Positions 1 through 64,000 of a DNA stretch of 64,000 nt are shown here, one piece after another; within the stretch, counting starts at the first letter, position 1; each line of letters starts with the position of its first letter. The notes below the pieces were generated by a model. It saw nothing but the letters and a program-made list of their open reading frames with translations, was not told where the DNA came from and did no database searches. The stretch spans positions 1 through 64,000 of the forward strand of contig JAVZEV010000001.1 in the NCBI GenBank assembly GCA_038873195.1, given 5' to 3'. Source of the DNA: Candidatus Bathyarchaeia archaeon (GTDB taxonomy: Archaea > Thermoproteota > Bathyarchaeia > Bathyarchaeales > Bathycorpusculaceae). A program made the position numbers and the translations under genes.

Positions 1-571
1 CGAAACTATCAGAGTTCTATTCTTCATCACAGCGTCAATAATCATATTCAATTTTTATCCAGTCACTCCGCTAATGATAGTCTTGTTGGCGATTCTAAAT
101 GATATACCAATCATGACAATCGCTTATGACAATGTAAAATATTCTGATAAGCCAGAAAGATGGAACATGCGAATTTTATTAGGGATAGCCACTTTTCTAG
201 GCATCATAGGGGTTTTCTCATCTTTTGGATTACTTTACATAGGGCGTGAAATACTGCATTTAAATACTGAAATACTTCAGTCTTTCATATACCTCAAGTT
301 GTCAGTTGCTGGGCATTTTGCCTTATTTGTGGCAAGAACAAAAGGACCTTTTTGGTCTGTTAAGCCAGCAAAAATCCTGCTTCTCACCGTCATACTTACA
401 CAACTTACTGCGACATTAATCACCGTTTATGGGGTATTGCTTCCAGCGATGGGTTGGATCCTTGCAGGTCTTGTTTGGGGTTACGCTTTAGCGTTATTTC
501 TGGTAACAGATTTTCTTAAGGTCCGTTTCTATAAGCTGTTGAATCATGGGGGAATAATCTTTCACAGATAA
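1..571 (+). CDS. P-type proton-pump ATPase, C-terminal part (cut by window start)
   Basis: The reading frame is open from base 2 to the TAA at 569-571, so this is the 3' end of a gene that begins before the window. It carries the last membrane helices of a P3A (plasma-membrane H+-ATPase) pump. The segment ILNDIPIMTIAYDNV corresponds to transmembrane helix 6, whose Asn-Asp pair includes the proton-binding Asp known in plant pumps. The tail lacks a long autoinhibitory domain. The gene just downstream is a full-length paralogue with the same C-terminal layout, including the shared FWS-KP motif before the final helix pair. Function as a proton pump is inferred from the family. Confidence 0.85.
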   Translation, partial: ETIRVLFFITASIIIFNFYPVTPLMIVLLAILNDIPIMTIAYDNVKYSDKPERWNMRILLGIATFLGIIGVFSSFGLLYIGREILHLNTEILQSFIYLKLSVAGHFALFVARTKGPFWSVKPAKILLLTVILTQLTATLITVYGVLLPAMGWILAGLVWGYALALFLVTDFLKVRFYKLLNHGGIIFHR

Positions 572-621
572 GAGACATTAAACGTTTATAATGCAACTAT
601 CGCTTACTGATTTCAGGGAAT

Positions 622-3042
622 ATGACTACTAATATAAAGAGTACATCTGAGTTTAAGCAGCTTTCCATCGAAGAAACGTTCAAGATACTAGAGACATCTA
701 TGCAAGGGCTTACAGAGGCCGAAGCAAAAAATCGAATAGAAAAGTTTGGATACAATGAGATAACGGAAGAAAAGAAAAATCCCTTCATAGATTTTTTTAA
801 ACGTTATTGGGGTCCAATGCCTTGGTTACTGGAACTAGCCATCATCCTCTCATGTATTCTCGGTCATTACCTTGAAGCAATCATAATTTTTGTTTTACTC
901 ACCATAAATGTTGTTATAGGCTTCATACATTCGCATCGCTCGCAAAAAGTGCTGGAGTTTTTAAAAAAGAGGCTGGCAATAAAAGCGAAGGTGCTGTGTG
1001 AAGGAAAATGGATAGTGAAAGACGCTAAAGAGATTGTTCCAGGAGACATTATACTCGTAGGACTTGGCGACCTGGTGCCTGCAGATGCCAAAATAGTGAG
1101 CGGTGAACTTTCTGTTGACCAATCAGCTTTGACAGGAGAATCTTTACCAGTTAATTTGAACCCTTCCGACATCGTCTACTCGAGTTCTATAGTGACGAGA
1201 GGTGAAGCCAAGTGTGTTGTGGTCAATACTGGGGTGAATACGTATTTCGGAAGAACTGCTGAGCTAGTTAAAAAGGCTAAACCGAAATCTCATCAAGAAG
1301 AGATAATGATGTCTATTACTAAGTATATGATGTACGTTGGCATAGTGGCGTTGATTTTAACTTCGGCATATGCTTTGCTGTTGAATATGGGTATTCTATC
1401 GATATTGACGTTTGCAGTTATCTTTCTAATGGGCGCCATTCCGGTGGCATTACCAGCCGTGCTCACCATTGTTCAAGCTGTTGGCGCTATGGAACTTGCA
1501 AAAGAAGAAGTTCTAGTAACTCGTCTCGATTCTATTGAAGATGCAGCTTCCATAGACGTAGTCTGTTTGGATAAAACGGGCACAATAACACAGAACAAGC
1601 TCTCAGTTGCTGAAGTCATACCCTTTTTCAAGTATACAAAAGAAGATGTAATGTTAATAGCGAGTTTAGCGTCTGAAGAGGAAGGCGGAGACATAATAGA
1701 TTTAGCAGTTATAAACTACGCAAAATCGTTAGGCATTGATCTCAATTCATATAAACGAGTCTCCTACACACCTTTCAACCCAACCATTAAAAGGTCCGAA
1801 GCCGTTATTGAGAGCAAAGAAATACGTTTTAAAGCCGTTAAAGGTGCACCCCAAATAATTTTAGACCTCTGCAAGAACACAAGTGAAATCCAACAAGAAG
1901 TAAGCAAGGTGCTAGAAGAGTTATCCCACAAGGGATACAGAACTTTAGCGGTGGCAAAATCGAATGGCAAAGATTTAGACAAACTCATGTTTATGGGACT
2001 TTTAGCTTTAGCTGACCCTATAAGACCAGATTCAAAAATGATGGTGGAGGAGATTAAAGCGCTTGGCATAAAGCCCATGATGCTTACAGGCGACAATATT
2101 AGCATTGCCAAAGAAATAGCTTCTCAAGCCTCAATCGGCGATAGGATTATTCCAATAGCTGAACTTAAAGCTCTAAACGAAGCAGAGAGAGCAAAAATTG
2201 TCGAAAAGTATGATGGTTTCGCCGAGGTATATCCTGAAGATAAATATGAAATAGTGAAACTTTTGCAGTTAAACGGTCATATGGTGGGAATGACTGGTGA
2301 CGGAGTCAACGATGCGCCTGCACTTAAACAAGCGGAAATGGGAATAGCTGTGAGTAACTCGACAGATGTGGCGAAAGCCTCCGCCAGTGTGGTTTTAACC
2401 GAACAAGGCGTGAAAGTGATTGTTAGCGCAATAAAAATGAGCAGACAGATATACCAACGAATGCTAACGTGGGTTATAAATAAGGTTGCTAAAGTGATAG
2501 AATTTGTCACTTTATTGACGCTTGGATTTTTCTGGTTACATGACATTGTTCTCAGCCTATTAGGTATGACGCTGCTAATTTTTGCAAACGATTTTTCAAC
2601 AATGTCATTGGCAACTGATAACGTAAAACATACAAGTAATCCAAACAAGTGGAATGTCAAAAACATTACATTAGCATCTCTTGTAGTTGGTTTACTCTTG
2701 GTTGTTGAAAGCGTAACCGCAATGGTAATAGGAAAAAATTATTTTCAACTAGAATGGGAAAAACTGCGCACCCTTATAATGCTGGTACTTGTCTTTAATA
2801 GTCAATTTAGAGTGTACATTGTAAGAGAAAGAAGACACTTTTGGTCTTCAAAACCCGGCAAGGGATTGATAGCATCCATTACAGCCATAATAATTGGATT
2901 CACGTTGTTAGGCATATACGGCATAATAATTCCTTCACTCTCGCTATATCAAGTTCTTTTCGCCCTAGGCTTTTCAGCATTATTCACCGTTGGAATCGTC
3001 GACCCCTTTAAATATTTAGCCTTTAAAAAATTCCAACTTTGA
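622..3042 (+). CDS. Plasma-membrane-type proton-translocating P-type ATPase (P3A)
   Basis: An 806-residue ATP-driven cation pump, close to the usual length of prokaryotic P3A pumps. Visible motifs in order: LTGES (actuator loop, T171-S174), phosphorylation site DKTGTIT with D317, MLTGDN, and the hinge motif TGDGVNDAP (D560 and D564). Helix 6 retains Asn-Asp in FANDFSTM. There are about ten hydrophobic helices and no heavy-metal-binding N-terminal domain, which separates it from P1B metal pumps. It lies 50 bp after the preceding paralogue and may share its transcript. The likely role is proton export and pH or membrane-potential control. The substrate is inferred, since P3A and P2 pumps share the general motifs. 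Confidence 0.93.
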   Translation: MTTNIKSTSEFKQLSIEETFKILETSMQGLTEAEAKNRIEKFGYNEITEEKKNPFIDFFKRYWGPMPWLLELAIILSCILGHYLEAIIIFVLLTINVVIGFIHSHRSQKVLEFLKKRLAIKAKVLCEGKWIVKDAKEIVPGDIILVGLGDLVPADAKIVSGELSVDQSALTGESLPVNLNPSDIVYSSSIVTRGEAKCVVVNTGVNTYFGRTAELVKKAKPKSHQEEIMMSITKYMMYVGIVALILTSAYALLLNMGILSILTFAVIFLMGAIPVALPAVLTIVQAVGAMELAKEEVLVTRLDSIEDAASIDVVCLDKTGTITQNKLSVAEVIPFFKYTKEDVMLIASLASEEEGGDIIDLAVINYAKSLGIDLNSYKRVSYTPFNPTIKRSEAVIESKEIRFKAVKGAPQIILDLCKNTSEIQQEVSKVLEELSHKGYRTLAVAKSNGKDLDKLMFMGLLALADPIRPDSKMMVEEIKALGIKPMMLTGDNISIAKEIASQASIGDRIIPIAELKALNEAERAKIVEKYDGFAEVYPEDKYEIVKLLQLNGHMVGMTGDGVNDAPALKQAEMGIAVSNSTDVAKASASVVLTEQGVKVIVSAIKMSRQIYQRMLTWVINKVAKVIEFVTLLTLGFFWLHDIVLSLLGMTLLIFANDFSTMSLATDNVKHTSNPNKWNVKNITLASLVVGLLLVVESVTAMVIGKNYFQLEWEKLRTLIMLVLVFNSQFRVYIVRERRHFWSSKPGKGLIASITAIIIGFTLLGIYGIIIPSLSLYQVLFALGFSALFTVGIVDPFKYLAFKKFQL

Positions 3043-3104
3043 ACTTAAGGTTAAATATGTTATCGAAAGTCTAAAAAGCCTTTGTGTTCAATAACTATAT
3101 CTTT

Positions 3105-4172
3105 ATGAAATATTCATTCAAAATTGGTTCTGTATGGGGCATTCCTATCGAACTTCATATAACGTTCGTACTCCTAATGGCTGCCATATTCATCTTGTCC
3201 TACCCTCAGCTTTACCTTTTCATCCTCATCCTTTTTCTATTCGTTTTCGTCGTTATTCATGAATTAGCGCATTCAGTAGTTGCGAGACATTACAAGATTA
3301 AGGTGCGCAAAATTGTGCTATATCCAATCGGTGGAGTGTCGGAAATTGAGGAGATTCCAGAGAAACCAAGCATAGAATGGCGTATGGCTATTGCTGGTCC
3401 GCTTACAAGCTTTGCCATTGGTGCTATTCTCCTTGCTCTAGATCAAGTCATTTTAATAGAAACGCAACCGACGCCACTTGCACCTACGCTTAGTACTGCT
3501 GGAAGCCTCATGCTTGATTTAGCGATGCTTAATTTTTTCCTCGGAGCATTTAATCTGATTCCGGCTTTTCCAATGGACGGTGGAAGAGTTTTTCGCGCCC
3601 TTCTCGCTGAGAGAATGAAGTTTTCTGATGCAACGAAGTATGCTGCGTTTATTGGCAAACTCTTTGGCATATTAATGATGGTTGTTGGAATTTTCTACAA
3701 CCTTTGGTTAATAATAATTGGCATGTTTATTTACATCGGAGCAAGCGAAGAAACGGAACAGACAATTGTCTCCACGACTCTGGCAAGGGTTCGAGTTAAG
3801 GATGTCATGTACCCTGAGGCGGCATCAGTTACACCGGAAAGCACCCTCTCAGAAGCTTTAGAAGTAATGTTCAAAGCAAGATATCATGATGCTCTAATTG
3901 AAAAGGACGGCGCCTTTCAAGGCGTCGTAACATGGAATGAAATTATGAAGATAAAACCCGAACAGAGAGGCGAACTAAAGGTAAGCCAGCTACCCATAAA
4001 GAATGTTTCAGTATCTCCAGACGAATCAATACTTGAAGCATACAAAATCATGATGCGAGAAAAAATAGATCTCGTTCCCGTTGTTAGTAAGGAAGCCCCT
4101 ATGAAGGTTGTAGGCGTTTTGACCGCTGAAGGAGTGGCATATGCATACGAGAAAGCTAAAGCTCTTCGCTAG
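3105..4172 (+). CDS. Membrane site-2 protease (M50) with paired CBS domains
   Basis: An intramembrane zinc metalloprotease of the S2P/SpoIVFB group. HELAHSVVARHY supplies the HExxH zinc site in an early helix, and NLIPAFPMDGGRV supplies the third zinc ligand (Asp). The last third is two CBS domains (from about residue 230), which usually bind adenine nucleotides and regulate activity. The ATG at 3105 is preferred because homologues start at this point (MKYSFKIGSVWGIP); an in-frame GTG at 3084 would add seven residues. No clear Shine-Dalgarno site precedes either. The substrate, probably a membrane-bound regulator, cannot be named from context. Confidence 0.9.
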   Translation: MKYSFKIGSVWGIPIELHITFVLLMAAIFILSYPQLYLFILILFLFVFVVIHELAHSVVARHYKIKVRKIVLYPIGGVSEIEEIPEKPSIEWRMAIAGPLTSFAIGAILLALDQVILIETQPTPLAPTLSTAGSLMLDLAMLNFFLGAFNLIPAFPMDGGRVFRALLAERMKFSDATKYAAFIGKLFGILMMVVGIFYNLWLIIIGMFIYIGASEETEQTIVSTTLARVRVKDVMYPEAASVTPESTLSEALEVMFKARYHDALIEKDGAFQGVVTWNEIMKIKPEQRGELKVSQLPIKNVSVSPDESILEAYKIMMREKIDLVPVVSKEAPMKVVGVLTAEGVAYAYEKAKALR

Positions 4173-4253
4173 ATAAGAAGCTTGAAGTGATCGCTGACTA
4201 CCATTCTAAAGAATAGTGCAAGTTGCTGTGGTTAACGAACAAGATCATTTTTG

Positions 4254-4868
4254 TTATTTGCTGAAAACTTGTGACGCAGCTTCCGCAACTCCATTGATTA
4301 TAAATTGAATTGCTATGGCTAATATTATTATAGACATTATTGCCGTGACAACACGAAGACCCTCGTCGCCTAACAATCTAAGCAGCTTAGCGGAGTATAT
4401 CATTCCCGCATATGATATTAGAATCCCTAAAATAATTCCCGTAAAAACAAAAGAAACTTCCAAAACATTGTTTGCTTCGGAAACAAGAAGCATCACAGTT
4501 GTAATAGCCCCAGGCCCTGCCGTAAGGGGAAAAGCAAGAGGAACAATAGCAACATCTTCACGCTCATCCGAAGAGTACTCCTGTTTTCCAGGATACAGCA
4601 TTCTTAAGGCAACTGCAATAAGAAGAATGCCTCCGGCAATTTTGAAGGCATAATCTGTGATATTAAATACTAAGAAAAGAAGATGGCCTGTTAGCACAAA
4701 AAATGTTAATGCGATGAAAGATATCTTCATAGATTTTGCGGCGATTTTATGCCGTTTTTTCGGCTCCATATCCTTTGTTAAAGTTATATAAACTGCTATG
4801 GTGCTGAACGGTTCTATCACAGCGATGATAGATGTGACTGCTATTAGTGCATATTCCAATGTTCCCAA
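4254..4868 (-). CDS. MarC family integral membrane protein
   Basis: A 204-residue protein with six predicted transmembrane helices. It has family features such as the early IEPFSTIAVYI segment, PLAFPLTAGPGAITTVM in the middle, and a hydrophobic C-terminal helix. MarC proteins (UPF0056) are conserved but have no settled function; the old link to multiple antibiotic resistance was not upheld in E. coli. The start used is TTG at 4868, with a second TTG nine bases further in. It is transcribed towards the site-2 protease gene and diverges from the TrmB-type regulator, so shared regulation of the intervening 130 bp is possible. Confidence 0.9.
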   Translation of the reverse strand: MGTLEYALIAVTSIIAVIEPFSTIAVYITLTKDMEPKKRHKIAAKSMKISFIALTFFVLTGHLLFLVFNITDYAFKIAGGILLIAVALRMLYPGKQEYSSDEREDVAIVPLAFPLTAGPGAITTVMLLVSEANNVLEVSFVFTGIILGILISYAGMIYSAKLLRLLGDEGLRVVTAIMSIIILAIAIQFIINGVAEAASQVFSK

Positions 4869-5001
4869 TCATTTCAGCCAGCACGTGATTCAGATGGTCA
4901 TCTTACATATAAAATTACTGAAAATAAGGATTCTTTCTGTTCAGAAATTCAAAAACCTTAATAGAATTTACCATGTAAGTCAGATGACAAGGTGACATTG
5001 C

Positions 5002-5826
5002 ATGTTTCCATTAATTTCAGAGGATTTGGTTAAAAGACTGATGCTTTTTGGTTTAAGTAAGAATGAAGCGAAGGTCTATATTGCATTATTGCAGCTTAAA
5101 CGCGCAGGCGCCACTGAAATAGCGAAGTTGTCTAGTGTTCCACGCCAAGAAGTCTATCGTGTGTTGCCTCGTCTTGAAAAATTAGGCATAGCGGAAGTAA
5201 TTATCGGCAAACCAACCAAATTTCTTGCAATAAACCCCGAAGAAGCTCTATCTGAATTGATTAAATACCAACAAGAAATTTTTAAAAGTAGGATTTCTGA
5301 GCTCCGCCGAGAAAAGGATGTGTTAGTAAACGAATTGGAAAAAATACAGGGCAAATCTGCCAGATTAACGCCGCGCGAACCAGCACACTACATTCTCATC
5401 TCTGGACAACGTTTGGTAAACGAAAAAATTCAGGAAATGCTGCAGAAAGCAAAAAATGAAGTGCTCTGGATGGCTCCAAAGCTCGAAATTAAAGTTGCCA
5501 TTATTTACGGCAGAGATGAAATACTTCGCCGATGTGCACATAGAAAAGTGAAAATAAGAATAATAACGGAAGTGGACGAGAAAAATGTGGATGACGTGGT
5601 CAAACTGAGCAAATTTTGCGAGATAAGACATGCCCAAAACGTGACATCTACGATTACTATTGTTGATGATAAGGAACTCATTATAGGTTCAGCTTTGCAT
5701 GTCAGCGAAAGTTTAAACAGTGATGAATTAAGGCATAAACTGTGGACTAACGACTTAAGCCATATTACTGTTATGAGGGATTTTTTTGAAAAAGTCTGGA
5801 GCAGCGCTATTCCCGCAAAGTTGTAA
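5002..5826 (+). CDS. TrmB family transcriptional regulator
   Basis: The N-terminal 80 residues form a winged helix typical of TrmB (GLSKNEAKVYIALLQL, then PRQEVYRVLPRLEKLG as recognition region). A coiled coil follows at about residues 85-115. A C-terminal PLD-like effector domain (about 130-265) is visible from MAPKLEIK to the SITIVDDKELIIGSAL-type strand (TSTITIVDDKELIIGSA). TrmB proteins control sugar transport and central carbon genes in archaea. A GGTGA Shine-Dalgarno sequence lies 7 bases before the ATG. Just after the stop lie two near-identical 26-base repeats, which are candidate operators for this or another regulator. The effector is unknown. Confidence 0.9.
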   Translation: MFPLISEDLVKRLMLFGLSKNEAKVYIALLQLKRAGATEIAKLSSVPRQEVYRVLPRLEKLGIAEVIIGKPTKFLAINPEEALSELIKYQQEIFKSRISELRREKDVLVNELEKIQGKSARLTPREPAHYILISGQRLVNEKIQEMLQKAKNEVLWMAPKLEIKVAIIYGRDEILRRCAHRKVKIRIITEVDEKNVDDVVKLSKFCEIRHAQNVTSTITIVDDKELIIGSALHVSESLNSDELRHKLWTNDLSHITVMRDFFEKVWSSAIPAKL

Positions 5827-5855
5827 TCAAATTGGCAAAACGGTCGGTTTGTCAT

Positions 5856-5881
5856 ATTGTCTGCTGACTGACATACATTTA
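5856..5881 (+). repeat. First copy of a 26-bp promoter-like direct repeat
   Basis: The sequence ATTGTC, two variable bases, then CTGACTGACATACATTTA recurs at 6025-6050, with 24 of 26 bases identical. It contains an internal TGAC/TGAC doublet and ends in a TATA-like ACATTTAAA. This copy is 30 bp after the TrmB-type gene, and nothing convincing is coded directly behind it, so it may drive a small RNA or be a stray operator copy. Confidence 0.6.
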
Positions 5882-6024
5882 AATCGGGAAATGCCCATTC
5901 AAAATATTGCTGAAGTCGACAAGCAAAATATTTCTTCACTCTCCTTTCTCCCCTAATTATTGCCGGCTTCAGCAGAAAAATTGACATATTTTACTAACTC
6001 AGCAATGAAAAAGACCTCTGTAAG

Positions 6025-6050
6025 ATTGTCGACTGACTGACATACATTTA
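6025..6050 (+). promoter_or_regulatory. Second copy of the 26-bp repeat, likely promoter or operator
   Basis: This near-identical copy of 5856-5881 ends 27-36 bases before the first start codons of the next gene (GTG at 6078, ATG at 6087). That spacing suits an archaeal TATA box and a leaderless transcript. The CTGACTGAC portion would sit where the BRE or a regulator binds. The role is inferred from spacing and repetition. Confidence 0.5.
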
Positions 6051-6086
6051 TGAAACCCATCGCCATACACTTCTTCCGTGGTGCGA

Positions 6087-6368
6087 ATGATGAAAAAAGC
6101 GTTAAAATATGAAGAAGATGAAATGGAACCAGAACTTTCAGAAAAAGTAATAGAGAAAATAAGCGTTATACAAGGCTTTAAATTATTGTTTCTAAATGGA
6201 AACAAAAGCATTCACCAGGTGGAAGTTAGAAGAATCAACTTTCAAGATTTAATGCGCCATTTGCAACAGGGAGAATCCATTCTGATTACTCCAAAGCTTC
6301 AGAAAGAGTTTTCAGTAACCATGATGAAGCGCGAGGAACAAGCTCCTTGGTACTTTACGCATCTTTGA
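6087..6368 (+). CDS. Small protein of unknown function
   Basis: A 93-residue charged protein with no recognised domain. The N-terminus is acidic (KYEEDEMEPELSEK), followed by an alternating strand-like stretch (FKLLFLNGNKSIHQVEVRRI) and a C-terminus ending in WYFTHL. Starts are possible at GTG 6078 and ATG 6087 or 6090; the ATG at 6087 is used here. No Shine-Dalgarno site is visible, which fits leaderless expression from the repeat-containing promoter upstream. It is followed closely by three more unknown small genes on the same strand. Confidence 0.55.
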   Translation: MMKKALKYEEDEMEPELSEKVIEKISVIQGFKLLFLNGNKSIHQVEVRRINFQDLMRHLQQGESILITPKLQKEFSVTMMKREEQAPWYFTHL

Positions 6369-6397
6369 CAGAAACTAAATGTTTGAAGGAAGGTCGA

Positions 6398-6757
6398 ATG
6401 AACACCAGTTTAATTTCAAACTTGTTGAATTTTATGAAAACGGAAAAAATCAAAATGAGATTAAAGAAAATTAGTGATTCAGAATTTTGGCTCGAGAGTC
6501 CAGAAGGATCTTTAACCACCAAATTCGCCATAGACGATAATGCGCATGAAGTTTTTTACGATGTTTTCTCAACCGAACAAGATGTACATCTGAAAGAGGA
6601 AACCATTAAGGATGTGGAAAGAATAGATTTCATTGCAGAAGAACATAAAGAATGGAAGCTTGCTAAGGCTGCCGAAGACGTGTGGTTAATCCTAGATAGG
6701 GTCAAGCTTTGGGCGCAACAAAACAACTATGAGCTTAAAGAACACGAGATGATATAG
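6398..6757 (+). CDS. Conserved-looking small protein of unknown function
   Basis: A 119-residue soluble protein. The ATG at 6398 is chosen because GAAGGAAGG lies just upstream; the frame stays open further 5' but would overlap the previous gene. It is mixed alpha/beta with a high content of Glu and Lys, and a Trp-rich helical C-terminus (EWKLAKAAEDVWLILDRVKLWAQQ). No family is recognised. It sits between two other unknown genes on the same strand, 29 bp after one and 25 bp before the next, which suggests one operon. Confidence 0.65.
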   Translation: MNTSLISNLLNFMKTEKIKMRLKKISDSEFWLESPEGSLTTKFAIDDNAHEVFYDVFSTEQDVHLKEETIKDVERIDFIAEEHKEWKLAKAAEDVWLILDRVKLWAQQNNYELKEHEMI

Positions 6758-6782
6758 ATTAAGCAAAAGGAGGTGACTTAAA

Positions 6783-7307
6783 ATGTCAGAAAAAAGCGTA
6801 TTAATTGAGATTGATAAGCCTCATTTTACAGTCAGACTTTATGAGCGCTTTCTCGTAATAGACGTAAAAGGAACACTCAAAGATGAAATTGAGGAAGCCC
6901 TTGAAAATAAGCCGATTCTTAGAGAGACTTTGGGTCACATTCTTGGCATATTTGCGCCATTACATATACGTCTGAGTGATATAGACTCGGTAAACATGGA
7001 TAAGATGGGGACCGTCAGAATACATCTTCCTCATCACAGGGACGTAGTCATTTCACTTGAGCCAAAAGAAGCAAAGAGGCTCATAAACAAACTGAATGAA
7101 TTGATTCCAGAGGCAAAAGAGGATGAGCTAGAACGCATTATTAAAGAGCATAAACTTCAAAGGATTGTAGAAGAGGAGCAACTAATGGAAAAAGAAGAAG
7201 AAATCATGCCAATGGGCGGTGCACAAATGCCAATTTCTGAGCCTCCAGGCACGCGGGAGAAAATAAAGGAAGCAGAGAAGAAGATAATTGAAGAAGAACA
7301 ACGGTAA
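6783..7307 (+). CDS. Unknown protein with charged C-terminal helix
   Basis: A 174-residue protein preceded by a strong Shine-Dalgarno sequence (AGGAGGTGA, 5 bases before ATG). Residues 1-110 look like a compact alpha/beta domain with a strand-rich middle (GTVRIHLPHHRDVVISLEP). From about residue 110 it becomes Glu/Lys-rich and probably coiled, interrupted by a Met/Pro/Gly-rich segment (MPMGGAQMPISEPPG). No family is recognised. The strong ribosome site suggests a well translated, real gene. Confidence 0.7.
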   Translation: MSEKSVLIEIDKPHFTVRLYERFLVIDVKGTLKDEIEEALENKPILRETLGHILGIFAPLHIRLSDIDSVNMDKMGTVRIHLPHHRDVVISLEPKEAKRLINKLNELIPEAKEDELERIIKEHKLQRIVEEEQLMEKEEEIMPMGGAQMPISEPPGTREKIKEAEKKIIEEEQR

Positions 7308-7362
7308 CCTTGTTTTCTTGGTTAAATAGTGACTGGCGGGTGAATAAAAGAAGTGAAATTGA

Positions 7363-7638
7363 ATGAATAAAAAGGTAACAGTTACACTTGCAGGGATCTT
7401 TCTTGCAATAGCTTTAGCACTCCCATCTTATGTATTAATTGAAGCAACAACTGAAGATCTCAGACAATTCAACAAGTTCCTACAAGAAAATCAGCTTCCA
7501 CTTGATGATACTGATGTTGAGCAGTTCATATATGTTACTGGAACCAGACATCAAAGGCTCTTTGCAGTACTCTTAATATTTGAACTTGTCTTTACAATTC
7601 TCTTTGCCATTGTGTTATGGCTAAGCTTAAAGCCGTGA
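7363..7638 (+). CDS. Small membrane protein with two predicted helices
   Basis: A 91-residue protein. Residues 5-27 form a hydrophobic helix or signal anchor (TLAGIFLAIALALPSYVLI). A roughly 35-residue polar loop with many acidic residues follows, then a second helix at about 68-88 (LLIFELVFTILFAIVLWLSL). The polar loop probably faces the outside. No family is recognised. The T-rich run after the stop (7641-7672) may end transcription before the convergent phosphoglycerate mutase gene. Confidence 0.55.
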   Translation: MNKKVTVTLAGIFLAIALALPSYVLIEATTEDLRQFNKFLQENQLPLDDTDVEQFIYVTGTRHQRLFAVLLIFELVFTILFAIVLWLSLKP

Positions 7639-7732
7639 TTTTTCTATCCGCAATTTTTTCCGAGTATTTTTAGTTAATAAAACATCTGCATTATTTTAAT
7701 CTGGTAAGAATTACCAAGCTGTACGCAAATTT

Positions 7733-9046
7733 TTATGCTTGTTTAAGGAAACTAATTAGTTTTGGCATGAGTTCAGTACCACTATTTAAAATGTCCAAGC
7801 TTCCCTTTTTGCATTCTCTCTCAGAAAATTTTAAGATGTTGTCGCCTTTGATTTTGTTGCCTGATATAAGTAGTGGAACAGGATCATCGCTGTGAGCTTT
7901 TAGTTTGCAGGGTGTCGAATGATCGGCAGTAACACAAATTATAAAATCTTCTAGTTTTATCGTTTGTAACAATTTTGCAAAAAAGTATTTGTCTATCATG
8001 GAAATGATATGTTTTTTAGCGTCAAAATTTCCATCATGTCCGGGCTCGTCTGGACCCTTAATGTGTATGTAAAAGCAATCATAAGCTGGTAAGTGCTCAA
8101 TTAGTTTCTTAACCCTAATTACGCAGTCCTTCTTAATATCCTTCGAAGGCGGTGGAAGAATTACAGTATCCATGCCTGCCAATTTAGAGATCCCCCTTTC
8201 AACTGGCATATCAGTTAAAGAAACAAAACGAACTCCATAGTGTTCATTAATGTTAAAGAATTTTGGCAGTTTATGACCAGCATCCCTTGTGATTATAATG
8301 TTTGCCTTAAGTTTACCCTCCGCTTCGCGTTTCTTGTTGACCTCATGTTTATCTAGAACTTCATGACTTTTTTCGACAAATTCGCTCACGAGCTCTGCAG
8401 AAATTTTTGCCTCTTCACTGCCATCTGTAGGCTCACATTTTTTCAGGAACATACTAATTTTTGCTTCCGCTATTCCAAGCTCCTTTATCCTTGCGTAGCC
8501 TGGATCCGTATTTGTTATTTTGCTTGAAAGCGATTTCTGACGGCTTCTTATGACTAAAACTCCTCTGTAACCAACAGTATTCTTAAACTCAAAGTCTGCA
8601 GAGTGAGATTCAAGCTTCACATTTTCATTAATAGCTTTACATAACTCCGTAGCCTCTTTAGTGGTTAAGTCTCTTCCCACGCGCCTATCAATGAGCTCAC
8701 CATTTTCGCCTGAGGTTGCAAAGTTACATCTTAAAGCAAGATCGCCATCTTTCACTTCAATGCCAGCGCCAACCGCTTCAAGGATTCCTCTGCCTGTGCC
8801 ATACTTGAATGGGTCATATCCCAAAATTGAAATTACAGCTACGTCGCTTTCTGGAGCTATGCCTTTCCTAACGGTGTACATTAACCCCGTTTTTCCATGT
8901 GCAGCAAGAAAGTCCATATTAGGCGTGTCTGCAGCCTCAAGCGGTGTCTTATTGCCTAATTCTGCGATTGGCAAGTCGCCCATTCCATCAATAACAACGT
9001 AAATCAGTTTTAGAATTTTGCTCGCCTCTTTATAACTCGAAACCAA
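7733..9046 (-). CDS. apgM: 2,3-bisphosphoglycerate-independent phosphoglycerate mutase, archaeal type
   Basis: Interconverts 3- and 2-phosphoglycerate in glycolysis and gluconeogenesis. The 437-residue protein belongs to the alkaline-phosphatase superfamily. The metal site appears early in YVVIDGMGDLP, followed by EAADTPNMDFLA and PESDVAVISILGYDP, and a late ADHSTPCKLKAHSDDPVPL metal-ligand region. The length is slightly above the usual roughly 410 residues. The start is TTG at 9046, nine bases after the universal stress gene stop, so it is the last gene of a four-gene minus-strand operon. Metal-dependent, cofactor-independent chemistry is known for the family. Confidence 0.95.
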   Translation of the reverse strand: MVSSYKEASKILKLIYVVIDGMGDLPIAELGNKTPLEAADTPNMDFLAAHGKTGLMYTVRKGIAPESDVAVISILGYDPFKYGTGRGILEAVGAGIEVKDGDLALRCNFATSGENGELIDRRVGRDLTTKEATELCKAINENVKLESHSADFEFKNTVGYRGVLVIRSRQKSLSSKITNTDPGYARIKELGIAEAKISMFLKKCEPTDGSEEAKISAELVSEFVEKSHEVLDKHEVNKKREAEGKLKANIIITRDAGHKLPKFFNINEHYGVRFVSLTDMPVERGISKLAGMDTVILPPPSKDIKKDCVIRVKKLIEHLPAYDCFYIHIKGPDEPGHDGNFDAKKHIISMIDKYFFAKLLQTIKLEDFIICVTADHSTPCKLKAHSDDPVPLLISGNKIKGDNILKFSERECKKGSLDILNSGTELMPKLISFLKQA

Positions 9047-9055
9047 TGTACAGAG

Positions 9056-9520
9056 CTATTTCACTATTATCACTGGACAATGTGCTTCGTCTGCAACCCG
9101 GTCAGCGACGCTTCCTAAGAAAAACTCTTTAACTCTGCCTAATCCCCTATGCCCCATTACTATGAGGTCAAAGTTTTCTTCTTTGGCAGTTTCAACAATC
9201 TTGTCTGCCGGTCGACCTTCCTTTAGCACGGTTGAAATTTTTAAGTTAGGCTTCAGATCCTTAGCCCTTTTAAAAGCATTGGATAATATTTTTTCATGAA
9301 TATCTTTCACTTCTTTAGTAAACTCGTCCCAATTAGCAGGATAAGCAAACGGCTCTCCTGGATACTCGATCATTGGATAGATGACCCTCGGTACCTGAAA
9401 AACATTTATTATTGTAACGGTCGCAGAATATTTTTCCGCTATATCAAGTGCAAAATCCAACGCCTTATCAGCGTGTTCAGAGCCATCAATTGCCACCAAA
9501 ATTTTTTTAATCAAATCCAT
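9056..9520 (-). CDS. Universal stress protein, UspA family
   Basis: A 154-residue single-domain protein of the adenine-nucleotide alpha-hydrolase fold. It begins KKILVAIDGSEHADKALDFA and ends with the ATP-binding signature GHRGLGRVKEFFLGSVADRV, so it probably binds ATP. The family helps cells survive energy or oxidative stress. It sits 31 bp after a PfkB kinase gene and 9 bp before phosphoglycerate mutase on the same strand, so it is probably co-expressed with sugar metabolism. Confidence 0.93.
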   Translation of the reverse strand: MDLIKKILVAIDGSEHADKALDFALDIAEKYSATVTIINVFQVPRVIYPMIEYPGEPFAYPANWDEFTKEVKDIHEKILSNAFKRAKDLKPNLKISTVLKEGRPADKIVETAKEENFDLIVMGHRGLGRVKEFFLGSVADRVADEAHCPVIIVK

Positions 9521-9551
9521 CCCATCTATTCAATCTTTTCACTTTTCTAAC

Positions 9552-10478
9552 TCATAGATTTTGCGCATGCTCCTTTAAAAATCGTTCAACAGCTTTCCGA
9601 TTTGGCAAGGCTCTGGCTCCAACTCTTGTTATCTTTAAATTAGCTGTAGCATTAGCAAACTCAACAGAATCTTCCAAATTTTTACCCTCCAATTGAGCGG
9701 TGATAAAACCAGCTGAAAATGCGTCACCTGCTCCAGTAGTGTCAACAACCTTAACTGGATAAGCGGGAACGCTAAAACTTTTGGAGTGATCTATTGCAAA
9801 TACGCCATCTGGACCCCTTTTAATTATGACCATTTTTGGTCCAGATGCAAGAAGAGTCTTCGCTGCTTTTTCAAGTTCGATTACGCCTGTGAGCTCTTGG
9901 GATTCCTCTTGATTCAGAAGAATCTGGTCAACATGATGTAAGAGGGGCAACAGCCTTTTCAGTCCCATCCTCGACATGAGTCTTCCAGGATCAAAGGAAA
10001 CTGTAACATTTGCTTTCTTTGCTATTTTTGCGGCAGCTAGAGCCGTGTCAAATGAAAGCCCAGTAATATGAACATGTTCGCTTGATGAAATGTAGTCCTT
10101 ATCCAAATCAGATGGAAATAGCTTATCGCTTGCTCCAGTATATCCAAACATAATTACTTGCCCCTTCTTGTTAATGGCGATTACTGTTAACCCTGAACTT
10201 GTTGCAGTATCAACTTTAACATGAGCTACGTCAACTCCGTCATGCTCAAGTTCTTCTAAAAGCACTCGTCCAAACGTGTCAAAACCAATAGATCCTATAA
10301 ATCCGGATTTCACGCCAAGTCGTGATGCGCCCACAGCCACATTTGCAGCAGAACCTCCACCACCTAGACTTAACTTGTCAGTTTTTGCTTCCCCATCAGC
10401 TTCGGGAAATTCGTCCACAAAAATGCGAATATCCATCAAAACATGACCAATAGCAACAAGATCAGGCAAGACAAACAC
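9552..10478 (-). CDS. PfkB family carbohydrate or nucleoside kinase
   Basis: A 308-residue ribokinase-fold kinase. The first PfkB signature is visible as LSLGGGGSAANVAVGASRLG (about residue 36), and the catalytic second signature as DTTGAGDAFSAGF, which contains the catalytic Asp. The exact sugar cannot be read from the sequence; archaeal members include ribokinase, KDG kinase, nucleoside kinase and ADP-independent phosphofructokinase-like enzymes. GTG at 10478 is used; a TTG nine bases in has better spacing to GAGAGGAA. It follows the HPr-kinase-like gene by 12 bp. Confidence 0.92.
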   Translation of the reverse strand: MFVLPDLVAIGHVLMDIRIFVDEFPEADGEAKTDKLSLGGGGSAANVAVGASRLGVKSGFIGSIGFDTFGRVLLEELEHDGVDVAHVKVDTATSSGLTVIAINKKGQVIMFGYTGASDKLFPSDLDKDYISSSEHVHITGLSFDTALAAAKIAKKANVTVSFDPGRLMSRMGLKRLLPLLHHVDQILLNQEESQELTGVIELEKAAKTLLASGPKMVIIKRGPDGVFAIDHSKSFSVPAYPVKVVDTTGAGDAFSAGFITAQLEGKNLEDSVEFANATANLKITRVGARALPNRKAVERFLKEHAQNL

Positions 10479-10490
10479 TTCCTCTCTACA

Positions 10491-11453
10491 TCATAGTTTA
10501 CTGCTTACATTTAGTATTTCTCTAATTCTCTGTTGAGTCTCTCGTGGTGGCATAATGGTATTGACCATATAGACATTTGTCTGCTTAAAATATCTATGGA
10601 AGAAATCCTTTCTTAACTCAAGTTTTCTTTGATCTTTCACAAGTTGATGAGGGTTGCAGAAGTCGTTTGCAATCATGTACTGTAAGGCTTCATCCACACT
10701 TAATTTAGTGACAATTCTTTTGTCTGCCGGGTCTCTCTTCAACAAAATTATATCCCTCATTGTAGTTAGGGGTATAACGCCTCCGCTCCCGACAATCCAT
10801 CTGACGTTCACTACCGCTCTGCCTTCCTTATCGAAATGAGCCTTATCTACAAGCCGTTCATACTCGTTCCAAATTTTTCCAATGTCTGCCTCAATGTAAC
10901 AATTCTTTTCAGAACCAAACGCAAGTGGTTCTCTACTAGACAACCTCACGAAATACCAATCATCAGAAACAAGCCGCGCATCTTCAAGACGCAGCAGCCC
11001 CCAAGAATGTGTTGTTTTACCAGTTCCAGAAGGCGCTATCAGCGATACACCATGACCTCCGATGTCGATAGCGGCGCCATGAACAGAATAAATCCTATGT
11101 TCATCTTCCAAAACGTCTCCAGCTACAGCCAAAGCTATGCTTTTTATCCATCCATAATAGTCAACATTTACCAAAAAGGCCGTTTTGGTATAAGGATCAT
11201 ATTTTACCGTCATCTGTTGCCCAGGCTCTTCAAGGACTATTAGTCTTCCGTGAGACCTTACATCTTCGCTCATTGTGTAAAAGTTATCTTCCCATCGATC
11301 TTTTACATACTCTGCTTCTGTAAGCAGTTTTATACAACAACCATATATCTCTGCCTTTGCCGTGTATAAGAATCTCCCTTCATATTGTTGATAGAGTTCA
11401 TCCTTCTCTTCTGGACCGATTAATTGAATAGAATACCGTGTTCCAAATTCCAT
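10491..11453 (-). CDS. HPr kinase/phosphorylase-like P-loop protein
   Basis: A 320-residue protein whose central part resembles the C-terminal catalytic domain of HPr kinase. It has the Walker A motif APSGTGKTTHS near residue 138, followed by the nearby acidic motif LVSDDW that corresponds to the Mg-binding VADD of HprK. The N-terminal 120 residues and the C-terminal 80 residues are unlike bacterial HprK. No HPr or other PTS gene is seen, so the substrate is unlikely to be HPr; a small-molecule kinase is as likely. It is the first gene of the operon with the PfkB kinase, UspA and ApgM. Confidence 0.7.
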   Translation of the reverse strand: MEFGTRYSIQLIGPEEKDELYQQYEGRFLYTAKAEIYGCCIKLLTEAEYVKDRWEDNFYTMSEDVRSHGRLIVLEEPGQQMTVKYDPYTKTAFLVNVDYYGWIKSIALAVAGDVLEDEHRIYSVHGAAIDIGGHGVSLIAPSGTGKTTHSWGLLRLEDARLVSDDWYFVRLSSREPLAFGSEKNCYIEADIGKIWNEYERLVDKAHFDKEGRAVVNVRWIVGSGGVIPLTTMRDIILLKRDPADKRIVTKLSVDEALQYMIANDFCNPHQLVKDQRKLELRKDFFHRYFKQTNVYMVNTIMPPRETQQRIREILNVSSKL

Positions 11454-11572
11454 ACTGAAACCTGCCTTTCATTTTACATTAAATCATATAGTCACAAAAA
11501 GGTTTGCTGTTCTTTGTAAACGTTGGATAAAAATAATATACTGCACACACAATTTAGGATTGGTGATAAGTG

Positions 11573-11989
11573 ATGGATTGGCTTGTCTTAGCGATTCTGG
11601 ACGCATTTTTTGCTGCACTTGTGGCGATTTTTGCAAAGGTTGGGTTGCAAGGCGTTGATTCCAATGTTGCCACTGCAATAAGAACCATTGTTATGATGGT
11701 TTTTACGCTAGGCTTCGTAATAGCCATAGGTAAGGGTCCTCAACTAACGCAACTAACTAGTAAGGATGTGTTTTTCATAGTGCTTTCCGGAATAGCTGGC
11801 GCTATATCTTGGCTGCTCTATTTTGCCGCTTTAAAATTGACTGACGCTTCGAAAGTTGCGCCAATAGACAGAGCAAGCGTATTATTCGTGTTAGTCTTAT
11901 CCGCCCTTATTCTAGGCGAAAAAATAACACTTAAAACGGCGATGGCTGGGGTCCTCATTTTCATTGGGGTTCTATTGCTTGCAATTTAA
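11573..11989 (+). CDS. Half-size EamA/DMT transporter
   Basis: A 138-residue membrane protein with about five hydrophobic helices, equal to one EamA domain (normal DMT transporters have two). It ends with the familiar pattern LGEKITLKTAMAGVLIFIGV. Single-domain members normally work as dimers, sometimes in dual topology. The ATG at 11573 is chosen over an overlapping GTG at 11570, with GGTGAT just upstream. It diverges from the HPr-kinase-like operon. The substrate is unknown. Confidence 0.88.
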   Translation: MDWLVLAILDAFFAALVAIFAKVGLQGVDSNVATAIRTIVMMVFTLGFVIAIGKGPQLTQLTSKDVFFIVLSGIAGAISWLLYFAALKLTDASKVAPIDRASVLFVLVLSALILGEKITLKTAMAGVLIFIGVLLLAI

Positions 11990-12097
11990 AAAGCATAGAT
12001 GCAGAGCCATGTTTCGCAGCACACGTTAATGCCTTCACAGTCCCGCTGTTGATAAATTTTAACTACTTCAAACACTTACATTTGATGTGTGATCGAT

Positions 12098-12262
12098 ATG
12101 CCCGATGTTTCGCTAACTAGAGTTGAGTTCCTGCCAAAACGTGATTTAGACGAATTAGAGAAAAAGATCATCGACATTCTAAAAGACTTTGAGAGGAAAC
12201 ACAAAGGAATATTCATTTACGCCGAAGTAGAAATAATAAAAAAGGAGCAAGAAACAGAATAG
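12098..12262 (+). CDS. Small acidic/basic 54-residue protein
   Basis: A short frame from ATG 12098 to TAG 12260-12262. The translation begins MPDVSLTRVEFLPKRDL, continues with an amphipathic helix (ELEKKIIDILKDFERK), and ends with a strand-like IFIYAEVEIIKK. The balanced amphipathic layout and its own upstream AT-rich promoter-like stretch suggest a real gene. No family is recognised. It ends 38 bp before the convergent phosphohexomutase stop. Confidence 0.5.
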   Translation: MPDVSLTRVEFLPKRDLDELEKKIIDILKDFERKHKGIFIYAEVEIIKKEQETE

Positions 12263-12300
12263 ATTACTCATTTTACAAAAGACGTTTGTGAACCAGGGCA

Positions 12301-13734
12301 CTAAGCCTGTTTACTTAATGCTTTAGTAACAAGCTTTTTTCCTTCTTCCAGCATTTCTTCTAATTTCTCCCTGGTAGTTGACTCTCCGTATATCCTGAAA
12401 AGCGGTTCTGTCCCAGAAGGGCGAATAAGCAACCATCCATCATCTTTTAGCAGAAACTTTAATCCGTCCATTCTGTTAACATTTGATATCTCTATGCCAG
12501 CAATTCTATTTGGGATGTTGGATGAAAGCTTTTCCATAACTGTCTGTTTTAGTTCATCCGGGCATGATACGTCGCTACGTCCATTAAACAGTACCCCATA
12601 CTCTTTTTCTAAATCCTTAAGCAGTTCCGACAAACTTTTTCCCGTTTTGGCCACCATTTCCGCTATCTTAACGCCTGTAAAAATGCCATCCTTATCGGGA
12701 ATATGTCCTTTAAAACTTATGCCGCCGCTTTCTTCCCCTCCTAAAACTACATCTTTCTCACGTAAATATTGTCCCACATATTTGAACCCTACAGGCACCT
12801 CATACACTGGAAGCCTATGCTTTTCAGCTATTCGGTCGAGAAGATGAGTTGTAGCTACAGTCCGTACAACACCTCCCAACTTTCCACTTTTGACGGTGTA
12901 GTCAAATAGTAGCGGAAGAAGCTGATCTGCAGCAAAATAAGCGCCATTACTATCATATACCGCCAGACGATCAGCATCGCCATCAGTTGCCAACCCCAAG
13001 TCTGCCCCAAGGCTAATAACCATATTTTTAAGATCTGTTAGAAACTCTGGAAGCGGTTCGGGGCGTCCTCCGCCAAAGTTGGGATCAACTTCATTATGGA
13101 TAACTACAACTTTGCAACTAAGACTTCGCAAAATACGATCCAAATAGCCTCTTGCAGTTCCATACATTACATCAAAAACCACTTTGAGCCTCATTTTTCT
13201 GAAAGCTTCCAAATCTAACTGTTTTTTAACAAACCTTATGTAGGGCCCTGTCGGATCAATCCACTTCAATAACCCACGTTGCATCCCAGTCTCGATCGAG
13301 ATTTCCTTTATTTTACGTTCCCTAAAAATTCTGCTAATATTATTAGTGATCTCTTCAGTTGTTTCTGGCAATGCGGGACCCGCATATTCTGGGATGTACT
13401 TAATACCGTTCCATTCTGGCGGGTTATGCGAGGCTGTAATCATTATTGCGCCAGCAGCTTTCCTATGTAAAACCTCAAAGGCTGCGACTGGAGTGGGCAC
13501 ATCTCTTTTTGTGATGTATGTTGGGATGTCATTACCTAACATTATTTTGCATGCACTTTCTGCAAAGTGTCGTGACCATTTGCGCGTGTCATATCCAACT
13601 ATAATGCGTCTTTCCTTTAAGCCGTGAGACTGAACATAGTCAGCTATGCCTTGAGCCACGACTTTTACATTATCAAAAGTAAACTCTCTGCCTATGACGC
13701 CGCGCCAACCGTCTGTGCCGAAACTAATTTTCAC
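12301..13734 (-). CDS. Phosphoglucomutase/phosphomannomutase family phosphohexomutase
   Basis: Interconverts hexose 1- and 6-phosphates and supplies sugar-nucleotide and glycogen synthesis. All four domain signatures are visible: FGTDGWRGVIG at the N-terminus, the phosphoserine loop TASHNPPEWNGIKY, the Mg loop DGDADRLAVYD, and the phosphate-binding RPSGTEPLFRIYGES. The start chosen is GTG at 13734, which has GAGGGG eight bases upstream; a TTG at 13758 would add eight residues. It diverges from a glycosyltransferase, with a 135-bp shared promoter region. Glucose versus mannose preference is not decidable from sequence alone. Confidence 0.95.
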   Translation of the reverse strand: MKISFGTDGWRGVIGREFTFDNVKVVAQGIADYVQSHGLKERRIIVGYDTRKWSRHFAESACKIMLGNDIPTYITKRDVPTPVAAFEVLHRKAAGAIMITASHNPPEWNGIKYIPEYAGPALPETTEEITNNISRIFRERKIKEISIETGMQRGLLKWIDPTGPYIRFVKKQLDLEAFRKMRLKVVFDVMYGTARGYLDRILRSLSCKVVVIHNEVDPNFGGGRPEPLPEFLTDLKNMVISLGADLGLATDGDADRLAVYDSNGAYFAADQLLPLLFDYTVKSGKLGGVVRTVATTHLLDRIAEKHRLPVYEVPVGFKYVGQYLREKDVVLGGEESGGISFKGHIPDKDGIFTGVKIAEMVAKTGKSLSELLKDLEKEYGVLFNGRSDVSCPDELKQTVMEKLSSNIPNRIAGIEISNVNRMDGLKFLLKDDGWLLIRPSGTEPLFRIYGESTTREKLEEMLEEGKKLVTKALSKQA

Positions 13735-13869
13735 CGAAAACCCCTCAACGTATCCCAACTTTTATTAACCGTTCAATTCTGGTTTTTTCTACTGCACTAT
13801 AACTAAAGGGAAAAATATAAGCATCCTTTATCAAACTTATGATATTATAACTTGGAGTGGGAGAGTAAA

Positions 13870-15111
13870 ATGCGGATAGGGTTCTTCGTTTGGGAATACC
13901 CGCCTAAGCTTGTAGGCGGTTTAGGAACATACGCAGAATATATAACTCACGAGTTTGTTGAGTTAGGCCACGATGTTGCGGTTTTTACCCTTAATCCTGG
14001 AGATTTGAATACACGAGAGATTTTAAAGGGAGTGGAAGTTCACAGACCACTTATTGCTGACGCAAGCAACGTTTTTCCAATGTTTGTTGCGGATGACTTG
14101 AGAAAATGGGGAACAAACATCCGCTTCTTTAACGACATCTTCATTTACAACGTTCTAAGCGCAACCAAATTCATTAATGGGCTAATCAGAAAGGAAGGTT
14201 ATAAATTTGACATTGTATGTGTGCACGACTGGTTAAGCAGCATAGCTGGCTTAATAATCAAGAACGAAACCAAAATCCCAGTTGTTTTTCACGTTCACAG
14301 CACAGAATGGGGAAGAAGCGGCGGGCAAGGCTCAGAGGTTGTTTCACATCTCGAATGGGCAACTGCCCAAGCTGCTGACAAAATAATAACCGTCAGTCAT
14401 GCAATGAAGGACGATTTGGCACGTCACGGTTGGCCGCAACAAAAAATAAGCGTTGTATGGAATGGCGTGGACCCTATACGCTATAATCCACAAAACTGTA
14501 AACCTGAAGATGTTAAGAAGATCCGAGAGAAGTATAATATTCCAAACGATTGGAAAATGCTCCTCTTCCTTGGAAGATTAACGTGGGTAAAGGGTGTTAA
14601 AAATCTAATACAAGCAATGCCAACAGTTTTGAGAGATTATCCGCGCACGAAACTGGTGATCTTAGGCAAAGGCGAAGAAGAAAGGGATATAGCAGAAACA
14701 GCCACTAGACTCGGAATAAAAGATAACGTTATTTGTCGTTTTGATTTTGTCCCAGAAGAAGAACGAATTCTACATTATGCCGCTGCAGACGTCTGCGTCT
14801 TCCCGTCGGTATACGAACCATTCGGCATAGTAAGCCTAGAAGCCATGGCAATGGCAAAACCCGTAGTCGTCGGCGCTCATGGAGTAGTAGGCTTCAGAGA
14901 ACAAGTAGTTCCTTCAAGTCCAGAACAAAACGGCATCCACGTAAACGGCGAAGACCCAGCCGACATAGCATGGGGAATAAAAGAAACCCTTAAAGACCCA
15001 CAAAATGCCAAAACATGGGGAGAAAACGGACGAAAAAGAGTCTTACAATACTTTACATGGAGAAAAACAGCAGACCAAACACTTGGAATATATCAAACAC
15101 TCGTCCAGTAA
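13870..15111 (+). CDS. Glycosyltransferase family 4, glycogen/starch synthase-like
   Basis: A 413-residue GT-B fold transferase. The N-terminal acceptor domain starts MRIGFFVWEYPPKLVGGLGT, with the glycine-rich loop found in glycogen synthases. The C-terminal domain has LFLGRLTWVKGVKNL and the nucleotide-sugar-binding E-x7-E motif in YEPFGIVSLEAMA. Glycogen or another glucan, or a surface glycan, are all possible products. The ATG at 13870 follows GGAGTGGGAG; the frame is open 18 bases further upstream from a TTG. Its divergent partner, phosphohexomutase, would supply glucose 1-phosphate, which supports a polysaccharide role. Confidence 0.92.
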   Translation: MRIGFFVWEYPPKLVGGLGTYAEYITHEFVELGHDVAVFTLNPGDLNTREILKGVEVHRPLIADASNVFPMFVADDLRKWGTNIRFFNDIFIYNVLSATKFINGLIRKEGYKFDIVCVHDWLSSIAGLIIKNETKIPVVFHVHSTEWGRSGGQGSEVVSHLEWATAQAADKIITVSHAMKDDLARHGWPQQKISVVWNGVDPIRYNPQNCKPEDVKKIREKYNIPNDWKMLLFLGRLTWVKGVKNLIQAMPTVLRDYPRTKLVILGKGEEERDIAETATRLGIKDNVICRFDFVPEEERILHYAAADVCVFPSVYEPFGIVSLEAMAMAKPVVVGAHGVVGFREQVVPSSPEQNGIHVNGEDPADIAWGIKETLKDPQNAKTWGENGRKRVLQYFTWRKTADQTLGIYQTLVQ

Positions 15112-15182
15112 ATTTGTAATAAAAAAGTTAGAAAGGCTTCCTTTCCACTTAGAAGTAGTTGAAGTCAAGAGGTTTATTAAAA

Positions 15183-15818
15183 ATGAAAAATAAATCGAAC
15201 AATCAAAACAGTAGAAAATGGCTGAACAGAAATGTGGCGGCGATGGGTTTCACGAGCCTGTTCAGTGACGCAAGCCATGAGATGGCTACTTCTATTCTTG
15301 CTCAATTCTTAACAATCGAGTTGCATGGTTCAGCTGAAATCTTGGGCTTAATAGAGGGACTGGCGGACTTCTCCTCAAGTTTTATTAAGACATATTCTGG
15401 TTGGCTAAGCGATAAGTTGGGCAAGAGAAAGCCCCTTGCGACATTAGGCTATACGCTTACAGGAATATTTATATCTCTATTTGCCTTTGCATTTAACTTT
15501 CTTCAAGTACTGTTCTATAGAACAGTTGGATGGATTGGAAGAGGCATAAGAGAACCGCCGAGAGACGCCCTTCTAGCCGATTCAGTTGAGCCTGAAAGCT
15601 ACGGTCACGCGTTTGGTTTCCATCGCATGATGGACACGTTAGGCGCCATCATAGGCCCAAGCATAGCTTTTATTCTACTTCTTATCATCGGGTTTAGAAA
15701 CGTTTTTCTGGTTGCGTTTTTGCCAGGCATCTTAGCGATATTGGTGTTCGCGCTTTTCACGAGGGAAAAAGTTTGTAGGCAAAAGGTTGAAGGGGAGAGA
15801 AAATTGTTAGCGACATAA
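15183..15818 (+). CDS. MFS transporter, N-terminal part (frameshifted gene)
   Basis: This codes for the first six helices of a major facilitator transporter. It contains the loop 2-3 signature in GWLSDKLGKRKPLATLGY and GRGIREPPRDALLADSV. The frame runs off into a stop at 15816-15818 about five codons after it should have continued into the second half. The two halves are exactly contiguous in homologous layout, so this is one gene broken by a single-base change near 15800 (run of four A). Start ATG 15183 is preferred; a TTG at 15159 is also in frame. The substrate is unknown; the motif resembles MFS members near sugar genes. Confidence 0.8.
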   Translation: MKNKSNNQNSRKWLNRNVAAMGFTSLFSDASHEMATSILAQFLTIELHGSAEILGLIEGLADFSSSFIKTYSGWLSDKLGKRKPLATLGYTLTGIFISLFAFAFNFLQVLFYRTVGWIGRGIREPPRDALLADSVEPESYGHAFGFHRMMDTLGAIIGPSIAFILLLIIGFRNVFLVAFLPGILAILVFALFTREKVCRQKVEGERKLLAT

Positions 15819-15823
15819 GAGGG

Positions 15824-16381
15824 TTGCCAACTAAATTCAAACATTACCTGTTAGCTGTAGGCATATTTGGTGTCGGAAATTTCGCCAACACATTTCTAGT
15901 GTTAAGAGCTACAGAAGCTTTAACGCCAAGTTTCGGAGTTGTAATTGCCAGCAGCACCAGCGCATTCCTTTACGTGTTGCTTAATGTGGGCGCTGCATTT
16001 TTCGCCTACATATTCGGCGTATTGGGAGACAAAGTCAGCAAAAAGGATCTATTAGCATTAGGATACCTAAACTTCAGCATATACTGCATCGGCTTCATTT
16101 TCTCACCACCAAACATTTGGATCTACGCCTTCCTCTTCCTTTTAGCGGGCGTAGAAACAGGAGCCATAGACGCAACTGAAAGATCGTATGCCGCTGAACT
16201 GCTAAAAGGAAACAGAAGAGGAACAGGCTTCGTAATCCTCAGCACAATAAATGGCATAGGAGACTTCACATCAAGCATCACCGCCGGAATCTTATGGACA
16301 CTCATATCCGCCAGCGCATCTTTCACCTTCGGAGCGACACTCGCCCTAATGGCAACGGCGATCCTAATAATTCGCAAGTAA
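15824..16381 (+). CDS. MFS transporter, C-terminal part (frameshifted gene)
   Basis: This is the second six-helix half of the transporter begun at 15183, in the -1 frame. In this frame the coding signal extends back to about 15800 (KIVSDIRGLPTKFKHYLL), joining smoothly to the VEGER at the end of the first half. It includes a repeated loop signature, GVLGDKVSKKDLLALGY. A separate start at TTG 15824 is possible, but nothing suggests independent translation. The parts could be a recent pseudogene, an assembly error in a homopolymer, or less likely a -1 frameshift product. Confidence 0.72.
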   Translation: MPTKFKHYLLAVGIFGVGNFANTFLVLRATEALTPSFGVVIASSTSAFLYVLLNVGAAFFAYIFGVLGDKVSKKDLLALGYLNFSIYCIGFIFSPPNIWIYAFLFLLAGVETGAIDATERSYAAELLKGNRRGTGFVILSTINGIGDFTSSITAGILWTLISASASFTFGATLALMATAILIIRK

Positions 16382-16803
16382 GCAAAAGCAAAACACAATG
16401 ATTCTTTCACAAATGCCTTGCTAATTCTTCTGTTAGTAACGTTTAATTGAAGACTGGCGAAATCTTGGTTTTGATGTAGTGCGAAAAACCTACTATATAA
16501 GGCGCGGTTTGAAGTTTTTCAAAATTTTCTAATATTTATTTTTGGGTGTTGTCTGTTAACGTGAATTAACAGAACATCCGTTATCATGGGTTTTTGGGCG
16601 GGTGGAGGATTTTTCTAATAGGAAATACAAGAGAAATTGCGCGAGTGAAAATGCAATGAGAGTATAAATATATATACTATGGTGGAGGGGTGGGGGGTTT
16701 TCTATTTTCTAACAGTTTAACAGGAAACACCATGTCCTTGTCCAAAAAGCCTAGAATGGTGAGTTCCTTCTTTATTTGCATTAGTTTTCCAATGAAGTCT
16801 GTC
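16382..16803. other. Non-coding left border of the integrated element
   Basis: No gene is seen in these 422 bases. The stretch holds several YTAACAG motifs: inverted CTGTTAG at 16430-16436, inverted CTGTTAA at 16553-16559, then TTAACAG at 16566-16572 and 16717-16723, and CTAACAG at 16709-16715. It also has an AT-rich near-palindrome at 16661-16678 (AGTATA...TATACT) and a G-rich run at 16681-16699. Such iteron-like spacing could mark a replication origin or recombinase arm sites. That use is a guess. Confidence 0.4.
16552..16573. repeat. Inverted repeat TCTGTTAA-N6-TTAACAGA
   Basis: Perfect 8-base arms separated by six bases in the left border of the element. It could be an operator, origin iteron or recombinase binding site. 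No hairpin with a T tract follows, so a terminator is unlikely. Confidence 0.6.
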
Positions 16804-17070
16804 TTATTGATGTGTTAGTAAGCTTATTTTGTCCTTCTTGAGGAAGATGAGGCCCCTTACGTTCATACAGAACATAGCTTTGGCTTCGGTAGGAGTGGGA
16901 TAGGCTTGTGGGCCTTCAAGCTCTGCGAGGCGCCTCTTCAACAACTCGTTAACTTCCTCGCTCATCGATTTCCCCTGCCCATCCAATACAGCCTTCAACC
17001 GCATATACACTTCACGTTCAATGCTGAACGATTTGACAACTACCTCTGCGTATTTTCTGGGTCTCGGCAT
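16804..17070 (-). CDS. Ribbon-helix-helix (CopG-like) DNA-binding protein
   Basis: An 88-residue protein. A basic N-terminus (MPRPRKYAEV) leads to a strand with SFSIEREVYMRLKAVL and a second helix SMSEEVNELLKRRLAEL, the classic ribbon-helix-helix layout in residues 10-55. The C-terminal 30 residues are not part of that domain. It is probably a repressor or copy-control protein of the integrated element. It is the leftmost gene of the element, transcribed outward, with a 170-bp gap from the next gene. Confidence 0.75.
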   Translation of the reverse strand: MPRPRKYAEVVVKSFSIEREVYMRLKAVLDGQGKSMSEEVNELLKRRLAELEGPQAYPTPTEAKAMFCMNVRGLIFLKKDKISLLTHQ

Positions 17071-17239
17071 AAAGGTTTCCCCGTAAGAAAAATAATAAAT
17101 AACCAGAGAATTCGAATATACGCCTCTAAAGCCCTAATGTATCATAATAAAAAATGTGCTTGTGTCTTCAGCGTTTGCAGTTTTTGGCAAGTTAGGAAAA
17201 TATCTTAATAAAAAACAGCTTAGCCCTTTTGCATTCTAG

Positions 17240-17950
17240 TTAGGTTCCTTGTTTAGTTGGCTTTTTCGCAGCTTTCCTAACGGGCTTATGGATTTTTTCT
17301 TTGATTCCTTGCCAATGGGCCAATGTTGCTCTTAATCCTTCAATTTCTTCGTTAATTTGTCCGGCAAAGGCTTCTTTCAGTTCGGGTTCGCTGTTTAAGA
17401 AGGCTATTACTTCATCAGTCGGAAAATATCCTTCTTCCCAAATTAATGGTTCTCGGATGGTTGGCACACCTAACCAAGCGATGAACTCTTCCAAGAACAA
17501 CATTTCTGTATTTTTGTATGCCCGTAGGCAAAGCGCATCAACGATGCGGCTTAACAGGGCTAGGGCATAGCCCTCAGGCACATAACGCAAGAAAGCTTTC
17601 CACTTATTGAATAATAGCGCGTTTATCTTTTCCGAAATTTCTTTCGTGATTTCCGGCTTGCGTTTGTTAAGGAAACAATCCTTGAAGTAGTTGTTGAGGT
17701 AGACTATCAAGCCGTAAGGCGTTAACTCATAAATCCTAGTTTGTAGTCCTGTGCGAAATTTGCCTTCCTTTTTGACCCGTATAAGATTCGCCTTTAACGC
17801 CTGGTCAATTTTCTTATGTACCGTGGCGTGGGGCATTTCTGTTCTCTTTTCAATTTGGTATGGTGTTGCCTCACTGACCTCTGTTAAAACGCGTAGTATC
17901 CTTTGTATAAGTTGGTCTTCTGTGGTTTTTTCCAGAAATTCTTCGTTCAT
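17240..17950 (-). CDS. Helix-turn-helix regulator of the integrated element
   Basis: A 236-residue protein. Residues 10-75 form a winged helix of the MarR/ArsR type (QRILRVLTEVSEATPYQIEK, then HATVHKKIDQALKANLIRV). The rest is helical and of unknown fold, rich in Trp and Leu, with a basic Lys-rich tail (KPVRKAAKKPTKQGT). The start is only 5 bp from a perfect TGTCACG/CGTGACA palindrome, and it diverges from the replication operon. It probably regulates that promoter and itself. Confidence 0.7.
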   Translation of the reverse strand: MNEEFLEKTTEDQLIQRILRVLTEVSEATPYQIEKRTEMPHATVHKKIDQALKANLIRVKKEGKFRTGLQTRIYELTPYGLIVYLNNYFKDCFLNKRKPEITKEISEKINALLFNKWKAFLRYVPEGYALALLSRIVDALCLRAYKNTEMLFLEEFIAWLGVPTIREPLIWEEGYFPTDEVIAFLNSEPELKEAFAGQINEEIEGLRATLAHWQGIKEKIHKPVRKAAKKPTKQGT

Positions 17951-17954
17951 GATA

Positions 17955-17981
17955 TGTCACGTTTTTTGATTTATCGTGACA
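17955..17981. promoter_or_regulatory. Operator-like palindrome between divergent element operons
   Basis: TGTCACG at 17955-17961 and CGTGACA at 17975-17981 are perfect 7-base arms with a 13-base spacer. A further GTGACA half-site lies at 18037-18042, just before the ATG at 18046, and a TGACA at 18021-18025. TATA-like TATATAAAAG lies at 17990-17999 between them. The layout suits a repressor covering both divergent promoters. Candidate binders are the HTH protein to the left and the ribbon-helix-helix protein to the right. Confidence 0.6.
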
Positions 17982-18045
17982 AAAAACCTATATAAAAGGT
18001 TTGTCCTATGTTACTAAGAATGACATATAAAGAGGTGTGACATAA

Positions 18046-18228
18046 ATGGAGGAAAAAGGAAAACCAACCGCAATATACCTGCCTAACGGCTTGAACCAAA
18101 TGATTGAGTCAACGCGGGCTAAGCTTGGCATGAACCGCAGCCGATTCATCCAATACTGCATTCTGAAAACTTTGCAAGAGTTGAGCGTGATGTCCGCAAA
18201 CGTGCATGACAAACAGGCAACAAGATAG
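18046..18228 (+). CDS. Small ribbon-helix-helix protein
   Basis: A 60-residue protein. The pattern PTAIYLPNGLNQMIESTRAK followed by GMNRSRFIQYCILKTLQEL is a ribbon-helix-helix domain: a strand, a helix, a turn with NRS, and a second helix. AGAGGTG precedes the ATG. It is the first gene of the element's rightward operon and is likely its autoregulator or copy-number repressor, with GTGACA half-sites just upstream. It is 11 bp from the next gene. Confidence 0.8.
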   Translation: MEEKGKPTAIYLPNGLNQMIESTRAKLGMNRSRFIQYCILKTLQELSVMSANVHDKQATR

Positions 18229-18239
18229 GAGCTGAGAAA

Positions 18240-18533
18240 ATGGCTAGTGACGAGTTGGCGCTTGAAGCACTACTTGAGTTCATCAACGCTGTTGAGGCTG
18301 GAATAGTGGCTGTTAAGCAACGTGTCAAAGAAACTAGGCAGGTCTACAATATTGAGGCTATAAGGTGGGAGAAGGCGCAGGGAGCAAGCGGCGAATATGA
18401 GCGTTCTGAAGATGTAAACAGCTCAGACTTCAAAGCCTTGTTAAGAGATGTGCAGGCGCATGGCGGCAAGATGTCTGTTGGCGACTATTTTGTCTGGTGC
18501 TTCAGAAATGGTGCAGTTTTAGGTCGTAAATGA
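18240..18533 (+). CDS. Small element protein of unknown function
   Basis: A 97-residue protein with no recognised family. The N-terminal half is a long predicted helix (LALEALLEFINAVEAGIVAV, then KQRVKETRQVYN). The C-terminal half has SDFKALLRDVQAHGGKMSVG and ends in WCFRNGAVLGRK. A clear AGGAG lies 10 bases before the ATG. The position between the RHH gene and the primase suggests a replication accessory protein, but the sequence itself gives no function. Confidence 0.65.
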   Translation: MASDELALEALLEFINAVEAGIVAVKQRVKETRQVYNIEAIRWEKAQGASGEYERSEDVNSSDFKALLRDVQAHGGKMSVGDYFVWCFRNGAVLGRK

Positions 18534-18556
18534 GGAAAAGCAGAGGCTGAAACTCT

Positions 18557-19564
18557 ATGGCTGAACAGCAGCTCGTCGATGCTATGTTTACCAAGTTCGT
18601 TAGTCGCGAAGAAGTCTATGCAGTTCAGCTGCCCAAAGGCGGGTATATGAAGATAGAGCAGCCTTTGGCAAGCAAAATTGTTCAACGACATCTAGAAGGC
18701 GATATAACTGTTGGCGTTTACCAACTCAACACGCAGAGCATGGTTAAGTGGCTTTGTTTTGATTTAGACCCAGAAAGGCTAGAAGATCCTAAAGGGTCAG
18801 CGCAAAAGTTATTGCAAGTGTGCTTTGAGAGAAAAATGGAAGAGGACAAGGTTGAAAGACCGAGGATTTGGCAGCATAGCGTTTTGCTTGAGGCAAGCCG
18901 CTTTCCAGATCCAAGCTATCACATTTGGATATTTTTCGCCATCCCGGTGCCTGCTAAAGTGGCACGTTGGCTTGGATTGCGCATTCTTGAGCTTGCGAGT
19001 CTAAGCCCTAAACAAGTCGAAGTTTTTCCCAAGCAGAGTGAAATAACAAGAGAGCAGCCATACGGCAACCTGGTTAAACTGCCCTTTGGTTTTCACCAAG
19101 TCGAGCGTAAATGGAGCAGGGCGCTTGACTTTGAAAGTTTCGAGCCGTTACCGAGCCATGTTTTGCTTGAAAAGTGGGGTTTAGGCCTTTCAGAGGCAGA
19201 TGTAGCGAAAATCTTGAATTTCGAGGATAAGAGGCATGTTCAGGCAACTTTTGATTTGCCCCGGGGCAATAAACCTTTAAGATGCAGGGAAGAGGAGAAG
19301 GTTGTCAAGTTTTTGGTCAAATATTGGCGGAAAGGTCAACGGAACCAGCTTGAGTTAGCCTTTTTGGGCTACTGCCTTAAACGTGGTGTAAGCCACGAAT
19401 CTGCAAGGCGGATTATAGCGCAAGTTTGTGACCTAACAAGTGATGAAGAAAAGGTGTCAAGGCTTAGGCTTGTGGGCTATCACTATCAGAATAGGCGGAA
19501 TCTTGGCTGTAGGCTGGTTGCTGTTTCTGGTTTGCGCGAAATTGTGAGGGAGGCTTTAAAGTGA
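18557..19564 (+). CDS. Archaeo-eukaryotic primase (AEP/prim-pol type) of the integrated element
   Basis: A 335-residue protein resembling the primase domain of TOTE-type and plasmid prim-pol proteins. Motif I is WLCFDLDPERLEDP, whose Asp-x-Asp pair binds metal. Motif II is the SYHIWIFFAIPVP segment with its conserved His. A downstream VEVFPKQSEITREQPYGNLV and KLPFGFHQ match the nucleotide-binding region. The last 100 residues look like a helical PriCT-like extension. It would prime, and perhaps copy, the element's DNA. The stop overlaps the start of the helicase-like gene by 4 bases (GTGA), indicating coupled translation. Confidence 0.78.
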   Translation: MAEQQLVDAMFTKFVSREEVYAVQLPKGGYMKIEQPLASKIVQRHLEGDITVGVYQLNTQSMVKWLCFDLDPERLEDPKGSAQKLLQVCFERKMEEDKVERPRIWQHSVLLEASRFPDPSYHIWIFFAIPVPAKVARWLGLRILELASLSPKQVEVFPKQSEITREQPYGNLVKLPFGFHQVERKWSRALDFESFEPLPSHVLLEKWGLGLSEADVAKILNFEDKRHVQATFDLPRGNKPLRCREEEKVVKFLVKYWRKGQRNQLELAFLGYCLKRGVSHESARRIIAQVCDLTSDEEKVSRLRLVGYHYQNRRNLGCRLVAVSGLREIVREALK

Positions 19565-21339
19565 GCATAGGCGAAGAGCTTGAAAAACTCGAAGCAGAAG
19601 AAAGGGCTAAGAAACTTAGAGAGGCGCCTCATATTCTGCATCCGGCTGGTGGTATAACTGAAAAGTTTGTCTATGAACCTGTGGCTGTAGGCAAATATGT
19701 TTACAAAACAGTAGAAGGCAAAAAAGGGTTTGCACCGTTAAAGATCGAGTTTGAAGATGAAGAGGAGCAAAGAAAGCCTCATTGGTTTATTGAGGTTGAA
19801 GGTGAGCAATATTATTTCAAAGAGAAGCCGCCTCGAGAGTTTCTTTTCGGTTTTCCAGTTTATGAGAAAGTTCAGAAGTGGGTTAGAGGCGAAAAACAAA
19901 GCTTCTCCATGGAACAACTTTGGAAACTCAACGGAGTCTATCTGAGAACGTTTCTTGATTTTCCAAGACCCTTCGAGTTCAGCGTAACTCAGCTTTTTAT
20001 CCAGCAAACATGGCTTGTTGAGCTTTTGCCAGTTGTGTTTTATCTTGGCGTTAAGGGCGAGTTCGGCGGAGGCAAAACTGTTACTGGCGAAACCATTGTG
20101 CTAGTCTGCAAGCATGGCTATTTGACTGGCAATCTTAGCCCGCCATTTGTGGCTAGGGCAGTTCAAGAACATAAGATAACTTTGATGGTTGATGAACTTG
20201 ACGCTGTTGCAGGCACAAAGGACTCTGACCTCAACTGTATTTTTAGACAAGGATATAGACGAGGCTTAAAATATAGTAGAGTTAACCCGGAAAAGCTTGA
20301 AACAGAAAGCTACATGGTTTTTGGACCCAAGCTTTTCACTGTTCACTCTGAAATAGAAGAAGCCCTACAGACAAGAACAGTTCCAATTCATGTGAGAGAG
20401 ACAAGCAATCCTCAATATCCAATCGTGAACTTGGATAAGGCAAGCTTTGCAGAATACGTTTACACGGAGAACTTCCTTTGGTATTTGGACAATGCTTTAA
20501 CCTTTAAAAGAAACGATTTGCACGCTATAAATGGCTCTCAACTTGACATACTTGACACACTTGACCTAAAAATCAGCGACTGCAATATTGACATTCAAGC
20601 CGAAAAACTGAGGCAATTATTGTTTGAGAATAAGAAAACTCTCTTGTTAGAAGGTCAAGTTAATCAAGTTAGTCAAGTCAGCGGTAGAAACACAGAGCTA
20701 ATGTTTCTATGCTTTGCCCTATCGAACCTCTTGAAAATTCAATGTGACGACGACATTGTTAAGACCTTCCAGCAAAAGCTGTTAGAAGAAAGTGAAAGAA
20801 CAGAAATTGGCTTAATTGGCGTTTTGAGACAAGTTTTAACAGATTTATGGAACGAGAAGAAAGAAAATAAGGATTACATTACTGAAGATGGACTCGTTAA
20901 AATCAGCAACAAGGAAATCTATGACAAATACAATCAAGTTTTGAAAAAGGAGTATGGGCAAGGAGTTTCTCCGGCCAAATTTAAAGAGTTCATGTTAGAG
21001 TTTGGCTTTTCAGATGCTTTAAACAGAACAAAGCTTGAAGTGCCCGTTCCTGGGGATCCAGAGAAAAAATCCAGGCTATGCAACATTTTCACAGAACGTG
21101 TCTTGAGAAAGCTTGGCATTGAAGAGGAGTGGCAAGACGAGAAGTCTCTGCAGGAAATTCTTGTTAAAGCGAGAGAGTGGTGTGAACAAAACAAGGATGA
21201 CGAAAACATCGTTGACTTGCTCAGCTTGACAGAGTTTCTCTCAGGCTTAACTGAGCAGCCAACCCGAATCATCGACATCATGAAGAACGACGGAGTTCTT
21301 TTCGAAGTCAACCAGGTTGGCAAGCTAGGAGTGAAGTGA
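19561..21339 (+). CDS. P-loop ATPase, probable replicative helicase of the element
   Basis: A 592-residue protein with a central P-loop NTPase domain. Walker A is GEFGGGKTVTGE (K172) and Walker B is ITLMVDELDAVAG (D211, E212). About 160 N-terminal residues of unknown fold precede it, and a helical C-terminal half of about 250 residues follows, which may hold a winged helix (NKEIYDKYNQVLKKEYGQG). The layout resembles plasmid or phage helicases that partner a primase, but the exact family is not recognised. GTG start at 19561 overlaps the primase stop. The next gene overlaps in the same way. Confidence 0.7.
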   Translation: MSIGEELEKLEAEERAKKLREAPHILHPAGGITEKFVYEPVAVGKYVYKTVEGKKGFAPLKIEFEDEEEQRKPHWFIEVEGEQYYFKEKPPREFLFGFPVYEKVQKWVRGEKQSFSMEQLWKLNGVYLRTFLDFPRPFEFSVTQLFIQQTWLVELLPVVFYLGVKGEFGGGKTVTGETIVLVCKHGYLTGNLSPPFVARAVQEHKITLMVDELDAVAGTKDSDLNCIFRQGYRRGLKYSRVNPEKLETESYMVFGPKLFTVHSEIEEALQTRTVPIHVRETSNPQYPIVNLDKASFAEYVYTENFLWYLDNALTFKRNDLHAINGSQLDILDTLDLKISDCNIDIQAEKLRQLLFENKKTLLLEGQVNQVSQVSGRNTELMFLCFALSNLLKIQCDDDIVKTFQQKLLEESERTEIGLIGVLRQVLTDLWNEKKENKDYITEDGLVKISNKEIYDKYNQVLKKEYGQGVSPAKFKEFMLEFGFSDALNRTKLEVPVPGDPEKKSRLCNIFTERVLRKLGIEEEWQDEKSLQEILVKAREWCEQNKDDENIVDLLSLTEFLSGLTEQPTRIIDIMKNDGVLFEVNQVGKLGVK

Positions 21340-21563
21340 AAACTTTGGATCGCAATTGGCACGATTACCGCTATAAAAAGCAAGCGAATGATAAAGGCAA
21401 AATTAAAGACCTGCCATTGGTTGATCCGCTTCCATCTCTTAAAGAAAAACTGCTTGCGCGTAAATGCCGAGAGCTTGCAAGGCAGCTATTGAAACGTGAA
21501 CGAAGGAAGAAGCGCAAGGATGCAAGCTTCAAACTTGTTATCGTAGAGGAAACTAGAAGGTAA
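21336..21563 (+). CDS. Small basic element protein
   Basis: A 75-residue protein, very rich in Lys and Arg, especially at the C-terminus (ARQLLKRERRKKRKDASFK). It starts with GTG inside the stop of the helicase-like gene (4-base overlap) and ends 4 bases before the integrase ATG, so it belongs to the same operon. It may bind DNA or RNA, for example as a recombination accessory factor. No family is recognised. Confidence 0.6.
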   Translation: MKTLDRNWHDYRYKKQANDKGKIKDLPLVDPLPSLKEKLLARKCRELARQLLKRERRKKRKDASFKLVIVEETRR

Positions 21564-21567
21564 TCTT

Positions 21568-22875
21568 ATGGCTGGGGCTGGAGAGAAGACTTGCGCTTCA
21601 GAAAGCGCAGAGCAGAACAGTGTTATTGACCTCGGACATGATTTTCAACAGAACCAAACGCCGAAACAGCCCCAGCTCAAATGCCCACAATGCAGCTCCA
21701 CAAGCCTTTACAAAGATGGACTAAGATATCTCAGCAATGGCAGTAGCGTTCAGCGTTGGCTTTGCAGAAACTGCGGCTACAGATTCACAGACCCCAACCA
21801 AAAAGCCAAAACCGAATGGAAGAATCCTCCATCCGGCTTAAATTCGCCTTCTGCCTTATACTATTCCTGCCAAGGGAACAATGACCCGAATGGGAGAGTG
21901 CCCACCGCTAGAAAGGCGGCGTTAACCTTGGCCACAGTAGAAAACAATGCAAAAAGCGGGCAAGCGGGAGCCACAGAGCAGACGGTTGATATCCATGGAA
22001 AAATCGTTGACTACATCTGGCATCTGAAAAAGAAGGGATTGAAAGAAATAACTGTAAGGCATTACGGTGAAATGCTTACTCGGCTGCTCAAAGATGGCGT
22101 TAACCTGATGCAACCTGAAGAAGTTAAAAACTTCCTAGCTAGGAAAGACAAGTGGAGTGAGAGGACTAAAGCGATAGTTGTTGCAATCTACAACGACTTC
22201 TTAAATTTTCTCAGGCTTCCTTGGGAGTCCCCAAAATATAAGCCTGCCAAGAGATTGCCTTTCATACCTGCAGAAGAAGAATTAGACCAAATGATTGCGC
22301 GAGCTGGAAAAAGATTAGCACCGCTTCTTCAGATTCTCAAGGAAACTGGCATGCGTCTTGGAGAGGCCCTAAGGCTCAAATGGACGGATGTGGACTTTCA
22401 GCGCAAAATAGTCAACATTACACCCGAAAAGGGGAGCAAACCAAGGATACTTCCACTTTCCGAAAAAGTTCTCGGAATGCTCCAAACATTACCAAAGAAA
22501 TCCGAATATATCTTTGCGGCAACTCGTTGGAGTATGACCTCCAACTTCTATATGCAAAGGAAAACTTTGGCAAGAAAGCTAAACAACCCAAGAATCTTGA
22601 AGATAAGCTTGCATACTTTCAGACACTGGAAGGCTACAATGGAATATCACAAAACCAAGGATTTAATCTATGTACAGCAACTGCTAGGCCATGTCGACAT
22701 AAAATCTACAATGGTATACATAACAATTGAGCAAGGTTTATTCAGCAACACATCGAATGACGAGTTTCATGTGAAAACTGCTAGAACAGTGGAAGAAGCG
22801 TGCAAATTGGCAGAGGTTGGATTCGAATACTTTGACACTATAGACGGCATTCACATATATCGGAGAAGAAAATAG
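21568..22875 (+). CDS. Tyrosine recombinase (integrase) with N-terminal zinc ribbon
   Basis: A 435-residue site-specific recombinase. Residues 39-69 form a zinc ribbon (C39, C42, C66, C69) of the type found in IS1-like transposases and unusual for integrases. A SAM-like core-binding domain follows at about 148-210 (IVDYIWHLKKKGLKEITVRH). The catalytic domain shows R263 in TGMRLGEALRLKW, H349 and R352 in HTFRH, H375 in LLGHVDI, and nucleophile Y384 in TMVYITIE. All catalytic residues are present, so the enzyme is probably active. It is the last gene of the element, beside an inverted repeat that may mark the attachment site. Confidence 0.92.
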   Translation: MAGAGEKTCASESAEQNSVIDLGHDFQQNQTPKQPQLKCPQCSSTSLYKDGLRYLSNGSSVQRWLCRNCGYRFTDPNQKAKTEWKNPPSGLNSPSALYYSCQGNNDPNGRVPTARKAALTLATVENNAKSGQAGATEQTVDIHGKIVDYIWHLKKKGLKEITVRHYGEMLTRLLKDGVNLMQPEEVKNFLARKDKWSERTKAIVVAIYNDFLNFLRLPWESPKYKPAKRLPFIPAEEELDQMIARAGKRLAPLLQILKETGMRLGEALRLKWTDVDFQRKIVNITPEKGSKPRILPLSEKVLGMLQTLPKKSEYIFAATRWSMTSNFYMQRKTLARKLNNPRILKISLHTFRHWKATMEYHKTKDLIYVQQLLGHVDIKSTMVYITIEQGLFSNTSNDEFHVKTARTVEEACKLAEVGFEYFDTIDGIHIYRRRK

Positions 22876-22888
22876 CGCACTAAAAACT

Positions 22889-22932
22889 AACCTATATTAT
22901 CCTATAATAAGTCATAAATCGTAATATAGGTT
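22889..22932. repeat. Perfect 11-base inverted repeat after the integrase
   Basis: AACCTATATTA at 22889-22899 and TAATATAGGTT at 22922-22932 are exact reverse complements separated by 22 bases. It starts 13 bases after the integrase stop. It could be the recombination core with two inverted binding arms (attachment site), a transcription end, or an operator for the gene at 22995. No matching copy was found by eye at the left border. Confidence 0.6.
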
Positions 22933-22994
22933 AAATCTTTTAAAGGGTATAAGCTATAATCAGAAAGCAGAAACCATAAGAAGGCTGAACAAAA

Positions 22995-23330
22995 ATGGTG
23001 AAGAGTGGAGAAGAGGAGAAGATTAAAAAAATTCTAACAGACCAAAAATACGCAGCAATCAAAGCCATGCTCGAAAAAGACCACGCCATCGACTGCATAT
23101 TCCTACTCTACATGAACCGCGGAAAATGGAAAGAAGCCAAAGAATTCATGCGCAACAACGGCTTAACACTCAGCGACGGCACATTCCGCGCCAGAATGAT
23201 AGAAATTGAAGACTTAGGCTTAGCAAAAGGCGAACGCATCGACCCATTAAAGAAATACTATATAAAAACTGAGCTTGGCGAAAAAATTGCAAAGTTACTG
23301 TTAGAATTTTTTGACAAACTGGAACTTTAA
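22995..23330 (+). CDS. Small winged-helix-like protein of unknown role
   Basis: A 111-residue protein. Residues 40-105 look like a winged helix: WKEAKEFMRNNGLTLSDGTF as the recognition area, then IEDLGLAKGERIDPLKKYYI as a wing. A promoter-like AAATCTTTTAAAGG lies just upstream. It could be the last gene of the integrated element or the first of the pilin cluster. Its codon style (C-ending codons) is closer to the pilin cluster. Confidence 0.6.
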   Translation: MVKSGEEEKIKKILTDQKYAAIKAMLEKDHAIDCIFLLYMNRGKWKEAKEFMRNNGLTLSDGTFRARMIEIEDLGLAKGERIDPLKKYYIKTELGEKIAKLLLEFFDKLEL

Positions 23331-23528
23331 GCCATTAACGCATAACATTCGATTGTTGTTGTACACTTCCCTAATTGATGATTTTTTAAACGTTATGCTA
23401 AATGCTTCTTTTGGTTTTTTGTAGTTTTGTTTTACAAATGATTAATATGGTGTATTAAGTCGTAAGATTTAAATTCCTTGTCTCCCCTAAACTACACGTT
23501 AACCCCAAAAGGAGGGATAGAAAGAAAA

Positions 23529-23972
23529 ATGAAAATATTGAAGAGCAAGAAAGCCCTAAGCCCCGTAGTCGCATCAATCATACTCATCGCAGTAACAGTC
23601 GCTGTTTCTATCGCCGTAGCCGCATGGATGGGCTCACTCACCACAGGACAAATGCAAACAGAAGGAATAACCTTCACAGGATACACATGGGCATCACCAT
23701 CAGGCACACAAATCGCAAACATAACAATCAAAGTTAAAAACACAGGAGCCACGGACTTATCAATCGCAGAAATCAAAGTTGACAGTGACGTAATAACTGC
23801 AACCAATCTCAGGTTTGATGGAGCACAACAAACACTCCCGTACTCGCTACCGAAAGGCACCGAAGTCCAGATCACTATTATAAAGCCTTTCAACCGCGGA
23901 GAACAATACAACTTCTATGTGACAACATCGAAAGGCCACGAATTCGGTCCTTACACACTGCCAGCACCATAA
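23529..23972 (+). CDS. Type IV pilin-like/archaellin-N-domain protein
   Basis: A 147-residue secreted or surface protein. The class III signal peptide reads MKILKSKKA then LSPVVASIILIAVTVAVS: a positively charged stretch, a probable prepilin-peptidase site just before LSPVVA, and a hydrophobic helix. The rest is beta-rich (ITIKVKNTGATDLSIAEIKV). It matches archaeal pilins with the DUF1628/archaeal Type IV pilin N-terminal domain. An excellent AAAGGAGGG site precedes the ATG. No assembly ATPase or prepilin peptidase is nearby. Its downstream neighbours are a coiled-coil protein and two Roadblock proteins. Confidence 0.88.
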   Translation: MKILKSKKALSPVVASIILIAVTVAVSIAVAAWMGSLTTGQMQTEGITFTGYTWASPSGTQIANITIKVKNTGATDLSIAEIKVDSDVITATNLRFDGAQQTLPYSLPKGTEVQITIIKPFNRGEQYNFYVTTSKGHEFGPYTLPAP

Positions 23973-24063
23973 CTTCCAAGCTTTGTTGAGATTGGGGGTA
24001 GGGTGTAATAGAAACCTCTCTTAACTTCCTCTATTGTTTCCAATTTGGAGGTGCAAAAACAGA

Positions 24064-24489
24064 ATGGTCGTAAAAATAAAAGAATATGCTTCAGCAGAAG
24101 AAATAGCTGACACACTCGAAAAAGAAATAACCGAAACCAAAAGCACACTAGGCGAATACCTTCGCAGGCTAGACGACATACGCGCTTTGGCTGAAAAATC
24201 AAAGAAAATCCGCGAAGTCGTATTAAAACTAGCAGGCAAAAAAGCTGCAACAGAAAGCCTAGGCGAAATCACAATAGGCAACCTAAACATCGTTTTAGAT
24301 GCCAACCCATTCCATGAACTAACAGTAATAGAAGAAGTCGTGCGCAGCCACCAAGAAAGACTACTAGTCCTGCAAAAAGCCCGCGAAGCACTCAAATGGC
24401 TAGACCAACTCGGAGACACTGAAGGTCTAAAGTACCTTGTAGTGGAAGACGACGGCGTCCCAGAACGCATACTCTTCAAAATATCCTAA
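24064..24489 (+). CDS. Coiled-coil protein of unknown function in the pilin-Roadblock cluster
   Basis: A 141-residue, helix-rich protein. Residues 8-62 are probably coiled coil (EIADTLEKEITETKSTLGEY, then LRRLDDIRALAEKSKKIR), and a second helical part covers about 95-120. The C-terminus is strand-like (LKYLVVEDDGVPERILFKIS). No family is recognised. GGAGGTG lies upstream of the ATG at 24064. It ends 21 bp before a Roadblock gene, so they are probably co-translated and may form a complex. Confidence 0.7.
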   Translation: MVVKIKEYASAEEIADTLEKEITETKSTLGEYLRRLDDIRALAEKSKKIREVVLKLAGKKAATESLGEITIGNLNIVLDANPFHELTVIEEVVRSHQERLLVLQKAREALKWLDQLGDTEGLKYLVVEDDGVPERILFKIS

Positions 24490-24510
24490 AACAAATGGAA
24501 GTGAACACAC

Positions 24511-25332
24511 ATGGATGACGAACTATATTCATTTGCCCTAAAAAACACGCTGGATGAAGTCCGAAATATATGTCCAGAAATAACCAACGCTTTCATGTTT
24601 AAAGAAGACGGTGAAGTAATAGCAGGAGACGAAGGCACGCCTGAAAAAACCATAGTGCGCGTTGTCGACTCCTTTGACAGCATATTAGAAAAGGCTGAAG
24701 CCATCGGTGATGTTGAAGGCATAACCCTTGAAGGAGATAATGGTAGATTAAATGTTTTCCACATGAACAATCTCTATTTCGTCATGGTTACATCAAGAAA
24801 AGCCGACATGACCTATGTTAACACGGTAACACGGGTCTTAATTCCAACAATTCTAAAGCTAATAGACAAAATCAGCCCTGCCCCCCTCAAAAACAATCCA
24901 CCCTTAACTAAAAAAACGCCTATAACTCCAACACTCACGGAACCTGAAGAGCCAACAGAAGACCTTGTTGAAGAAACCGCTCTGGAAGAATCCAAAGAAG
25001 TTGTAAAACCCGAAATTAAATCTGAACCCTTGCTTCCAGAAGCTCCCGTAAACCAGTTAATTGTTGAGAATTTAGGCGGCTTACTGGTTCCCTCCGACAC
25101 CGTGCGCATCGACAACAAAATACTTTCAGAATGGGAAGAACTCTATGAAAACAAAACAATCGAGGAAGTTGAAATAGAAACCATCGACGGAAAAACAACA
25201 CGATGCAAAGTCAAACCAATCAAAGATTCAAAATACGAAGGAAAAGGCATCATACAAATGCCCGAAAAAATACAACTCGCCCTTGAAATAAAGAAAGGAG
25301 AGCTTGTACGGGCTAAACCAATAGTTGAGTAA
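24511..25332 (+). CDS. Roadblock/LC7 domain protein with C-terminal extra domain
   Basis: A 273-residue protein in three parts. Residues 1-120 are a Roadblock/LC7 domain (LDEVRNICPEITNAFMFKED, GEVIAGD, later VMVTSRKADMTYVNTV). Residues 125-180 are a Pro/Glu-rich linker. Residues 185-273 are a beta-rich domain (EEVEIETIDGKTTRCKVKPI, then IIQMPEKIQLALEIKKGELV). Roadblock proteins such as MglB bind or regulate small GTPases and polarity or motility systems. No GTPase gene is adjacent. It forms a row with a second Roadblock gene 15 bp downstream. Confidence 0.72.
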   Translation: MDDELYSFALKNTLDEVRNICPEITNAFMFKEDGEVIAGDEGTPEKTIVRVVDSFDSILEKAEAIGDVEGITLEGDNGRLNVFHMNNLYFVMVTSRKADMTYVNTVTRVLIPTILKLIDKISPAPLKNNPPLTKKTPITPTLTEPEEPTEDLVEETALEESKEVVKPEIKSEPLLPEAPVNQLIVENLGGLLVPSDTVRIDNKILSEWEELYENKTIEEVEIETIDGKTTRCKVKPIKDSKYEGKGIIQMPEKIQLALEIKKGELVRAKPIVE

Positions 25333-25347
25333 TGGAGGCTAAATGTC

Positions 25348-25743
25348 ATGGTTAAGAAAAAAAGGAGCTTTCAAGAAATCACCGAAGTAGCCGAACCAGT
25401 GACTGTTGAAGAAACAACATCAGCACACGGCATACGCGCATGTCTTGAAGAAATCAAATCCTATGATGGAGTTGTAGGCTACATCCTAAGAAACTCTACT
25501 TCAGCGGCGATAGACCTTAAAGACCCAACCAAAATCATCGACTACGCTATTCTCTCATCTTCTGCCATCGATGCCGGCAAAGAACTTTCAGAACTTTTTA
25601 ACCTAGGCGAAGTCAAAAACATACTCATTGAAGGAAAGGAAATCAAAGTGCTTTCCTTGACCATTGATGAAAACAAGATAAGCATTTTTATGGAAAAAGG
25701 CGCTGACTACGAGACAATTGTAAAAAAGCTATCTTCACTTTAA
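25348..25743 (+). CDS. Second Roadblock/LC7-like protein
   Basis: A 131-residue protein. After a basic N-terminal stretch (MVKKKRSFQEITEVAEPV) it has the Roadblock pattern: helix IRACLEEIKSYDGVVGYILR, a small-residue region ILSSSAIDAGKELSELFNLG, strand IKVLSLTIDENKISIFMEKG, and a final helix. Roadblock domains dimerise, so it may pair with the longer protein just upstream. Its position suggests a joint function with the pilin-like protein. Confidence 0.7.
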   Translation: MVKKKRSFQEITEVAEPVTVEETTSAHGIRACLEEIKSYDGVVGYILRNSTSAAIDLKDPTKIIDYAILSSSAIDAGKELSELFNLGEVKNILIEGKEIKVLSLTIDENKISIFMEKGADYETIVKKLSSL

Positions 25744-25891
25744 AATAGGTCAAATCTTTCTTTCATTTTTCTTTACGTAAATCTCCGCAAACAAACCCGT
25801 TATTTTCAGAACGTTTAAATTTCCGTTTTTAGTAGAAATATTCTGGGGAAGGGAGGCCTTCTCAGCCTTTCTAGGACTGAGTGGGTAAAAC

Positions 25892-26179
25892 TTGTTGGTT
25901 CAAAATAGAAAACAGCGTAGTAATAATCATCGAGGACGTTTAGATATTATCGCGGATATCCTAGAGGCTTCCCAAAATGGAACTCGCAAAACCTATTTTA
26001 TGTATCGATGCAATCTAAGTTTTAAACAACTAAAATATTATTTGAGTTTTTTGCAGAAGAAAGGGCTTCTTAACACGGCTAACGAAGTGCATCATCCTCA
26101 ATCTGACCTGTTCAAGATAACTGATAAGGGCAAAGAATTTTTGAAGGCATACAAAGGCTTGAAAGCTCTCATGAAGTAG
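25892..26179 (+). CDS. Winged-helix DNA-binding protein (PF14947-like)
   Basis: A 95-residue protein with the pattern RLDIIADILEASQNGTRKTY, LSFKQLKYYLSFLQKKGLL and DLFKITDKGKEFLKAYKGL. This is the compact winged helix (HTH_45 type) that is abundant in TACK archaea. The start is one of two adjacent TTG codons at 25892. It is convergent with another small winged-helix gene, with only 4 bp between stops. Its target is not known. Confidence 0.75.
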   Translation: MLVQNRKQRSNNHRGRLDIIADILEASQNGTRKTYFMYRCNLSFKQLKYYLSFLQKKGLLNTANEVHHPQSDLFKITDKGKEFLKAYKGLKALMK

Positions 26180-26183
26180 CTGC

Positions 26184-26402
26184 TTATGTTAAAAATTGCT
26201 GAACAGTCTTTTCAAGCTTTACTTTTCCACTTTCTTCATCTGCTATTATAAAACTGTATTTTATAAGAAACGCAATTATTTGTTGCAGTTGTTTTTTATT
26301 TAGGTTCACTTCTTGTTGTATCTCTTTCAGCTGGTGGCATTCTCCATCGCTGAGTATCTCAAGAATTCTCGAAATTTTCGATGTCAGCGATATGTCCCCC
26401 AA
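26184..26402 (-). CDS. Small winged-helix protein
   Basis: A 72-residue protein: ISRILEILSDGECHQLKEIQ then NLNKKQLQQIIAFLIKYSFI and a short wing. The TTG start at 26402 is the only plausible one. It is probably a transcription factor. It diverges from the inositol phosphatase gene and converges on the neighbouring winged-helix gene. Confidence 0.55.
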   Translation of the reverse strand: MGDISLTSKISRILEILSDGECHQLKEIQQEVNLNKKQLQQIIAFLIKYSFIIADEESGKVKLEKTVQQFLT

Positions 26403-26559
26403 CGGATACTATTTGGTTACAGTCCCTTTTGTTTAAATGCCTTATGAGGTTTTATTTCAGAATTTTTTTCTAGAAGATTATATTTCAAAAGGCCTACTGT
26501 TCATTTCAGCAAATGCTTTATCAAAAGCAGCCACAATAAACAATTGGAGAAACGCATGG

Positions 26560-27399
26560 ATGACGAAACAAACAGATTGGCTACAAATTCTTGTTGAATG
26601 CCAAAAGAAAGTAAAACAGCAGATAACTCCGCTTCTTAAAACGTTAAATCAGCCACAACCAAACTTGGGATTAGGAGCTGGCGGAGACCCCATAAAACAG
26701 ATAGACCTTGCAGCAGAAAACGCCATAATCACTCCGCTTAAAGAACATGAAATCTCCTTTACTCTAATCAGCGAAGAATCAGGCATAAAAAAGTATGGAG
26801 AAAAACCAAACGAATGTTTTGTGACCACTGACCCCATAGATGGTACAACAAACCTTATGCGAGGAATACCTTTCTATGCAACTTCCATTGCTGTTTCCAC
26901 ACAACCAAATCTGCGCACAGTACACACGGCCCTTGTAGCAGACCTTTTTCATGACATAACGTATACTGCGCAAAAAGGAAAAGGCGCTTACCGCAATGCT
27001 AAAAGAATAACACCGTCAAGAAACTACATGTTGGAAGAAGCAGTTATAGGCGTGGACCTAAACACTTACAAAGTGTCAAAGATAGCTCCACAACTTTCTG
27101 GCTTGATACACAAAACAAAACACATACGCCACTTCGGAGCCAACGCCTTAGAACTATGCTACGTTGCAGATGGCACAACAGACGCCTTTATAGACATACG
27201 CGGAAAACTCCGTGCAACAGACATGTCTGCAGCATGGTTAATAGTAGAAGAAGCGGGAGCAAAAATGACAACTCCTACTGGAAAACCCTTAAACATCAAG
27301 CTTCACCCAAAACAGAAAATCGCCTTTATCGCAGCTGCAAATCCTAAAATCCACGCAACAATACTTGACTTGATAAAACTTGAAAAGGAAGCAAAATGA
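26560..27399 (+). CDS. Inositol monophosphatase/fructose-1,6-bisphosphatase family enzyme
   Basis: A 279-residue Mg-dependent sugar phosphatase. Key motifs: ISEESG (metal-binding Glu), DPIDGTTNLMRGIP (metal-binding Asp pair), and the late ATDMSAAWLIVEEAGA region. Archaeal members often act on both inositol 1-phosphate and fructose 1,6-bisphosphate, so a gluconeogenic role is possible. The ATG at 26560 with GGAGAAACGC upstream is preferred; the frame is open for 41 further codons, but these do not look like the family. The stop overlaps the start of the phosphoesterase gene by 4 bases (ATGA). Confidence 0.9.
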   Translation: MTKQTDWLQILVECQKKVKQQITPLLKTLNQPQPNLGLGAGGDPIKQIDLAAENAIITPLKEHEISFTLISEESGIKKYGEKPNECFVTTDPIDGTTNLMRGIPFYATSIAVSTQPNLRTVHTALVADLFHDITYTAQKGKGAYRNAKRITPSRNYMLEEAVIGVDLNTYKVSKIAPQLSGLIHKTKHIRHFGANALELCYVADGTTDAFIDIRGKLRATDMSAAWLIVEEAGAKMTTPTGKPLNIKLHPKQKIAFIAAANPKIHATILDLIKLEKEAK

Positions 27400-28241
27400 T
27401 AACTCCATTATTACCGCATCCAGCAGCATTAGTAAAAACGCAAAAAACACGAACAATGGTAATCGCTGACTTACACATAGGATGGGAAATGGCACTCTCA
27501 GAAAAAGGGATACATGTCCCAACGCAGACTCCAAAACTCATACAGAAACTGAAAAACCTCATCTCTGCATACCAACCAAAAAAACTAGTAATTTTGGGCG
27601 ATGTTAAACACACTATTGCTACAGCAGAAATAGGCGAATGGCATGACATCCCCAACTTTTTTGATGAAATAAAAAAGCAAATACCAGAAATACTTGTAAT
27701 CCGTGGCAACCACGATGGAAACCTAGAGCCATTATTGTCTGAAAACATAAAAATATTGCCTGCCACCGGAATAATGTTGGACGACGTCGGCTTTTTCCAT
27801 GGTCACCGATGGCCATCACCTACTTTGTTGAAGTGCAAAACATTAGTAATGGCGCATGTCCATCCAGTTGTAGCTCTTCGCGACCCAGCAGGGTTCAGAA
27901 TTACGAGACAAGTTTGGATAAAAGCAGACTGCAATAAAACCCAGTTGACTCAGATTTTGCTGCAAAAAAACAAAATAAAAATTGAAAAAAGCCCAGAAGA
28001 AACATTACGGAAACATTATAATATCAAACCCAAAACTATCCAGCTTTTCATAATGCCTTCATTTAATGATTTCTTAGGAGGCAGACCGCTGAATGAAAGA
28101 AAACTTTATGGAAAAACAGAATCTGAAAGAATTGTTGGTCCAGTTCTTCGTTCCGAAGCTGTTGACATGGAAAACGCAGAAACATATCTTCTCGATGGAA
28201 CATTTCTTGGAACCTTAAACCAGCTTAAGATTCTAAGCTAA
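27396..28241 (+). CDS. SbcD-related archaeal metallophosphoesterase
   Basis: A 281-residue calcineurin-like phosphoesterase. Metal-binding motifs: MVIADLHIG (D-x-H), VILGDVKH (GD), IRGNHDG (GNHD), FFHGHRW and VMAHVHP. The last 80 residues are a typical extension ending in LDGTFLGTLNQL. It matches the archaeal SbcD-related family (TIGR00024), whose substrate is not settled. Overlap with the inositol phosphatase start codon indicates an operon. It is not the true Mre11, which lies at 45365. Confidence 0.88.
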   Translation: MITPLLPHPAALVKTQKTRTMVIADLHIGWEMALSEKGIHVPTQTPKLIQKLKNLISAYQPKKLVILGDVKHTIATAEIGEWHDIPNFFDEIKKQIPEILVIRGNHDGNLEPLLSENIKILPATGIMLDDVGFFHGHRWPSPTLLKCKTLVMAHVHPVVALRDPAGFRITRQVWIKADCNKTQLTQILLQKNKIKIEKSPEETLRKHYNIKPKTIQLFIMPSFNDFLGGRPLNERKLYGKTESERIVGPVLRSEAVDMENAETYLLDGTFLGTLNQLKILS

Positions 28242-28299
28242 AGTAGATTAGCACAAAATTTATACCAACGGCATAATTCACACTAACAAGGTGAAAAAT

Positions 28300-28896
28300 A
28301 TGCCGTCAGATGAAGATTACCCAGATTGGTTCAGAAGAAGACGCTCACCGTTCTTTAGAGGCTGGTTCTTTGAAGACATCGACAAAATGTTTCATGAAAT
28401 GGAAAAAATGATGGAAGAAGAATTCAAAACTTTCACTTCCCGCGTTCCAAAAGACTACGTTAGGGAACGCAAACTTCCAGACGGCTCAACAGTGCGCGAA
28501 CTAGGACCATTCGTGTATGGCTACAGCGTGAAAATAGGTCCAGATGGAAAACCGGAAATTCGAGAATTCGGGAACGTTAAACCAGGCCGCATGGGACCAC
28601 AAGTTAAAGAAGAACGCGAACCGCTTGTGGACATCATTGAAACTAACGGAGAAGTCCATGTTGTTGTTGAGCTTCCCGGCGTAGAGAAAAAAGACATAAA
28701 ACTTCACGGCACAGAAAACACACTGACGATATCCGTTGACACTCCACAACGCAAATACTACAAAGAAGTTGCATTACCTGCAAAGGTGAAAGTGAAAGAA
28801 GCCAAAACAGAGTACAAAAATGGAGTTTTAGAAGTCACACTGCCGAAAACCAAAGAGGAAAAGAAACCAAAAGGCGAGCCCATAAGCATAGACTGA
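28300..28896 (+). CDS. Small heat shock protein, Hsp20/alpha-crystallin
   Basis: A 198-residue ATP-independent chaperone. The alpha-crystallin domain covers about residues 110-195 (VDIIETNGEVHVVVELPGV, then KDIKLHGTENTLTISV and the family-typical GVLEVTLPK). An unusually long, charged N-terminal region (DWFRRRRSPFFRGWF and a Met/Glu-rich helix) precedes it. The ATG at 28300 follows AAGGTGA by five bases; a GTG at 28291 is in frame but overlaps that site. An AT-rich promoter-like AAATTTATA lies upstream. Confidence 0.92.
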   Translation: MPSDEDYPDWFRRRRSPFFRGWFFEDIDKMFHEMEKMMEEEFKTFTSRVPKDYVRERKLPDGSTVRELGPFVYGYSVKIGPDGKPEIREFGNVKPGRMGPQVKEEREPLVDIIETNGEVHVVVELPGVEKKDIKLHGTENTLTISVDTPQRKYYKEVALPAKVKVKEAKTEYKNGVLEVTLPKTKEEKKPKGEPISID

Positions 28897-28918
28897 CGCT
28901 CACATAGCCTGTGTTTGC

Positions 28919-29338
28919 ATGGATGAAAATTCAGAAACTGACATGCTAAATGCCATCTGCCAAGAAGCAAAAGCCGAGGGCAAATTAACCGGCAAAAATC
29001 TCACAAAGCTCTATGAAATCTTCGGTTCACGTTTTACAAGAGCCTTCGAAGCTTTGAAAGAAAACAGAGTCAAAAAGTACATCTTCAAACCCAGCGGCCG
29101 AACGGTCTGGGTGGTTGTTGGAAAGGAACGTGATTACCTCATAATGCCGGAAGCTGATTTTTGCACGTGCGACGATTTTTACTTTCGCGTATTAGACAGA
29201 GAAGTTCACTTGTGTTACCACTTAATTGCACAGAAACTAGCTAAAATTTTGGATTGGTACGAAACCATAGAAGAGCATGACGAACTTTACGATTCATTAA
29301 TGAACGAGTGGAAAAAAACTAACACCTTAAATATTTAA
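28919..29338 (+). CDS. SWIM zinc finger protein
   Basis: A 139-residue protein. Its C-terminal half has the SWIM pattern C-x-C-x14-C-x-H, seen as FCTCDDFYFR and then HLCYHLIAQK. SWIM proteins bind DNA or proteins, and archaeal and eukaryotic members act in Rad51-linked recombination (Shu complex). The N-terminal 60 residues are helical (NLTKLYEIFGSRFTRAFEAL). It lies 22 bp after hsp20 and a little upstream of RPA, so a DNA-repair role is plausible but inferred. Confidence 0.82.
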   Translation: MDENSETDMLNAICQEAKAEGKLTGKNLTKLYEIFGSRFTRAFEALKENRVKKYIFKPSGRTVWVVVGKERDYLIMPEADFCTCDDFYFRVLDREVHLCYHLIAQKLAKILDWYETIEEHDELYDSLMNEWKKTNTLNI

Positions 29339-29370
29339 ACTCAAAATATGAAGGGTGAAGGAAGAGTTTC

Positions 29371-29487
29371 ATGGATATAGGAGCATACTTTGAAATACTC
29401 AAATACACGCTCATGACTGCAACGTTTGTAGCGTTAATTCTAATTTTCTTACATGTTCTTTATGGAAAAGAAGAAAAGCAAAGCTAA
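29371..29487 (+). CDS. 38-residue single-helix membrane protein
   Basis: A short frame with a GGTGAAGGAAG Shine-Dalgarno site 10-20 bases before the ATG. A polar start (MDIGAYFEILKY) is followed by one hydrophobic helix (TLMTATFVALILIFLHVLYG) and a charged tail (KEEKQS). It ends 8 bp before the convergent DUF131 gene. The clear ribosome site and helix support a real small protein of unknown function. Confidence 0.5.
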   Translation: MDIGAYFEILKYTLMTATFVALILIFLHVLYGKEEKQS

Positions 29488-29494
29488 AAGGCAC

Positions 29495-29779
29495 TTAAGC
29501 GCTTGTCTTCTTCATTTCCCTACGCATTATCCAAAACATGATGATGCTTAATGCTGCAATAACAATTGCAACCAAAATCATCCATATAGCTTCTGGACCA
29601 GCACCTATAACGATAGGGAACGGTCCTATGAATATGATTGTTCCAAAATTCACCGCGCCAGCGCCGTGAAAAATTGTGGCAATTGACAGAATTATGATGC
29701 CTAGAAAGATTATGAAAAACCCGGCAACAAGCAGAAGCAGAAATTTATGGTTATCAATTGATTCGTTTGTTGTCGCCAT
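29495..29779 (-). CDS. DUF131-like small membrane protein
   Basis: A 94-residue protein with two long hydrophobic helices flanking the conserved-looking segment FGTIIFIGPFPIVIGAGPEA. The neighbouring gene 6 bp upstream codes for a protein with the same GPFPI-centred layout, so they are tandem paralogues. The ATG start is used. The family (DUF131, archaeal) has no known function; a membrane-embedded pair is likely. Confidence 0.75.
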   Translation of the reverse strand: MATTNESIDNHKFLLLLVAGFFIIFLGIIILSIATIFHGAGAVNFGTIIFIGPFPIVIGAGPEAIWMILVAIVIAALSIIMFWIMRREMKKTSA

Positions 29780-29785
29780 GCCTTC

Positions 29786-30052
29786 TCACCTTAACACAAA
29801 ATAAAATATCACCGCTGCTACAACAAGAAGTATCGTAAGCACTAACGAAAGCAACAGAACAGTTTTCACTGATTCTTTATCTGTTCCAAAAATTATTGGA
29901 AAAGGCCCAATTATTATAGCTCCGCCACCTCTAATTTTTCCCCTTTTTCGGATGTTTGAAACAAAAAGCAGAACAATTGCGACTAAGACAATGAGCATGC
30001 CGACAAATATTAACGCTATGCCTAAACTATAAAGCGTCTCTGCGCTCACCAT
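29786..30052 (-). CDS. DUF131 family small membrane protein
   Basis: An 88-residue membrane protein with two helices around GGAIIIGPFPIIFGTDKESV, the hallmark of archaeal DUF131 (TIGR00304) proteins. It is the upstream member of a tandem pair and overlaps nothing. It diverges from the RPA gene, with a 100-bp intergenic region. Function is not known for the family. Confidence 0.85.
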   Translation of the reverse strand: MVSAETLYSLGIALIFVGMLIVLVAIVLLFVSNIRKRGKIRGGGAIIIGPFPIIFGTDKESVKTVLLLSLVLTILLVVAAVIFYFVLR

Positions 30053-30152
30053 TATTCAGCTTCCTTTTAACACGAATTTAAAGTCGATAAAAGCCTTTTA
30101 ATAAACTTTATAGCTTCTGGGCATTTTCATCTTTAGCGGTATTGAATCTGGA

Positions 30153-31313
30153 ATGACGAGTGATAAAATAATTGAGCAAATACTTTCGAAGCATCCGGAA
30201 GTTTCTAAAAAAGAAATTCTGGAAAAACTAGAGAAAGAGAAAAAGAAAGCGGGCGGCTTCATTTCTGATGAGGCTCTAATGCGGATGATTGCTGCTGAAT
30301 TTGGTGTGGAAATCAAGAAAGATGAAGTTTCGTCATTTTCACTTTTGGTAAAAGACTTGGTTCCTGGCTTGAACAATGTTGCCTTGACTGGACGGGTTAT
30401 TGCAGTTTTTTCTCCTAAAACTTTCAAGAGTAAAAAGAATGGAAAATTTGCAAGTTTACTAGTTGCAGATAAGAGTGGCGTTTTGCGGGTTGTCATGTGG
30501 AATGATAAAGCGGGGCTTGTAGAATCTGACAAGATAAAGGCTGGGCAATTAGTTCGTTTTTCTCATGGCTATACACGTGAAGATAATAATGGACAAGTTG
30601 AGTTGCATGTTGGAGAGAAAGGCACGGTTGAAATTAATCCGAAAAACGTGGAGGCAAAAGATTATCCGACGGCTAGTATGTTTTCAACAAAAATTAGAGA
30701 ACTCGCACATGCACATAGGAATAAAAGAGTGAACGTTGTTGGCACGGTTAAAGAATTATATTCAGCGTCTACGTTTAAGCGGCAGGATTCGAGTTCTGGA
30801 AAGGTCATGCGTTTCACTTTGGCTGATGAGACGGGTGAGATTTCGGTTGTTGCTTGGGATGAGAAGGCGGAGTTTCTTGAGAAAACGTTGAAGAAAGGCG
30901 TGAAAGTGCAGCTTGTGAATGCTGTGGTTAAGAAGGCAATGAACGGAGCGGTGGAGCTTCACGTTAACATGGGAACTTACGTGGAAGTATCTGAGCAGAA
31001 AGAGGAGTTTTTGGAAATAGCTGCTTTGAAGGAAGGTTTGGATCACGTTAATGTTAGGGGAGAAGTTGCTACAAAACCTGTTCTGAGAGAAGTGAAAACA
31101 TCCAAAGGCGAACTTGTCAAGCTCGCTGTTTTTGAGTTGAAGGATGAAACTGGCAAAATATGGTTCTCGGCATGGCGCACTCATGCAGAAGCCTTTAGCA
31201 ATGTTAATGTTGGCAGTAAAATTGTTGCAAGGAACGTTTACGTGAGAAAGGGTTTTGGAAATCAGCTTGAGCTATCAACAAGAGAAAGCACAAGAATAAC
31301 GATTGTAAGTTGA
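30153..31313 (+). CDS. Replication protein A-like single-stranded DNA-binding protein
   Basis: A 386-residue protein with three OB folds. After a helical N-terminus (IIEQILSKHPEVSKKEILEK), OB folds are visible at about residues 70-165 (VALTGRVIAVFSPKTFKSKK), 180-280 (VNVVGTVKELYSASTFKRQD) and 290-385 (VNVRGEVATKPVLREVKTSK). Each has the repeated FELKDETG-type strand (ADETGEISVVAWDEKAEFLE). Archaeal RPA protects single-stranded DNA in replication and repair. There is no zinc finger. ATG at 30153; no strong ribosome site. Confidence 0.92.
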   Translation: MTSDKIIEQILSKHPEVSKKEILEKLEKEKKKAGGFISDEALMRMIAAEFGVEIKKDEVSSFSLLVKDLVPGLNNVALTGRVIAVFSPKTFKSKKNGKFASLLVADKSGVLRVVMWNDKAGLVESDKIKAGQLVRFSHGYTREDNNGQVELHVGEKGTVEINPKNVEAKDYPTASMFSTKIRELAHAHRNKRVNVVGTVKELYSASTFKRQDSSSGKVMRFTLADETGEISVVAWDEKAEFLEKTLKKGVKVQLVNAVVKKAMNGAVELHVNMGTYVEVSEQKEEFLEIAALKEGLDHVNVRGEVATKPVLREVKTSKGELVKLAVFELKDETGKIWFSAWRTHAEAFSNVNVGSKIVARNVYVRKGFGNQLELSTRESTRITIVS

Positions 31314-31358
31314 GATTGCTAATGAGAAATGATGTTTAGTGTAGGCTTTCTGAAATGT

Positions 31359-31386
31359 CTAGCCCTCCCTTATATATACCTTGAAA
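31359..31386 (+). promoter_or_regulatory. TATA-containing element, copy 1
   Basis: CTAGCCCTCCCTTATATATA followed by CC then TTGAAA. It matches 41156-41184 in 26 of 29 positions, with one gap. It combines a C-rich block and an 8-base TATATATA box. It lies after the RPA gene and before the tRNA-Met fragment, and no protein gene starts at the expected distance, so a small RNA promoter is possible. Confidence 0.45.
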
Positions 31387-31452
31387 TGCTGATTGAACCT
31401 GTCTTATGCAAGCAAAACAGCGTATTTTGTTTCACCAAGGAAAAAGGCTTGT

Positions 31453-31500
31453 TGCCGGGGACGGGAATCTCGCTTTTAGGTTTCGAGCCCGCGACCTCTG
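31453..31500 (-). pseudogene. 3' fragment of tRNA-Met with 15-base insertion
   Basis: On the minus strand these bases match the 3' third of the intact tRNA-Met gene at 32315: 33 of 34 bases agree over the variable loop, T arm and acceptor 3' strand. They are interrupted by 15 extra bases (31467-31481) in the T loop. There is no matching 5' half nearby, and the CCA is decayed to ACA. It looks like the attachment-site copy left by integration at tRNA-Met, or a decayed duplication. The insertion could also be a T-loop intron, which would require a separate 5' half. Confidence 0.7.
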
Positions 31501-31569
31501 AACAGTTATGCGCTTAAAATGCAAATTGCTATAAAGAATGTGCTCTAATGTAGTCTTTGGAGGGCTATC

Positions 31570-32286
31570 TTGACAAAAGTGGTGGCTATAAATGGAAGCG
31601 TTCGCATGGAAAAGAGTGATACAACGATGCTTATGGAACCGTTTCTTGAAGGCATGAGAGAGGCTGGTGCGTCTGTCGAGGTGTTCTATGTAAAACGTCT
31701 AAACATTATGCCTTGCATCGGAGATTTTCATTGCTGGAACATAAAACCAGGCGAGTGCATCATTTCTGACGATATGCAGATGCTTTATCCCAAGTTACGT
31801 AGCGCAGATATTCTCGTGCTGGCTACGCCTGTGTATATTCCTCTTCCAGGCGAGATGCAAAACTTCCTCAATAGGCTTTGCCCTCTTTTGGAGCCCATTT
31901 TGGAATGGCGTGAAGGTCGTACGCGAGCCAGATTTCATGAGAATGTTAGGATAAGAAAGATTGTGCTGGTATCTGCATCTGGTTGGTGGGAGTTGGGCAA
32001 CTTCGGAACCGTGCTTCGCATCGCTGAAGAACTCGCAAAAGACGCGAGCACCGAATTTACAGGTGCTATTCTGCGACCTCATGCATCCCTCATGGAAGAG
32101 AATAAAGAAAAAGCTAAGATCATCGTAGATGCATTAAAACAAGCTGGTTTTCAACTTATAAAAGACGGAAAAATGACTGATGACATCCTTGAGACAATCA
32201 GTCAACCGCTCATATCTGAAGAGGAACTTAGGCGAAGGTACAACGAATCATACATGAAAGTAAAACGTGGACAAACACCCAGCTAA
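31570..32286 (+). CDS. NADPH-dependent FMN reductase/iron-sulfur flavoprotein-like protein
   Basis: A 238-residue flavodoxin-fold protein. The FMN phosphate loop is AINGSVRMEKSDT. A Cys-containing loop follows (MPCIGDFHCW then KPGECIISDDM), in which the usual first Cys-x2-Cys pair is broken because the second Cys is Asp. ATPVYIPLPGEMQNFLNR is the second FMN-contact region. It probably uses NAD(P)H and FMN, and may not carry an Fe-S cluster. A TTG start at 31570 has GGAGGG just upstream. It lies alone between the tRNA-Met fragment and the intact tRNA-Met, which suggests arrival by integration. Confidence 0.85.
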   Translation: MTKVVAINGSVRMEKSDTTMLMEPFLEGMREAGASVEVFYVKRLNIMPCIGDFHCWNIKPGECIISDDMQMLYPKLRSADILVLATPVYIPLPGEMQNFLNRLCPLLEPILEWREGRTRARFHENVRIRKIVLVSASGWWELGNFGTVLRIAEELAKDASTEFTGAILRPHASLMEENKEKAKIIVDALKQAGFQLIKDGKMTDDILETISQPLISEEELRRRYNESYMKVKRGQTPS

Positions 32287-32314
32287 AATAGAGAATCCCA
32301 GGGGTGGGATGTGG

Positions 32315-32419
32315 TGCCGGGGGCGGGATTCGAGCCCGCGACCTCTGGCGTTGAGCGTTTTGCCCCCTTCGTCTCCAGATTATGAGTCTGGCGCCCAAAC
32401 CAGGCTAGGCTACCCCGGC
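32315..32419 (-). tRNA. tRNA-Met(CAT), elongator type, with intron
   Basis: The minus strand begins GCCGGGG and ends CCCCGGC-A, with CCA encoded (32312-32314). The anticodon stem is CCAGA/TCTGG around loop CTCATAA, anticodon CAT at 32382-32384. The T arm is GCGGG/CCCGC. The GCCGGGG acceptor is that of archaeal elongator tRNA-Met rather than initiator. A 30-base intron at about 32345-32374 must be removed to bring the TCTGG stem next to the AGGTC variable loop. A TATA-like TTTTTAAATTC lies about 25-35 bases upstream. Confidence 0.92.
32345..32374 (-). other. Non-canonical intron in tRNA-Met
   Basis: Thirty extra bases lie between the 3' anticodon stem strand and the variable loop, not at the usual 37/38 position. 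The borders are ambiguous by up to three bases because AG is repeated at both edges. The intron's 3' end (CCAG, then exon A) can pair with the TCTGG exon strand, as expected of a bulge-helix-bulge-type splice site. The intron interior is purine-rich (GAAGGGGGCAAAACG). Confidence 0.8.
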
Positions 32420-32490
32420 TCTGCTGCTTAAGTCTATTCAGAATTTAAAAACCCTTGCATATAAAGTTAAAATTTACAGTAATCCGCAAG

Positions 32491-33195
32491 TTACGTTGTC
32501 ATTTTTTCTATGCCAGAACGTTTCCCAATGTACGCTACATTTGCCATTTTAATAAACAGTCCAGTTTCGACAATTCCCGGAATAAACCTTAATTTTTGTT
32601 CTAATTCTTTTGGTTTCTGTATAAGCCCAAAATATGCATCAATGATAACATTGCCGTTGTCACTGATTACCGGTCCAACCTTTTTTATTCCTTCTCTCAA
32701 AAGTGAGCTTCCGCCAATCTCTTTTATTTTACGCGTTACAAATGGCACCGCAAAAGGTAAGACTTCAATTGGAACTGGATGATTTTTTTCTCCCAGAGTA
32801 TTTGCTTTCTTGCTTTCATCTGCTACAATTATGAGTTTTTTTGACGCAGAAGCCACTATTTTCTCTCGTGCTAACGCCCCGCCCATGCCTTTTATTAGGT
32901 TTAGTTTTTCGTCTATTTGGTCTGCCCCATCTATTGTTAAGTCTAGGATTGGGTGTTCTTCCAGAGTTGTTATGGGAATTTTGTGCTTAACTGCTAGTGT
33001 GAAAGCTTGATATGACGTGGGAACCCCGTAGATACGCAGTTCTTCCTTTTTTATTCTGTCGCCAATCGCCTCGATAGCGTACGCTGCTGTGCTTCCGCTT
33101 CCTAAACCGACGACAAAACCATCCTTAACGTGCTTAACGGCTTCTAAAGCAGCGTTTCTTTTTGCCCTTTCAATCCATTCACTTTTAGTTTTCAA
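32491..33195 (-). CDS. rpiA: Ribose-5-phosphate isomerase A
   Basis: A 234-residue enzyme interconverting ribose 5-phosphate and ribulose 5-phosphate. Family motifs: VVGLGSGSTAAYAIEAIGDR, TIDGADQIDEKLNLIKGMGG (active-site region with catalytic Asp residues), and ALAREKIVASASKKLIIVAD. The TTG start at 33195 lies within the end of the upstream gene (11-base overlap), so translation is probably coupled. In archaea lacking the oxidative pentose phosphate route, RpiA serves nucleotide synthesis. Confidence 0.96.
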   Translation of the reverse strand: MKTKSEWIERAKRNAALEAVKHVKDGFVVGLGSGSTAAYAIEAIGDRIKKEELRIYGVPTSYQAFTLAVKHKIPITTLEEHPILDLTIDGADQIDEKLNLIKGMGGALAREKIVASASKKLIIVADESKKANTLGEKNHPVPIEVLPFAVPFVTRKIKEIGGSSLLREGIKKVGPVISDNGNVIIDAYFGLIQKPKELEQKLRFIPGIVETGLFIKMANVAYIGKRSGIEKMTT

Positions 33196-33892
33196 TTTCC
33201 ATCTGCCCCAATCTATCCAGAACCTTTTCCACTTCAGCCCGGATTTCTTCTATTCTCTTTTCCGCTTCTGTTCTTGGGCTTGGCTTGGCGGAAGGCGTTT
33301 TTTTCTTTCTTTTTGCTTTTTCTTCTGTTGTGGGTTTTTCTTCTGGCTGTTCGATTGCTGGTGCCTTTGTGGGCTGTATTGTTATTTCTTTTATGGGTTT
33401 TGCTTCCACTTTGGTGCGTAATTCTTCAACTTTTGTGCTTATTTCGTCGAAGCGTTCGCTGAATAGTTTTATTAGGTCTTCTTGCATGGCTTCAAGTTCA
33501 TGCAGCGCGACTAGATTTTCGTCTTTTGAGATTGCGTCTTTCACAGTCATCATTCGCGACTTGTAGGTCTGAGCCAGTCTTTCTCTTTCTTCTTCGGTTA
33601 TTTTTCCTTCTGCATGAGCCTCATATAAACGCCGGATGGCATCGCTTAGTATCTCTCTTTCCAAATCCAAAATTCTAAGCTCTTCTTTAGCGCGTGCAGC
33701 CTCTTCTGGGGGAACGCTCTTGACAATTTTGAATGGTAAGCCCTGCGCTTTCGCAATTGATTTTTCTTCTTCTGTTGCTGAAATCTTTTTTTCTTTTCTC
33801 CATCTTTTTCTCATAGCGAAAATGACTATTGCGCAAGCGATAATGACCCCTAATACTATTAATGTTATGGTAAGGGGGTCATTAAAGAGCAA
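33185..33892 (-). CDS. Membrane-anchored coiled-coil protein of unknown function
   Basis: A 235-residue protein. A single N-terminal transmembrane helix (LTITLIVLGVIIACAIVIFA) is followed by a basic patch (MRKRWRKEKK), a helical hairpin-like region (LDLEREILSDAIRRLYEAHA, EGKITEEERERLAQTYKSR) and coiled coil to about residue 160. A Pro/Lys/Glu-rich linker and a final helix end the protein. It probably faces the cytoplasm from the membrane. TTG start with GAGGG upstream. It is joined to rpiA by overlap, though no functional link is obvious. Confidence 0.7.
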   Translation of the reverse strand: MLFNDPLTITLIVLGVIIACAIVIFAMRKRWRKEKKISATEEEKSIAKAQGLPFKIVKSVPPEEAARAKEELRILDLEREILSDAIRRLYEAHAEGKITEEERERLAQTYKSRMMTVKDAISKDENLVALHELEAMQEDLIKLFSERFDEISTKVEELRTKVEAKPIKEITIQPTKAPAIEQPEEKPTTEEKAKRKKKTPSAKPSPRTEAEKRIEEIRAEVEKVLDRLGQMEIEN

Positions 33893-33949
33893 GATTTTCC
33901 CTCTCTACTTTCATTGTTCTTTATGCATATATAAATTATATAATTGGTT

Positions 33950-34714
33950 TTATGGGCGATTCTGCATGGTGACAAAAAAGATTTCTGCAGAGCGACCGGA
34001 GCATTCGCAGCATATTCCGGGCATTTTTTTAACTTTCACTGTTGGAAAATGTTTTTGGGCTATTTGGTAGATTTTTTCAGGCTTGAAACCCAAGTGTATG
34101 TCGCCCATTTCTGTTCTGAATTCTTCAAAGCAGTGTTCGCATAGGTCGACAACTATGGCTTTTCCCTTTTTCTTTAGCACGGCTTGTATGTTTTTGAAAA
34201 CTTTTTCTGGTCGTGTGCTGTGGTGAAGCATTAGTGTAGAAAAGACTGCGTCAAATTTGTATGGAATCGTAAAGTGTTTTCGTGCTTCCTTTATGCTGTC
34301 TTTGATGTTTTCGGCTATACCGAGGAAAGGCGTTATGTTAACGTTTTTCTTTTCTAACGAAAGCAACATTGCAGGCGTTATGTCTAAAGCGTAAAAAGCA
34401 GCGTTTGGATTTGTAACGTGTATTTTTTGCGCAATTTTTGCTGTAAAGAACCCTGAACCAGCGCCAACATCAAGCACCACAGCGTTTTTTGGAAGTTTTG
34501 GCGGTGAAAGCAAAAATTGAGTAATAGTCTCGACTATGCGGTTTACTCCAACTTCTCCGAAATAGTTGAGGATTATGTTGTCTCTTTTTTCTGCTTCTTT
34601 TTGAGTGAAGTATTGTGCTTCTTTTGCAAGTGTTTTTGGGTTGGAAGCGCCGAGTTTCAGGAAAAACTGTTCAAGAGGTAAATTTTTAATGTACTTTTCA
34701 AAACTGGGTGTTAT
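33950..34714 (-). CDS. SAM-dependent class I methyltransferase
   Basis: The SAM-binding motif I is VLDVGAGSGFFTAKIA, followed by ALDITPAM (motif II acid) and AVFSTLMLHHSTRPE. A Cys/His-rich C-terminus (CEHCFEE, ICCECSG) could bind metal. Coding continues upstream of the first conventional start (TTG at 34513): 67 more codons without a stop read like protein (FEKYIKNLPLEQFFLKLG). No ATG, GTG or TTG occurs in frame there. GAGGAAGG at 34721-34728 is spaced properly for ATA at 34714 (or ATT at 34720), which is used here. The substrate is unknown; the family includes menaquinone and arsenite methylases. Confidence 0.78.
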   Translation of the reverse strand: MTPSFEKYIKNLPLEQFFLKLGASNPKTLAKEAQYFTQKEAEKRDNIILNYFGEVGVNRIVETITQFLLSPPKLPKNAVVLDVGAGSGFFTAKIAQKIHVTNPNAAFYALDITPAMLLSLEKKNVNITPFLGIAENIKDSIKEARKHFTIPYKFDAVFSTLMLHHSTRPEKVFKNIQAVLKKKGKAIVVDLCEHCFEEFRTEMGDIHLGFKPEKIYQIAQKHFPTVKVKKMPGICCECSGRSAEIFFVTMQNRP

Positions 34715-34822
34715 GTTAATCCTTCCTCTGTTATTTTTATTGATATGCTGCTCACTAATAGAATAAATTAACGTAGAATATATGAATGCTTGAAAACGCT
34801 GTTTATATTTTGCTATTTTTGG

Positions 34823-35149
34823 TTAGAATAAGCATTCTTTTTGGATTAGTTCGGTCCCTTCTTCGGTGAGTGAATATTCGCGGTATGTGTTGTGTTCGGT
34901 GTATTTTATTCTACTTTTGACGAGACCACATCTTTCAAGCAAGTCCAAATTTTTTTCATGTTCTGGATGGCGGATTTCCATTCCTCTAATGTTGAGTGGA
35001 AGACTCCATTTGCCAATTTTTGCGATGTTGATTAAGTAGGATTTCAAATCTTCGGAGCGTTGGACAACTTCTCTGCATTCTTCTTGGATGCGTTGTTTGG
35101 CGTTTTCTTCGATTCTTTTTATCATTACTTCAGTTAAGTCTGGCGCCAA
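34823..35149 (-). CDS. Small winged-helix-like protein
   Basis: A 108-residue protein. The C-terminal half resembles a winged helix (HEKNLDLLERCGLVKSRIKY, then REYSLTEEGTELIQKECLF). The N-terminal half is a long charged helix (MIKRIEENAKQRIQEECREV). TTG start at 35149 with GAGGG 8 bases upstream. It is probably a transcription factor; a C-terminal YSLTEEG wing is common in such archaeal proteins. No target is visible. Confidence 0.65.
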   Translation of the reverse strand: MAPDLTEVMIKRIEENAKQRIQEECREVVQRSEDLKSYLINIAKIGKWSLPLNIRGMEIRHPEHEKNLDLLERCGLVKSRIKYTEHNTYREYSLTEEGTELIQKECLF

Positions 35150-35294
35150 AATTTAACCCTCTCTATCTAAGCTTAAGCATGCCCCTTTACTTATAGTATA
35201 TATAAAAAACTTGTTATATATACTTAACGGCTATTCGTAAATAGTTTCTAACATCAAAACACATTACTGCCTCACCGTCTTTCTGGTGATGCAA

Positions 35295-35380
35295 AGCCTC
35301 GGGCGGGATTTGAACCCGCGACCACCGCCTTTCTGGAAGGTTTACCAAGGCGATGCCCCACCGGGCTAGGCTACCGAGGC
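35295..35380 (-). tRNA. tRNA-Thr(GGT) with 12-base intron
   Basis: Minus strand: acceptor GCCTCGG/CCGAGGC with discriminator T, T arm GCGGG/CCCGC, anticodon stem TCGCC/GGCGG, loop TTGGTAA with anticodon GGT at 35344-35346. A 12-base intron (35331-35342, AACCTTCCAGAA) sits at the canonical position after base 37. CCA is not encoded. The intron is short for an archaeal tRNA. Discriminator T is usual for archaeal tRNA-Thr. Confidence 0.9.
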
Positions 35381-35448
35381 GCTCTGCAACAAGAGAAAAC
35401 GTTCATAATGTAATTTAGGGCTTTCGATTAGAAGTATGCCTTGTGTAG

Positions 35449-35976
35449 TTAAGTGTCGGCTGGTTTATTTTTTGTTAATATGTGTTCTGCTAAAGCTTTG
35501 AAGGTCAGTGGGCGGTAATGAATGGTGTCTCTTAGGTTTATTAGGAAACTTTCGATTGCTGAGATGTCGAAATAGGGAAATTGCTTTAGTGCGTTCACGT
35601 GTTCCAGATAATTTGCGTAGTCATGGTATAATGCTATAACAACGCCATCGTACTTCAACCCTAATCCTCTCTCAAGCATTATTATTCCAAAGCGGCTTTT
35701 TTCCAGTTTTTCTCTTGCGATTTGTCTTGCTTCTTCAACTTGTTCAGGTTCAAGTGTTTTGCGAAGTTTGAGGAAGGTGATTCCCATGAGTTCGTAGCCG
35801 AGCCTTTCAAAATCTGGTATTGCCGTGTATTCTTTTATGTATCCTTCCTTTTCAAGCTTAGTTCTCAATCTGCTTACGGTTGGCTGTGAGAGTCCCGTTG
35901 CTTTTGCCAATTCTCTGTCGCTTCTGCGCGAGTTTTTCATTAGTTCTGCAATTATCCTCAATTCAGCTTCTTTCAA
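35449..35976 (-). CDS. Lrp/AsnC-like transcriptional regulator
   Basis: A 175-residue protein. The N-terminal winged helix is of AsnC type (RIIAELMKNSRRSDRELAKA, then GLSQPTVSRLRTKLEKEGYI). The rest (residues 60-175) is alpha/beta but diverges from the standard RAM ligand domain (MGITFLKLRKTLEPEQVEEA, GVVIALYHDYANYLEHVNAL). A TTG start with GAGGG upstream is used. The ligand and targets are unknown. Confidence 0.82.
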   Translation of the reverse strand: MKEAELRIIAELMKNSRRSDRELAKATGLSQPTVSRLRTKLEKEGYIKEYTAIPDFERLGYELMGITFLKLRKTLEPEQVEEARQIAREKLEKSRFGIIMLERGLGLKYDGVVIALYHDYANYLEHVNALKQFPYFDISAIESFLINLRDTIHYRPLTFKALAEHILTKNKPADT

Positions 35977-36111
35977 GACTCTGTTCCCTCAACTTTTACA
36001 TCTGCCCAGTTAGAAATATTCCATTTAAAACTTGAGCTTATTAAGGATAAGGTTCCACTCTACTTTTCAATTCATGCTAAATATTCTTACGTGCCTCTTC
36101 CAGAGTTAAGT

Positions 36112-36122
36112 AAATATAAAAG
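36112..36122 (+). promoter_or_regulatory. TATA box of tRNA-Leu
   Basis: AAATATAAAAG lies 27-37 bases before the mature tRNA-Leu 5' end at 36149, the expected archaeal TATA distance. An A-rich GTTAAGT element directly upstream may serve as BRE. Confidence 0.6.
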
Positions 36123-36148
36123 GCACAAACTTCACTTCTAAACTCACA

Positions 36149-36233
36149 GCGGGGGTCGCCAAGCCTGGTCAAAGGCGCAAGGCTTAGGACCTTGTCCCGC
36201 AGGGGTTCGTGGGTTCAAATCCCACCCCCCGCA
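36149..36233 (+). tRNA. tRNA-Leu(TAG)
   Basis: Class II tRNA with acceptor GCGGGGG/CCCCCGC and discriminator A. Anticodon stem CAAGG/CCTTG encloses CTTAGGA, anticodon TAG at 36185-36187. A long variable arm (TCCCGCAGGGG) and T arm GTGGG/CCCAC follow. There is no intron and no encoded CCA. Confidence 0.95.
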
Positions 36234-36571
36234 CTTGAGACCGCGACTGACGTTTAGATTTTTGGTTTTTCACATGTGTTCATGGTCCTGGGTTGCGCTT
36301 TGAGTTTATGTTATTTTTTTGGCGATTGTGTTATCGCTGCTAATGGCGACTAGCTCTACTTAATCACCACAGCTTTTTCGCAACCTTGGCGTTTTTCAAG
36401 GAAAGTACCACATAAAGAAACACACCATAAAACCACTAACGTTGAGAAATCTAACAGTTCACAAAAGGAATGATCCCAAGCCACACTCATTTATACAGAA
36501 AATCCGAGAATCTCAACACGTCATATCAGAGTATAAATAAGGGGGCTATAAACAATTTCACATGCACACAA
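36234..36571. other. Intergenic stretch between tRNA-Leu and sepF
   Basis: No protein gene is seen in these 338 bases. T-rich runs just after tRNA-Leu (36257-36269) may end its transcript. At 36531-36546 the plus strand reads GTATAAATAAGGGGGC; its reverse complement, TAGCCCCCTTATTTATAC, resembles the TATA-containing elements at 31359 and 41156, so a minus-strand small-RNA promoter is possible. Confidence 0.35.
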
Positions 36572-36931
36572 CTAAGCTGCTGTAGGTATAGGCTCATTCG
36601 AGACGGGAATCTTCTCTCTCCAAATCCTCACATTCGGAGGACAAATAACCACGCGTTCTTCACCTAACCTTGCAATGTCCCCACCAATAGACCCAGCAAA
36701 ATCGCACAACTCATTCACTGCACGCTTAACATCATCAATGCTTTTGCTTGCAAGAGGAGTTATTCTAAGAATCAAAATGTTCCCCGACTTAACCTCGCTT
36801 TTAATGGCATCCAAATCTGCCAAATCACGCAAAGGCATAGCCTTAAGATACGTCTTGCCAGAAACGCCTTTAACCTCAGTTTCTTTCTCGGCTTTTTTGG
36901 GTTTGCGGATTAAACCGCTTAAGCCTGGCAA
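36572..36931 (-). CDS. sepF: Cell division protein SepF
   Basis: A 119-residue protein. The conserved core starts at about residue 28 (TYLKAMPLRDLADLDAIKSE), then VKSGNILILRITPLASKSID, a helix (DVKRAVNELCDFAGSIGGDI) and the strand VVICPPNVRIW. Archaeal SepF anchors FtsZ to the membrane through its N-terminal amphipathic segment (MPGLSGLIRK). TTG start at 36931 with GAGAGGAG upstream. Presence of SepF implies FtsZ-based division. No ftsZ lies in the window. Confidence 0.92.
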   Translation of the reverse strand: MPGLSGLIRKPKKAEKETEVKGVSGKTYLKAMPLRDLADLDAIKSEVKSGNILILRITPLASKSIDDVKRAVNELCDFAGSIGGDIARLGEERVVICPPNVRIWREKIPVSNEPIPTAA

Positions 36932-37062
36932 TTTTCTCCTCTCTTAATTTTATTTACGCTTCTACAGTTTAAGCGTTTCCTAATTCTGCGTCTGAATCAC
37001 TAATAAAAATTAACTATAAAAGTATTTTATGAATCCAAAATCAAGATTAAATCTTCACTAAG

Positions 37063-37566
37063 CTAAGCGCCATATTTCTTTATCAAAACCCATATTTTGT
37101 CACTAACGAAATGCAAATTTCTGACAACTACGCCTTGCTTAACCTTTTTTATTTCTTCACTATTCTGCAATGCTTCGCCAATTGCTATGGGCTTACCATG
37201 CTTCTCATCCACAACAACAACAAAATCGCCCTTTCCAAAGTTGCCTTCGAAACGGACAATTCCAGGCGCCATAATATTCGCACCATTACAAACGTGTGGA
37301 ACAGCACCCATGTCCACAACAACCTTTGGTGCCGAAGCCAAAAATTCTTTGAAAACCAAAATTGGAAAAACAATTTCGCCTACTTTACCAAGAATGGGCT
37401 TGCCATTTAAAAGAAAGATTTCCGCAAACTCTGTCCTAATGACCTCAATATTAACCTTACCTTCTGAGATTTGCTCCAAACTTATCTTAAGCCTTTCAGA
37501 AACCACACTCAAAAGGTCTCTTGCTTCCTTAGCTTTCAAGAAATACCTTCTAATTTTTTCTGACAT
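37063..37566 (-). CDS. PUA domain RNA-binding protein
   Basis: A 167-residue protein of the archaeal MCT-1/Tma20-like group. The N-terminal domain (EKIRRYFLKAKEARDLLSVV) is followed by a PUA domain from about residue 80 (KVVVDMGAVPHVCNGANIMA, PGIVRFEGNF, KGDFVVVVDEKHGKPIAIGE). The eukaryotic relatives help start or recycle ribosomes. ATG at 37566. The frame is open 5' for another 160 codons, but that is the shadow of the divergent LSm and eL37 genes. Its divergent neighbours support a translation or RNA role. Confidence 0.92.
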   Translation of the reverse strand: MSEKIRRYFLKAKEARDLLSVVSERLKISLEQISEGKVNIEVIRTEFAEIFLLNGKPILGKVGEIVFPILVFKEFLASAPKVVVDMGAVPHVCNGANIMAPGIVRFEGNFGKGDFVVVVDEKHGKPIAIGEALQNSEEIKKVKQGVVVRNLHFVSDKIWVLIKKYGA

Positions 37567-37646
37567 TAGGCATCTTCTCTTAGATAGGTTTAAATGGTAT
37601 AAGTTTAAGTATAAAAGACATAAACTATAGGCATGAGGGCGCAAAA

Positions 37647-37874
37647 ATGAGCGAAATGACAACAGAAATCCTCGAACAAAACCTCGGAAAAATAGTACTC
37701 GTAAGACTGAAAGGTGGAAAAAGCCTACGAGGAAGACTGAAAGGATTCGACCAACATCTAAACCTAGTCCTAGAAGAAACAGAAGACAACACAAACTCCG
37801 AGAACGTGAGAAAACTGGGATTAATAATTGTTCGCGGAGACAACGTGATTCTGATTTCGCCACCTCCAAGGTGA
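37647..37874 (+). CDS. Sm-like archaeal protein (LSm)
   Basis: A 75-residue RNA-binding ring protein. Sm1 motif: KIVLVRLKGGKSLRGRLKGF with DQHLNLVLE; Sm2 motif: LGLIIVRGDNVILIS, including the IVRG core. It binds U-rich RNA, normally as a heptamer. A 7-8 base gap leads to the eL37 gene, whose ribosome site (AAGGTGA) includes this gene's stop codon. This LSm-eL37 pairing is a known archaeal arrangement. Confidence 0.96.
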   Translation: MSEMTTEILEQNLGKIVLVRLKGGKSLRGRLKGFDQHLNLVLEETEDNTNSENVRKLGLIIVRGDNVILISPPPR

Positions 37875-37881
37875 CAACTCT

Positions 37882-38070
37882 TTGGGAAAAGGAACACCCT
37901 CTTTTGGCAAACGCTCTGGGAGAAAATCGCACATACGTTGTAGGCGATGTGGAAGAAGAGCATATAATGTGGCAAAGAAGCGTTGTGCTGCCTGTGGTTA
38001 TGGAGAAACAACGGTCATTAAGACATATTCTTGGCGAACAAAAAACATTCACAGAGAAAGATTACGCTAG
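37882..38070 (+). CDS. rpl37e: Large ribosomal subunit protein eL37
   Basis: A 62-residue basic zinc-binding ribosomal protein. The zinc site is C-x2-C-x14-C-x2-C (CRRCGRRAYNVAKKRC then AACGYG). The N-terminus is MGKGTPSFGKRSGRKSHIRC. It starts with TTG at 37882, preceded by AAGGTGA. It follows LSm directly. eL37 is shared by archaea and eukaryotes and binds 23S rRNA. Confidence 0.97.
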   Translation: MGKGTPSFGKRSGRKSHIRCRRCGRRAYNVAKKRCAACGYGETTVIKTYSWRTKNIHRERLR

Positions 38071-38080
38071 GCGAATTTGT

Positions 38081-38692
38081 TTACTGTGACGGTTGATAAT
38101 AGCCTTTATCGATTTTAACATATATTAATGGGCCTTTGCTTCTGGCTAGTTCTCTTGCTTTTCTCAAAGCGTTATTGACTACGTTGACTACTTGCACTTC
38201 TTCTTTGTTGAAATCTCTGTTTTTCTCGCCTAACTCCATTTTTAGAAGGTTTTCCGCGAGAATTGAAGTGCCGCAGATTTCTCCATTCCTAATGAGCGTG
38301 GATGTCACTATTTCTTGCATTTCTTGGCGGTTTGACAGCTTTCTCCACAAAGGCTCTGCGTTGCTGAGAACTTTTGAAACTCTGTCCCATCTTTTGGAGT
38401 TATCATTGCCTATTAGCAATTTTACACGTTCTTTCCATTTGTTAAACCATATTCCAGTCCAAATAGTCAAGAATTCTTCCAGTTCGTTGGGGTTTTCGCT
38501 GAAAAACTTTTCTAATCGCTCAACTATTTCGCATTCGTTTGCTTCTTTTCCCACAAGGTCCCAGTGAATCTTAAGGTAATTTGTGAAATCTTGGCATGCT
38601 ATTTGCAGTACTTTGCGGTCTGAACCGTAAACGTCCAGCATGGGGTTTCTATCTTTGAGTTTTTCTGACAGCAACGTTTCTATGAAGTTCAT
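38081..38692 (-). CDS. Unknown protein, possibly archaea-specific
   Basis: A 203-residue, mostly helical protein. Notable segments: GSDRKVLQIACQDFTNYLKI, FLTIWTGIWFNKWKERVKLL, and a C-terminal VQVVNVVNNALRKARELARS followed by PLIYVKIDKGYYQPSQ. No known domain is recognised. It converges on eL37, with 10 bp between stops. Its ATG start is followed by a natural-looking N-terminus (MNFIETLLSEKLKDRN). Confidence 0.65.
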   Translation of the reverse strand: MNFIETLLSEKLKDRNPMLDVYGSDRKVLQIACQDFTNYLKIHWDLVGKEANECEIVERLEKFFSENPNELEEFLTIWTGIWFNKWKERVKLLIGNDNSKRWDRVSKVLSNAEPLWRKLSNRQEMQEIVTSTLIRNGEICGTSILAENLLKMELGEKNRDFNKEEVQVVNVVNNALRKARELARSKGPLIYVKIDKGYYQPSQ

Positions 38693-38836
38693 GTTTTATC
38701 CACTCGAAGCCTTCTCACCTTAAACTAGAGTTTGCTCTTTTAATTAAGCTTTATTTATGGTTAGTTCTATAACTGTTTTCGGTAATTTTCAGCTATATTT
38801 CCGTTATAGAAATATTCTTAAAGCCTTTTTTGTGGG

Positions 38837-39481
38837 TTATTCGATGAAATCTGGAAGTTGGTTGACGTTTTCTAGGATTAAGTCTGGTTTTTCGTTTTCT
38901 AACTCTTTTCGAGAGAAAATACCTGTTAAAACTGCAACTGTTTTGGTTCCAGCGGCTTTTCCAGCCTTTATGTCTGCTATTGAATCTCCAACGACTACGC
39001 AATCGTATGCTTTTGCGCTTAATTGTCTTGCACATTTCTTTAGTGCTTCTGGAGAAGGTTTCGGCTGGTGTGTGTCTAAAGCGGTCATTACGTATCTGAA
39101 GTATTTTGCTAAACCGAAGCTTTCTAGTTCGTTGATGATTTCTCTTTTGGGTACATAACGCATGGTGAGTAATGCCAATTTTGTTTTTTCTGAAAGTTGC
39201 GCTAGCGTGTCTGAAACGTTGGGTAATGGTTTTGCTTTTGTGGCGGTTGCTTGATAATATGCGTTAATGTATGCTTCCAAGAATTTTCTTGTGTCAATTC
39301 CTTCTATTAAATCGTGTATTGGAAGGCTCTGTTCAAGTCTTCTGGGGATTTCTGTCACTGTGGCTTTGTTGAATTTTTTTCGTCCCATTTTTGCAAAAGC
39401 GGTTTCTGCGGCTTCCAAGTATGCCTCTTTTGAATCTACTATTGTGCCGTCTAAGTCTAGGATTATTCCTTTAACTTTCAT
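38837..39481 (-). CDS. HAD superfamily phosphatase (phosphoglycolate phosphatase-like)
   Basis: A 214-residue HAD hydrolase with a helical cap. Motif I is IILDLDGTIVDSKEAY (nucleophile and acid Asp), motif II LALLTMRY, motif III KPSPEALKKC, and motif IV VVVGDSIADIKAGKAAG. This layout matches phosphoglycolate phosphatase and pyrophosphatase PpaX-like enzymes, but the substrate is open. The ATG is followed by MKVKGI. It diverges from uS10. Confidence 0.9.
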   Translation of the reverse strand: MKVKGIILDLDGTIVDSKEAYLEAAETAFAKMGRKKFNKATVTEIPRRLEQSLPIHDLIEGIDTRKFLEAYINAYYQATATKAKPLPNVSDTLAQLSEKTKLALLTMRYVPKREIINELESFGLAKYFRYVMTALDTHQPKPSPEALKKCARQLSAKAYDCVVVGDSIADIKAGKAAGTKTVAVLTGIFSRKELENEKPDLILENVNQLPDFIE

Positions 39482-39610
39482 TTCTTATCATTATTATTGT
39501 TTAAGTGTTTAATGTTGTTATTTGTTTCGATAAGTTTTTATTCACGGTTATTTGTCTAAAGGTAAATACTTAATGCTCTGTGGAGTAGTAAGCGTTAGGA
39601 ATGATGGGTG

Positions 39611-39919
39611 ATGGTTAGGAAAGCGCGTATACGGTTGACGAGTACGGATTACAAGAAGTTGGAAGAGGTATGTGAGGAACTGAAAGCCATCGCCTTGAAA
39701 ACTGGGGTTAAGATGACTGGTCCTCTTCCTTTGCCTACGAAGCGTTTGCGGGTTCCTGTTTTGAAGTCGCCTTGTGGTGAGGGAACTGCTACGTGGGATA
39801 GGTGGGAGATGCGTATTCATAAGCGTTTGATTGATGTTGATGCTGAAGAGCGTGTTATGCGGCGTATTATGCGGATTCGTGTTCCTGAGGAAGTGCATGT
39901 GACTATAGAGCTTCTTTAG
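39611..39919 (+). CDS. rps10: Small ribosomal subunit protein uS10
   Basis: A 102-residue ribosomal protein. It begins [20 protein letters not shown] and has the family-typical [18 protein letters not shown] and [16 protein letters not shown] at 39611 is chosen over the overlapping GTG at 39608. In many archaea rps10 follows the EF-1alpha gene; here it stands alone between a HAD phosphatase and a winged-helix gene, with 4 bases of overlap at its 3' end with the latter (convergent). Confidence 0.97.
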
Positions 39920-40188
39920 TTATTTTTTGTTTTGGTTTCTTTTTGTTTGTGCCAGTTTGTGAGGAGGCATTCGCCGCATTTTTGTAGGAATTCTTGGCCT
40001 TTTTTTGTTGTTTTTAGGTTGTGGTTTTTGTCTATTTCTAGTAGTCCTTTCTCTATTAGGGTGGTGAGGTATTGTTTGGTTTGGAGGTATGAGAGTCCTG
40101 CGTCTCGCATTAGTTCTGTTTTTCTTTTTCCGTTTTTTGCTTTTGTTAGTATGTCTATGACGATTTCGTGTCTGTCTCTGTTGACCAT
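39916..40188 (-). CDS. Winged-helix DNA-binding protein (PF14947-like)
   Basis: A 90-residue protein: [60 protein letters not shown]. This is the same compact winged helix as at 25892. It has Cys residues near the C-terminus (LQKCGECLL), which may respond to metal or redox. The stop overlaps that of uS10 by 4 bases. Probably a transcription factor with unknown target. Confidence 0.75.
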
Positions 40189-40243
40189 TTTTGTTCTGTT
40201 AGAAGTTGTTGTGTTGGTTATGTAAAAGTTTCTGTTTTTGTGG

Positions 40244-41068
40244 TTATAGTGTGTCGAATAGAAGTTTGTATGATATTATTGTTAGTGTTAGGCTGATTGC
40301 GAAGGCGGTCGTCCAGATTTTTTTGTTCCATAGAAAGATTTTGAAGCCGTCGAGTATGCCGAGGGGTATGAGGTTGAAGAGTGCTATCCATGTGTTGATG
40401 GCTGCGCCGAATATCAATATCGTGTAGTATTGTGGTATGAAGGGTGCTGTTGTTAGGAGTATGGTTGATAATAGTATGTTTGTCGTTGGTCCTGCTATGG
40501 AGATTTTTCCTATGTTTTTTGTGCTTGTGATGCCGGATATGAATACTGCGCCTGGTGATATGATTTTGAATAGTGGTGATATTATGCTGATTAGTGTTAG
40601 GATTGCGCCTGTGAATGTTAGTCTGAATTCTGCCCATAGGTTGTGTTTTTGTGCGGTTATTTTGTGGGCTATTTCGTGGGTGAAGAAGGATGTGGTTAGG
40701 ATTAGTGTGAATATTGTTAGGCTTGCGGGGTCGTTTATTGTTTGGTATGGGAATATGCCTATTGATAGTGCGATGCCGATGACGAGTAGTGCGGCTATTG
40801 TTAGGTGTTTGGTTTCTGTTTTGCTGAAGTGTATTTTTGTTTTTGGCGGTTGGGTTGGGATGTAGGTGACTGTGTATTCTTCGTAGGGTTTTTGTGTTTG
40901 TGTTTGGAAGGTTATTGGTTGTGTGGTTTCTTGTTTTGGTGTCCGTGCTAGTTCTATTTGTTGGCATTGATGGTTTTCTGGTAGGCGGTGTTCTGCGCAG
41001 TAGTAGTTTCCGCAGTATGGGCATTTGAAGGGTAGGAAGGTTTCTTGTTGGCATTTTTGGCATTTCAT
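40244..41068 (-). CDS. Site-2 protease-like membrane metalloprotease with AN1-type zinc finger
   Basis: A 274-residue protein. Residues 1-35 form an AN1-type zinc finger (MKCQKCQQETFLPFKCPYCG, NYYCAEHRLPENHQC). A Thr/Gln/Pro-rich linker follows to about residue 80. The rest is about six transmembrane helices with the zinc-protease motif FFTHEIAHKITAQK and, near the end, NLIPLGILDGFKIF, whose Asp is the third zinc ligand. It is thus an S2P-type protease with a cytoplasmic adaptor. ATG at 41068. Coding is strongly A/C-biased, so its complementary strand is almost entirely G and T. Confidence 0.87.
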   Translation of the reverse strand: MKCQKCQQETFLPFKCPYCGNYYCAEHRLPENHQCQQIELARTPKQETTQPITFQTQTQKPYEEYTVTYIPTQPPKTKIHFSKTETKHLTIAALLVIGIALSIGIFPYQTINDPASLTIFTLILTTSFFTHEIAHKITAQKHNLWAEFRLTFTGAILTLISIISPLFKIISPGAVFISGITSTKNIGKISIAGPTTNILLSTILLTTAPFIPQYYTILIFGAAINTWIALFNLIPLGILDGFKIFLWNKKIWTTAFAISLTLTIISYKLLFDTL

Positions 41069-41497
41069 GTGTGTTTGCGCGCCTTTGGTGTGGTTAGGGA
41101 TATGGTGTTTGTTGTGCGTTTATGTGTTTCTGTTTTTTTGTTGTGCTTTGTGTGACTAGCCCCTCCCTTATATATAGGTTGAAACCGTGGTTAGAGTTTT
41201 GGGTTAGGGTTTGGTTTGCACGCTCCTTTTTTCCTTGGTTTTCTAAGAAAAGTTTGGGGTTTTGCTGGGATTTAAAGGGGGTGTTAGAAGTGTGATTAGT
41301 GGCTTACGTGGCGTGATTGAGAGTAGTTTTTTATGCTTGTTTGGTGAGGAAAACAGCCAATCGGATAGACCCCTCTAGGTTTTTGGTTGTTGGATTTTGT
41401 TGGCTAAGACTGGATAAGCGTCCAATTTTAGCTTTGTTTTTGCATTAACCTAATATGTGCTTTTGAAGAAGTATACGGGTAGTAAAGGGATGCTGAT
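41069..41497. other. Intergenic region upstream of the restriction gene
   Basis: No gene is supported in these 429 bases. The plus strand is G/T-rich. It contains the TATA-containing element at 41156-41184 and several T runs. The 3' end (41470-41497) carries AAAGGGATG just before the TTG start of the restriction gene. Promoters for both the divergent protease and the restriction gene should lie here. Confidence 0.4.
41156..41184 (+). promoter_or_regulatory. TATA-containing element, copy 2
   Basis: CTAGCCCCTCCCTTATATATA followed by GG and TTGAAA; nearly the same as 31359-31386. It is 340 bp before the restriction gene start, too far for its promoter unless the leader is long. A small RNA starting near 41205 is possible. 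Confidence 0.45.
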
Positions 41498-44338
41498 TTG
41501 GCGTCGGTGCTTGAGCGGAACATTCAGATTGAGCTTTATCGTGTGTTGCAGAATCTCGTTGCTAAGAAGTTCTCTTACAATGATATCGAGTTTGTTGGTG
41601 TTAGGTTTGAACCTACAATCAATGGTAGACCTGACCTTGTTGTTGAGGCTATTGATAAGGGCAAGAAGTTGTCTCTTCTTGTTATTGAGACTAAGCGTAA
41701 AGTTCCTTTTGTTGACCGTAAGTTTGACCCTTACAGTAAGGATGTGATTAGGCAAGCTTCAGGTTACGCAGTTGATTTGGGTGCTCCTTATTTTGCTACG
41801 TGTAATGGTGAAGTTCTTGTTTTGTTTGATACCTTTACTGCTGGTGTTCCTCTTCCACAAAGGAAATTGAAACATTATAGGGTTTCTTTTGATGAGGAGT
41901 TTGCGAAGACGCTTTTGGAAGAGGTTTGCAGGTTTAGGATTGGTGTGGGTAAATGGCTTGAGCTTGATGATGTGTTTTTGCAGAGGCTTAGGACTTTTCA
42001 CACTTTTATTACGCCTTTTGTTTTGGAGTCGCTTAATCGGCAATTGCGTGATGATGTGAATTTTAAGGAGGAGTATGTGCGGTGGCTTAAGTCTCAGTTT
42101 TTTGAATATTCACCAGCGATGAATGAGCAGATTGCTGAGCAACTTGCGTATATGTTGATGAATCGTTTGACGTTTTATAAGACTTTGGAGACGCAGATTC
42201 CTTCTTTGCCTAAGTTGACGAAGATTGAGACGGATGACTCTAAAGTGTTTTCCGAAAGGCTTAGGGCGACTTTTGATGAGGTTTGTAGGGATGTGGATTA
42301 TGAGGCTGTTTTTGAGCCTCATATGGTTCTTGACCAGTTGTTGTTGCCTAGAAAGTTGATGTTTGCTTTGAATGATTTTATTGAGGAGCTTGGGACTTAT
42401 GATTTGTCTAAGATTCGAAGTGATGTTATTGGTAGGGTTTATGAGGAGTTGATTCCTGATGTGGAGAGGCATAGGCTTGGGCAGTATTATACGCCTCCGC
42501 CGATTATTGAGTTGATTACTGAGATGTGTATTAGGTCGGCGAATGATAGGGTTTTGGACCCTGCTTGTGGAAGTGGTGGGTTTCTTGTTAAGGCTTATCA
42601 TAAGCTTAGGGATTTGAAGAAGAAGGAGAATCCGTTTGCTGATGATGCTAAATTGCATGAGGAAATTTTGAATCAACTGTATGGTGTGGATATTAATCCT
42701 TTTCCTGCTCAGTTGTCGAGTATTAATTTGGCTGTTAGGAATCTTCAGGTTGCGAGTAGGCACATAAACTTGGTTGTTAGCGACTTCTTTAAGGTTAAAC
42801 CTTCTGTGGGTATTATTCCTAAAGACCTTGATGTTGTGGTGACTAATCCGCCTTACACTAGACAAGAGGAAATGGAATATAAGGACCAAATCAGAGAAGA
42901 AGCACTAACCTATTCAGATGGTTCAAAGATTCCGTTAGACGCACGGGCTGGGATTTACGCGTATTTCTTTACGCATAGTGCGAAGTTTCTGAAGAATCAT
43001 GGTATGATGGGACAGATAACTTCGGATACTTGGCTTGACGTAGGCTTTGGGGAAGACTTGAAAATGTTCTTCCTTGACCACTTTAAGATTCATGCTATAG
43101 TATGGTATGATGTTCGAGCCTTTGAGAAAGCTCTTGTCGGAACATGCATAACCATTCTTGAAAAAGAGGACGAATCGAAGGAAGACAGAGACGACAATCT
43201 TGTCAAGTTTGTTAGAATTAAGAAAGCCATGCCTACTGAAGAATTGGTTAGAACAATCGAGACCGCAAAAGAAGACTTTGAAGATGACCGTATAGGAATA
43301 ACCGTCAAGAAACAGAAAGAGCTTGAACCCGAGGACAAATGGGGAAAATTCCTCAGAGCACCAACCATATACTTCAAGCTTTTATCTAATCCAAAAATGA
43401 TAAAGTTTAGAGAGGTTGCAGACATTAAAAGAGGTTACACAACAGGAGCAAACGAGTTCTTCTATTTGGACAAGGAAAAGATTAAGCTATGGGGTATAGA
43501 GAAACAGTTTCTCGAACCCATTGTTACTTCTCCGAAAAACATTAAAATTGAATTGAGAAGCAGGGACATTTCAGATTGGCTGTTAATGGTTAATTTATCA
43601 AAAGAAGAGTTATCTAACCAGAATATTTTGAAATATATTGAACATGGAGAAAATGTTGAAGTAAGAGTAAGAGGCGGAAAAGATAAGGGCAAAGCTATCA
43701 AGGGCTATCAAAATCTTTCTACATTGAAATCCCGAAGTATTTGGTATATTCTAACCCGAAGAGAACCAGCTCCACTCCTGCTTTCCTGCAAGATTTGGGA
43801 AAGATTTATCGTAGTGTTGAACCAAGCTAAAGCCCAAGCGGATAAAGCCTTTTATGAAATTAGACCTAAAAATGCCAAGCATATCGATGTTCTCGCAGGA
43901 ATACTCAACTCTTCATTAACTGCACTCTTAGCTGAGTTGCATGGAAGGTTTTATGGTGGCGGAGTCTTGGAGTTGGAGATTTATGAGTGCAAAGATTTAC
44001 CAGTTCTAAATCCAGAAAAGCTATCAGAAAAAGAAAGACGAAAAATTGAAGAGGCATTTTCTAAGGTTTGTGAGGCTCAGAATAAAGGTGATGAAAAGCT
44101 AGAGCAAGAAGCAAGAGTAGAACTTGATAATGCTGTTTTTGATGTTCTCAAACTGAAGGAAAGTGAGCGTAAACAAGTGTATGAAGGTTTAGAATTGCTT
44201 AGGCGGATGCGTCTTCAAAGAAAAGAAGTTGACGTTCTCGTTCAAACAGCAGAAAAATGGAAACCACACAAAAAACCCAAAAAAGAAAAGAAACTCAAGC
44301 TAGAACCATCCAAACGACTAGACACATGGGTAAAATAA
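41498..44338 (+). CDS. Fused restriction nuclease-DNA methyltransferase (Type IIG-like)
   Basis: A 946-residue protein. Residues 35-110 contain a PD-(D/E)xK-type nuclease core (D46 in GRPDLVVE, then E64-x-K66 in VIETKRK), as in HsdR N-domains. After a helical region, the gamma-type N6-adenine methylase has SAM motif DPACGSGGF (D354) and catalytic NPPY (N450). The C-terminal 350 residues are probably the target recognition domain (VADIKRGYTTGANEFFYLD). It starts with TTG at 41498. Such single-chain enzymes cut and modify DNA. Base use changes near 42850 from T/G-rich to A-rich. Confidence 0.92.
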   Translation: MASVLERNIQIELYRVLQNLVAKKFSYNDIEFVGVRFEPTINGRPDLVVEAIDKGKKLSLLVIETKRKVPFVDRKFDPYSKDVIRQASGYAVDLGAPYFATCNGEVLVLFDTFTAGVPLPQRKLKHYRVSFDEEFAKTLLEEVCRFRIGVGKWLELDDVFLQRLRTFHTFITPFVLESLNRQLRDDVNFKEEYVRWLKSQFFEYSPAMNEQIAEQLAYMLMNRLTFYKTLETQIPSLPKLTKIETDDSKVFSERLRATFDEVCRDVDYEAVFEPHMVLDQLLLPRKLMFALNDFIEELGTYDLSKIRSDVIGRVYEELIPDVERHRLGQYYTPPPIIELITEMCIRSANDRVLDPACGSGGFLVKAYHKLRDLKKKENPFADDAKLHEEILNQLYGVDINPFPAQLSSINLAVRNLQVASRHINLVVSDFFKVKPSVGIIPKDLDVVVTNPPYTRQEEMEYKDQIREEALTYSDGSKIPLDARAGIYAYFFTHSAKFLKNHGMMGQITSDTWLDVGFGEDLKMFFLDHFKIHAIVWYDVRAFEKALVGTCITILEKEDESKEDRDDNLVKFVRIKKAMPTEELVRTIETAKEDFEDDRIGITVKKQKELEPEDKWGKFLRAPTIYFKLLSNPKMIKFREVADIKRGYTTGANEFFYLDKEKIKLWGIEKQFLEPIVTSPKNIKIELRSRDISDWLLMVNLSKEELSNQNILKYIEHGENVEVRVRGGKDKGKAIKGYQNLSTLKSRSIWYILTRREPAPLLLSCKIWERFIVVLNQAKAQADKAFYEIRPKNAKHIDVLAGILNSSLTALLAELHGRFYGGGVLELEIYECKDLPVLNPEKLSEKERRKIEEAFSKVCEAQNKGDEKLEQEARVELDNAVFDVLKLKESERKQVYEGLELLRRMRLQRKEVDVLVQTAEKWKPHKKPKKEKKLKLEPSKRLDTWVK

Positions 44339-44372
44339 CACAATCAACCAACACAACCACGGAGTCAAAGAA

Positions 44373-45056
44373 ATGGCAAAAGCTCGACACTTTTACACCT
44401 ACGTGGATGAAAGCGGCGACCTAGGTTTCTCTGCAAAAGCATCTAAATTCTTTGTGGTCGCTTACCTTACCCTAGAAAACCCATTCAAACTAGCAAAAAC
44501 TATGAAACGCATGCTCAAAAGACTCCACGAAAAAAGAGAATATGCCCGGGGATATAATGAACTAAAATACTCCTACTCAAAGAGCATAATAAAACAAAAG
44601 GTTCTACAAAAAATTAGCCAAACAAACATAGAAATAGGCTTTATAGTTCTCGAAAAATCCAAAGTAAAGCCTGACCTAAGAAAAAACCGAACAATTCTCT
44701 ACAACTACGTCGTAGTAGACCCTATCATGCGAAACATCCTACCAACCCTTTCAGCAACAAGCAAACTAATCCTAACAATCGACAAAAGCCTCCCACGCTC
44801 AAGCATAGAAGCATTCAACACATACGCAAAAAACAAAGCATCATGGCTCACAACCCAAGCACCTTGGACAAACCAAAGCCTCACGATAATAAGACAAATA
44901 AGTGTTCAACACGAAAACTCACAAAAAGAACCATGCTTGCAAGCAGCCGACTTTCTAGCAGGCGCATGCTTCCACAAATACGAACACAACAACAACGCTT
45001 ATTACAAAATAATCGAAAACAAAGTAAAATACTTCAACTATCTATGGCGACGATGA
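44373..45056 (+). CDS. DUF3800 domain protein
   Basis: A 227-residue protein. It starts FYTYVDESGDLGF, the DUF3800 hallmark (RNase H-like acidic motif), and has a late QAADFLAGACFHKYEH acidic segment. DUF3800 proteins are frequent beside restriction systems and other defence genes, and a nuclease role is proposed from fold. The ATG lies 34 bp after the restriction gene, and ACGGAG is present upstream. The A/C-rich coding style differs from the first part of the restriction gene. The substrate is unknown. Confidence 0.85.
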   Translation: MAKARHFYTYVDESGDLGFSAKASKFFVVAYLTLENPFKLAKTMKRMLKRLHEKREYARGYNELKYSYSKSIIKQKVLQKISQTNIEIGFIVLEKSKVKPDLRKNRTILYNYVVVDPIMRNILPTLSATSKLILTIDKSLPRSSIEAFNTYAKNKASWLTTQAPWTNQSLTIIRQISVQHENSQKEPCLQAADFLAGACFHKYEHNNNAYYKIIENKVKYFNYLWRR

Positions 45057-45364
45057 AAAATGCGAACCCCGCCCTGACGCTCCCATCCCGAGTCCACGGG
45101 CATCATAGCCTCGGACGGGACTTACTCGCAATAATAATAAACGTTCTATACTGCTTAAAAAGTTTGCGACGCATAATTCAATAAAAAGGAAATCAAGGTT
45201 TCGAAGAAAAAACCTCAAAAATTCATTTATTATCCTTTTGCAATATCATACCAAGCGGAATCCCACTAAGTTTAGCTATGGACGCCATGGGTTTATTGGC
45301 TGTTGAATATTTAAAATAGGCGAGCAGACTAAATCTAACTATTAACAAGACTAGTGAGGGAAAG
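45057..45364. other. Intergenic region with GC-rich, hairpin-prone segment
   Basis: No gene is supported over these 308 bases. Bases 45061-45122 are far richer in GC than their surroundings and can form short stems, for example CCCG/CGGG around AGTCCA and AGTCC/GGACT. On the minus strand a 22-codon frame reads MMPVDSGWERQGGVR. A TCGCAA/TTGCGA inverted repeat lies further right. It may be a structured RNA, or the remnant of an insertion-sequence end. The rest is AT-rich with a TATA-like GAATATTTAAAATAGG at 45305-45320 for mre11. Confidence 0.4.
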
Positions 45365-46576
45365 ATGAATTTGAGGAGTTTCAGTTTTGTTCATGCTGCG
45401 GATTTGCATTTAGGTTATACCCAGTACGGTTTAGAAGTTAGGCGTGAGGATTTTGACAAGGCTTTCCAAGAACTAGTCGACAGAACCATTGAGTTAAAAC
45501 CTGATTTTATGATTATTGCTGGAGACCTATTCCACCAAGCACGCCCATCAAACATCACTTTGGAAAACGCCATCAGACAATTCAGCCGCTTGCGTGAAGC
45601 TGAAATTCCAGTTTTAACCGTTGACGGTTCGCATGATTCAGCACCCAACATAATCACTGGAAGCATTCTAAATCCGTTAGACAGCGCTGGCTTAATCTAT
45701 CACTTGCCAAGACACGAAGGCGCCTGCTGGCGCAAACCAGACTCATGCTATGTTTACGGCGTGCCAAACTATAGAACCAGACGCAAAACCGAAGAAAGCC
45801 TTCCAGCTTTCATGGAACAAAACAAACCATCACCAGACCCTTCACTATTCAACATTTTTGTTTTCCACATGGCTCTAGACATTCCAAGCGTCAAACCGCC
45901 CTACATGGAAGCTGAAGCTCCGCCAGAACTTATTCCCGAAGGCTTCAACTACTACGCAGCTGGACACGTACACGAACCATACAAGGAAAAATTCAAAAAC
46001 GGACTATTAATTTACAGCGGATGCATCGAAACCGTTGACTACACAGAAGCCAAAATAAGAAAGGGCTTCTACCACGTCAAAGTAGACGAGAAAGGCACAG
46101 CTTCGCCAGAGTTCATAGAACTTGAGCCTCAACGCAAGTTTACCGTGTTAGAACAAGACTTCACCGGAATGAACCCCACAAAAATTACAGAACTCGCCAC
46201 ACAACTTGTAAAAGACGCAGACGAGGAAGGCGTCATAATTGTTCCAGTTTTGAGGGGAACTCTGCCAGTTGAAACAAGCCGCGCAGAAGTTGACATCGCC
46301 AAAATCCGAAGCGCAGTTAAAAAGGCTCTACTTGTGCACCCAATTATTTCCTTGCGTGAAAGCGAAGTCTCGGAAGAAATCGTTCGCTCAATCTTCGAAA
46401 GCGAATTCAAAGACTTAAAAACGAAAGCATTCGAATACTTCCTACAAATCTTCTCTGAACGCTACCCCCGAGAAGAAGCCGAAAAAATCGCACGCGTAGC
46501 CCTCAGCCTAATTGAACCACTAACCAAAAAACAAGAAGAAAAAGTGAAACAAACCATCGAGGAGCTTCTACAATGA
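45365..46576 (+). CDS. mre11: DNA double-strand break repair nuclease Mre11
   Basis: A 403-residue Mn-dependent nuclease acting with Rad50 at DNA ends. Phosphoesterase motifs: HAADLHLG (D13, H15), MIIAGDLFHQ, VDGSHD, FHMALD and YYAAGHVHEPY. The usual GNHD motif reads GSHD here, with Asn replaced by Ser, while His and Asp are kept. The C-terminal half is the capping and Rad50-binding region. GAGGGAAAG precedes the ATG. It overlaps rad50 by 4 bases (ATGA). No herA or nurA is adjacent. Confidence 0.95.
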   Translation: MNLRSFSFVHAADLHLGYTQYGLEVRREDFDKAFQELVDRTIELKPDFMIIAGDLFHQARPSNITLENAIRQFSRLREAEIPVLTVDGSHDSAPNIITGSILNPLDSAGLIYHLPRHEGACWRKPDSCYVYGVPNYRTRRKTEESLPAFMEQNKPSPDPSLFNIFVFHMALDIPSVKPPYMEAEAPPELIPEGFNYYAAGHVHEPYKEKFKNGLLIYSGCIETVDYTEAKIRKGFYHVKVDEKGTASPEFIELEPQRKFTVLEQDFTGMNPTKITELATQLVKDADEEGVIIVPVLRGTLPVETSRAEVDIAKIRSAVKKALLVHPIISLRESEVSEEIVRSIFESEFKDLKTKAFEYFLQIFSERYPREEAEKIARVALSLIEPLTKKQEEKVKQTIEELLQ

Positions 46577-48660
46577 AAATTGAAATCGTACAATTAGAAA
46601 ACATCCGCTCCCACGTCAAATCCACCGTGCCCTTCGCAAGAGGCTTCAACTGCCTAGTCGGCGGTTTAGGCTGCGGAAAATCCAGCATCCTATACTCCAT
46701 AGACTTCGCCCTGTTCGGAGACCCAATCGGAAGAAGCTACGATTACTTGCTGCGCGAAGGAGCAAACCACGGAAAAGTCACAGTCCAATTCATCCAAAAC
46801 GGCAAAACCTACAAAATCATCCGCGGACTAAAAAAACGCGGAAAAGGCATAAACCAAGACTTTGACGAACTGAAACTATTCGAAGGCGAAAACCTAATAG
46901 CAAGCATAAAAAGCGACGCCATAGCCGAACAACTCAAAGCAATAACGGGCTTAGACAAAGAACTTTTCCGCGAAATAGTTTGGGTTAGACAAGAACACCT
47001 AAAAGAACTCTTAGACGCCACATCAAGAGACAGACAAAAACGCTTAGACGAACTATTCGGGCTGTCAGATTACGAAGAAGCATGGAGCAACCTCCTAGGC
47101 TACGAGAAAGAGTATGAAGGCGAAAGAAAAGCCCTCGAAAAAGACCCAGACATTGTTGGAATGGAAAAAATAAGCCAAGAATACAACCGAACAGCCGAAG
47201 AATTCTCACTTGTCGAAATCGAAATGGAAGAAGCCGCGAAAAAACTGAACTCAGCCAAAAAAGCCTTAGAAGAAACTGAACTGACGCTTAAAAGGCTGGA
47301 AGAAGTAAAAAACCGCATCGAAGAACTCAAACGAAAAGAAACACAAATACAAACAAACCTATCCAACATTGAAGATGCGTTGCTATCGTTAACGAGAAGG
47401 ATTGACGAGAAAAAAATCGCCTTAGACAATTTTAAACAGCGCCTATCCGCCATAGAAACACAAATCGAATCATACAAGGCTAAACTCAAAGAAGCAAGCA
47501 TCGACCCAAACCAATCAACTGAATCCTTACGGCAACAGTTAACAAGCTTTGACGAGCGAATCACCACCTTAAAAGGCGAACAAGAAGCAACACTTAAAGG
47601 AATACGCGAAGACCAAAAAAGAATCTCTTCACTCTCCACAGAAAACCGTTGCCCACTTTGCCTGCAAACATTAAACGAAGAATACAAGAATGATTTAATG
47701 CGGAGAATTCAAACAGAAAACACTGAAAGACAGCAAACAATAACGCAGCTTCAAAGCGAAATTGAACAGCTGCAACGAATAAAAGCCATAGCCAACAATG
47801 CATTTTCTAACATTCAAACACTAACCTTGCAAGCAGATAACATTAGAACAAACATTACCAAAGAAGAAGACGCACTAACCGAATTTTACAAGGAATTCGA
47901 AGAAAAACAAAGATTAACGCAAGACTTGCGGCTGCAACTGGAAACTGTAAGAGCAGAAATAAGCATGTTTGACATGTCTGAACTGGAAACTGCAAGAACC
48001 CGAAGAGAACAAGCCTTCCGACAATACTACTCTTTAGATTCTGAACTGCGAACCAAAGAGAATCGCAAAAAAGAACTCCTTAGATGTTTAGATGAGATTA
48101 AGGAAAGAATTGACCAAGCCCAGCATAAAATTGAACGCATGGAAAAAATAACCAAAGCTGTCGAAATTATCGGCGGCATACGTGAGGCCTACCGAAGCAT
48201 TCAACCCAAACTGCGAGCTGAATTCGTGAAAGTCCTAAGAAACTTTGTTCAGCAAGTTCTTGACACTCTAGTTGGCGGCGAAGGACCCTTAATAAACGTG
48301 CTAATCGACGAGACTTACACGCCGTATGTTAAAAGCGAAAGCGGCGTTGAAAGAGAAGTTTCACACTTGTCCGGCGGCGAAAGAACCTTGCTTGCTTTTG
48401 CCTATCGCCTTGGATTGGGACAGTTGATTATGCAGTCGAGGACAGGGCATGGATTAAGCATGCTATTGCTGGATGAGCCAACCGAAAGTCTCGGAAGAGA
48501 AGACGGTTCAATAGACCGCCTAGCAGAAGCCATATCACGTTTCAAAGCTATAGAACAAATAATAGCCGTGACGCACAGTGAAGCCTTTGCAGAAAAAGCT
48601 GAGCATGTGATAAGGCTTGAGAAAGAAGCTGGCGAAAGTAGAGTGTCAGTCGAAAAATAA
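46573..48660 (+). CDS. rad50: DNA double-strand break repair ATPase Rad50
   Basis: A 695-residue SMC-like ATPase. The N-terminal Walker A is VGGLGCGKSS (K36), the Q-loop region VWVRQEHLKELL, and the zinc hook C360-P-L-C363 in the coiled-coil middle. The C-terminal signature is LSGGERTLL (600-603) and Walker B is MLLLDEPTES (D634, E635). The length is below the typical roughly 850-900 residues, owing to shorter coiled coils. It starts inside the mre11 stop codon. It forms the Mre11-Rad50 complex that opens and processes DNA breaks. Confidence 0.96.
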   Translation: MKIEIVQLENIRSHVKSTVPFARGFNCLVGGLGCGKSSILYSIDFALFGDPIGRSYDYLLREGANHGKVTVQFIQNGKTYKIIRGLKKRGKGINQDFDELKLFEGENLIASIKSDAIAEQLKAITGLDKELFREIVWVRQEHLKELLDATSRDRQKRLDELFGLSDYEEAWSNLLGYEKEYEGERKALEKDPDIVGMEKISQEYNRTAEEFSLVEIEMEEAAKKLNSAKKALEETELTLKRLEEVKNRIEELKRKETQIQTNLSNIEDALLSLTRRIDEKKIALDNFKQRLSAIETQIESYKAKLKEASIDPNQSTESLRQQLTSFDERITTLKGEQEATLKGIREDQKRISSLSTENRCPLCLQTLNEEYKNDLMRRIQTENTERQQTITQLQSEIEQLQRIKAIANNAFSNIQTLTLQADNIRTNITKEEDALTEFYKEFEEKQRLTQDLRLQLETVRAEISMFDMSELETARTRREQAFRQYYSLDSELRTKENRKKELLRCLDEIKERIDQAQHKIERMEKITKAVEIIGGIREAYRSIQPKLRAEFVKVLRNFVQQVLDTLVGGEGPLINVLIDETYTPYVKSESGVEREVSHLSGGERTLLAFAYRLGLGQLIMQSRTGHGLSMLLLDEPTESLGREDGSIDRLAEAISRFKAIEQIIAVTHSEAFAEKAEHVIRLEKEAGESRVSVEK

Positions 48661-48698
48661 TTAGAAAAAGAGTGGTTAGCAAGCATAATTGTGTTTTT

Positions 48699-50036
48699 CT
48701 ATTCTTGTCCAGCAAGCGTTAATTTGGTAAGCTTCACTGTTGGCGAATAACAGTGCGCACTGTTTCTCAAATCATTGCCTATTATCTCTATTCCATCCTT
48801 GAGAAGTTCATAGAAGTTCCCTGAAATAACCGCTCCTTTAATTGGCTGCGCAAGCTCGCCGTTTTCAATAAGGTATCCATGGCTTATTGTAGCGTTTAAA
48901 TTACCGCTTACGGGATTCGAAAGCCACTCGCCAATAGTTTCTTCCACAAAGACTCCTTTCTTTGTATCTCGAATAATCTCTTCGATGGTTGTCTTTCCCG
49001 CTTTTAAGATTAAGTTTGTGGGTGCTGGCTGCGGGTTTATCCAATAGAAGTTTCTGAAGGCGTTTCCAGTTGACTCCACATTGTCTCTGGTGGCTGTGTA
49101 GTTATCGTAAATGTAGTTTTTGAGAATGCCTTTTTCTATGATTGGTGTTCTCTGTGTTGGGTGTCCTTCGTCATCGAATGGTTTTGTTCGCCAACCCTTA
49201 GGCATTAATCCATCATCAACTATGCTGAGGTCTTCCATGGCTATTTGGGTTCCAACCTTGTTTGCAAGCGGTGACCTGCCCTTCTGAACCCATTCTGCAG
49301 TTATTGGACCGTTCAAAATCCATCCGAAAATGTTCGCGAAAATCTGGTTTCTAATAACCACTGCCATTTGACCACTCTTGATAGGCTTGGCTTTAAGGAA
49401 TTTCACGGCTTTCTCCGCAGCTTTTTCAGCCAACTCCTCAAATTTTGTCTCTTTCCAGAATCGCGTTTCTTGATGTTCATTCCCCGTGCTCTCCATACTG
49501 GCTTCTTTCGCTTTCGTTCTCATCCAAACTTCTATGTTGGATTCTCTTCTTTCCGAACTTTCGTTGTAGTTGTTTATGATGGAAACATTAGAAGTTGAGA
49601 CATTCAAAATTCCACGTGTGGGCTTGACTCTTTTATCATAATTTTTCATTAAATCAATCGCAAGGGTCAGTTTTTCAATGATTTCCTCGTGTTCTAAGCT
49701 TTCTAAGGTTTTGTCGTAATATTCTTGTGCTGGTGATTTTCCAAATTTTTTGTTCATGTGCTTCCAGTGCGGGTCTTCGGGTGCTACCTTGGCAATTTTA
49801 ACCGTTCTCGCTACTATTTCGCTGATTTCTTTCTCGTCCAAAATTGAGGTTGCACACGTCGCGATTTTTCTGCCTAACGCAACTCGCAAGCCTATTCCTA
49901 CAGATTCAGTTGTCTTCAAACTCTGGATTATTTCGTCAAATTCTACACGGACATTCTTTGTTTTCTGCGCATAAACTTCCACTTCAGTTGCGCCTAATTC
50001 TAGTGCTTTTTTAACAGCCAATTCAGCTATTTCCAT
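48699..50036 (-). CDS. TldE/PmbA family metalloprotease partner
   Basis: A 445-residue protein of the modulator-of-gyrase family, lacking the HExxxH zinc motif of TldD, as expected for the E partner. It has family segments such as EVEVYAQKTKNVRVEFDE, RGILNVSTSNVSIINNYNES and AISHGYLIENGE-like NATISHGYLIENGEL. ATG at 50036 is chosen because GGAGGAAGGTGA lies just upstream; a TTG at 50054 overlaps the preceding gene. It begins 4 bases after the tldD stop. TldD-TldE pairs degrade unfolded peptides or process modified peptides. Confidence 0.9.
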   Translation of the reverse strand: MEIAELAVKKALELGATEVEVYAQKTKNVRVEFDEIIQSLKTTESVGIGLRVALGRKIATCATSILDEKEISEIVARTVKIAKVAPEDPHWKHMNKKFGKSPAQEYYDKTLESLEHEEIIEKLTLAIDLMKNYDKRVKPTRGILNVSTSNVSIINNYNESSERRESNIEVWMRTKAKEASMESTGNEHQETRFWKETKFEELAEKAAEKAVKFLKAKPIKSGQMAVVIRNQIFANIFGWILNGPITAEWVQKGRSPLANKVGTQIAMEDLSIVDDGLMPKGWRTKPFDDEGHPTQRTPIIEKGILKNYIYDNYTATRDNVESTGNAFRNFYWINPQPAPTNLILKAGKTTIEEIIRDTKKGVFVEETIGEWLSNPVSGNLNATISHGYLIENGELAQPIKGAVISGNFYELLKDGIEIIGNDLRNSAHCYSPTVKLTKLTLAGQE

Positions 50037-50040
50037 AATT

Positions 50041-51453
50041 TCACCTTCCTCCAACCGTCATCTTGCGAACCCTAACATGCGGACCTCCGAAGCCCACAGA
50101 GGCTCTTTGTCCATTTTTTCCGCAACCGCCAAAAGCGCTCGTTTGAATGAGCAAGTCATTTCCGACAGCGTCTATGGTTTTTAATGTTTCAAGAATTAAA
50201 CCGCTGATTACCACGCCTCTAACGGTTTCAGTTAACTCGCCGTTTTTTATGATTTTGGAAGGACCAACGCCGAAAGTGAAGGTTCCCATGCCAACTTCAA
50301 CTTCGCCGCCGGTGGTTCCTCTTCCTCCGACGTACACTCCAAAGTCCACATCTTCTATAAGCTCTTCAAAAGCGTAATCTTTCGGTTGCATGTAATAGTT
50401 TGTTTGTCTAACTATGGGCAAGTTTTCAAAGTCTTGAGCTCTTCCGTTGCCCGTGGATTCCAAGCCAAACTGCGAAGCAGATTCCCTATCCAAAATATAA
50501 CTTTTCAGAACTCCATTCTCAACGATTACTGTTTTCTTCTTTTTTGTTCCTTCATCGTCAAAGGGATAAAAGTATCCTCCTTCAACCGTGCCTTCGTCAA
50601 TTATGGTTACGGAGTCGCTTGCCAACTTGACGCCAATTTTGTTCTGAAGCACGGACTCGCCAGTAGACACCAAATCTCCTTCAGACGCGTGCCCAAACGC
50701 CTCATGCAACAGTATTCCAAAAACTCTCGGGTCCACAACCACCGGGTAAGTACCTGGAGGCGGAGTTTTCGATTTTGTAGCTTCTATTGCAAGTTTAGAA
50801 ATGTCTGCTGTAAAAGAGTTCCAGTTCTTGCTTTTTATGAATTCGAAACCTGCGCACATGGATTCGCTGTAGGGCACTCTTTCCATGACTCCGCTAACTT
50901 TAGCGACTGATTCGTGAAAAAGACCCACAAGCGCCGTTTCAACATTTACTTTAGCGCCTTCAGAAGACATAAACAGCCTAACATCTCTGGAGCAACCAAG
51001 CAATGTCATGCCACTCTTTACTTCATCGCTTATCCACGCGGACTTGTTCGCGTCTAACGCTAACGAAACCTTCTCTTCAGGCGAAACATCAAAAGGATTA
51101 ACCTTTATTGGGAACTTCACGTTTGTCTCTTCAACCTTAGACTTTCCAAACGGTTTTTTCTCACCTCCCACGGATTTGGCGGCTTTAACAGCGTTTTCTA
51201 ATGTTTTCTCAAGACTTCTCGGGTTTAAGTCGCTTGTTGACGCGTAACCCACATTTCCTTTTATTGCAACTCTTATGCCTACACCGCTTAATCTCCTTGA
51301 CGAATAAGTTTTCAAAGTTTTGTTCTCAACCGTTATTAGCTCATACTCGTAGTTTTGATAACGCGCATCCGCATAAGAAACTCCGAGTTTGGCGGCTTTG
51401 TCAAGAATTTTCTCCAATTCCGATTCTTGTATCTGCTCTTTTTCTGCTTTCAA
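50041..51453 (-). CDS. tldD: TldD family zinc metalloprotease
   Basis: A 470-residue protease subunit. The zinc site HEAFGHASEGDL (HExxxH) is in the middle. Other conserved parts are GSGVGIRV-like LSGVGIRVAIKGNVGYAST, DDEGTKKKKTVIVENGVLKS and STGNGRAQDFEN. The C-terminus has FGGCGKNGQ. It starts with TTG at 51453. It partners the TldE-type gene directly downstream. The archaeal substrates are unknown. Confidence 0.94.
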   Translation of the reverse strand: MKAEKEQIQESELEKILDKAAKLGVSYADARYQNYEYELITVENKTLKTYSSRRLSGVGIRVAIKGNVGYASTSDLNPRSLEKTLENAVKAAKSVGGEKKPFGKSKVEETNVKFPIKVNPFDVSPEEKVSLALDANKSAWISDEVKSGMTLLGCSRDVRLFMSSEGAKVNVETALVGLFHESVAKVSGVMERVPYSESMCAGFEFIKSKNWNSFTADISKLAIEATKSKTPPPGTYPVVVDPRVFGILLHEAFGHASEGDLVSTGESVLQNKIGVKLASDSVTIIDEGTVEGGYFYPFDDEGTKKKKTVIVENGVLKSYILDRESASQFGLESTGNGRAQDFENLPIVRQTNYYMQPKDYAFEELIEDVDFGVYVGGRGTTGGEVEVGMGTFTFGVGPSKIIKNGELTETVRGVVISGLILETLKTIDAVGNDLLIQTSAFGGCGKNGQRASVGFGGPHVRVRKMTVGGR

Positions 51454-51597
51454 GATTTTTTGGCACCTCTAATATTCTACTTTTTGGTTGGTCAGAATAG
51501 TTATTTGTTATGGTTAGAAGTGCTCAGTTCGTTGGTCACGAAATGGAATAATTATTAAAATTGGGCTTATACATACTTGGCAAAAAAGGGCTTTGGA

Positions 51598-52500
51598 ATG
51601 AGTGGAAGAACAAGAAGGCTGGCGTTGATAGAAGGCGCAATTGCAGGGGTTCTCTTTGGCACGGCGGCAATTTTCATAAAATTTCTGCCAAACTTAGACA
51701 CTTTTTCCATTGTGTTCTGGCGTTTGATAATCGCTTGTTTAGCTCTGTCCGTGATGGCTGTTCTGCTTAAAAAATCATTCACCTTTAATCTCGTAAAAAA
51801 GAACATAAAACAGCTTCTCATCCTCAGCGTTTTCCTCGCTCTACACTTCATATTCTTCGTTTCCGCGTTAAAAGACACAACAATTTTAAACGCAACGGTT
51901 CTCGTCAACACAACGCCGATTTTTTCAGTTTTTATCTCCGCTTTCGTGTTTAAGCTTAAGCCTTCTGTTTTGGCGATGGTTGGTTTGGCTTTGTCTTTTG
52001 TAGGCTTATGTGTTATTGGTTATGCTGAAACAGTAACTTCGCAGAATCAGTTTGTAGGAGTTTCTCCAAGTTTAAAGGGCGATTTAGAAGCTGTTTTAGC
52101 CGCTTTGCTTATCGCCTTATATCTTAATTATGGAAGAAAAGTGCGAAGTCAAATGTCAATATTTGCTTTAATGCTGCCCATCTACGCGTTTGCCGCAATC
52201 ACAATTGGAGTTTTGAACATTTTCATAACTAATTCAACGTTTACGATGCCATTTAATATGGAGATTATTCTCCCGCTAGTAGGTCTGGGCATACTGCCAA
52301 CAGCAATTGCACACACGCTATACTTTTCTTCTTTGTCCAACCTCAAATCTTTCGAAACTGCCACTTTAGCTCTTCTTGAACCAGTCGGCGCAACCATTTT
52401 AGGAGTAGCATTATTTCAAGAAATACCCGCCTACCAGTTTGTTTTGGGCGCTGTTCTAGTTTTGTTGGGAATCATTTTTATAGTTAAGGAGAAAGTTTGA
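51598..52500 (+). CDS. EamA/DMT family transporter
   Basis: A 300-residue membrane protein with ten predicted helices in two EamA repeats (GAIAGVLFGTAAIFIKFLPN, and the late ALLEPVGATILGVALFQEIP). Members export or import metabolites such as amino acids. The ATG at 51598 is preferred because a TATA-like CTTATACATAC lies about 27-33 bases upstream, giving a leaderless message; a TTG at 51577 is in frame. It diverges from tldD. The substrate is unknown. Confidence 0.9.
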   Translation: MSGRTRRLALIEGAIAGVLFGTAAIFIKFLPNLDTFSIVFWRLIIACLALSVMAVLLKKSFTFNLVKKNIKQLLILSVFLALHFIFFVSALKDTTILNATVLVNTTPIFSVFISAFVFKLKPSVLAMVGLALSFVGLCVIGYAETVTSQNQFVGVSPSLKGDLEAVLAALLIALYLNYGRKVRSQMSIFALMLPIYAFAAITIGVLNIFITNSTFTMPFNMEIILPLVGLGILPTAIAHTLYFSSLSNLKSFETATLALLEPVGATILGVALFQEIPAYQFVLGAVLVLLGIIFIVKEKV

Positions 52501-52569
52501 AGATATTCAAGTTTGACGAAACAGATAAAAAAGGACGAGAAGTATTAATGGCTAAAACAGGTTGAGACG

Positions 52570-52965
52570 ATGGCTGCTAACGATAAAATATTGAAGGCAT
52601 TAAAAACTGCGATGAAATACATGGCCGATTCGGTTTCAGCATTGAAAAAGAAAGATGAAAATTCATTTGCTGATAGCCTCTGGCATGCTGCGGCTGAGCT
52701 GGAATACGCACTGTTTCTGTTTTCAATAATGTTTCCGAACGAAAACGAAACGGCAAAGTGGAAGCCAAACCCGGATTTAAAGAAAATGGAAACAGGCGCA
52801 CTTTTGACCGAAGCTCATAGTCTTCTTGAAGACGCTGAGAAACACATGGCAAGTAAGAAACTTTTAGACTCTTACAAAAGCGCTTACGTGGCGAGACATT
52901 ACCTTTTGAAGACTCAAGAAGACCTTGCAAAAAAGAAGCGTGAAGCGTTCAAAAAGAAACAGTGA
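52570..52965 (+). CDS. Helical protein of unknown function
   Basis: A 131-residue all-helical protein. Segments LKALKTAMKYMADSVSALKK, SFADSLWHAAAELEYALFLF and KKLLDSYKSAYVARHYLLKT suggest a four-helix bundle, reminiscent of HEPN-like bundles but without the R-x4-6-H motif. The C-terminus is strongly basic (KKKREAFKKKQ). It converges on the eL22 gene with 2 bases between stops. No function is recognised. Confidence 0.65.
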   Translation: MAANDKILKALKTAMKYMADSVSALKKKDENSFADSLWHAAAELEYALFLFSIMFPNENETAKWKPNPDLKKMETGALLTEAHSLLEDAEKHMASKKLLDSYKSAYVARHYLLKTQEDLAKKKREAFKKKQ

Positions 52966-52967
52966 AA

Positions 52968-53249
52968 TTATTCTTCTTCAGCGACTTTCTTTTCTTTAAC
53001 GACTAACGAATTTTCTTCGCCGCCTATCACTCTGTAATACTCTTTGAGTTCTTTTTTGTGTAGAAACTTCTTTAGAAGCACTCGAAGATACTTTTTCGAA
53101 ACACTTTGTTTTTCGCCTTTTACAGTTATTGAATCCGCTCCAGCGGCTATTTCCGCTGTGGTTTTCTCTTTTAGATAGTCAGCTAATTCTTTGATTATGT
53201 CGGCGCCTTCTCTTTTTAGTTCTGATATGTCAATTTTCATTTCCGCCAT
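52968..53249 (-). CDS. Ribosomal protein eL22-like
   Basis: A 93-residue basic protein. The segment SVSKKYLRVLLKKFLHKKEL followed by KEYYRVIGGEENSLVV aligns with the conserved C-terminal half of eukaryotic RPL22 ([35 protein letters not shown]). Both are followed by an acidic tail, and the preceding DSITVKGEKQ matches the KITVTSE strand. The N-terminal helix (IIKELADYLKEKTTAE) corresponds to FEQFLQERIK. It is short enough for eL22. The call is by eye. The gene follows DUF47 by 11 bp. Confidence 0.72.
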   Translation of the reverse strand: MAEMKIDISELKREGADIIKELADYLKEKTTAEIAAGADSITVKGEKQSVSKKYLRVLLKKFLHKKELKEYYRVIGGEENSLVVKEKKVAEEE

Positions 53250-53260
53250 GCATGCTCACC

Positions 53261-53920
53261 TCACTTTCGAACCATTATGACTCTTACTTGGTCACACGCG
53301 TCCTCGCAAGCGTCTGCTATTAATTCTATAGCTTCGAAGAGCTGTCCTATTAAGACTGCGACTCCAGCGTTTGGTAAATCTTCTTTTCCTAAGAGAGTTC
53401 TAGCTTTTTCATGTATGTCGTCAACTTTTTCTTCTTCGCGTTCCACAGCGTCTGCTGCTTGAAGGGCTTCTTCTGGTTTCGTCATCATTTTGTTTACGCA
53501 TTTTTGGAGGGAAACTGCGCATTCTTTGACGCTTTTTATCATTTCCACAAATTCTTCCTTAATCGAGTCTGGCACTTTTTCCATTGGTATTGCTCCTAAT
53601 ACACGTGTGGATTCTCTGCTCCAGTCTGCAACCATGTCAACTCTCTTCACAAGGTCCATTAGGTCTGCTCTGTCCACGGGTGAAAGTTCACCTTTTGAGA
53701 TTTCATCCATGACTTTTCTTCTTAACGCGTCTGCTTCTCTTTCGCTTCCCGTTACGCGCTCCACGTATTCTTTCATTTCGCTTTTGTTGCCTTTTACTGC
53801 CGCGCTTATTGCTTTTTCCAAGTCTTCAACTATTCCCGTTGTTAAAGCTAAGTGGCGTTGTATGGTTGCTAATGCTTTAGTTTCTCTTCTTTTCTCAAAC
53901 CATTTTATGAGTTCACTCAA
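53261..53920 (-). CDS. DUF47/PhoU-like phosphate transport accessory protein
   Basis: A 219-residue all-helical protein with the PhoU/DUF47 pattern (TIGR00153). Examples are READALRRKVMDEISKGEL, RADLMDLVKRVDMVADWSRE (the E/D-rich metal-binding motif) and FEAIELIADACEDACDQVRV. Such proteins usually sit beside Pit phosphate permeases. Here it overlaps the ABC ATPase gene by 8 bases, so it may regulate that importer or phosphate handling. ATG start. Confidence 0.88.
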   Translation of the reverse strand: MSELIKWFEKRRETKALATIQRHLALTTGIVEDLEKAISAAVKGNKSEMKEYVERVTGSEREADALRRKVMDEISKGELSPVDRADLMDLVKRVDMVADWSRESTRVLGAIPMEKVPDSIKEEFVEMIKSVKECAVSLQKCVNKMMTKPEEALQAADAVEREEEKVDDIHEKARTLLGKEDLPNAGVAVLIGQLFEAIELIADACEDACDQVRVIMVRK

Positions 53921-55010
53921 CTGCTATTTCTCCTCTTAATCCTGCTTCTGGATACTGGAATACATGTGTTTTTTCTGGTGGAAACTGCACATTTACTTTC
54001 TCGTTTACGTTAAACCATTCTTCAGTTAGGGAAGGCTTAACGATAACTATTAAATCTTGGTTTTCAAGCCTTATTTCGTAGCGCACGTTTGTTCCTTCAA
54101 AGGTTACTCTTTCTATTGTGCCTGAAACGGCGTTTTTGTTTGTTCCTTTTTCAACTATTATAGTTTCTGGTCTTATGGCTAAGACGACTCTCTCGCCAAT
54201 TTTTATGTTCTTGTCAATTGCTTGAACTTTTATTCCGCCTCGAAGCTCTATTGTCGCTCTTTTACCGTTCGCGCTGGATATGTAGCCTTCTAGAAAGTTT
54301 GATTCTCCAATGAAATGTGCCACAAAAATGCTCTGCGGGTTCATGTAAAGCTCGTTTGGAGTGCCAACCTGTAACACTTTTCCTTTTTTCATCACTGCGA
54401 TTCTGTCTGAGATTGCCATGGCTTCTGATTGGTCGTGGGTCACGTGTATGGCTGTTAACCCCAAATCCTTGGACATTTTCCTTATTTCATATCTTAATTC
54501 ATTTCTGACTTTTGCGTCTAACTGTCCAAGGGGCTCGTCTAAAAGTAGCAGTTTGGCTCCTGCAGCTAGGGCTCTCGCCACAGCGATTCTCTGCATCATT
54601 CCTCCGCTTAGCTCGTTTGGAAAAGCGTCTAACCGCTCATGAAGTCTAACCATTTCAAGCACTTCGTGTCCTATTGTTTCTGCTTTTTTCATGTCGAAGC
54701 CTTTCACGCGCGGACCGTAGGTTACGTTGTTCCAAGCGTTCATGTGTGGAAACAGTGCGAAGGTTTGGAAGACGAATCCGATGTCTCTGTCTTCTGGTGG
54801 AACATCATTCACAAGCTTGTCTCCAATGTAGATTTCGCCTTCGTCTGGCTGAATTAATCCAGCAATAAGCCGCAGTAAGGTTGTTTTTCCGCACCCGCTT
54901 GGACCGAGCAGTGAGAAGTATTCTTTGTCGCGGATGTGGAGGCTCACGTTGTTTACCGCAAGGATTTTTCCAAATTTTTTTGTTACGTTGACGATGCGGA
55001 CATCTGGCAT
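53913..55010 (-). CDS. ABC importer ATP-binding protein (Fe3+/polyamine type)
   Basis: A 365-residue ATPase. Walker A is GPSGCGKTTLLRLIAGL, Q-loop FVFQTFALFPHM, signature LSGGMMQRIAVARAL, and Walker B LLLLDEPLGQLDAKVR. A C-terminal TOBE regulatory domain covers about residues 240-360. This matches the CUT1/Fe(III), polyamine and molybdate-type family. GGAGG precedes the ATG. It is 73 bp from the fused permease gene. No substrate-binding protein is coded nearby, so the substrate is open. Confidence 0.93.
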   Translation of the reverse strand: MPDVRIVNVTKKFGKILAVNNVSLHIRDKEYFSLLGPSGCGKTTLLRLIAGLIQPDEGEIYIGDKLVNDVPPEDRDIGFVFQTFALFPHMNAWNNVTYGPRVKGFDMKKAETIGHEVLEMVRLHERLDAFPNELSGGMMQRIAVARALAAGAKLLLLDEPLGQLDAKVRNELRYEIRKMSKDLGLTAIHVTHDQSEAMAISDRIAVMKKGKVLQVGTPNELYMNPQSIFVAHFIGESNFLEGYISSANGKRATIELRGGIKVQAIDKNIKIGERVVLAIRPETIIVEKGTNKNAVSGTIERVTFEGTNVRYEIRLENQDLIVIVKPSLTEEWFNVNEKVNVQFPPEKTHVFQYPEAGLRGEIAVE

Positions 55011-55083
55011 CTGTTAGCCTCCTTCACCCACCGCGTTTGTTTTGGTTGTCTTTGCATAAATTTTAAGCGGTATATTAATCATG

Positions 55084-56766
55084 CTAGTATCTTCCTTTTC
55101 CTCTTACAATGAGTCTTAATGCAAGTAGAATGATGAATGAGAACAGAATTAAGTATCCACAGCCTAAACCAATCTCTAATGGGGTAGCTGGCACTTTCTG
55201 TACACCAAGCCGAGGAACCCAATCTACAAGAACCACTGGCGCGGTTTTTAATGTTGTTACTACGGCTACTGTTGCGCCTGTTTCGCTTACGCTTCTTGTG
55301 AACACCATTATTGCGCCTGAAAGGATGGAGTATTTAGTTAATGGGAAGATTATTGTTCTGAAAACTCCGAGGGGTTTGGCGCCGAGGGTTCTCGCGGCTT
55401 CTTCCAAGTCTGCGCTTATTCTTTCTGTGGCTGCGGACATGGACCTCACAAAGTATGGGTAAGTAATTGCTAAGTGCGCAAAAATTAGCAGCAGCATTTC
55501 AGGCATGAAGGCAAAGGTGTCTTTCCAGAAAAATTTAAGCGAGACGCCGAGGGCTATTGAAGGAACGATTAACGGAATATTCACGAGCACATCCAGCGTC
55601 CCCGAGAGCAGTTTTCCAAACTTTCTTCGTGCAATAAGTATCGCCATTGGCAATCCTATCACAACATTTAAAATTGTGACTACTGCACCCAGAAAATATG
55701 AGATGAGAATACTCTGCCAATAGTCTCCCCAAATGCCTCCTCCAGAAAGCGACTTTGGCAGCGTGTCAGTGAAGATAGCTTGAAGCGCGGGCAACGCTAC
55801 GAAAAGGGATGGAATAAGCACTATTGCAAGAAATATCAAAAGCGTAACACTGTTTCTGGAAGTTGTCGCTTTTGAATAGCTCAGTTTTCTCTCCCATGAG
55901 GGCCATATCTTTTTTGCTGGAATTTTTAGTCTTGGTCCTAAGATGCGGATTACTGCAAAGATGGCTACGGCGATGGCGATAAGTATGAAGCTTGCGAATG
56001 CTAAAGAGCCTTCATATGTGGATTTGCCAACTGTGCCTGCTTTGAAATCGTTTGTAACGTTTTGTATGAAGACTGGACCGTTTTCGAATGCTCCGGCAAC
56101 CATGAAGGTTGCGCCAGTTTCCGAAAGTGATCTTGCAAAAGCTAGTATGAAGGCTGCTATTAATGAAGGCTTAATGATTGCGAAGGTGACGGTTCTTGAC
56201 GCTGTGAAGGGCGGCGCGCCAAGCGTTCTAGAAGCCTGTTCATATTCAATTTTGTAGTCAAGTAATGCTCCGACGATTACTCGTACTACTACTGGATAGG
56301 AGAATGTGAAGTGGAGTAGGATGACGAGAAGCCAGCCTGGCGAAGCAAGCGGGTTTCCGAAAAGGCCGGATATTCCGTTTGGTTCGCTCCAGAACAGCAA
56401 TAGCGAATAGCCAAGCGCAGCCGTGGGCACTACGAATGGAATGTCTGCTAACGTGTCAAGAACGTTTAGCCATTTTGATTTTCCGCGTGTGATGAGCCAC
56501 GCCATTGGAATTCCAGTAACCACGTCTAAGGCTGAAACGAGTAAGGCTACTAGGAACGAGTTTTGAACAGCGTTCAGCGAGCGTGACATGAGGTCTGGCT
56601 GGTCTAGAACCGTTTGCATTGCGTTCCATTTTACGATTATTCCAAGAAGTGGAGGCAGCAGTATCAATGCGAAAAATAGAATTACAGCAGTTAAGTATAC
56701 TGTGTACTTGACGCTTTTTTTTGATGAAATCCTATCTAGTGCTTCTGTGATTTTGCGTTTATGCAA
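55084..56766 (-). CDS. Fused two-domain ABC importer permease (FbpB/ThiP-like)
   Basis: A 560-residue permease with about 12 helices. It is a fusion of two binding-protein-dependent transport domains. Each half carries an EAA loop for docking the ATPase: YEQASRTLGAPPFTASRTVT in the first and LEEAARTLGAKPLGVFRTII in the second. The layout matches iron(III), thiamine or phosphonate permeases. TTG start at 56766 with GGCGGAG upstream. It is the first gene of the importer operon. The missing binding protein must be elsewhere or absent. Confidence 0.93.
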   Translation of the reverse strand: MHKRKITEALDRISSKKSVKYTVYLTAVILFFALILLPPLLGIIVKWNAMQTVLDQPDLMSRSLNAVQNSFLVALLVSALDVVTGIPMAWLITRGKSKWLNVLDTLADIPFVVPTAALGYSLLLFWSEPNGISGLFGNPLASPGWLLVILLHFTFSYPVVVRVIVGALLDYKIEYEQASRTLGAPPFTASRTVTFAIIKPSLIAAFILAFARSLSETGATFMVAGAFENGPVFIQNVTNDFKAGTVGKSTYEGSLAFASFILIAIAVAIFAVIRILGPRLKIPAKKIWPSWERKLSYSKATTSRNSVTLLIFLAIVLIPSLFVALPALQAIFTDTLPKSLSGGGIWGDYWQSILISYFLGAVVTILNVVIGLPMAILIARRKFGKLLSGTLDVLVNIPLIVPSIALGVSLKFFWKDTFAFMPEMLLLIFAHLAITYPYFVRSMSAATERISADLEEAARTLGAKPLGVFRTIIFPLTKYSILSGAIMVFTRSVSETGATVAVVTTLKTAPVVLVDWVPRLGVQKVPATPLEIGLGCGYLILFSFIILLALRLIVRGKGRY

Positions 56767-57002
56767 GCTTTCTCCGCCTAAACTTCACTCCAACAATTCT
56801 TGAATCGCGTATCTTCTGTGATTCGTTGTTTTAGCTGATAAATTTTCCTTAGAAAAAGGTGTCAGTTCGCCCGTCGAGTCACATCACTGCTTTGGCTCTG
56901 TTGACTCTCTGCTTCATCATCCAAACTGAAAGTGAAGGTGCGATAAGACTTAAGGTTTTTGTGTTGTAAACTTTTATGTGTAGTAATGTGGTGTGTGAGA
57001 TT

Positions 57003-57524
57003 ATGGATGTGTTAGAGGCTATTAAGGGAAGAAGGAGCATTCGCGCTTTCGAAAGTCGAAACGTGCCAGACGAGCTTGTTGAAAAGCTGATTGATGCGGC
57101 TCGTTGGGCGCCTTCGGCTGGAAACATTCAACCGTGGGAATTCGTTGTTGTTCGCAAGTCAGAAATCAAAAGAATGCTTGCTGAAGCTGCGCTTAACCAA
57201 TCGTTTATTGAAGAAGCGCCCGTTGTGATTGTTGTTTGTGCAAATGAGAATCGTTCCATGCAGGGCTACGGCGTCCGCGGCAAAACTCTATATTGCATAC
57301 AAGACACGGCGGCTGCTATCCAAAACATTCACTTAACTGCTTATTCTCTTGGACTGGGCACGTGTTGGGTTGGCGCTTTCAAAGAAGAAAAAGCAAAAGA
57401 AATTTTGAAGGCTCCGCAGGGAATAAGACCAGTAGCTATAATTCCCGTTGGCTATCCAGCCGAAACTCCTCCGCCGAGAAACAGAAGACCAATAAGTCAA
57501 ATAGTCCACTACGAAACTTTCTAA
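57003..57524 (+). CDS. Nitroreductase family protein
   Basis: A 173-residue FMN-dependent oxidoreductase. It begins DVLEAIKGRRSIRAFESRNV (phosphate-binding Arg residues), then AARWAPSAGNIQPWEFVVVR, and ends with GIRPVAIIPVGYPAETPPPR. The ATG at 57003 is chosen because family members start here and a TATA-like CTTTTATG lies about 27-33 bases upstream; an ATG at 56976 is also in frame. The physiological substrate is unknown. It lies 56 bp before DNA ligase, but no functional link is evident. Confidence 0.9.
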   Translation: MDVLEAIKGRRSIRAFESRNVPDELVEKLIDAARWAPSAGNIQPWEFVVVRKSEIKRMLAEAALNQSFIEEAPVVIVVCANENRSMQGYGVRGKTLYCIQDTAAAIQNIHLTAYSLGLGTCWVGAFKEEKAKEILKAPQGIRPVAIIPVGYPAETPPPRNRRPISQIVHYETF

Positions 57525-57580
57525 ACAAAAATGAAATTTTAATATCTCTGCATGTACACTTTAGTTTGTGAGGTTAATTA

Positions 57581-59341
57581 TTGCGGTATGCCGTAATTGC
57601 TGATGCTTACGAAAAAATCGAAGCTACAACTAAACGCTTAGAAATGACCGACCTTCTAGTTGACCTTCTTAAAAACACGCCAAAAGGCATAATCGACAAA
57701 GTCGTATACCTAACCCAAGGCAAATTATACCCAGACTTTGTCGGTCTCGAAATAGGTGTGGCAGAAAAGCTTGCAGTAAAAGCTCTCGCAAGGGCTTCTG
57801 GAAGAAGCGAAAGCGAAATTGAAGAAGACTTGAAAATAAGCGGAGACATAGGCGAGACCGCCCAGAAACTTATTGCAAAAAAGAAGCAAGTAACCTTTTT
57901 CCAACAGCCCTTAACAGTTCAAAGGGTTTACGAAACACTAGATAAAATGGCTAAGGCTTCTGGCTCAGGCGCTGTTGATACTAAAATGTCTCTTTTGGCT
58001 GGGCTTCTGGCAGACGCAACTCCAAAAGAAGCAAAATACATAATGCGCACCGTCACGGGAAACCTACGCTTAGGCATAGCTGACATGACAGTTCTCGACG
58101 CTTTAGCAATAGCCTACGGAGGCGGAAAAGAAACCCGCGAACACATAGAACGCGCCTACAACATTTCCTCAGACCTCGGAAGAGTCGCCCAAGTCGCAGC
58201 CGAAAAAGGATTAGAAGGCATCAAAAAATTCCAAGTCATAGTTTTCGAGCCAATCCGACCCATGCTGGCCGAAAGACTCTCCTCGCCCGAAGAAATACTG
58301 GACAAACTTGGCGGGAAATGCATAGCCGAATACAAATATGACGGCGAAAGAATTCAAGCCCACAAAAAAGGCGACCAAGTTATCCTCTATTCCAGACGCT
58401 TAGAAAATATCTCCAACCAATACCCAGATGCCGTCGAACTAATCAAAAAACACGTAAAAGCAAAAGACGCCATTCTCGAAGCTGAATGCGTCGCTATAGA
58501 CCTCGAAACAGGCGAAATGCGCCCCTTCCAAGAACTAATGCACCGCAGACGCAAATACGAAATCGAAAAAGCCATGGAAGCCTACCCAGTCTCGCTTTTC
58601 ATGTTCGACGCGCTTTACGTTGACGGCAAAGACCTAACACTAGAACCCTACCCAATCCGCCGAAAAACACTCGAAGAAACAATACAAGAAAGCGAAAGAG
58701 TACAAACAGCCAAAAGCCTAATCACCAGCAACGTGAAAGAACTAGAAAAATTCTTCCTAGAAGCCATCGAAAACGGCTGCGAAGGACTCATGTGCAAATC
58801 CATCGCTGCAGACTCCGTTTATCAAGCCGGCGCAAGAGGATGGCTATGGATAAAATACAAACGCGACTACAAAAGCGAAATGACAGACACCGTCGACCTA
58901 GTCATCGTCGGCGCATTCCACGGCAGAGGAAAACGCGCCGGAACCTACGGCGCCCTACTCTTAGCAGCTTACAACCCCGAAAGCGACACTTTCGAAACCG
59001 TAACAAAATGCGGGACAGGCTTTACAGACGAAGATTTGGAAAAACTGCCAAAAACAATGCAAAAACACATTGTGCAACATAAACATTCAAGAGTCAATTC
59101 GTTGCTTGAAGCTGATGTTTGGTTCGAGCCCGTCGTGGTGATTGAAATTTTAGGCGCAGAAATAACCCTTAGTCCAATCCACACGTGTGCTATGGACTCG
59201 ATAAGAAAAGGAAGCGGGCTGGCAATACGGTTTCCGCGGTTCACGGGAAATTATAGACTTGACAAGGCAGCAGAAGATGCGACCACAACTGAAGAGATTG
59301 TTGAGATGTATAAAAGTCAACTCAAAACAATCACAGAATAA
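57581..59341 (+). CDS. lig: ATP-dependent DNA ligase
   Basis: A 586-residue ligase joining nicks in replication and repair. An N-terminal DNA-binding domain (residues 1-210) has IMRTVTGNLRLGIADMTVLD. The adenylation domain has motif I EYKYDGERIQAHKKG with the AMP-linked Lys at 252. Motif III is SLFMFDALYVDGKDL, motif IV EGLMCKS, and motif V WLWIKYKRDY. A C-terminal OB fold ends in GLAIRFPRF. The length is normal for archaeal LigB-type enzymes. TTG start with GTGAGGT upstream. Confidence 0.96.
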   Translation: MRYAVIADAYEKIEATTKRLEMTDLLVDLLKNTPKGIIDKVVYLTQGKLYPDFVGLEIGVAEKLAVKALARASGRSESEIEEDLKISGDIGETAQKLIAKKKQVTFFQQPLTVQRVYETLDKMAKASGSGAVDTKMSLLAGLLADATPKEAKYIMRTVTGNLRLGIADMTVLDALAIAYGGGKETREHIERAYNISSDLGRVAQVAAEKGLEGIKKFQVIVFEPIRPMLAERLSSPEEILDKLGGKCIAEYKYDGERIQAHKKGDQVILYSRRLENISNQYPDAVELIKKHVKAKDAILEAECVAIDLETGEMRPFQELMHRRRKYEIEKAMEAYPVSLFMFDALYVDGKDLTLEPYPIRRKTLEETIQESERVQTAKSLITSNVKELEKFFLEAIENGCEGLMCKSIAADSVYQAGARGWLWIKYKRDYKSEMTDTVDLVIVGAFHGRGKRAGTYGALLLAAYNPESDTFETVTKCGTGFTDEDLEKLPKTMQKHIVQHKHSRVNSLLEADVWFEPVVVIEILGAEITLSPIHTCAMDSIRKGSGLAIRFPRFTGNYRLDKAAEDATTTEEIVEMYKSQLKTITE

Positions 59342-59506
59342 TAGGCAAGAGTTATTCTGATAGTTTATGCAATTTTTAAATGATACATTTTTTAGGTTAT
59401 TTGGAGATTTTCGCAAGATTTTAAAGCAAGGAAACCTTAAAATATAATTTGGCATAGAACCCTGTTTAGTTGGTTCTATGTTGCGAAATTGAAAGGAGAA
59501 AGGAAA

Positions 59507-62500
59507 ATGAAAAAGAAAATAATCACTTTTCTAATGTTAACCTTACTACTAATAAGCACACTAGGAACAACATTAATCATAAACCCTTCTTTGGCAAAAG
59601 AAAACGAAAATACCCTTTCTGATGAAGATTTTATAAAAACAGTTAACGAGAAAACCGTTAACTCAAACACCCAAAAAAGCAAAGACTCCAAAGCTTCACG
59701 TGGAACCACAGATGGATGGAATTTTAACGATACAAACGCTTGGAAAAACTTCACTTACACAAATGGCGATAAGACTCGCCTAATAGTTGGGTTAGAAGAT
59801 GAAAACCCTGAAAGTCTCAATGAATTAGCGGAAATAGCCGCAAAATATCAAGCAGAAATCGTCAACACCATTTCAATAAGAGGAAGAGTTAAAGCCGCTG
59901 TTGTTGAGCTCTCTTTCGCATCAGTAGCAACATTTGCCCAAGACGCAAAAATCATGGAACTAGCCAGCTACGTGGAACCCAACATGAAAGTTCAAACCCA
60001 ATGGGTTCCCAACGACCCATACTGGACAAATCAGTGGGGTCCACAGAAAATAGAGGCAGACTGGGCATGGAACATCACCACCGGCAGTTCAGAAGTCCTC
60101 GTAGCTATTGTCGACACTGGCATTGACTATACACATCCAGACCTTGTAGCAAACTACGCGCCTTTAGGCTTTGACTGGGTAAACATGGATGCAGACCCGA
60201 AGGACGATTTTGGACACGGGACTCACTGTGCAGGCATAGTTGCAGCAGTACTGAACAATAGCATTGGCGTGGCGGGTTTAGCGCAAGTACGCATAATGTC
60301 AGAAAAAGTTCTCGACAGTGGAGGTTACGGCTACTGGGATTGGGTTGCAAACGGAATAATTCACGCAACTGACAGTGGAGCCGACATAATCAGCATGAGC
60401 TTGGGCGGTTATGGCGACAGCGAACTAGTCCACTCAGCAGTCAAATACGCCTATGATTCAGGAGTCCTCATAGTCGCCGCCGCAGGAAACGACAACACCA
60501 ACATGAAATCATACCCTGCTGGCTACGACGAAGTAATCGCTGTAGCAGCAACAGACCAATACGACAACAAAGCATACTTCTCCAACTGGGGCGACTGGAT
60601 TGAACTAGCAGCGCCAGGCGTCGACATATACTCAACAATGCCCACTTACTGGGTAACCATGAACAACTATGGCTTTCCAATGAATTACGCTTATATGAGC
60701 GGCACTTCAATGGCATGCCCCCACGTGTCCGGATTAGCCGCTTTAGTATTGAGTTTGCATCTTGAAAAGTCGAGAGACTGGTTAAGACTGTGGCTACGAT
60801 ATACAGCTGACGACTTAGGTAGCCCGGGCTTTGACGTTTATTATGGTTATGGTAGAATAAATGCAAGAAAAGCCGTTGGGCAGACCCCGCCAGAACATGA
60901 ACTTATTGCCTATGCATGGCAAACACCACCATACGTTAAGCCTGGAACTTCAGAAACCATAAACGCAACTATACTTAATTTTGGAGAATACAACGAAACA
61001 GACGTAATTGCGCAACTTTTTGCAAACGATACCCTTGTAAATTCAACAATGATAGATTATTTGGCTTCTGGAAACGCAACAACAATTACTCTTACATGGA
61101 GCCCGGTTATTGAGGGATTATACAATGTTACGCTCTACATAACACCAGTGCCAGGAGAAACAAACGTAGACAACAACATGTTCTCAAAGAGCATCTACGT
61201 AGGAACGCCGGTCAAGGCTGTCGTATTACATTCTGCCGGTAATGTATATGGAGAAATCATCACCAATTGGCAAGTACTAAGCAGCGAATGGTACCTATTT
61301 GGCGACAAAATGGTTTACGTTGACTACACAACCCTAAACAAAGAAGGAATAACATACGAGGACATCGCAGCCACAGAAGCAGACGTTCTAATCATTTCAT
61401 GCGCTTATAATCCATATTCTGGCTGGCAATTTACAGACGCTGAAATCGAGGCAATAACACTGTACATTCATGAGGGCCACGGGTTAATCATCACCGCTGG
61501 AACACTCTATTACGCAGTTCCAAATAACAACAAACTGGCAAGACTCATTGGAATAAACGAAACTACATCATGGACAGCAACTGGAACTGATTTGCTACAT
61601 TTGTTAAACACCACTCATCCACTCTTCAAGAACGTTCCAAATCCCTTCGTCTTTGCATATGTTGGAACAGCTATTCCTTCCGATGGGCGATGGGACTCAA
61701 ACGAATTAATAGAAGGTAAATATCTTGCTCTTGGGCATTATCAAGAAAGTGCCATAGTAACCTACAAAGGTTTAGTTTATATTTCTCCTTGGCTCGAAAT
61801 CATACCCGCCTATTATCGTCATCACTTGCAACTACTTTACAACGCGATATTATGGTCACGTTACCCAAAACCAGAACACGAACTTACCGTTTCTCTCGAA
61901 ACTCCAAAACATCTTAAACCAAACGAGCCAACGCTACTAAACGCAACGGTTTCCAACAAAGGACTGAACAACGAGACAAATGTCGAACTACAACTATTTA
62001 TCGATGGCGCATCAGTTGACTCCATAACCATACCCGAATTACCTGTTGGCTCTTCCTACACTCTAAGCTATCTATGGACTCCAACCACACAAGGCATGTA
62101 CAACATCACAGCCTACGCGCCACCCGTGCTTGGAGAAGAGCTTACAACAAACAACTTAGCCAAAAGATCAGTAATAGTATTATCCATTGCTGTGAAAAAC
62201 GTTCTTGTCTACACAGACGACTATTACTTTACACCTTCTTTGCGATACGCGATTGTTGCTCTCGACAACCTGGGAATCAATTATACTCACTACGCTGATG
62301 ATCCTTGGGGATTTGGCGTTGCATTAACGAGCCAACCTTGGGATCTCGTTATCGTTGACCACTGCAACTACTACGCATTAGGCTCTTATTGGACAGAAAT
62401 TGAAGAATATGTACGCAATGGTGGGCTCTTAGTCTTAAGCACTTTCGACATCGACGGATCCAACTCTGAGCCAACGACTTTGTGGAATACCCTTGGGGTT

Positions 62501-64000
62501 CAATGGGTTTCAGACATGTGGTCACCAGAATCTGTATATCGGTGGGATCCTTCGCATTCAATTTTTACTTTTCCAAACACTGTAGGCGACCTCACCTCTT
62601 ACATTGAAGGATATGCGGACGATGGAGATCACGTAATAGCGACCACGGGCACATCAATTGCTGGCTTCACAATGTCGCCTATAGGAAGTTATGCAGCTAT
62701 TGTCGTAGGGAACACTTACCCAACAGTGCTTTTCACTTATATACTGGACGAGTTTCGTTACGACCAGGATGGTGACGGAAAACTTGACGCTATCGAATTG
62801 TGGGAAAACGCTATCGTTTACTTAGCAAAAGGCTACGAGCATGACCTCGCTGTATCCTTAGATGTTCCAAAGGTTCTTGAACTTGGCGACTCAACTCTGC
62901 TGAACGCAACTGTCCAAAATCGTGGCGCTAACAACGAAATCAATGTGGAATTGCAACTATTCGTAAACGGCACGCTTGTCGACTTTGTTTTGATTCCTGA
63001 GCTTGCGACTGGCACATCTTTTACGTTTAGTTATTCATGGATTCCAACAGCTGAAGGTGGGTACAACATCACCGTATATGCGCGTCCAGTGCCTGGCGAA
63101 GAATTCACAAAAAACAATGTAATAAGCAGAATTGTTGAGGTAAAGATTCTACCTGACATTCTAATCGTTGCTGATGATGACGCATCATACAAGATACGAG
63201 GTACAAGTCTGCCGGAATTTGAATACGCATTAACGATCAACGGCTACGAGTATTTCGTATGGCAAGAATCCAGCATGGGACGTCCACCACTGGAATTTTT
63301 GCTGAAGTTCAAACTTGTAATATGGACTTGTGGCGACTACTGGGGTTGGGCGGTTGACTCAGTGGATGCTGAAACGCTAGAGGCTTATCTTGCAATGGGT
63401 GGAAACATTTTGTTGGAGGGTGAAGACATAGGTTATGACCATTACATGGATAGGTTCATGGTTAATGTTGCTCATGCGATCTATCAAGTCGATAACACCG
63501 GAGCGTACGGATTAACTGTCACAGACCCGACTCATCCAGTTACACAAGGATTGCCAACGACCTTCACATGGCTTCAAGACCCTCCATACGATGATGGCGT
63601 ATTCCCGACAAACGGGGGATTTGAAGTCATCAGATACGCAGATACTTTATGGACAGCTGTCACAGTATTCGATGGAACAGAAACAGGTTATGGCTCGGTT
63701 GTTTACTACGCTTTTCCAATTTATTGCCTTTGGCAGTCAGAAAGAGACATGTTGATAATTAACTCTGTAGGTTGGTTAACGCCTTCAGAACACGACTTAA
63801 AAGTTTCCTTAACAGCCCCCACATTTCTTGAACTTGGTAATTCAACACTACTTAATGCGACCGTTCAAAACAGAGGTCTAAACAACGAAATTAACATAGA
63901 ATTCTCCATGCTAATCAATGGCACAGTAGTATACACTACCCTAATTGAGGAGTTGCCTGTAGGTAATTCTTATTCCATTAATTATCTGTGGGCTCCTTCA
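59507..64000 (+). CDS. Large secreted subtilisin-family serine protease with CARDB-like repeats (runs off window)
   Basis: The frame stays open from ATG 59507 (GAAAGGAGAAAGG upstream) past the window end; at least 1498 residues. A signal peptide (KKKIITFLMLTLLLIS) is followed by an inhibitor-like prodomain and an S8 catalytic domain with D203 (VDTGID), H237 (GHGTHCAG) and S401 (SGTSMACPH). Four CARDB-like beta domains follow, beginning near EHELIAYAWQ, EHELTVSLETP, EHDLAVSLDVP and EHDLKVSLTAP, each with a variant of LLNATVQNRG. Between them lie three domains of about 200-220 residues with a glutamine-amidotransferase-like (ThuA/DUF4350-type) look. A calcium-loop-like DQDGDGKLDAIEL also appears. 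It probably degrades extracellular protein. Confidence 0.93.
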   Translation, partial: MKKKIITFLMLTLLLISTLGTTLIINPSLAKENENTLSDEDFIKTVNEKTVNSNTQKSKDSKASRGTTDGWNFNDTNAWKNFTYTNGDKTRLIVGLEDENPESLNELAEIAAKYQAEIVNTISIRGRVKAAVVELSFASVATFAQDAKIMELASYVEPNMKVQTQWVPNDPYWTNQWGPQKIEADWAWNITTGSSEVLVAIVDTGIDYTHPDLVANYAPLGFDWVNMDADPKDDFGHGTHCAGIVAAVLNNSIGVAGLAQVRIMSEKVLDSGGYGYWDWVANGIIHATDSGADIISMSLGGYGDSELVHSAVKYAYDSGVLIVAAAGNDNTNMKSYPAGYDEVIAVAATDQYDNKAYFSNWGDWIELAAPGVDIYSTMPTYWVTMNNYGFPMNYAYMSGTSMACPHVSGLAALVLSLHLEKSRDWLRLWLRYTADDLGSPGFDVYYGYGRINARKAVGQTPPEHELIAYAWQTPPYVKPGTSETINATILNFGEYNETDVIAQLFANDTLVNSTMIDYLASGNATTITLTWSPVIEGLYNVTLYITPVPGETNVDNNMFSKSIYVGTPVKAVVLHSAGNVYGEIITNWQVLSSEWYLFGDKMVYVDYTTLNKEGITYEDIAATEADVLIISCAYNPYSGWQFTDAEIEAITLYIHEGHGLIITAGTLYYAVPNNNKLARLIGINETTSWTATGTDLLHLLNTTHPLFKNVPNPFVFAYVGTAIPSDGRWDSNELIEGKYLALGHYQESAIVTYKGLVYISPWLEIIPAYYRHHLQLLYNAILWSRYPKPEHELTVSLETPKHLKPNEPTLLNATVSNKGLNNETNVELQLFIDGASVDSITIPELPVGSSYTLSYLWTPTTQGMYNITAYAPPVLGEELTTNNLAKRSVIVLSIAVKNVLVYTDDYYFTPSLRYAIVALDNLGINYTHYADDPWGFGVALTSQPWDLVIVDHCNYYALGSYWTEIEEYVRNGGLLVLSTFDIDGSNSEPTTLWNTLGVQWVSDMWSPESVYRWDPSHSIFTFPNTVGDLTSYIEGYADDGDHVIATTGTSIAGFTMSPIGSYAAIVVGNTYPTVLFTYILDEFRYDQDGDGKLDAIELWENAIVYLAKGYEHDLAVSLDVPKVLELGDSTLLNATVQNRGANNEINVELQLFVNGTLVDFVLIPELATGTSFTFSYSWIPTAEGGYNITVYARPVPGEEFTKNNVISRIVEVKILPDILIVADDDASYKIRGTSLPEFEYALTINGYEYFVWQESSMGRPPLEFLLKFKLVIWTCGDYWGWAVDSVDAETLEAYLAMGGNILLEGEDIGYDHYMDRFMVNVAHAIYQVDNTGAYGLTVTDPTHPVTQGLPTTFTWLQDPPYDDGVFPTNGGFEVIRYADTLWTAVTVFDGTETGYGSVVYYAFPIYCLWQSERDMLIINSVGWLTPSEHDLKVSLTAPTFLELGNSTLLNATVQNRGLNNEINIEFSMLINGTVVYTTLIEELPVGNSYSINYLWAPS

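Follow-up and report, generated by a model that had tools for sequence, protein, structure and literature searches.

The 64,000-nt stretch analysed here (the window, on contig C1 of a Candidatus Bathyarchaeia archaeon genome) very probably holds the right end of an integrative island of ~50 kb, inserted at a hotspot that is not a tRNA gene, and the six-gene operon at 18046-22875 would be its replication-and-integration module. An exact 21-bp direct repeat marks the two ends of the island and occurs once in the empty site of a same-genus relative, with which both flanks are collinear up to the repeat. The gene for a tyrosine recombinase adjoins attR, and its relatives adjoin tRNA genes with matching direct repeats.

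An exact 21-bp repeat and an empty site delimit the island

Among the relatives searched, G001 was the only same-genus genome found, and it lacks the ATPase and primase of the operon. G001 matches the window from exactly 22903 rightward (93.8% over 4.3 kb), with no match leftward; for almost every relative, similarity to the window starts within 22850-22920, upstream of the gene for a conserved 111-aa protein. The left flank of G001 encodes ribosomal proteins, a 113-aa protein and an acetyltransferase, all absent from the window, and matches a second contig, C2, read in reverse from 40000 to 25825 (92.8% over 14.2 kb, to G001 position 15701). The 113-aa gene is also kept beside the site in G016 and G045. 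In G001 the left- and right-flank matches overlap by 21 bases, TATAATAAGTCATAAATCGTA, present there as a single copy. The same bases recur exactly at C2:25845-25825 and at C1:22903-22923; these two copies are the attL and attR left by a single insertion, for which G001 provides the empty site. The preliminary description had looked to empty sites in related strains as a check, and the 21-bp att sites are now backed by one in the same genus; its right edge, 22932, lies close to the true end.

No other copy of the core within two mismatches was found in the genome; the next-best match has three mismatches in 19, a level at which a reversed control pattern also gives matches. An 11-bp inverted repeat flanks the attR core, one arm (AACCTATATTA) coming from the element and the other (TAATATAGGTT) from the chromosome, an arrangement that can be read as that expected of a recombinase site.

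The two halves of the island lie on different contigs. The end of reversed C2 matches residues 4-290 of a plasma-membrane-type H+-ATPase structure (5ksd), and the C-terminal part of such a protein is encoded at the very start of the window, leaving a missing middle of ~350 aa, or ~1 kb. A single H+-ATPase gene split in this way implies an inserted unit of at least 48.7 kb (25.8 + 22.9 kb), to which a gap of roughly 1 kb is to be added; the join is deduced from this gene and the gap size is an estimate. Compared with G001, the first 16.8 kb of the window and the first 20 kb of C2 gave scattered stretches at 73-75% and short weaker matches, against 93-95% in the flanks, and thus the whole stretch, well beyond the operon, is foreign at the genus level.

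Table 1 Features of the island and its insertion site (window coordinates on contig C1 unless C2 is given).
Feature	Position	Strand	Basis or remark
Right-hand island part, contig C1	1-22902		att repeats; no same-level match in G001
Left-hand island part	C2:1-25824, read in reverse		att repeats; no same-level match in G001
Plasma-membrane-type H+-ATPase, C-terminal part	2-571	+	5ksd residues 664-828; N-terminal part on C2
Cargo: P-type ATPase, M50/CBS protease, MarC, TrmB regulator, phosphoglycerate mutase, Usp	622-16381		Pfam
Cargo: PfkB kinase, phosphomannomutase, glycosyltransferase, MFS transporter	622-16381		Pfam
RHH/VapB-like small protein	16804-17070	-	homologues; weak Pfam match
Winged-helix (MarR-like) regulator, divergent from operon	17240-17950	-	Pfam MarR_2 E=9e-4, below cut-off
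Divergent control region	17951-18045		TATA-like stretch + four TGACA/TGTCA sites
RHH protein, operon gene 1	18046-18228	+	ORF; weak CopG/RHH matches
97-aa protein, function unassigned	18240-18533	+	ORF; homologues near primase/ATPase genes
Archaeo-eukaryotic primase/polymerase (AEP-TOTE; CRISPR-associated Prim-Pol-like)	18557-19564	+	Pfam 3.9e-24; FDLD, YHIWIFF, KLPFGFH
P-loop ATPase, putative replicative helicase partner of primase	19561-21339	+	motifs; fusions in relatives
75-aa basic protein	21336-21563	+	ORF
Tyrosine recombinase, XerA-like catalytic domain + N-terminal zinc ribbon	21568-22875	+	profile/structure-database matches
Element-side arm AACCTATATTA	22889-22899		inverted repeat of 22922-22932
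attR core TATAATAAGTCATAAATCGTA (21 bp)	22903-22923		exact repeat at attL C2:25825-25845 (minus)
Chromosomal arm TAATATAGGTT	22922-22932		within promoter-region motif conserved among relatives
Target gene, conserved 111-aa protein	22995-23330	+	in 28/41 relatives; integration site upstream

A compact operon combines replication and integration genes

The ORF list agrees with the operon as described earlier (RHH protein, 97-aa protein, primase, P-loop ATPase, basic protein and tyrosine recombinase, all on the plus strand), including the 4-base overlaps or gaps at three junctions (19561/19564, 21336/21339 and 21563/21568). The families of these genes, the att repeats and the empty site in G001 bear out the earlier view of an integrated element with replication and integration genes of its own. 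A search for the same gene order in other genomes had been suggested as a check: a close set of primase, ATPase and integrase is present at L042 (Candidatus Bathyarchaeota archaeon A05DMB-3, in an element at tRNA-Val) and at L044, and L043 has the primase-ATPase pair.

The catalytic motifs of an AEP can be read in the primase sequence, which matched CRISPR-associated Prim-Pol structures (7nqd, 7nqf; 1.6e-19) and the PADLOC PrimPol profile (2.5e-22). It thus has its AEP domain in common with these proteins and with TOTE-system primases. It differs from them in sharing an operon with genes for a P-loop ATPase and for an integrase and in its distance of tens of kb from the cas genes, which makes a role in replication likelier than one in spacer acquisition.

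An alignment across nine homologues shows that the P-loop ATPase has Walker A (GEFGGGKT) and Walker B (MVDE), together with an FGPK motif and a position resembling an arginine finger. It gave no family match, superfamily 3 helicases (S3H) included, in any library searched, and its structure model, built from three sequences, is poor (mean pLDDT 48.7). We presume that it resembles the DUF3631-type primase-associated ATPases, likewise with no library match. Relatives fuse such an ATPase domain to a primase, of the AEP-TOTE type at L049 and of the Prim-Pol/PriCT type at L052, which points to a functional link between the two proteins. Judged by its motifs and these fusions, the ATPase is a putative helicase partner of the primase. 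The full-length type is rare, occurring in 4 of 257 genomes of the class.

Homologues of the 97-aa protein at 33-54% identity occur at six loci (L012, L046, L047, L048, L053 and L054), and in related elements the protein is kept beside primase or ATPase genes. The 75-aa basic protein found no match in family searches (Pfam, PHROGs) and could be an accessory or directionality factor. To the left of the operon stand two minus-strand genes that the earlier account did not name. One, for the RHH/VapB-like protein, is common to two related loci (58% at L014:5372-5551, 69% at L051:7611-7426); the other encodes the winged-helix regulator. The control region between the latter and the operon has four TGACA/TGTCA sites against 0.15 expected.

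The recombinase belongs to a zinc-ribbon family mostly found at tRNA genes

The tyrosine recombinase matched Phage_integrase (Pfam, 6.2e-25), and its catalytic part matched structure 5hxy (1.6e-22) and the NCBIfam model recomb_XerA_Arch (5.6e-31). This catalytic domain is common to XerA-like archaeal tyrosine recombinases; however, the protein scores 108 bits against the XerA equivalog cut-off of 220, about half. It also differs from XerA by an N-terminal zinc ribbon of the IS1/IS1595 type (8.2e-08, above the curated cut-off of that profile) and, judging from its position, would act at element-specific att sites rather than at dif. A literature search limited to open papers turned up no account of an archaeal integrase with a zinc ribbon, which is weak evidence.

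Four further integrases of this type are encoded in the same genome. Of the family members examined in this genome and in relatives, most stand directly beside a tRNA gene (Glu, Val, Asn, Pro, Met, Tyr, Phe, Cys and Ser), and related integrases come with matching direct repeats of 22-29 bp at distances of 8.2, 10.8, 12.1, 13.5 and 33.3 kb, the 33-kb element adjoining tRNA-Glu. The present edges are not at a tRNA gene, as noted before: the window has a single tRNA, at 36149.

The promoter region of a conserved gene is a recurrent target

The integration target is the promoter region of the conserved 111-aa gene, and upstream of this gene a motif, TCGTAATATAGGTTAAATCTTTTAA, and its variants are deeply conserved. 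The element at L044 sits at the same 111-aa gene; its ATPase is 65% like the one described here, and its integrase falls in a different, well-supported clade. Right-end fossils, consisting of the integrase stop region and an arm, lie at the same site in G005, G006, G009 and G019 (z 5.3-9.9 against shuffles) and occur in at least four genera. Integrase-tail fossils that seemed credible on inspection, one in G001 and one beside attL on its host side, did not rise above shuffles (z -0.5 and 0.8) and were rejected. Together, the L044 clade and the fossils in four genomes indicate a recurrent hotspot and a shuffling of integrase and replication genes between elements.

In the mechanism that we propose, the zinc-ribbon recombinase would recombine the attP of a circular form with attB, which lies upstream of the 111-aa gene, and integration would rebuild the promoter of that gene on the right side. 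The predicted attP junction on the circle reads ...AACCTATATTATCC-TATAATAAGTCATAAATCGTA-TCAAGGAATAGATTGG... In the circular state the AEP primase-polymerase would prime replication with the P-loop ATPase as its helicase, and the RHH and winged-helix proteins would repress the divergent control region. The viral contigs searched held no copy of the 21-bp core, and no circular form or excision was seen.

More speculatively, the zinc-ribbon recombinase family may drive islands across Bathyarchaeota-related archaea, having switched from tRNA genes to a deeply conserved promoter region, with the ribbon setting the target and single units of ~50 kb carrying complete CRISPR-Cas systems and metabolic cargo; we put this forward as a doubtful extension.

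CRISPR-Cas and metabolic cargo

A type I-B cas locus (Cas6, Cas8b-like, Cas7b, Cas5b, Cas3, Cas4 and Cas1) adjoins attL and, with an array of 16 repeats on the island, forms a complete-looking CRISPR-Cas system. Against all sequence compared, its spacers gave self-matches and short weak matches only. We considered a casposon and rejected it: Cas1 belongs to the type I-B locus with its array, and the boundaries are direct repeats of the tyrosine-recombinase type. Elsewhere the island holds, among other cargo, three P-type ATPases, an ABC exporter, a GHMP kinase and a JAB protein. This cargo looks chromosomal and could have come in steps, an observation that counts against our main reading.

In agreement with the preliminary description, capsid and conjugation genes were missing among the scanned proteins: capsid, terminase, relaxase and VirB4/VirD4 families had no match in the island proteins scanned with Pfam, a survey in which PHROGs covered the module, with ~1 kb of the island unsequenced and some small ORFs outside it. 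With no recognised transfer or virion genes, movement between cells would need another element or uptake.

Alternative origins

The alternative that we take most seriously, while considering it unlikely, is a composite island, in which a small hotspot element took up CRISPR-Cas and metabolic genes step by step, or merged with older elements that no longer have intact att sites; a circle of the whole 50 kb may then never have moved. Most sized relatives are indeed 8-14 kb, the site has been re-used and contains right-end fossils in other genera, and replication genes and integrase differ in history, as at L044. However, there are just two core copies, with no difference between them, the state expected after a single recent integration, and a relative beside tRNA-Glu spans 33 kb.

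It is improbable that the island descends by decay from a provirus, with loss of structural genes, or from an integrative conjugative element, with loss of transfer genes. Integrases of the family do occur in IMG/VR contigs of 14-44 kb, and conversions between conjugative and cryptic elements have been reported in Thaumarchaeota (PMC6563490); against this, the Pfam scan of island proteins turned up no viral or conjugative family, the primase was not found in the viral contigs searched, and the ATPase had no match in viral, plasmid or phage collections.

The minimal plasmid-like element proposed in the preliminary description, 6.5 kb long at ~16.4-22.9 kb and set beside unrelated chromosomal DNA, is very improbable. 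In its favour, the genes for replication and integration form a compact set, and related elements can be as small as 8.2-13.5 kb. However, the proposed left edge, 16382, is just where the preceding MFS gene ends and does not bound an element, and the DNA to its left is also missing from G001 at genus-level identity. Direct repeats around 16.4 and 22.9 kb reach at most 11 exact bases, and the best core likeness in the island interior has 7/21 mismatches, which is chance level, whereas the exact second copy lies on C2, at a distance of 48.7 kb or more. The operon makes up one end of a large island that bears cargo.

An assembly artefact or a genome rearrangement with no insertion, which the placement of the two att copies on different contigs might suggest, is hardly credible, given that both att-host junctions lie inside contigs and have the same exact core, that a single unbroken stretch of G001 is collinear with both flanks, and that G001 has no island DNA at another place with the identity seen in the flanks.

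Relation to known elements

A large integrative island is thus precisely bounded, with its empty site mapped, in an archaeal class with few cultured members. CRISPR-Cas and metabolic genes can arrive by one insertion, at a promoter-region hotspot also used by another integrase lineage. The case also calls for caution, since what looks on a single contig like a small 'element' can be just the tip of a far larger one.

The closest described class is that of the cryptic integrated elements (CIE) of Thaumarchaeota, which have an integrase and replication genes of their own, some with separate primpol and helicase, along with RHH and wHTH regulators, and are without virion or conjugation genes, over a size range of 2.6-98 kb (Krupovic et al. 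2019, PMC6563490). Their targets are tRNA genes or intergenic, att sites are short (median 17 bp over all element classes), and two examples carry complete type I-B CRISPR-Cas (PMC6563490). In its genes, its size, the length of its att sites, its intergenic target and its CRISPR cargo, the present island stays within the range of the CIE. It has an integrase gene, direct-repeat att sites with an empty site, and no virion or conjugation genes in the scanned proteins; by these sequence features it appears to fit the class. In contrast to the CIE described, it resides in a Bathyarchaeota-type host, pairs an AEP-TOTE primase with an ATPase lacking an S3H match, has a zinc-ribbon integrase, and uses a deeply conserved promoter-region target that has been entered repeatedly. 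The viruses and proviruses of Bathyarchaeia (PMC10848311) and the regions in Bathy-6 MAGs (PMC11697101) are likewise integrase-bearing insertions in the same class of archaea, but they carry capsid or other virion genes, and none were found here. The zinc ribbon, the AEP-TOTE/ATPase pair and the promoter hotspot are the features that distinguish the island.

Sequences flanking the operon

The MFS transporter gene preceding the six-gene operon is represented by two ORFs in different frames, whose summed length of 404 aa equals the full family length; the split is a frameshift or a sequencing error. On the other side, the region upstream of the conserved 111-aa gene is very strongly conserved throughout the order, as TCGTAATATAGGTTAAATCTTTTAA and variants thereof (relatives L061-L087). 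Judged from these sequences, the conservation exceeds the needs of a basal promoter, and the region is likely an operator or RNA element.

Coordinates of the features described (G000, the window's own genome; C1, window contig; C2, its second contig; G008, another genome)
Feature	Location	Loci
MFS transporter, first ORF	window 15159-15818	
MFS transporter, second ORF	window 15824-16381	
Conserved upstream region	window 22908-22945	
CRISPR array	G000 C2:13.5-14.7 kb	L115/L159
Second large element	G000 C1 935.6 kb	L152-L154
Elements sharing a tRNA gene	G008 C9 ~197.9-198.1 kb	L129
Elements sharing a tRNA gene	G008 C4 ~420 kb	L125

CRISPR array of the island

The array comprises 16 repeats, and two neighbouring 46-nt spacers are identical. 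No protospacers for its spacers were found in the sequences searched.

Related integrases in other elements

The window's genome carries a second large element; its related integrase adjoins tRNA-Glu, and a 24-bp repeat lies at a distance of 33.3 kb. At L129 and likewise at L125 in G008, one tRNA gene is common to two elements with convergent integrases. The 5′ end of tRNA-Pro in this genome is matched by the repeat of one element and the 3′ end by that of the other, indicating that each integrase uses a different end of this tRNA. Integrases 40-48% identical to the operon's tyrosine recombinase are also encoded by IMG/VR viral contigs of 14-44 kb (L160-L166), at the very contig edge in several of them; this integrase family probably serves proviruses as well.
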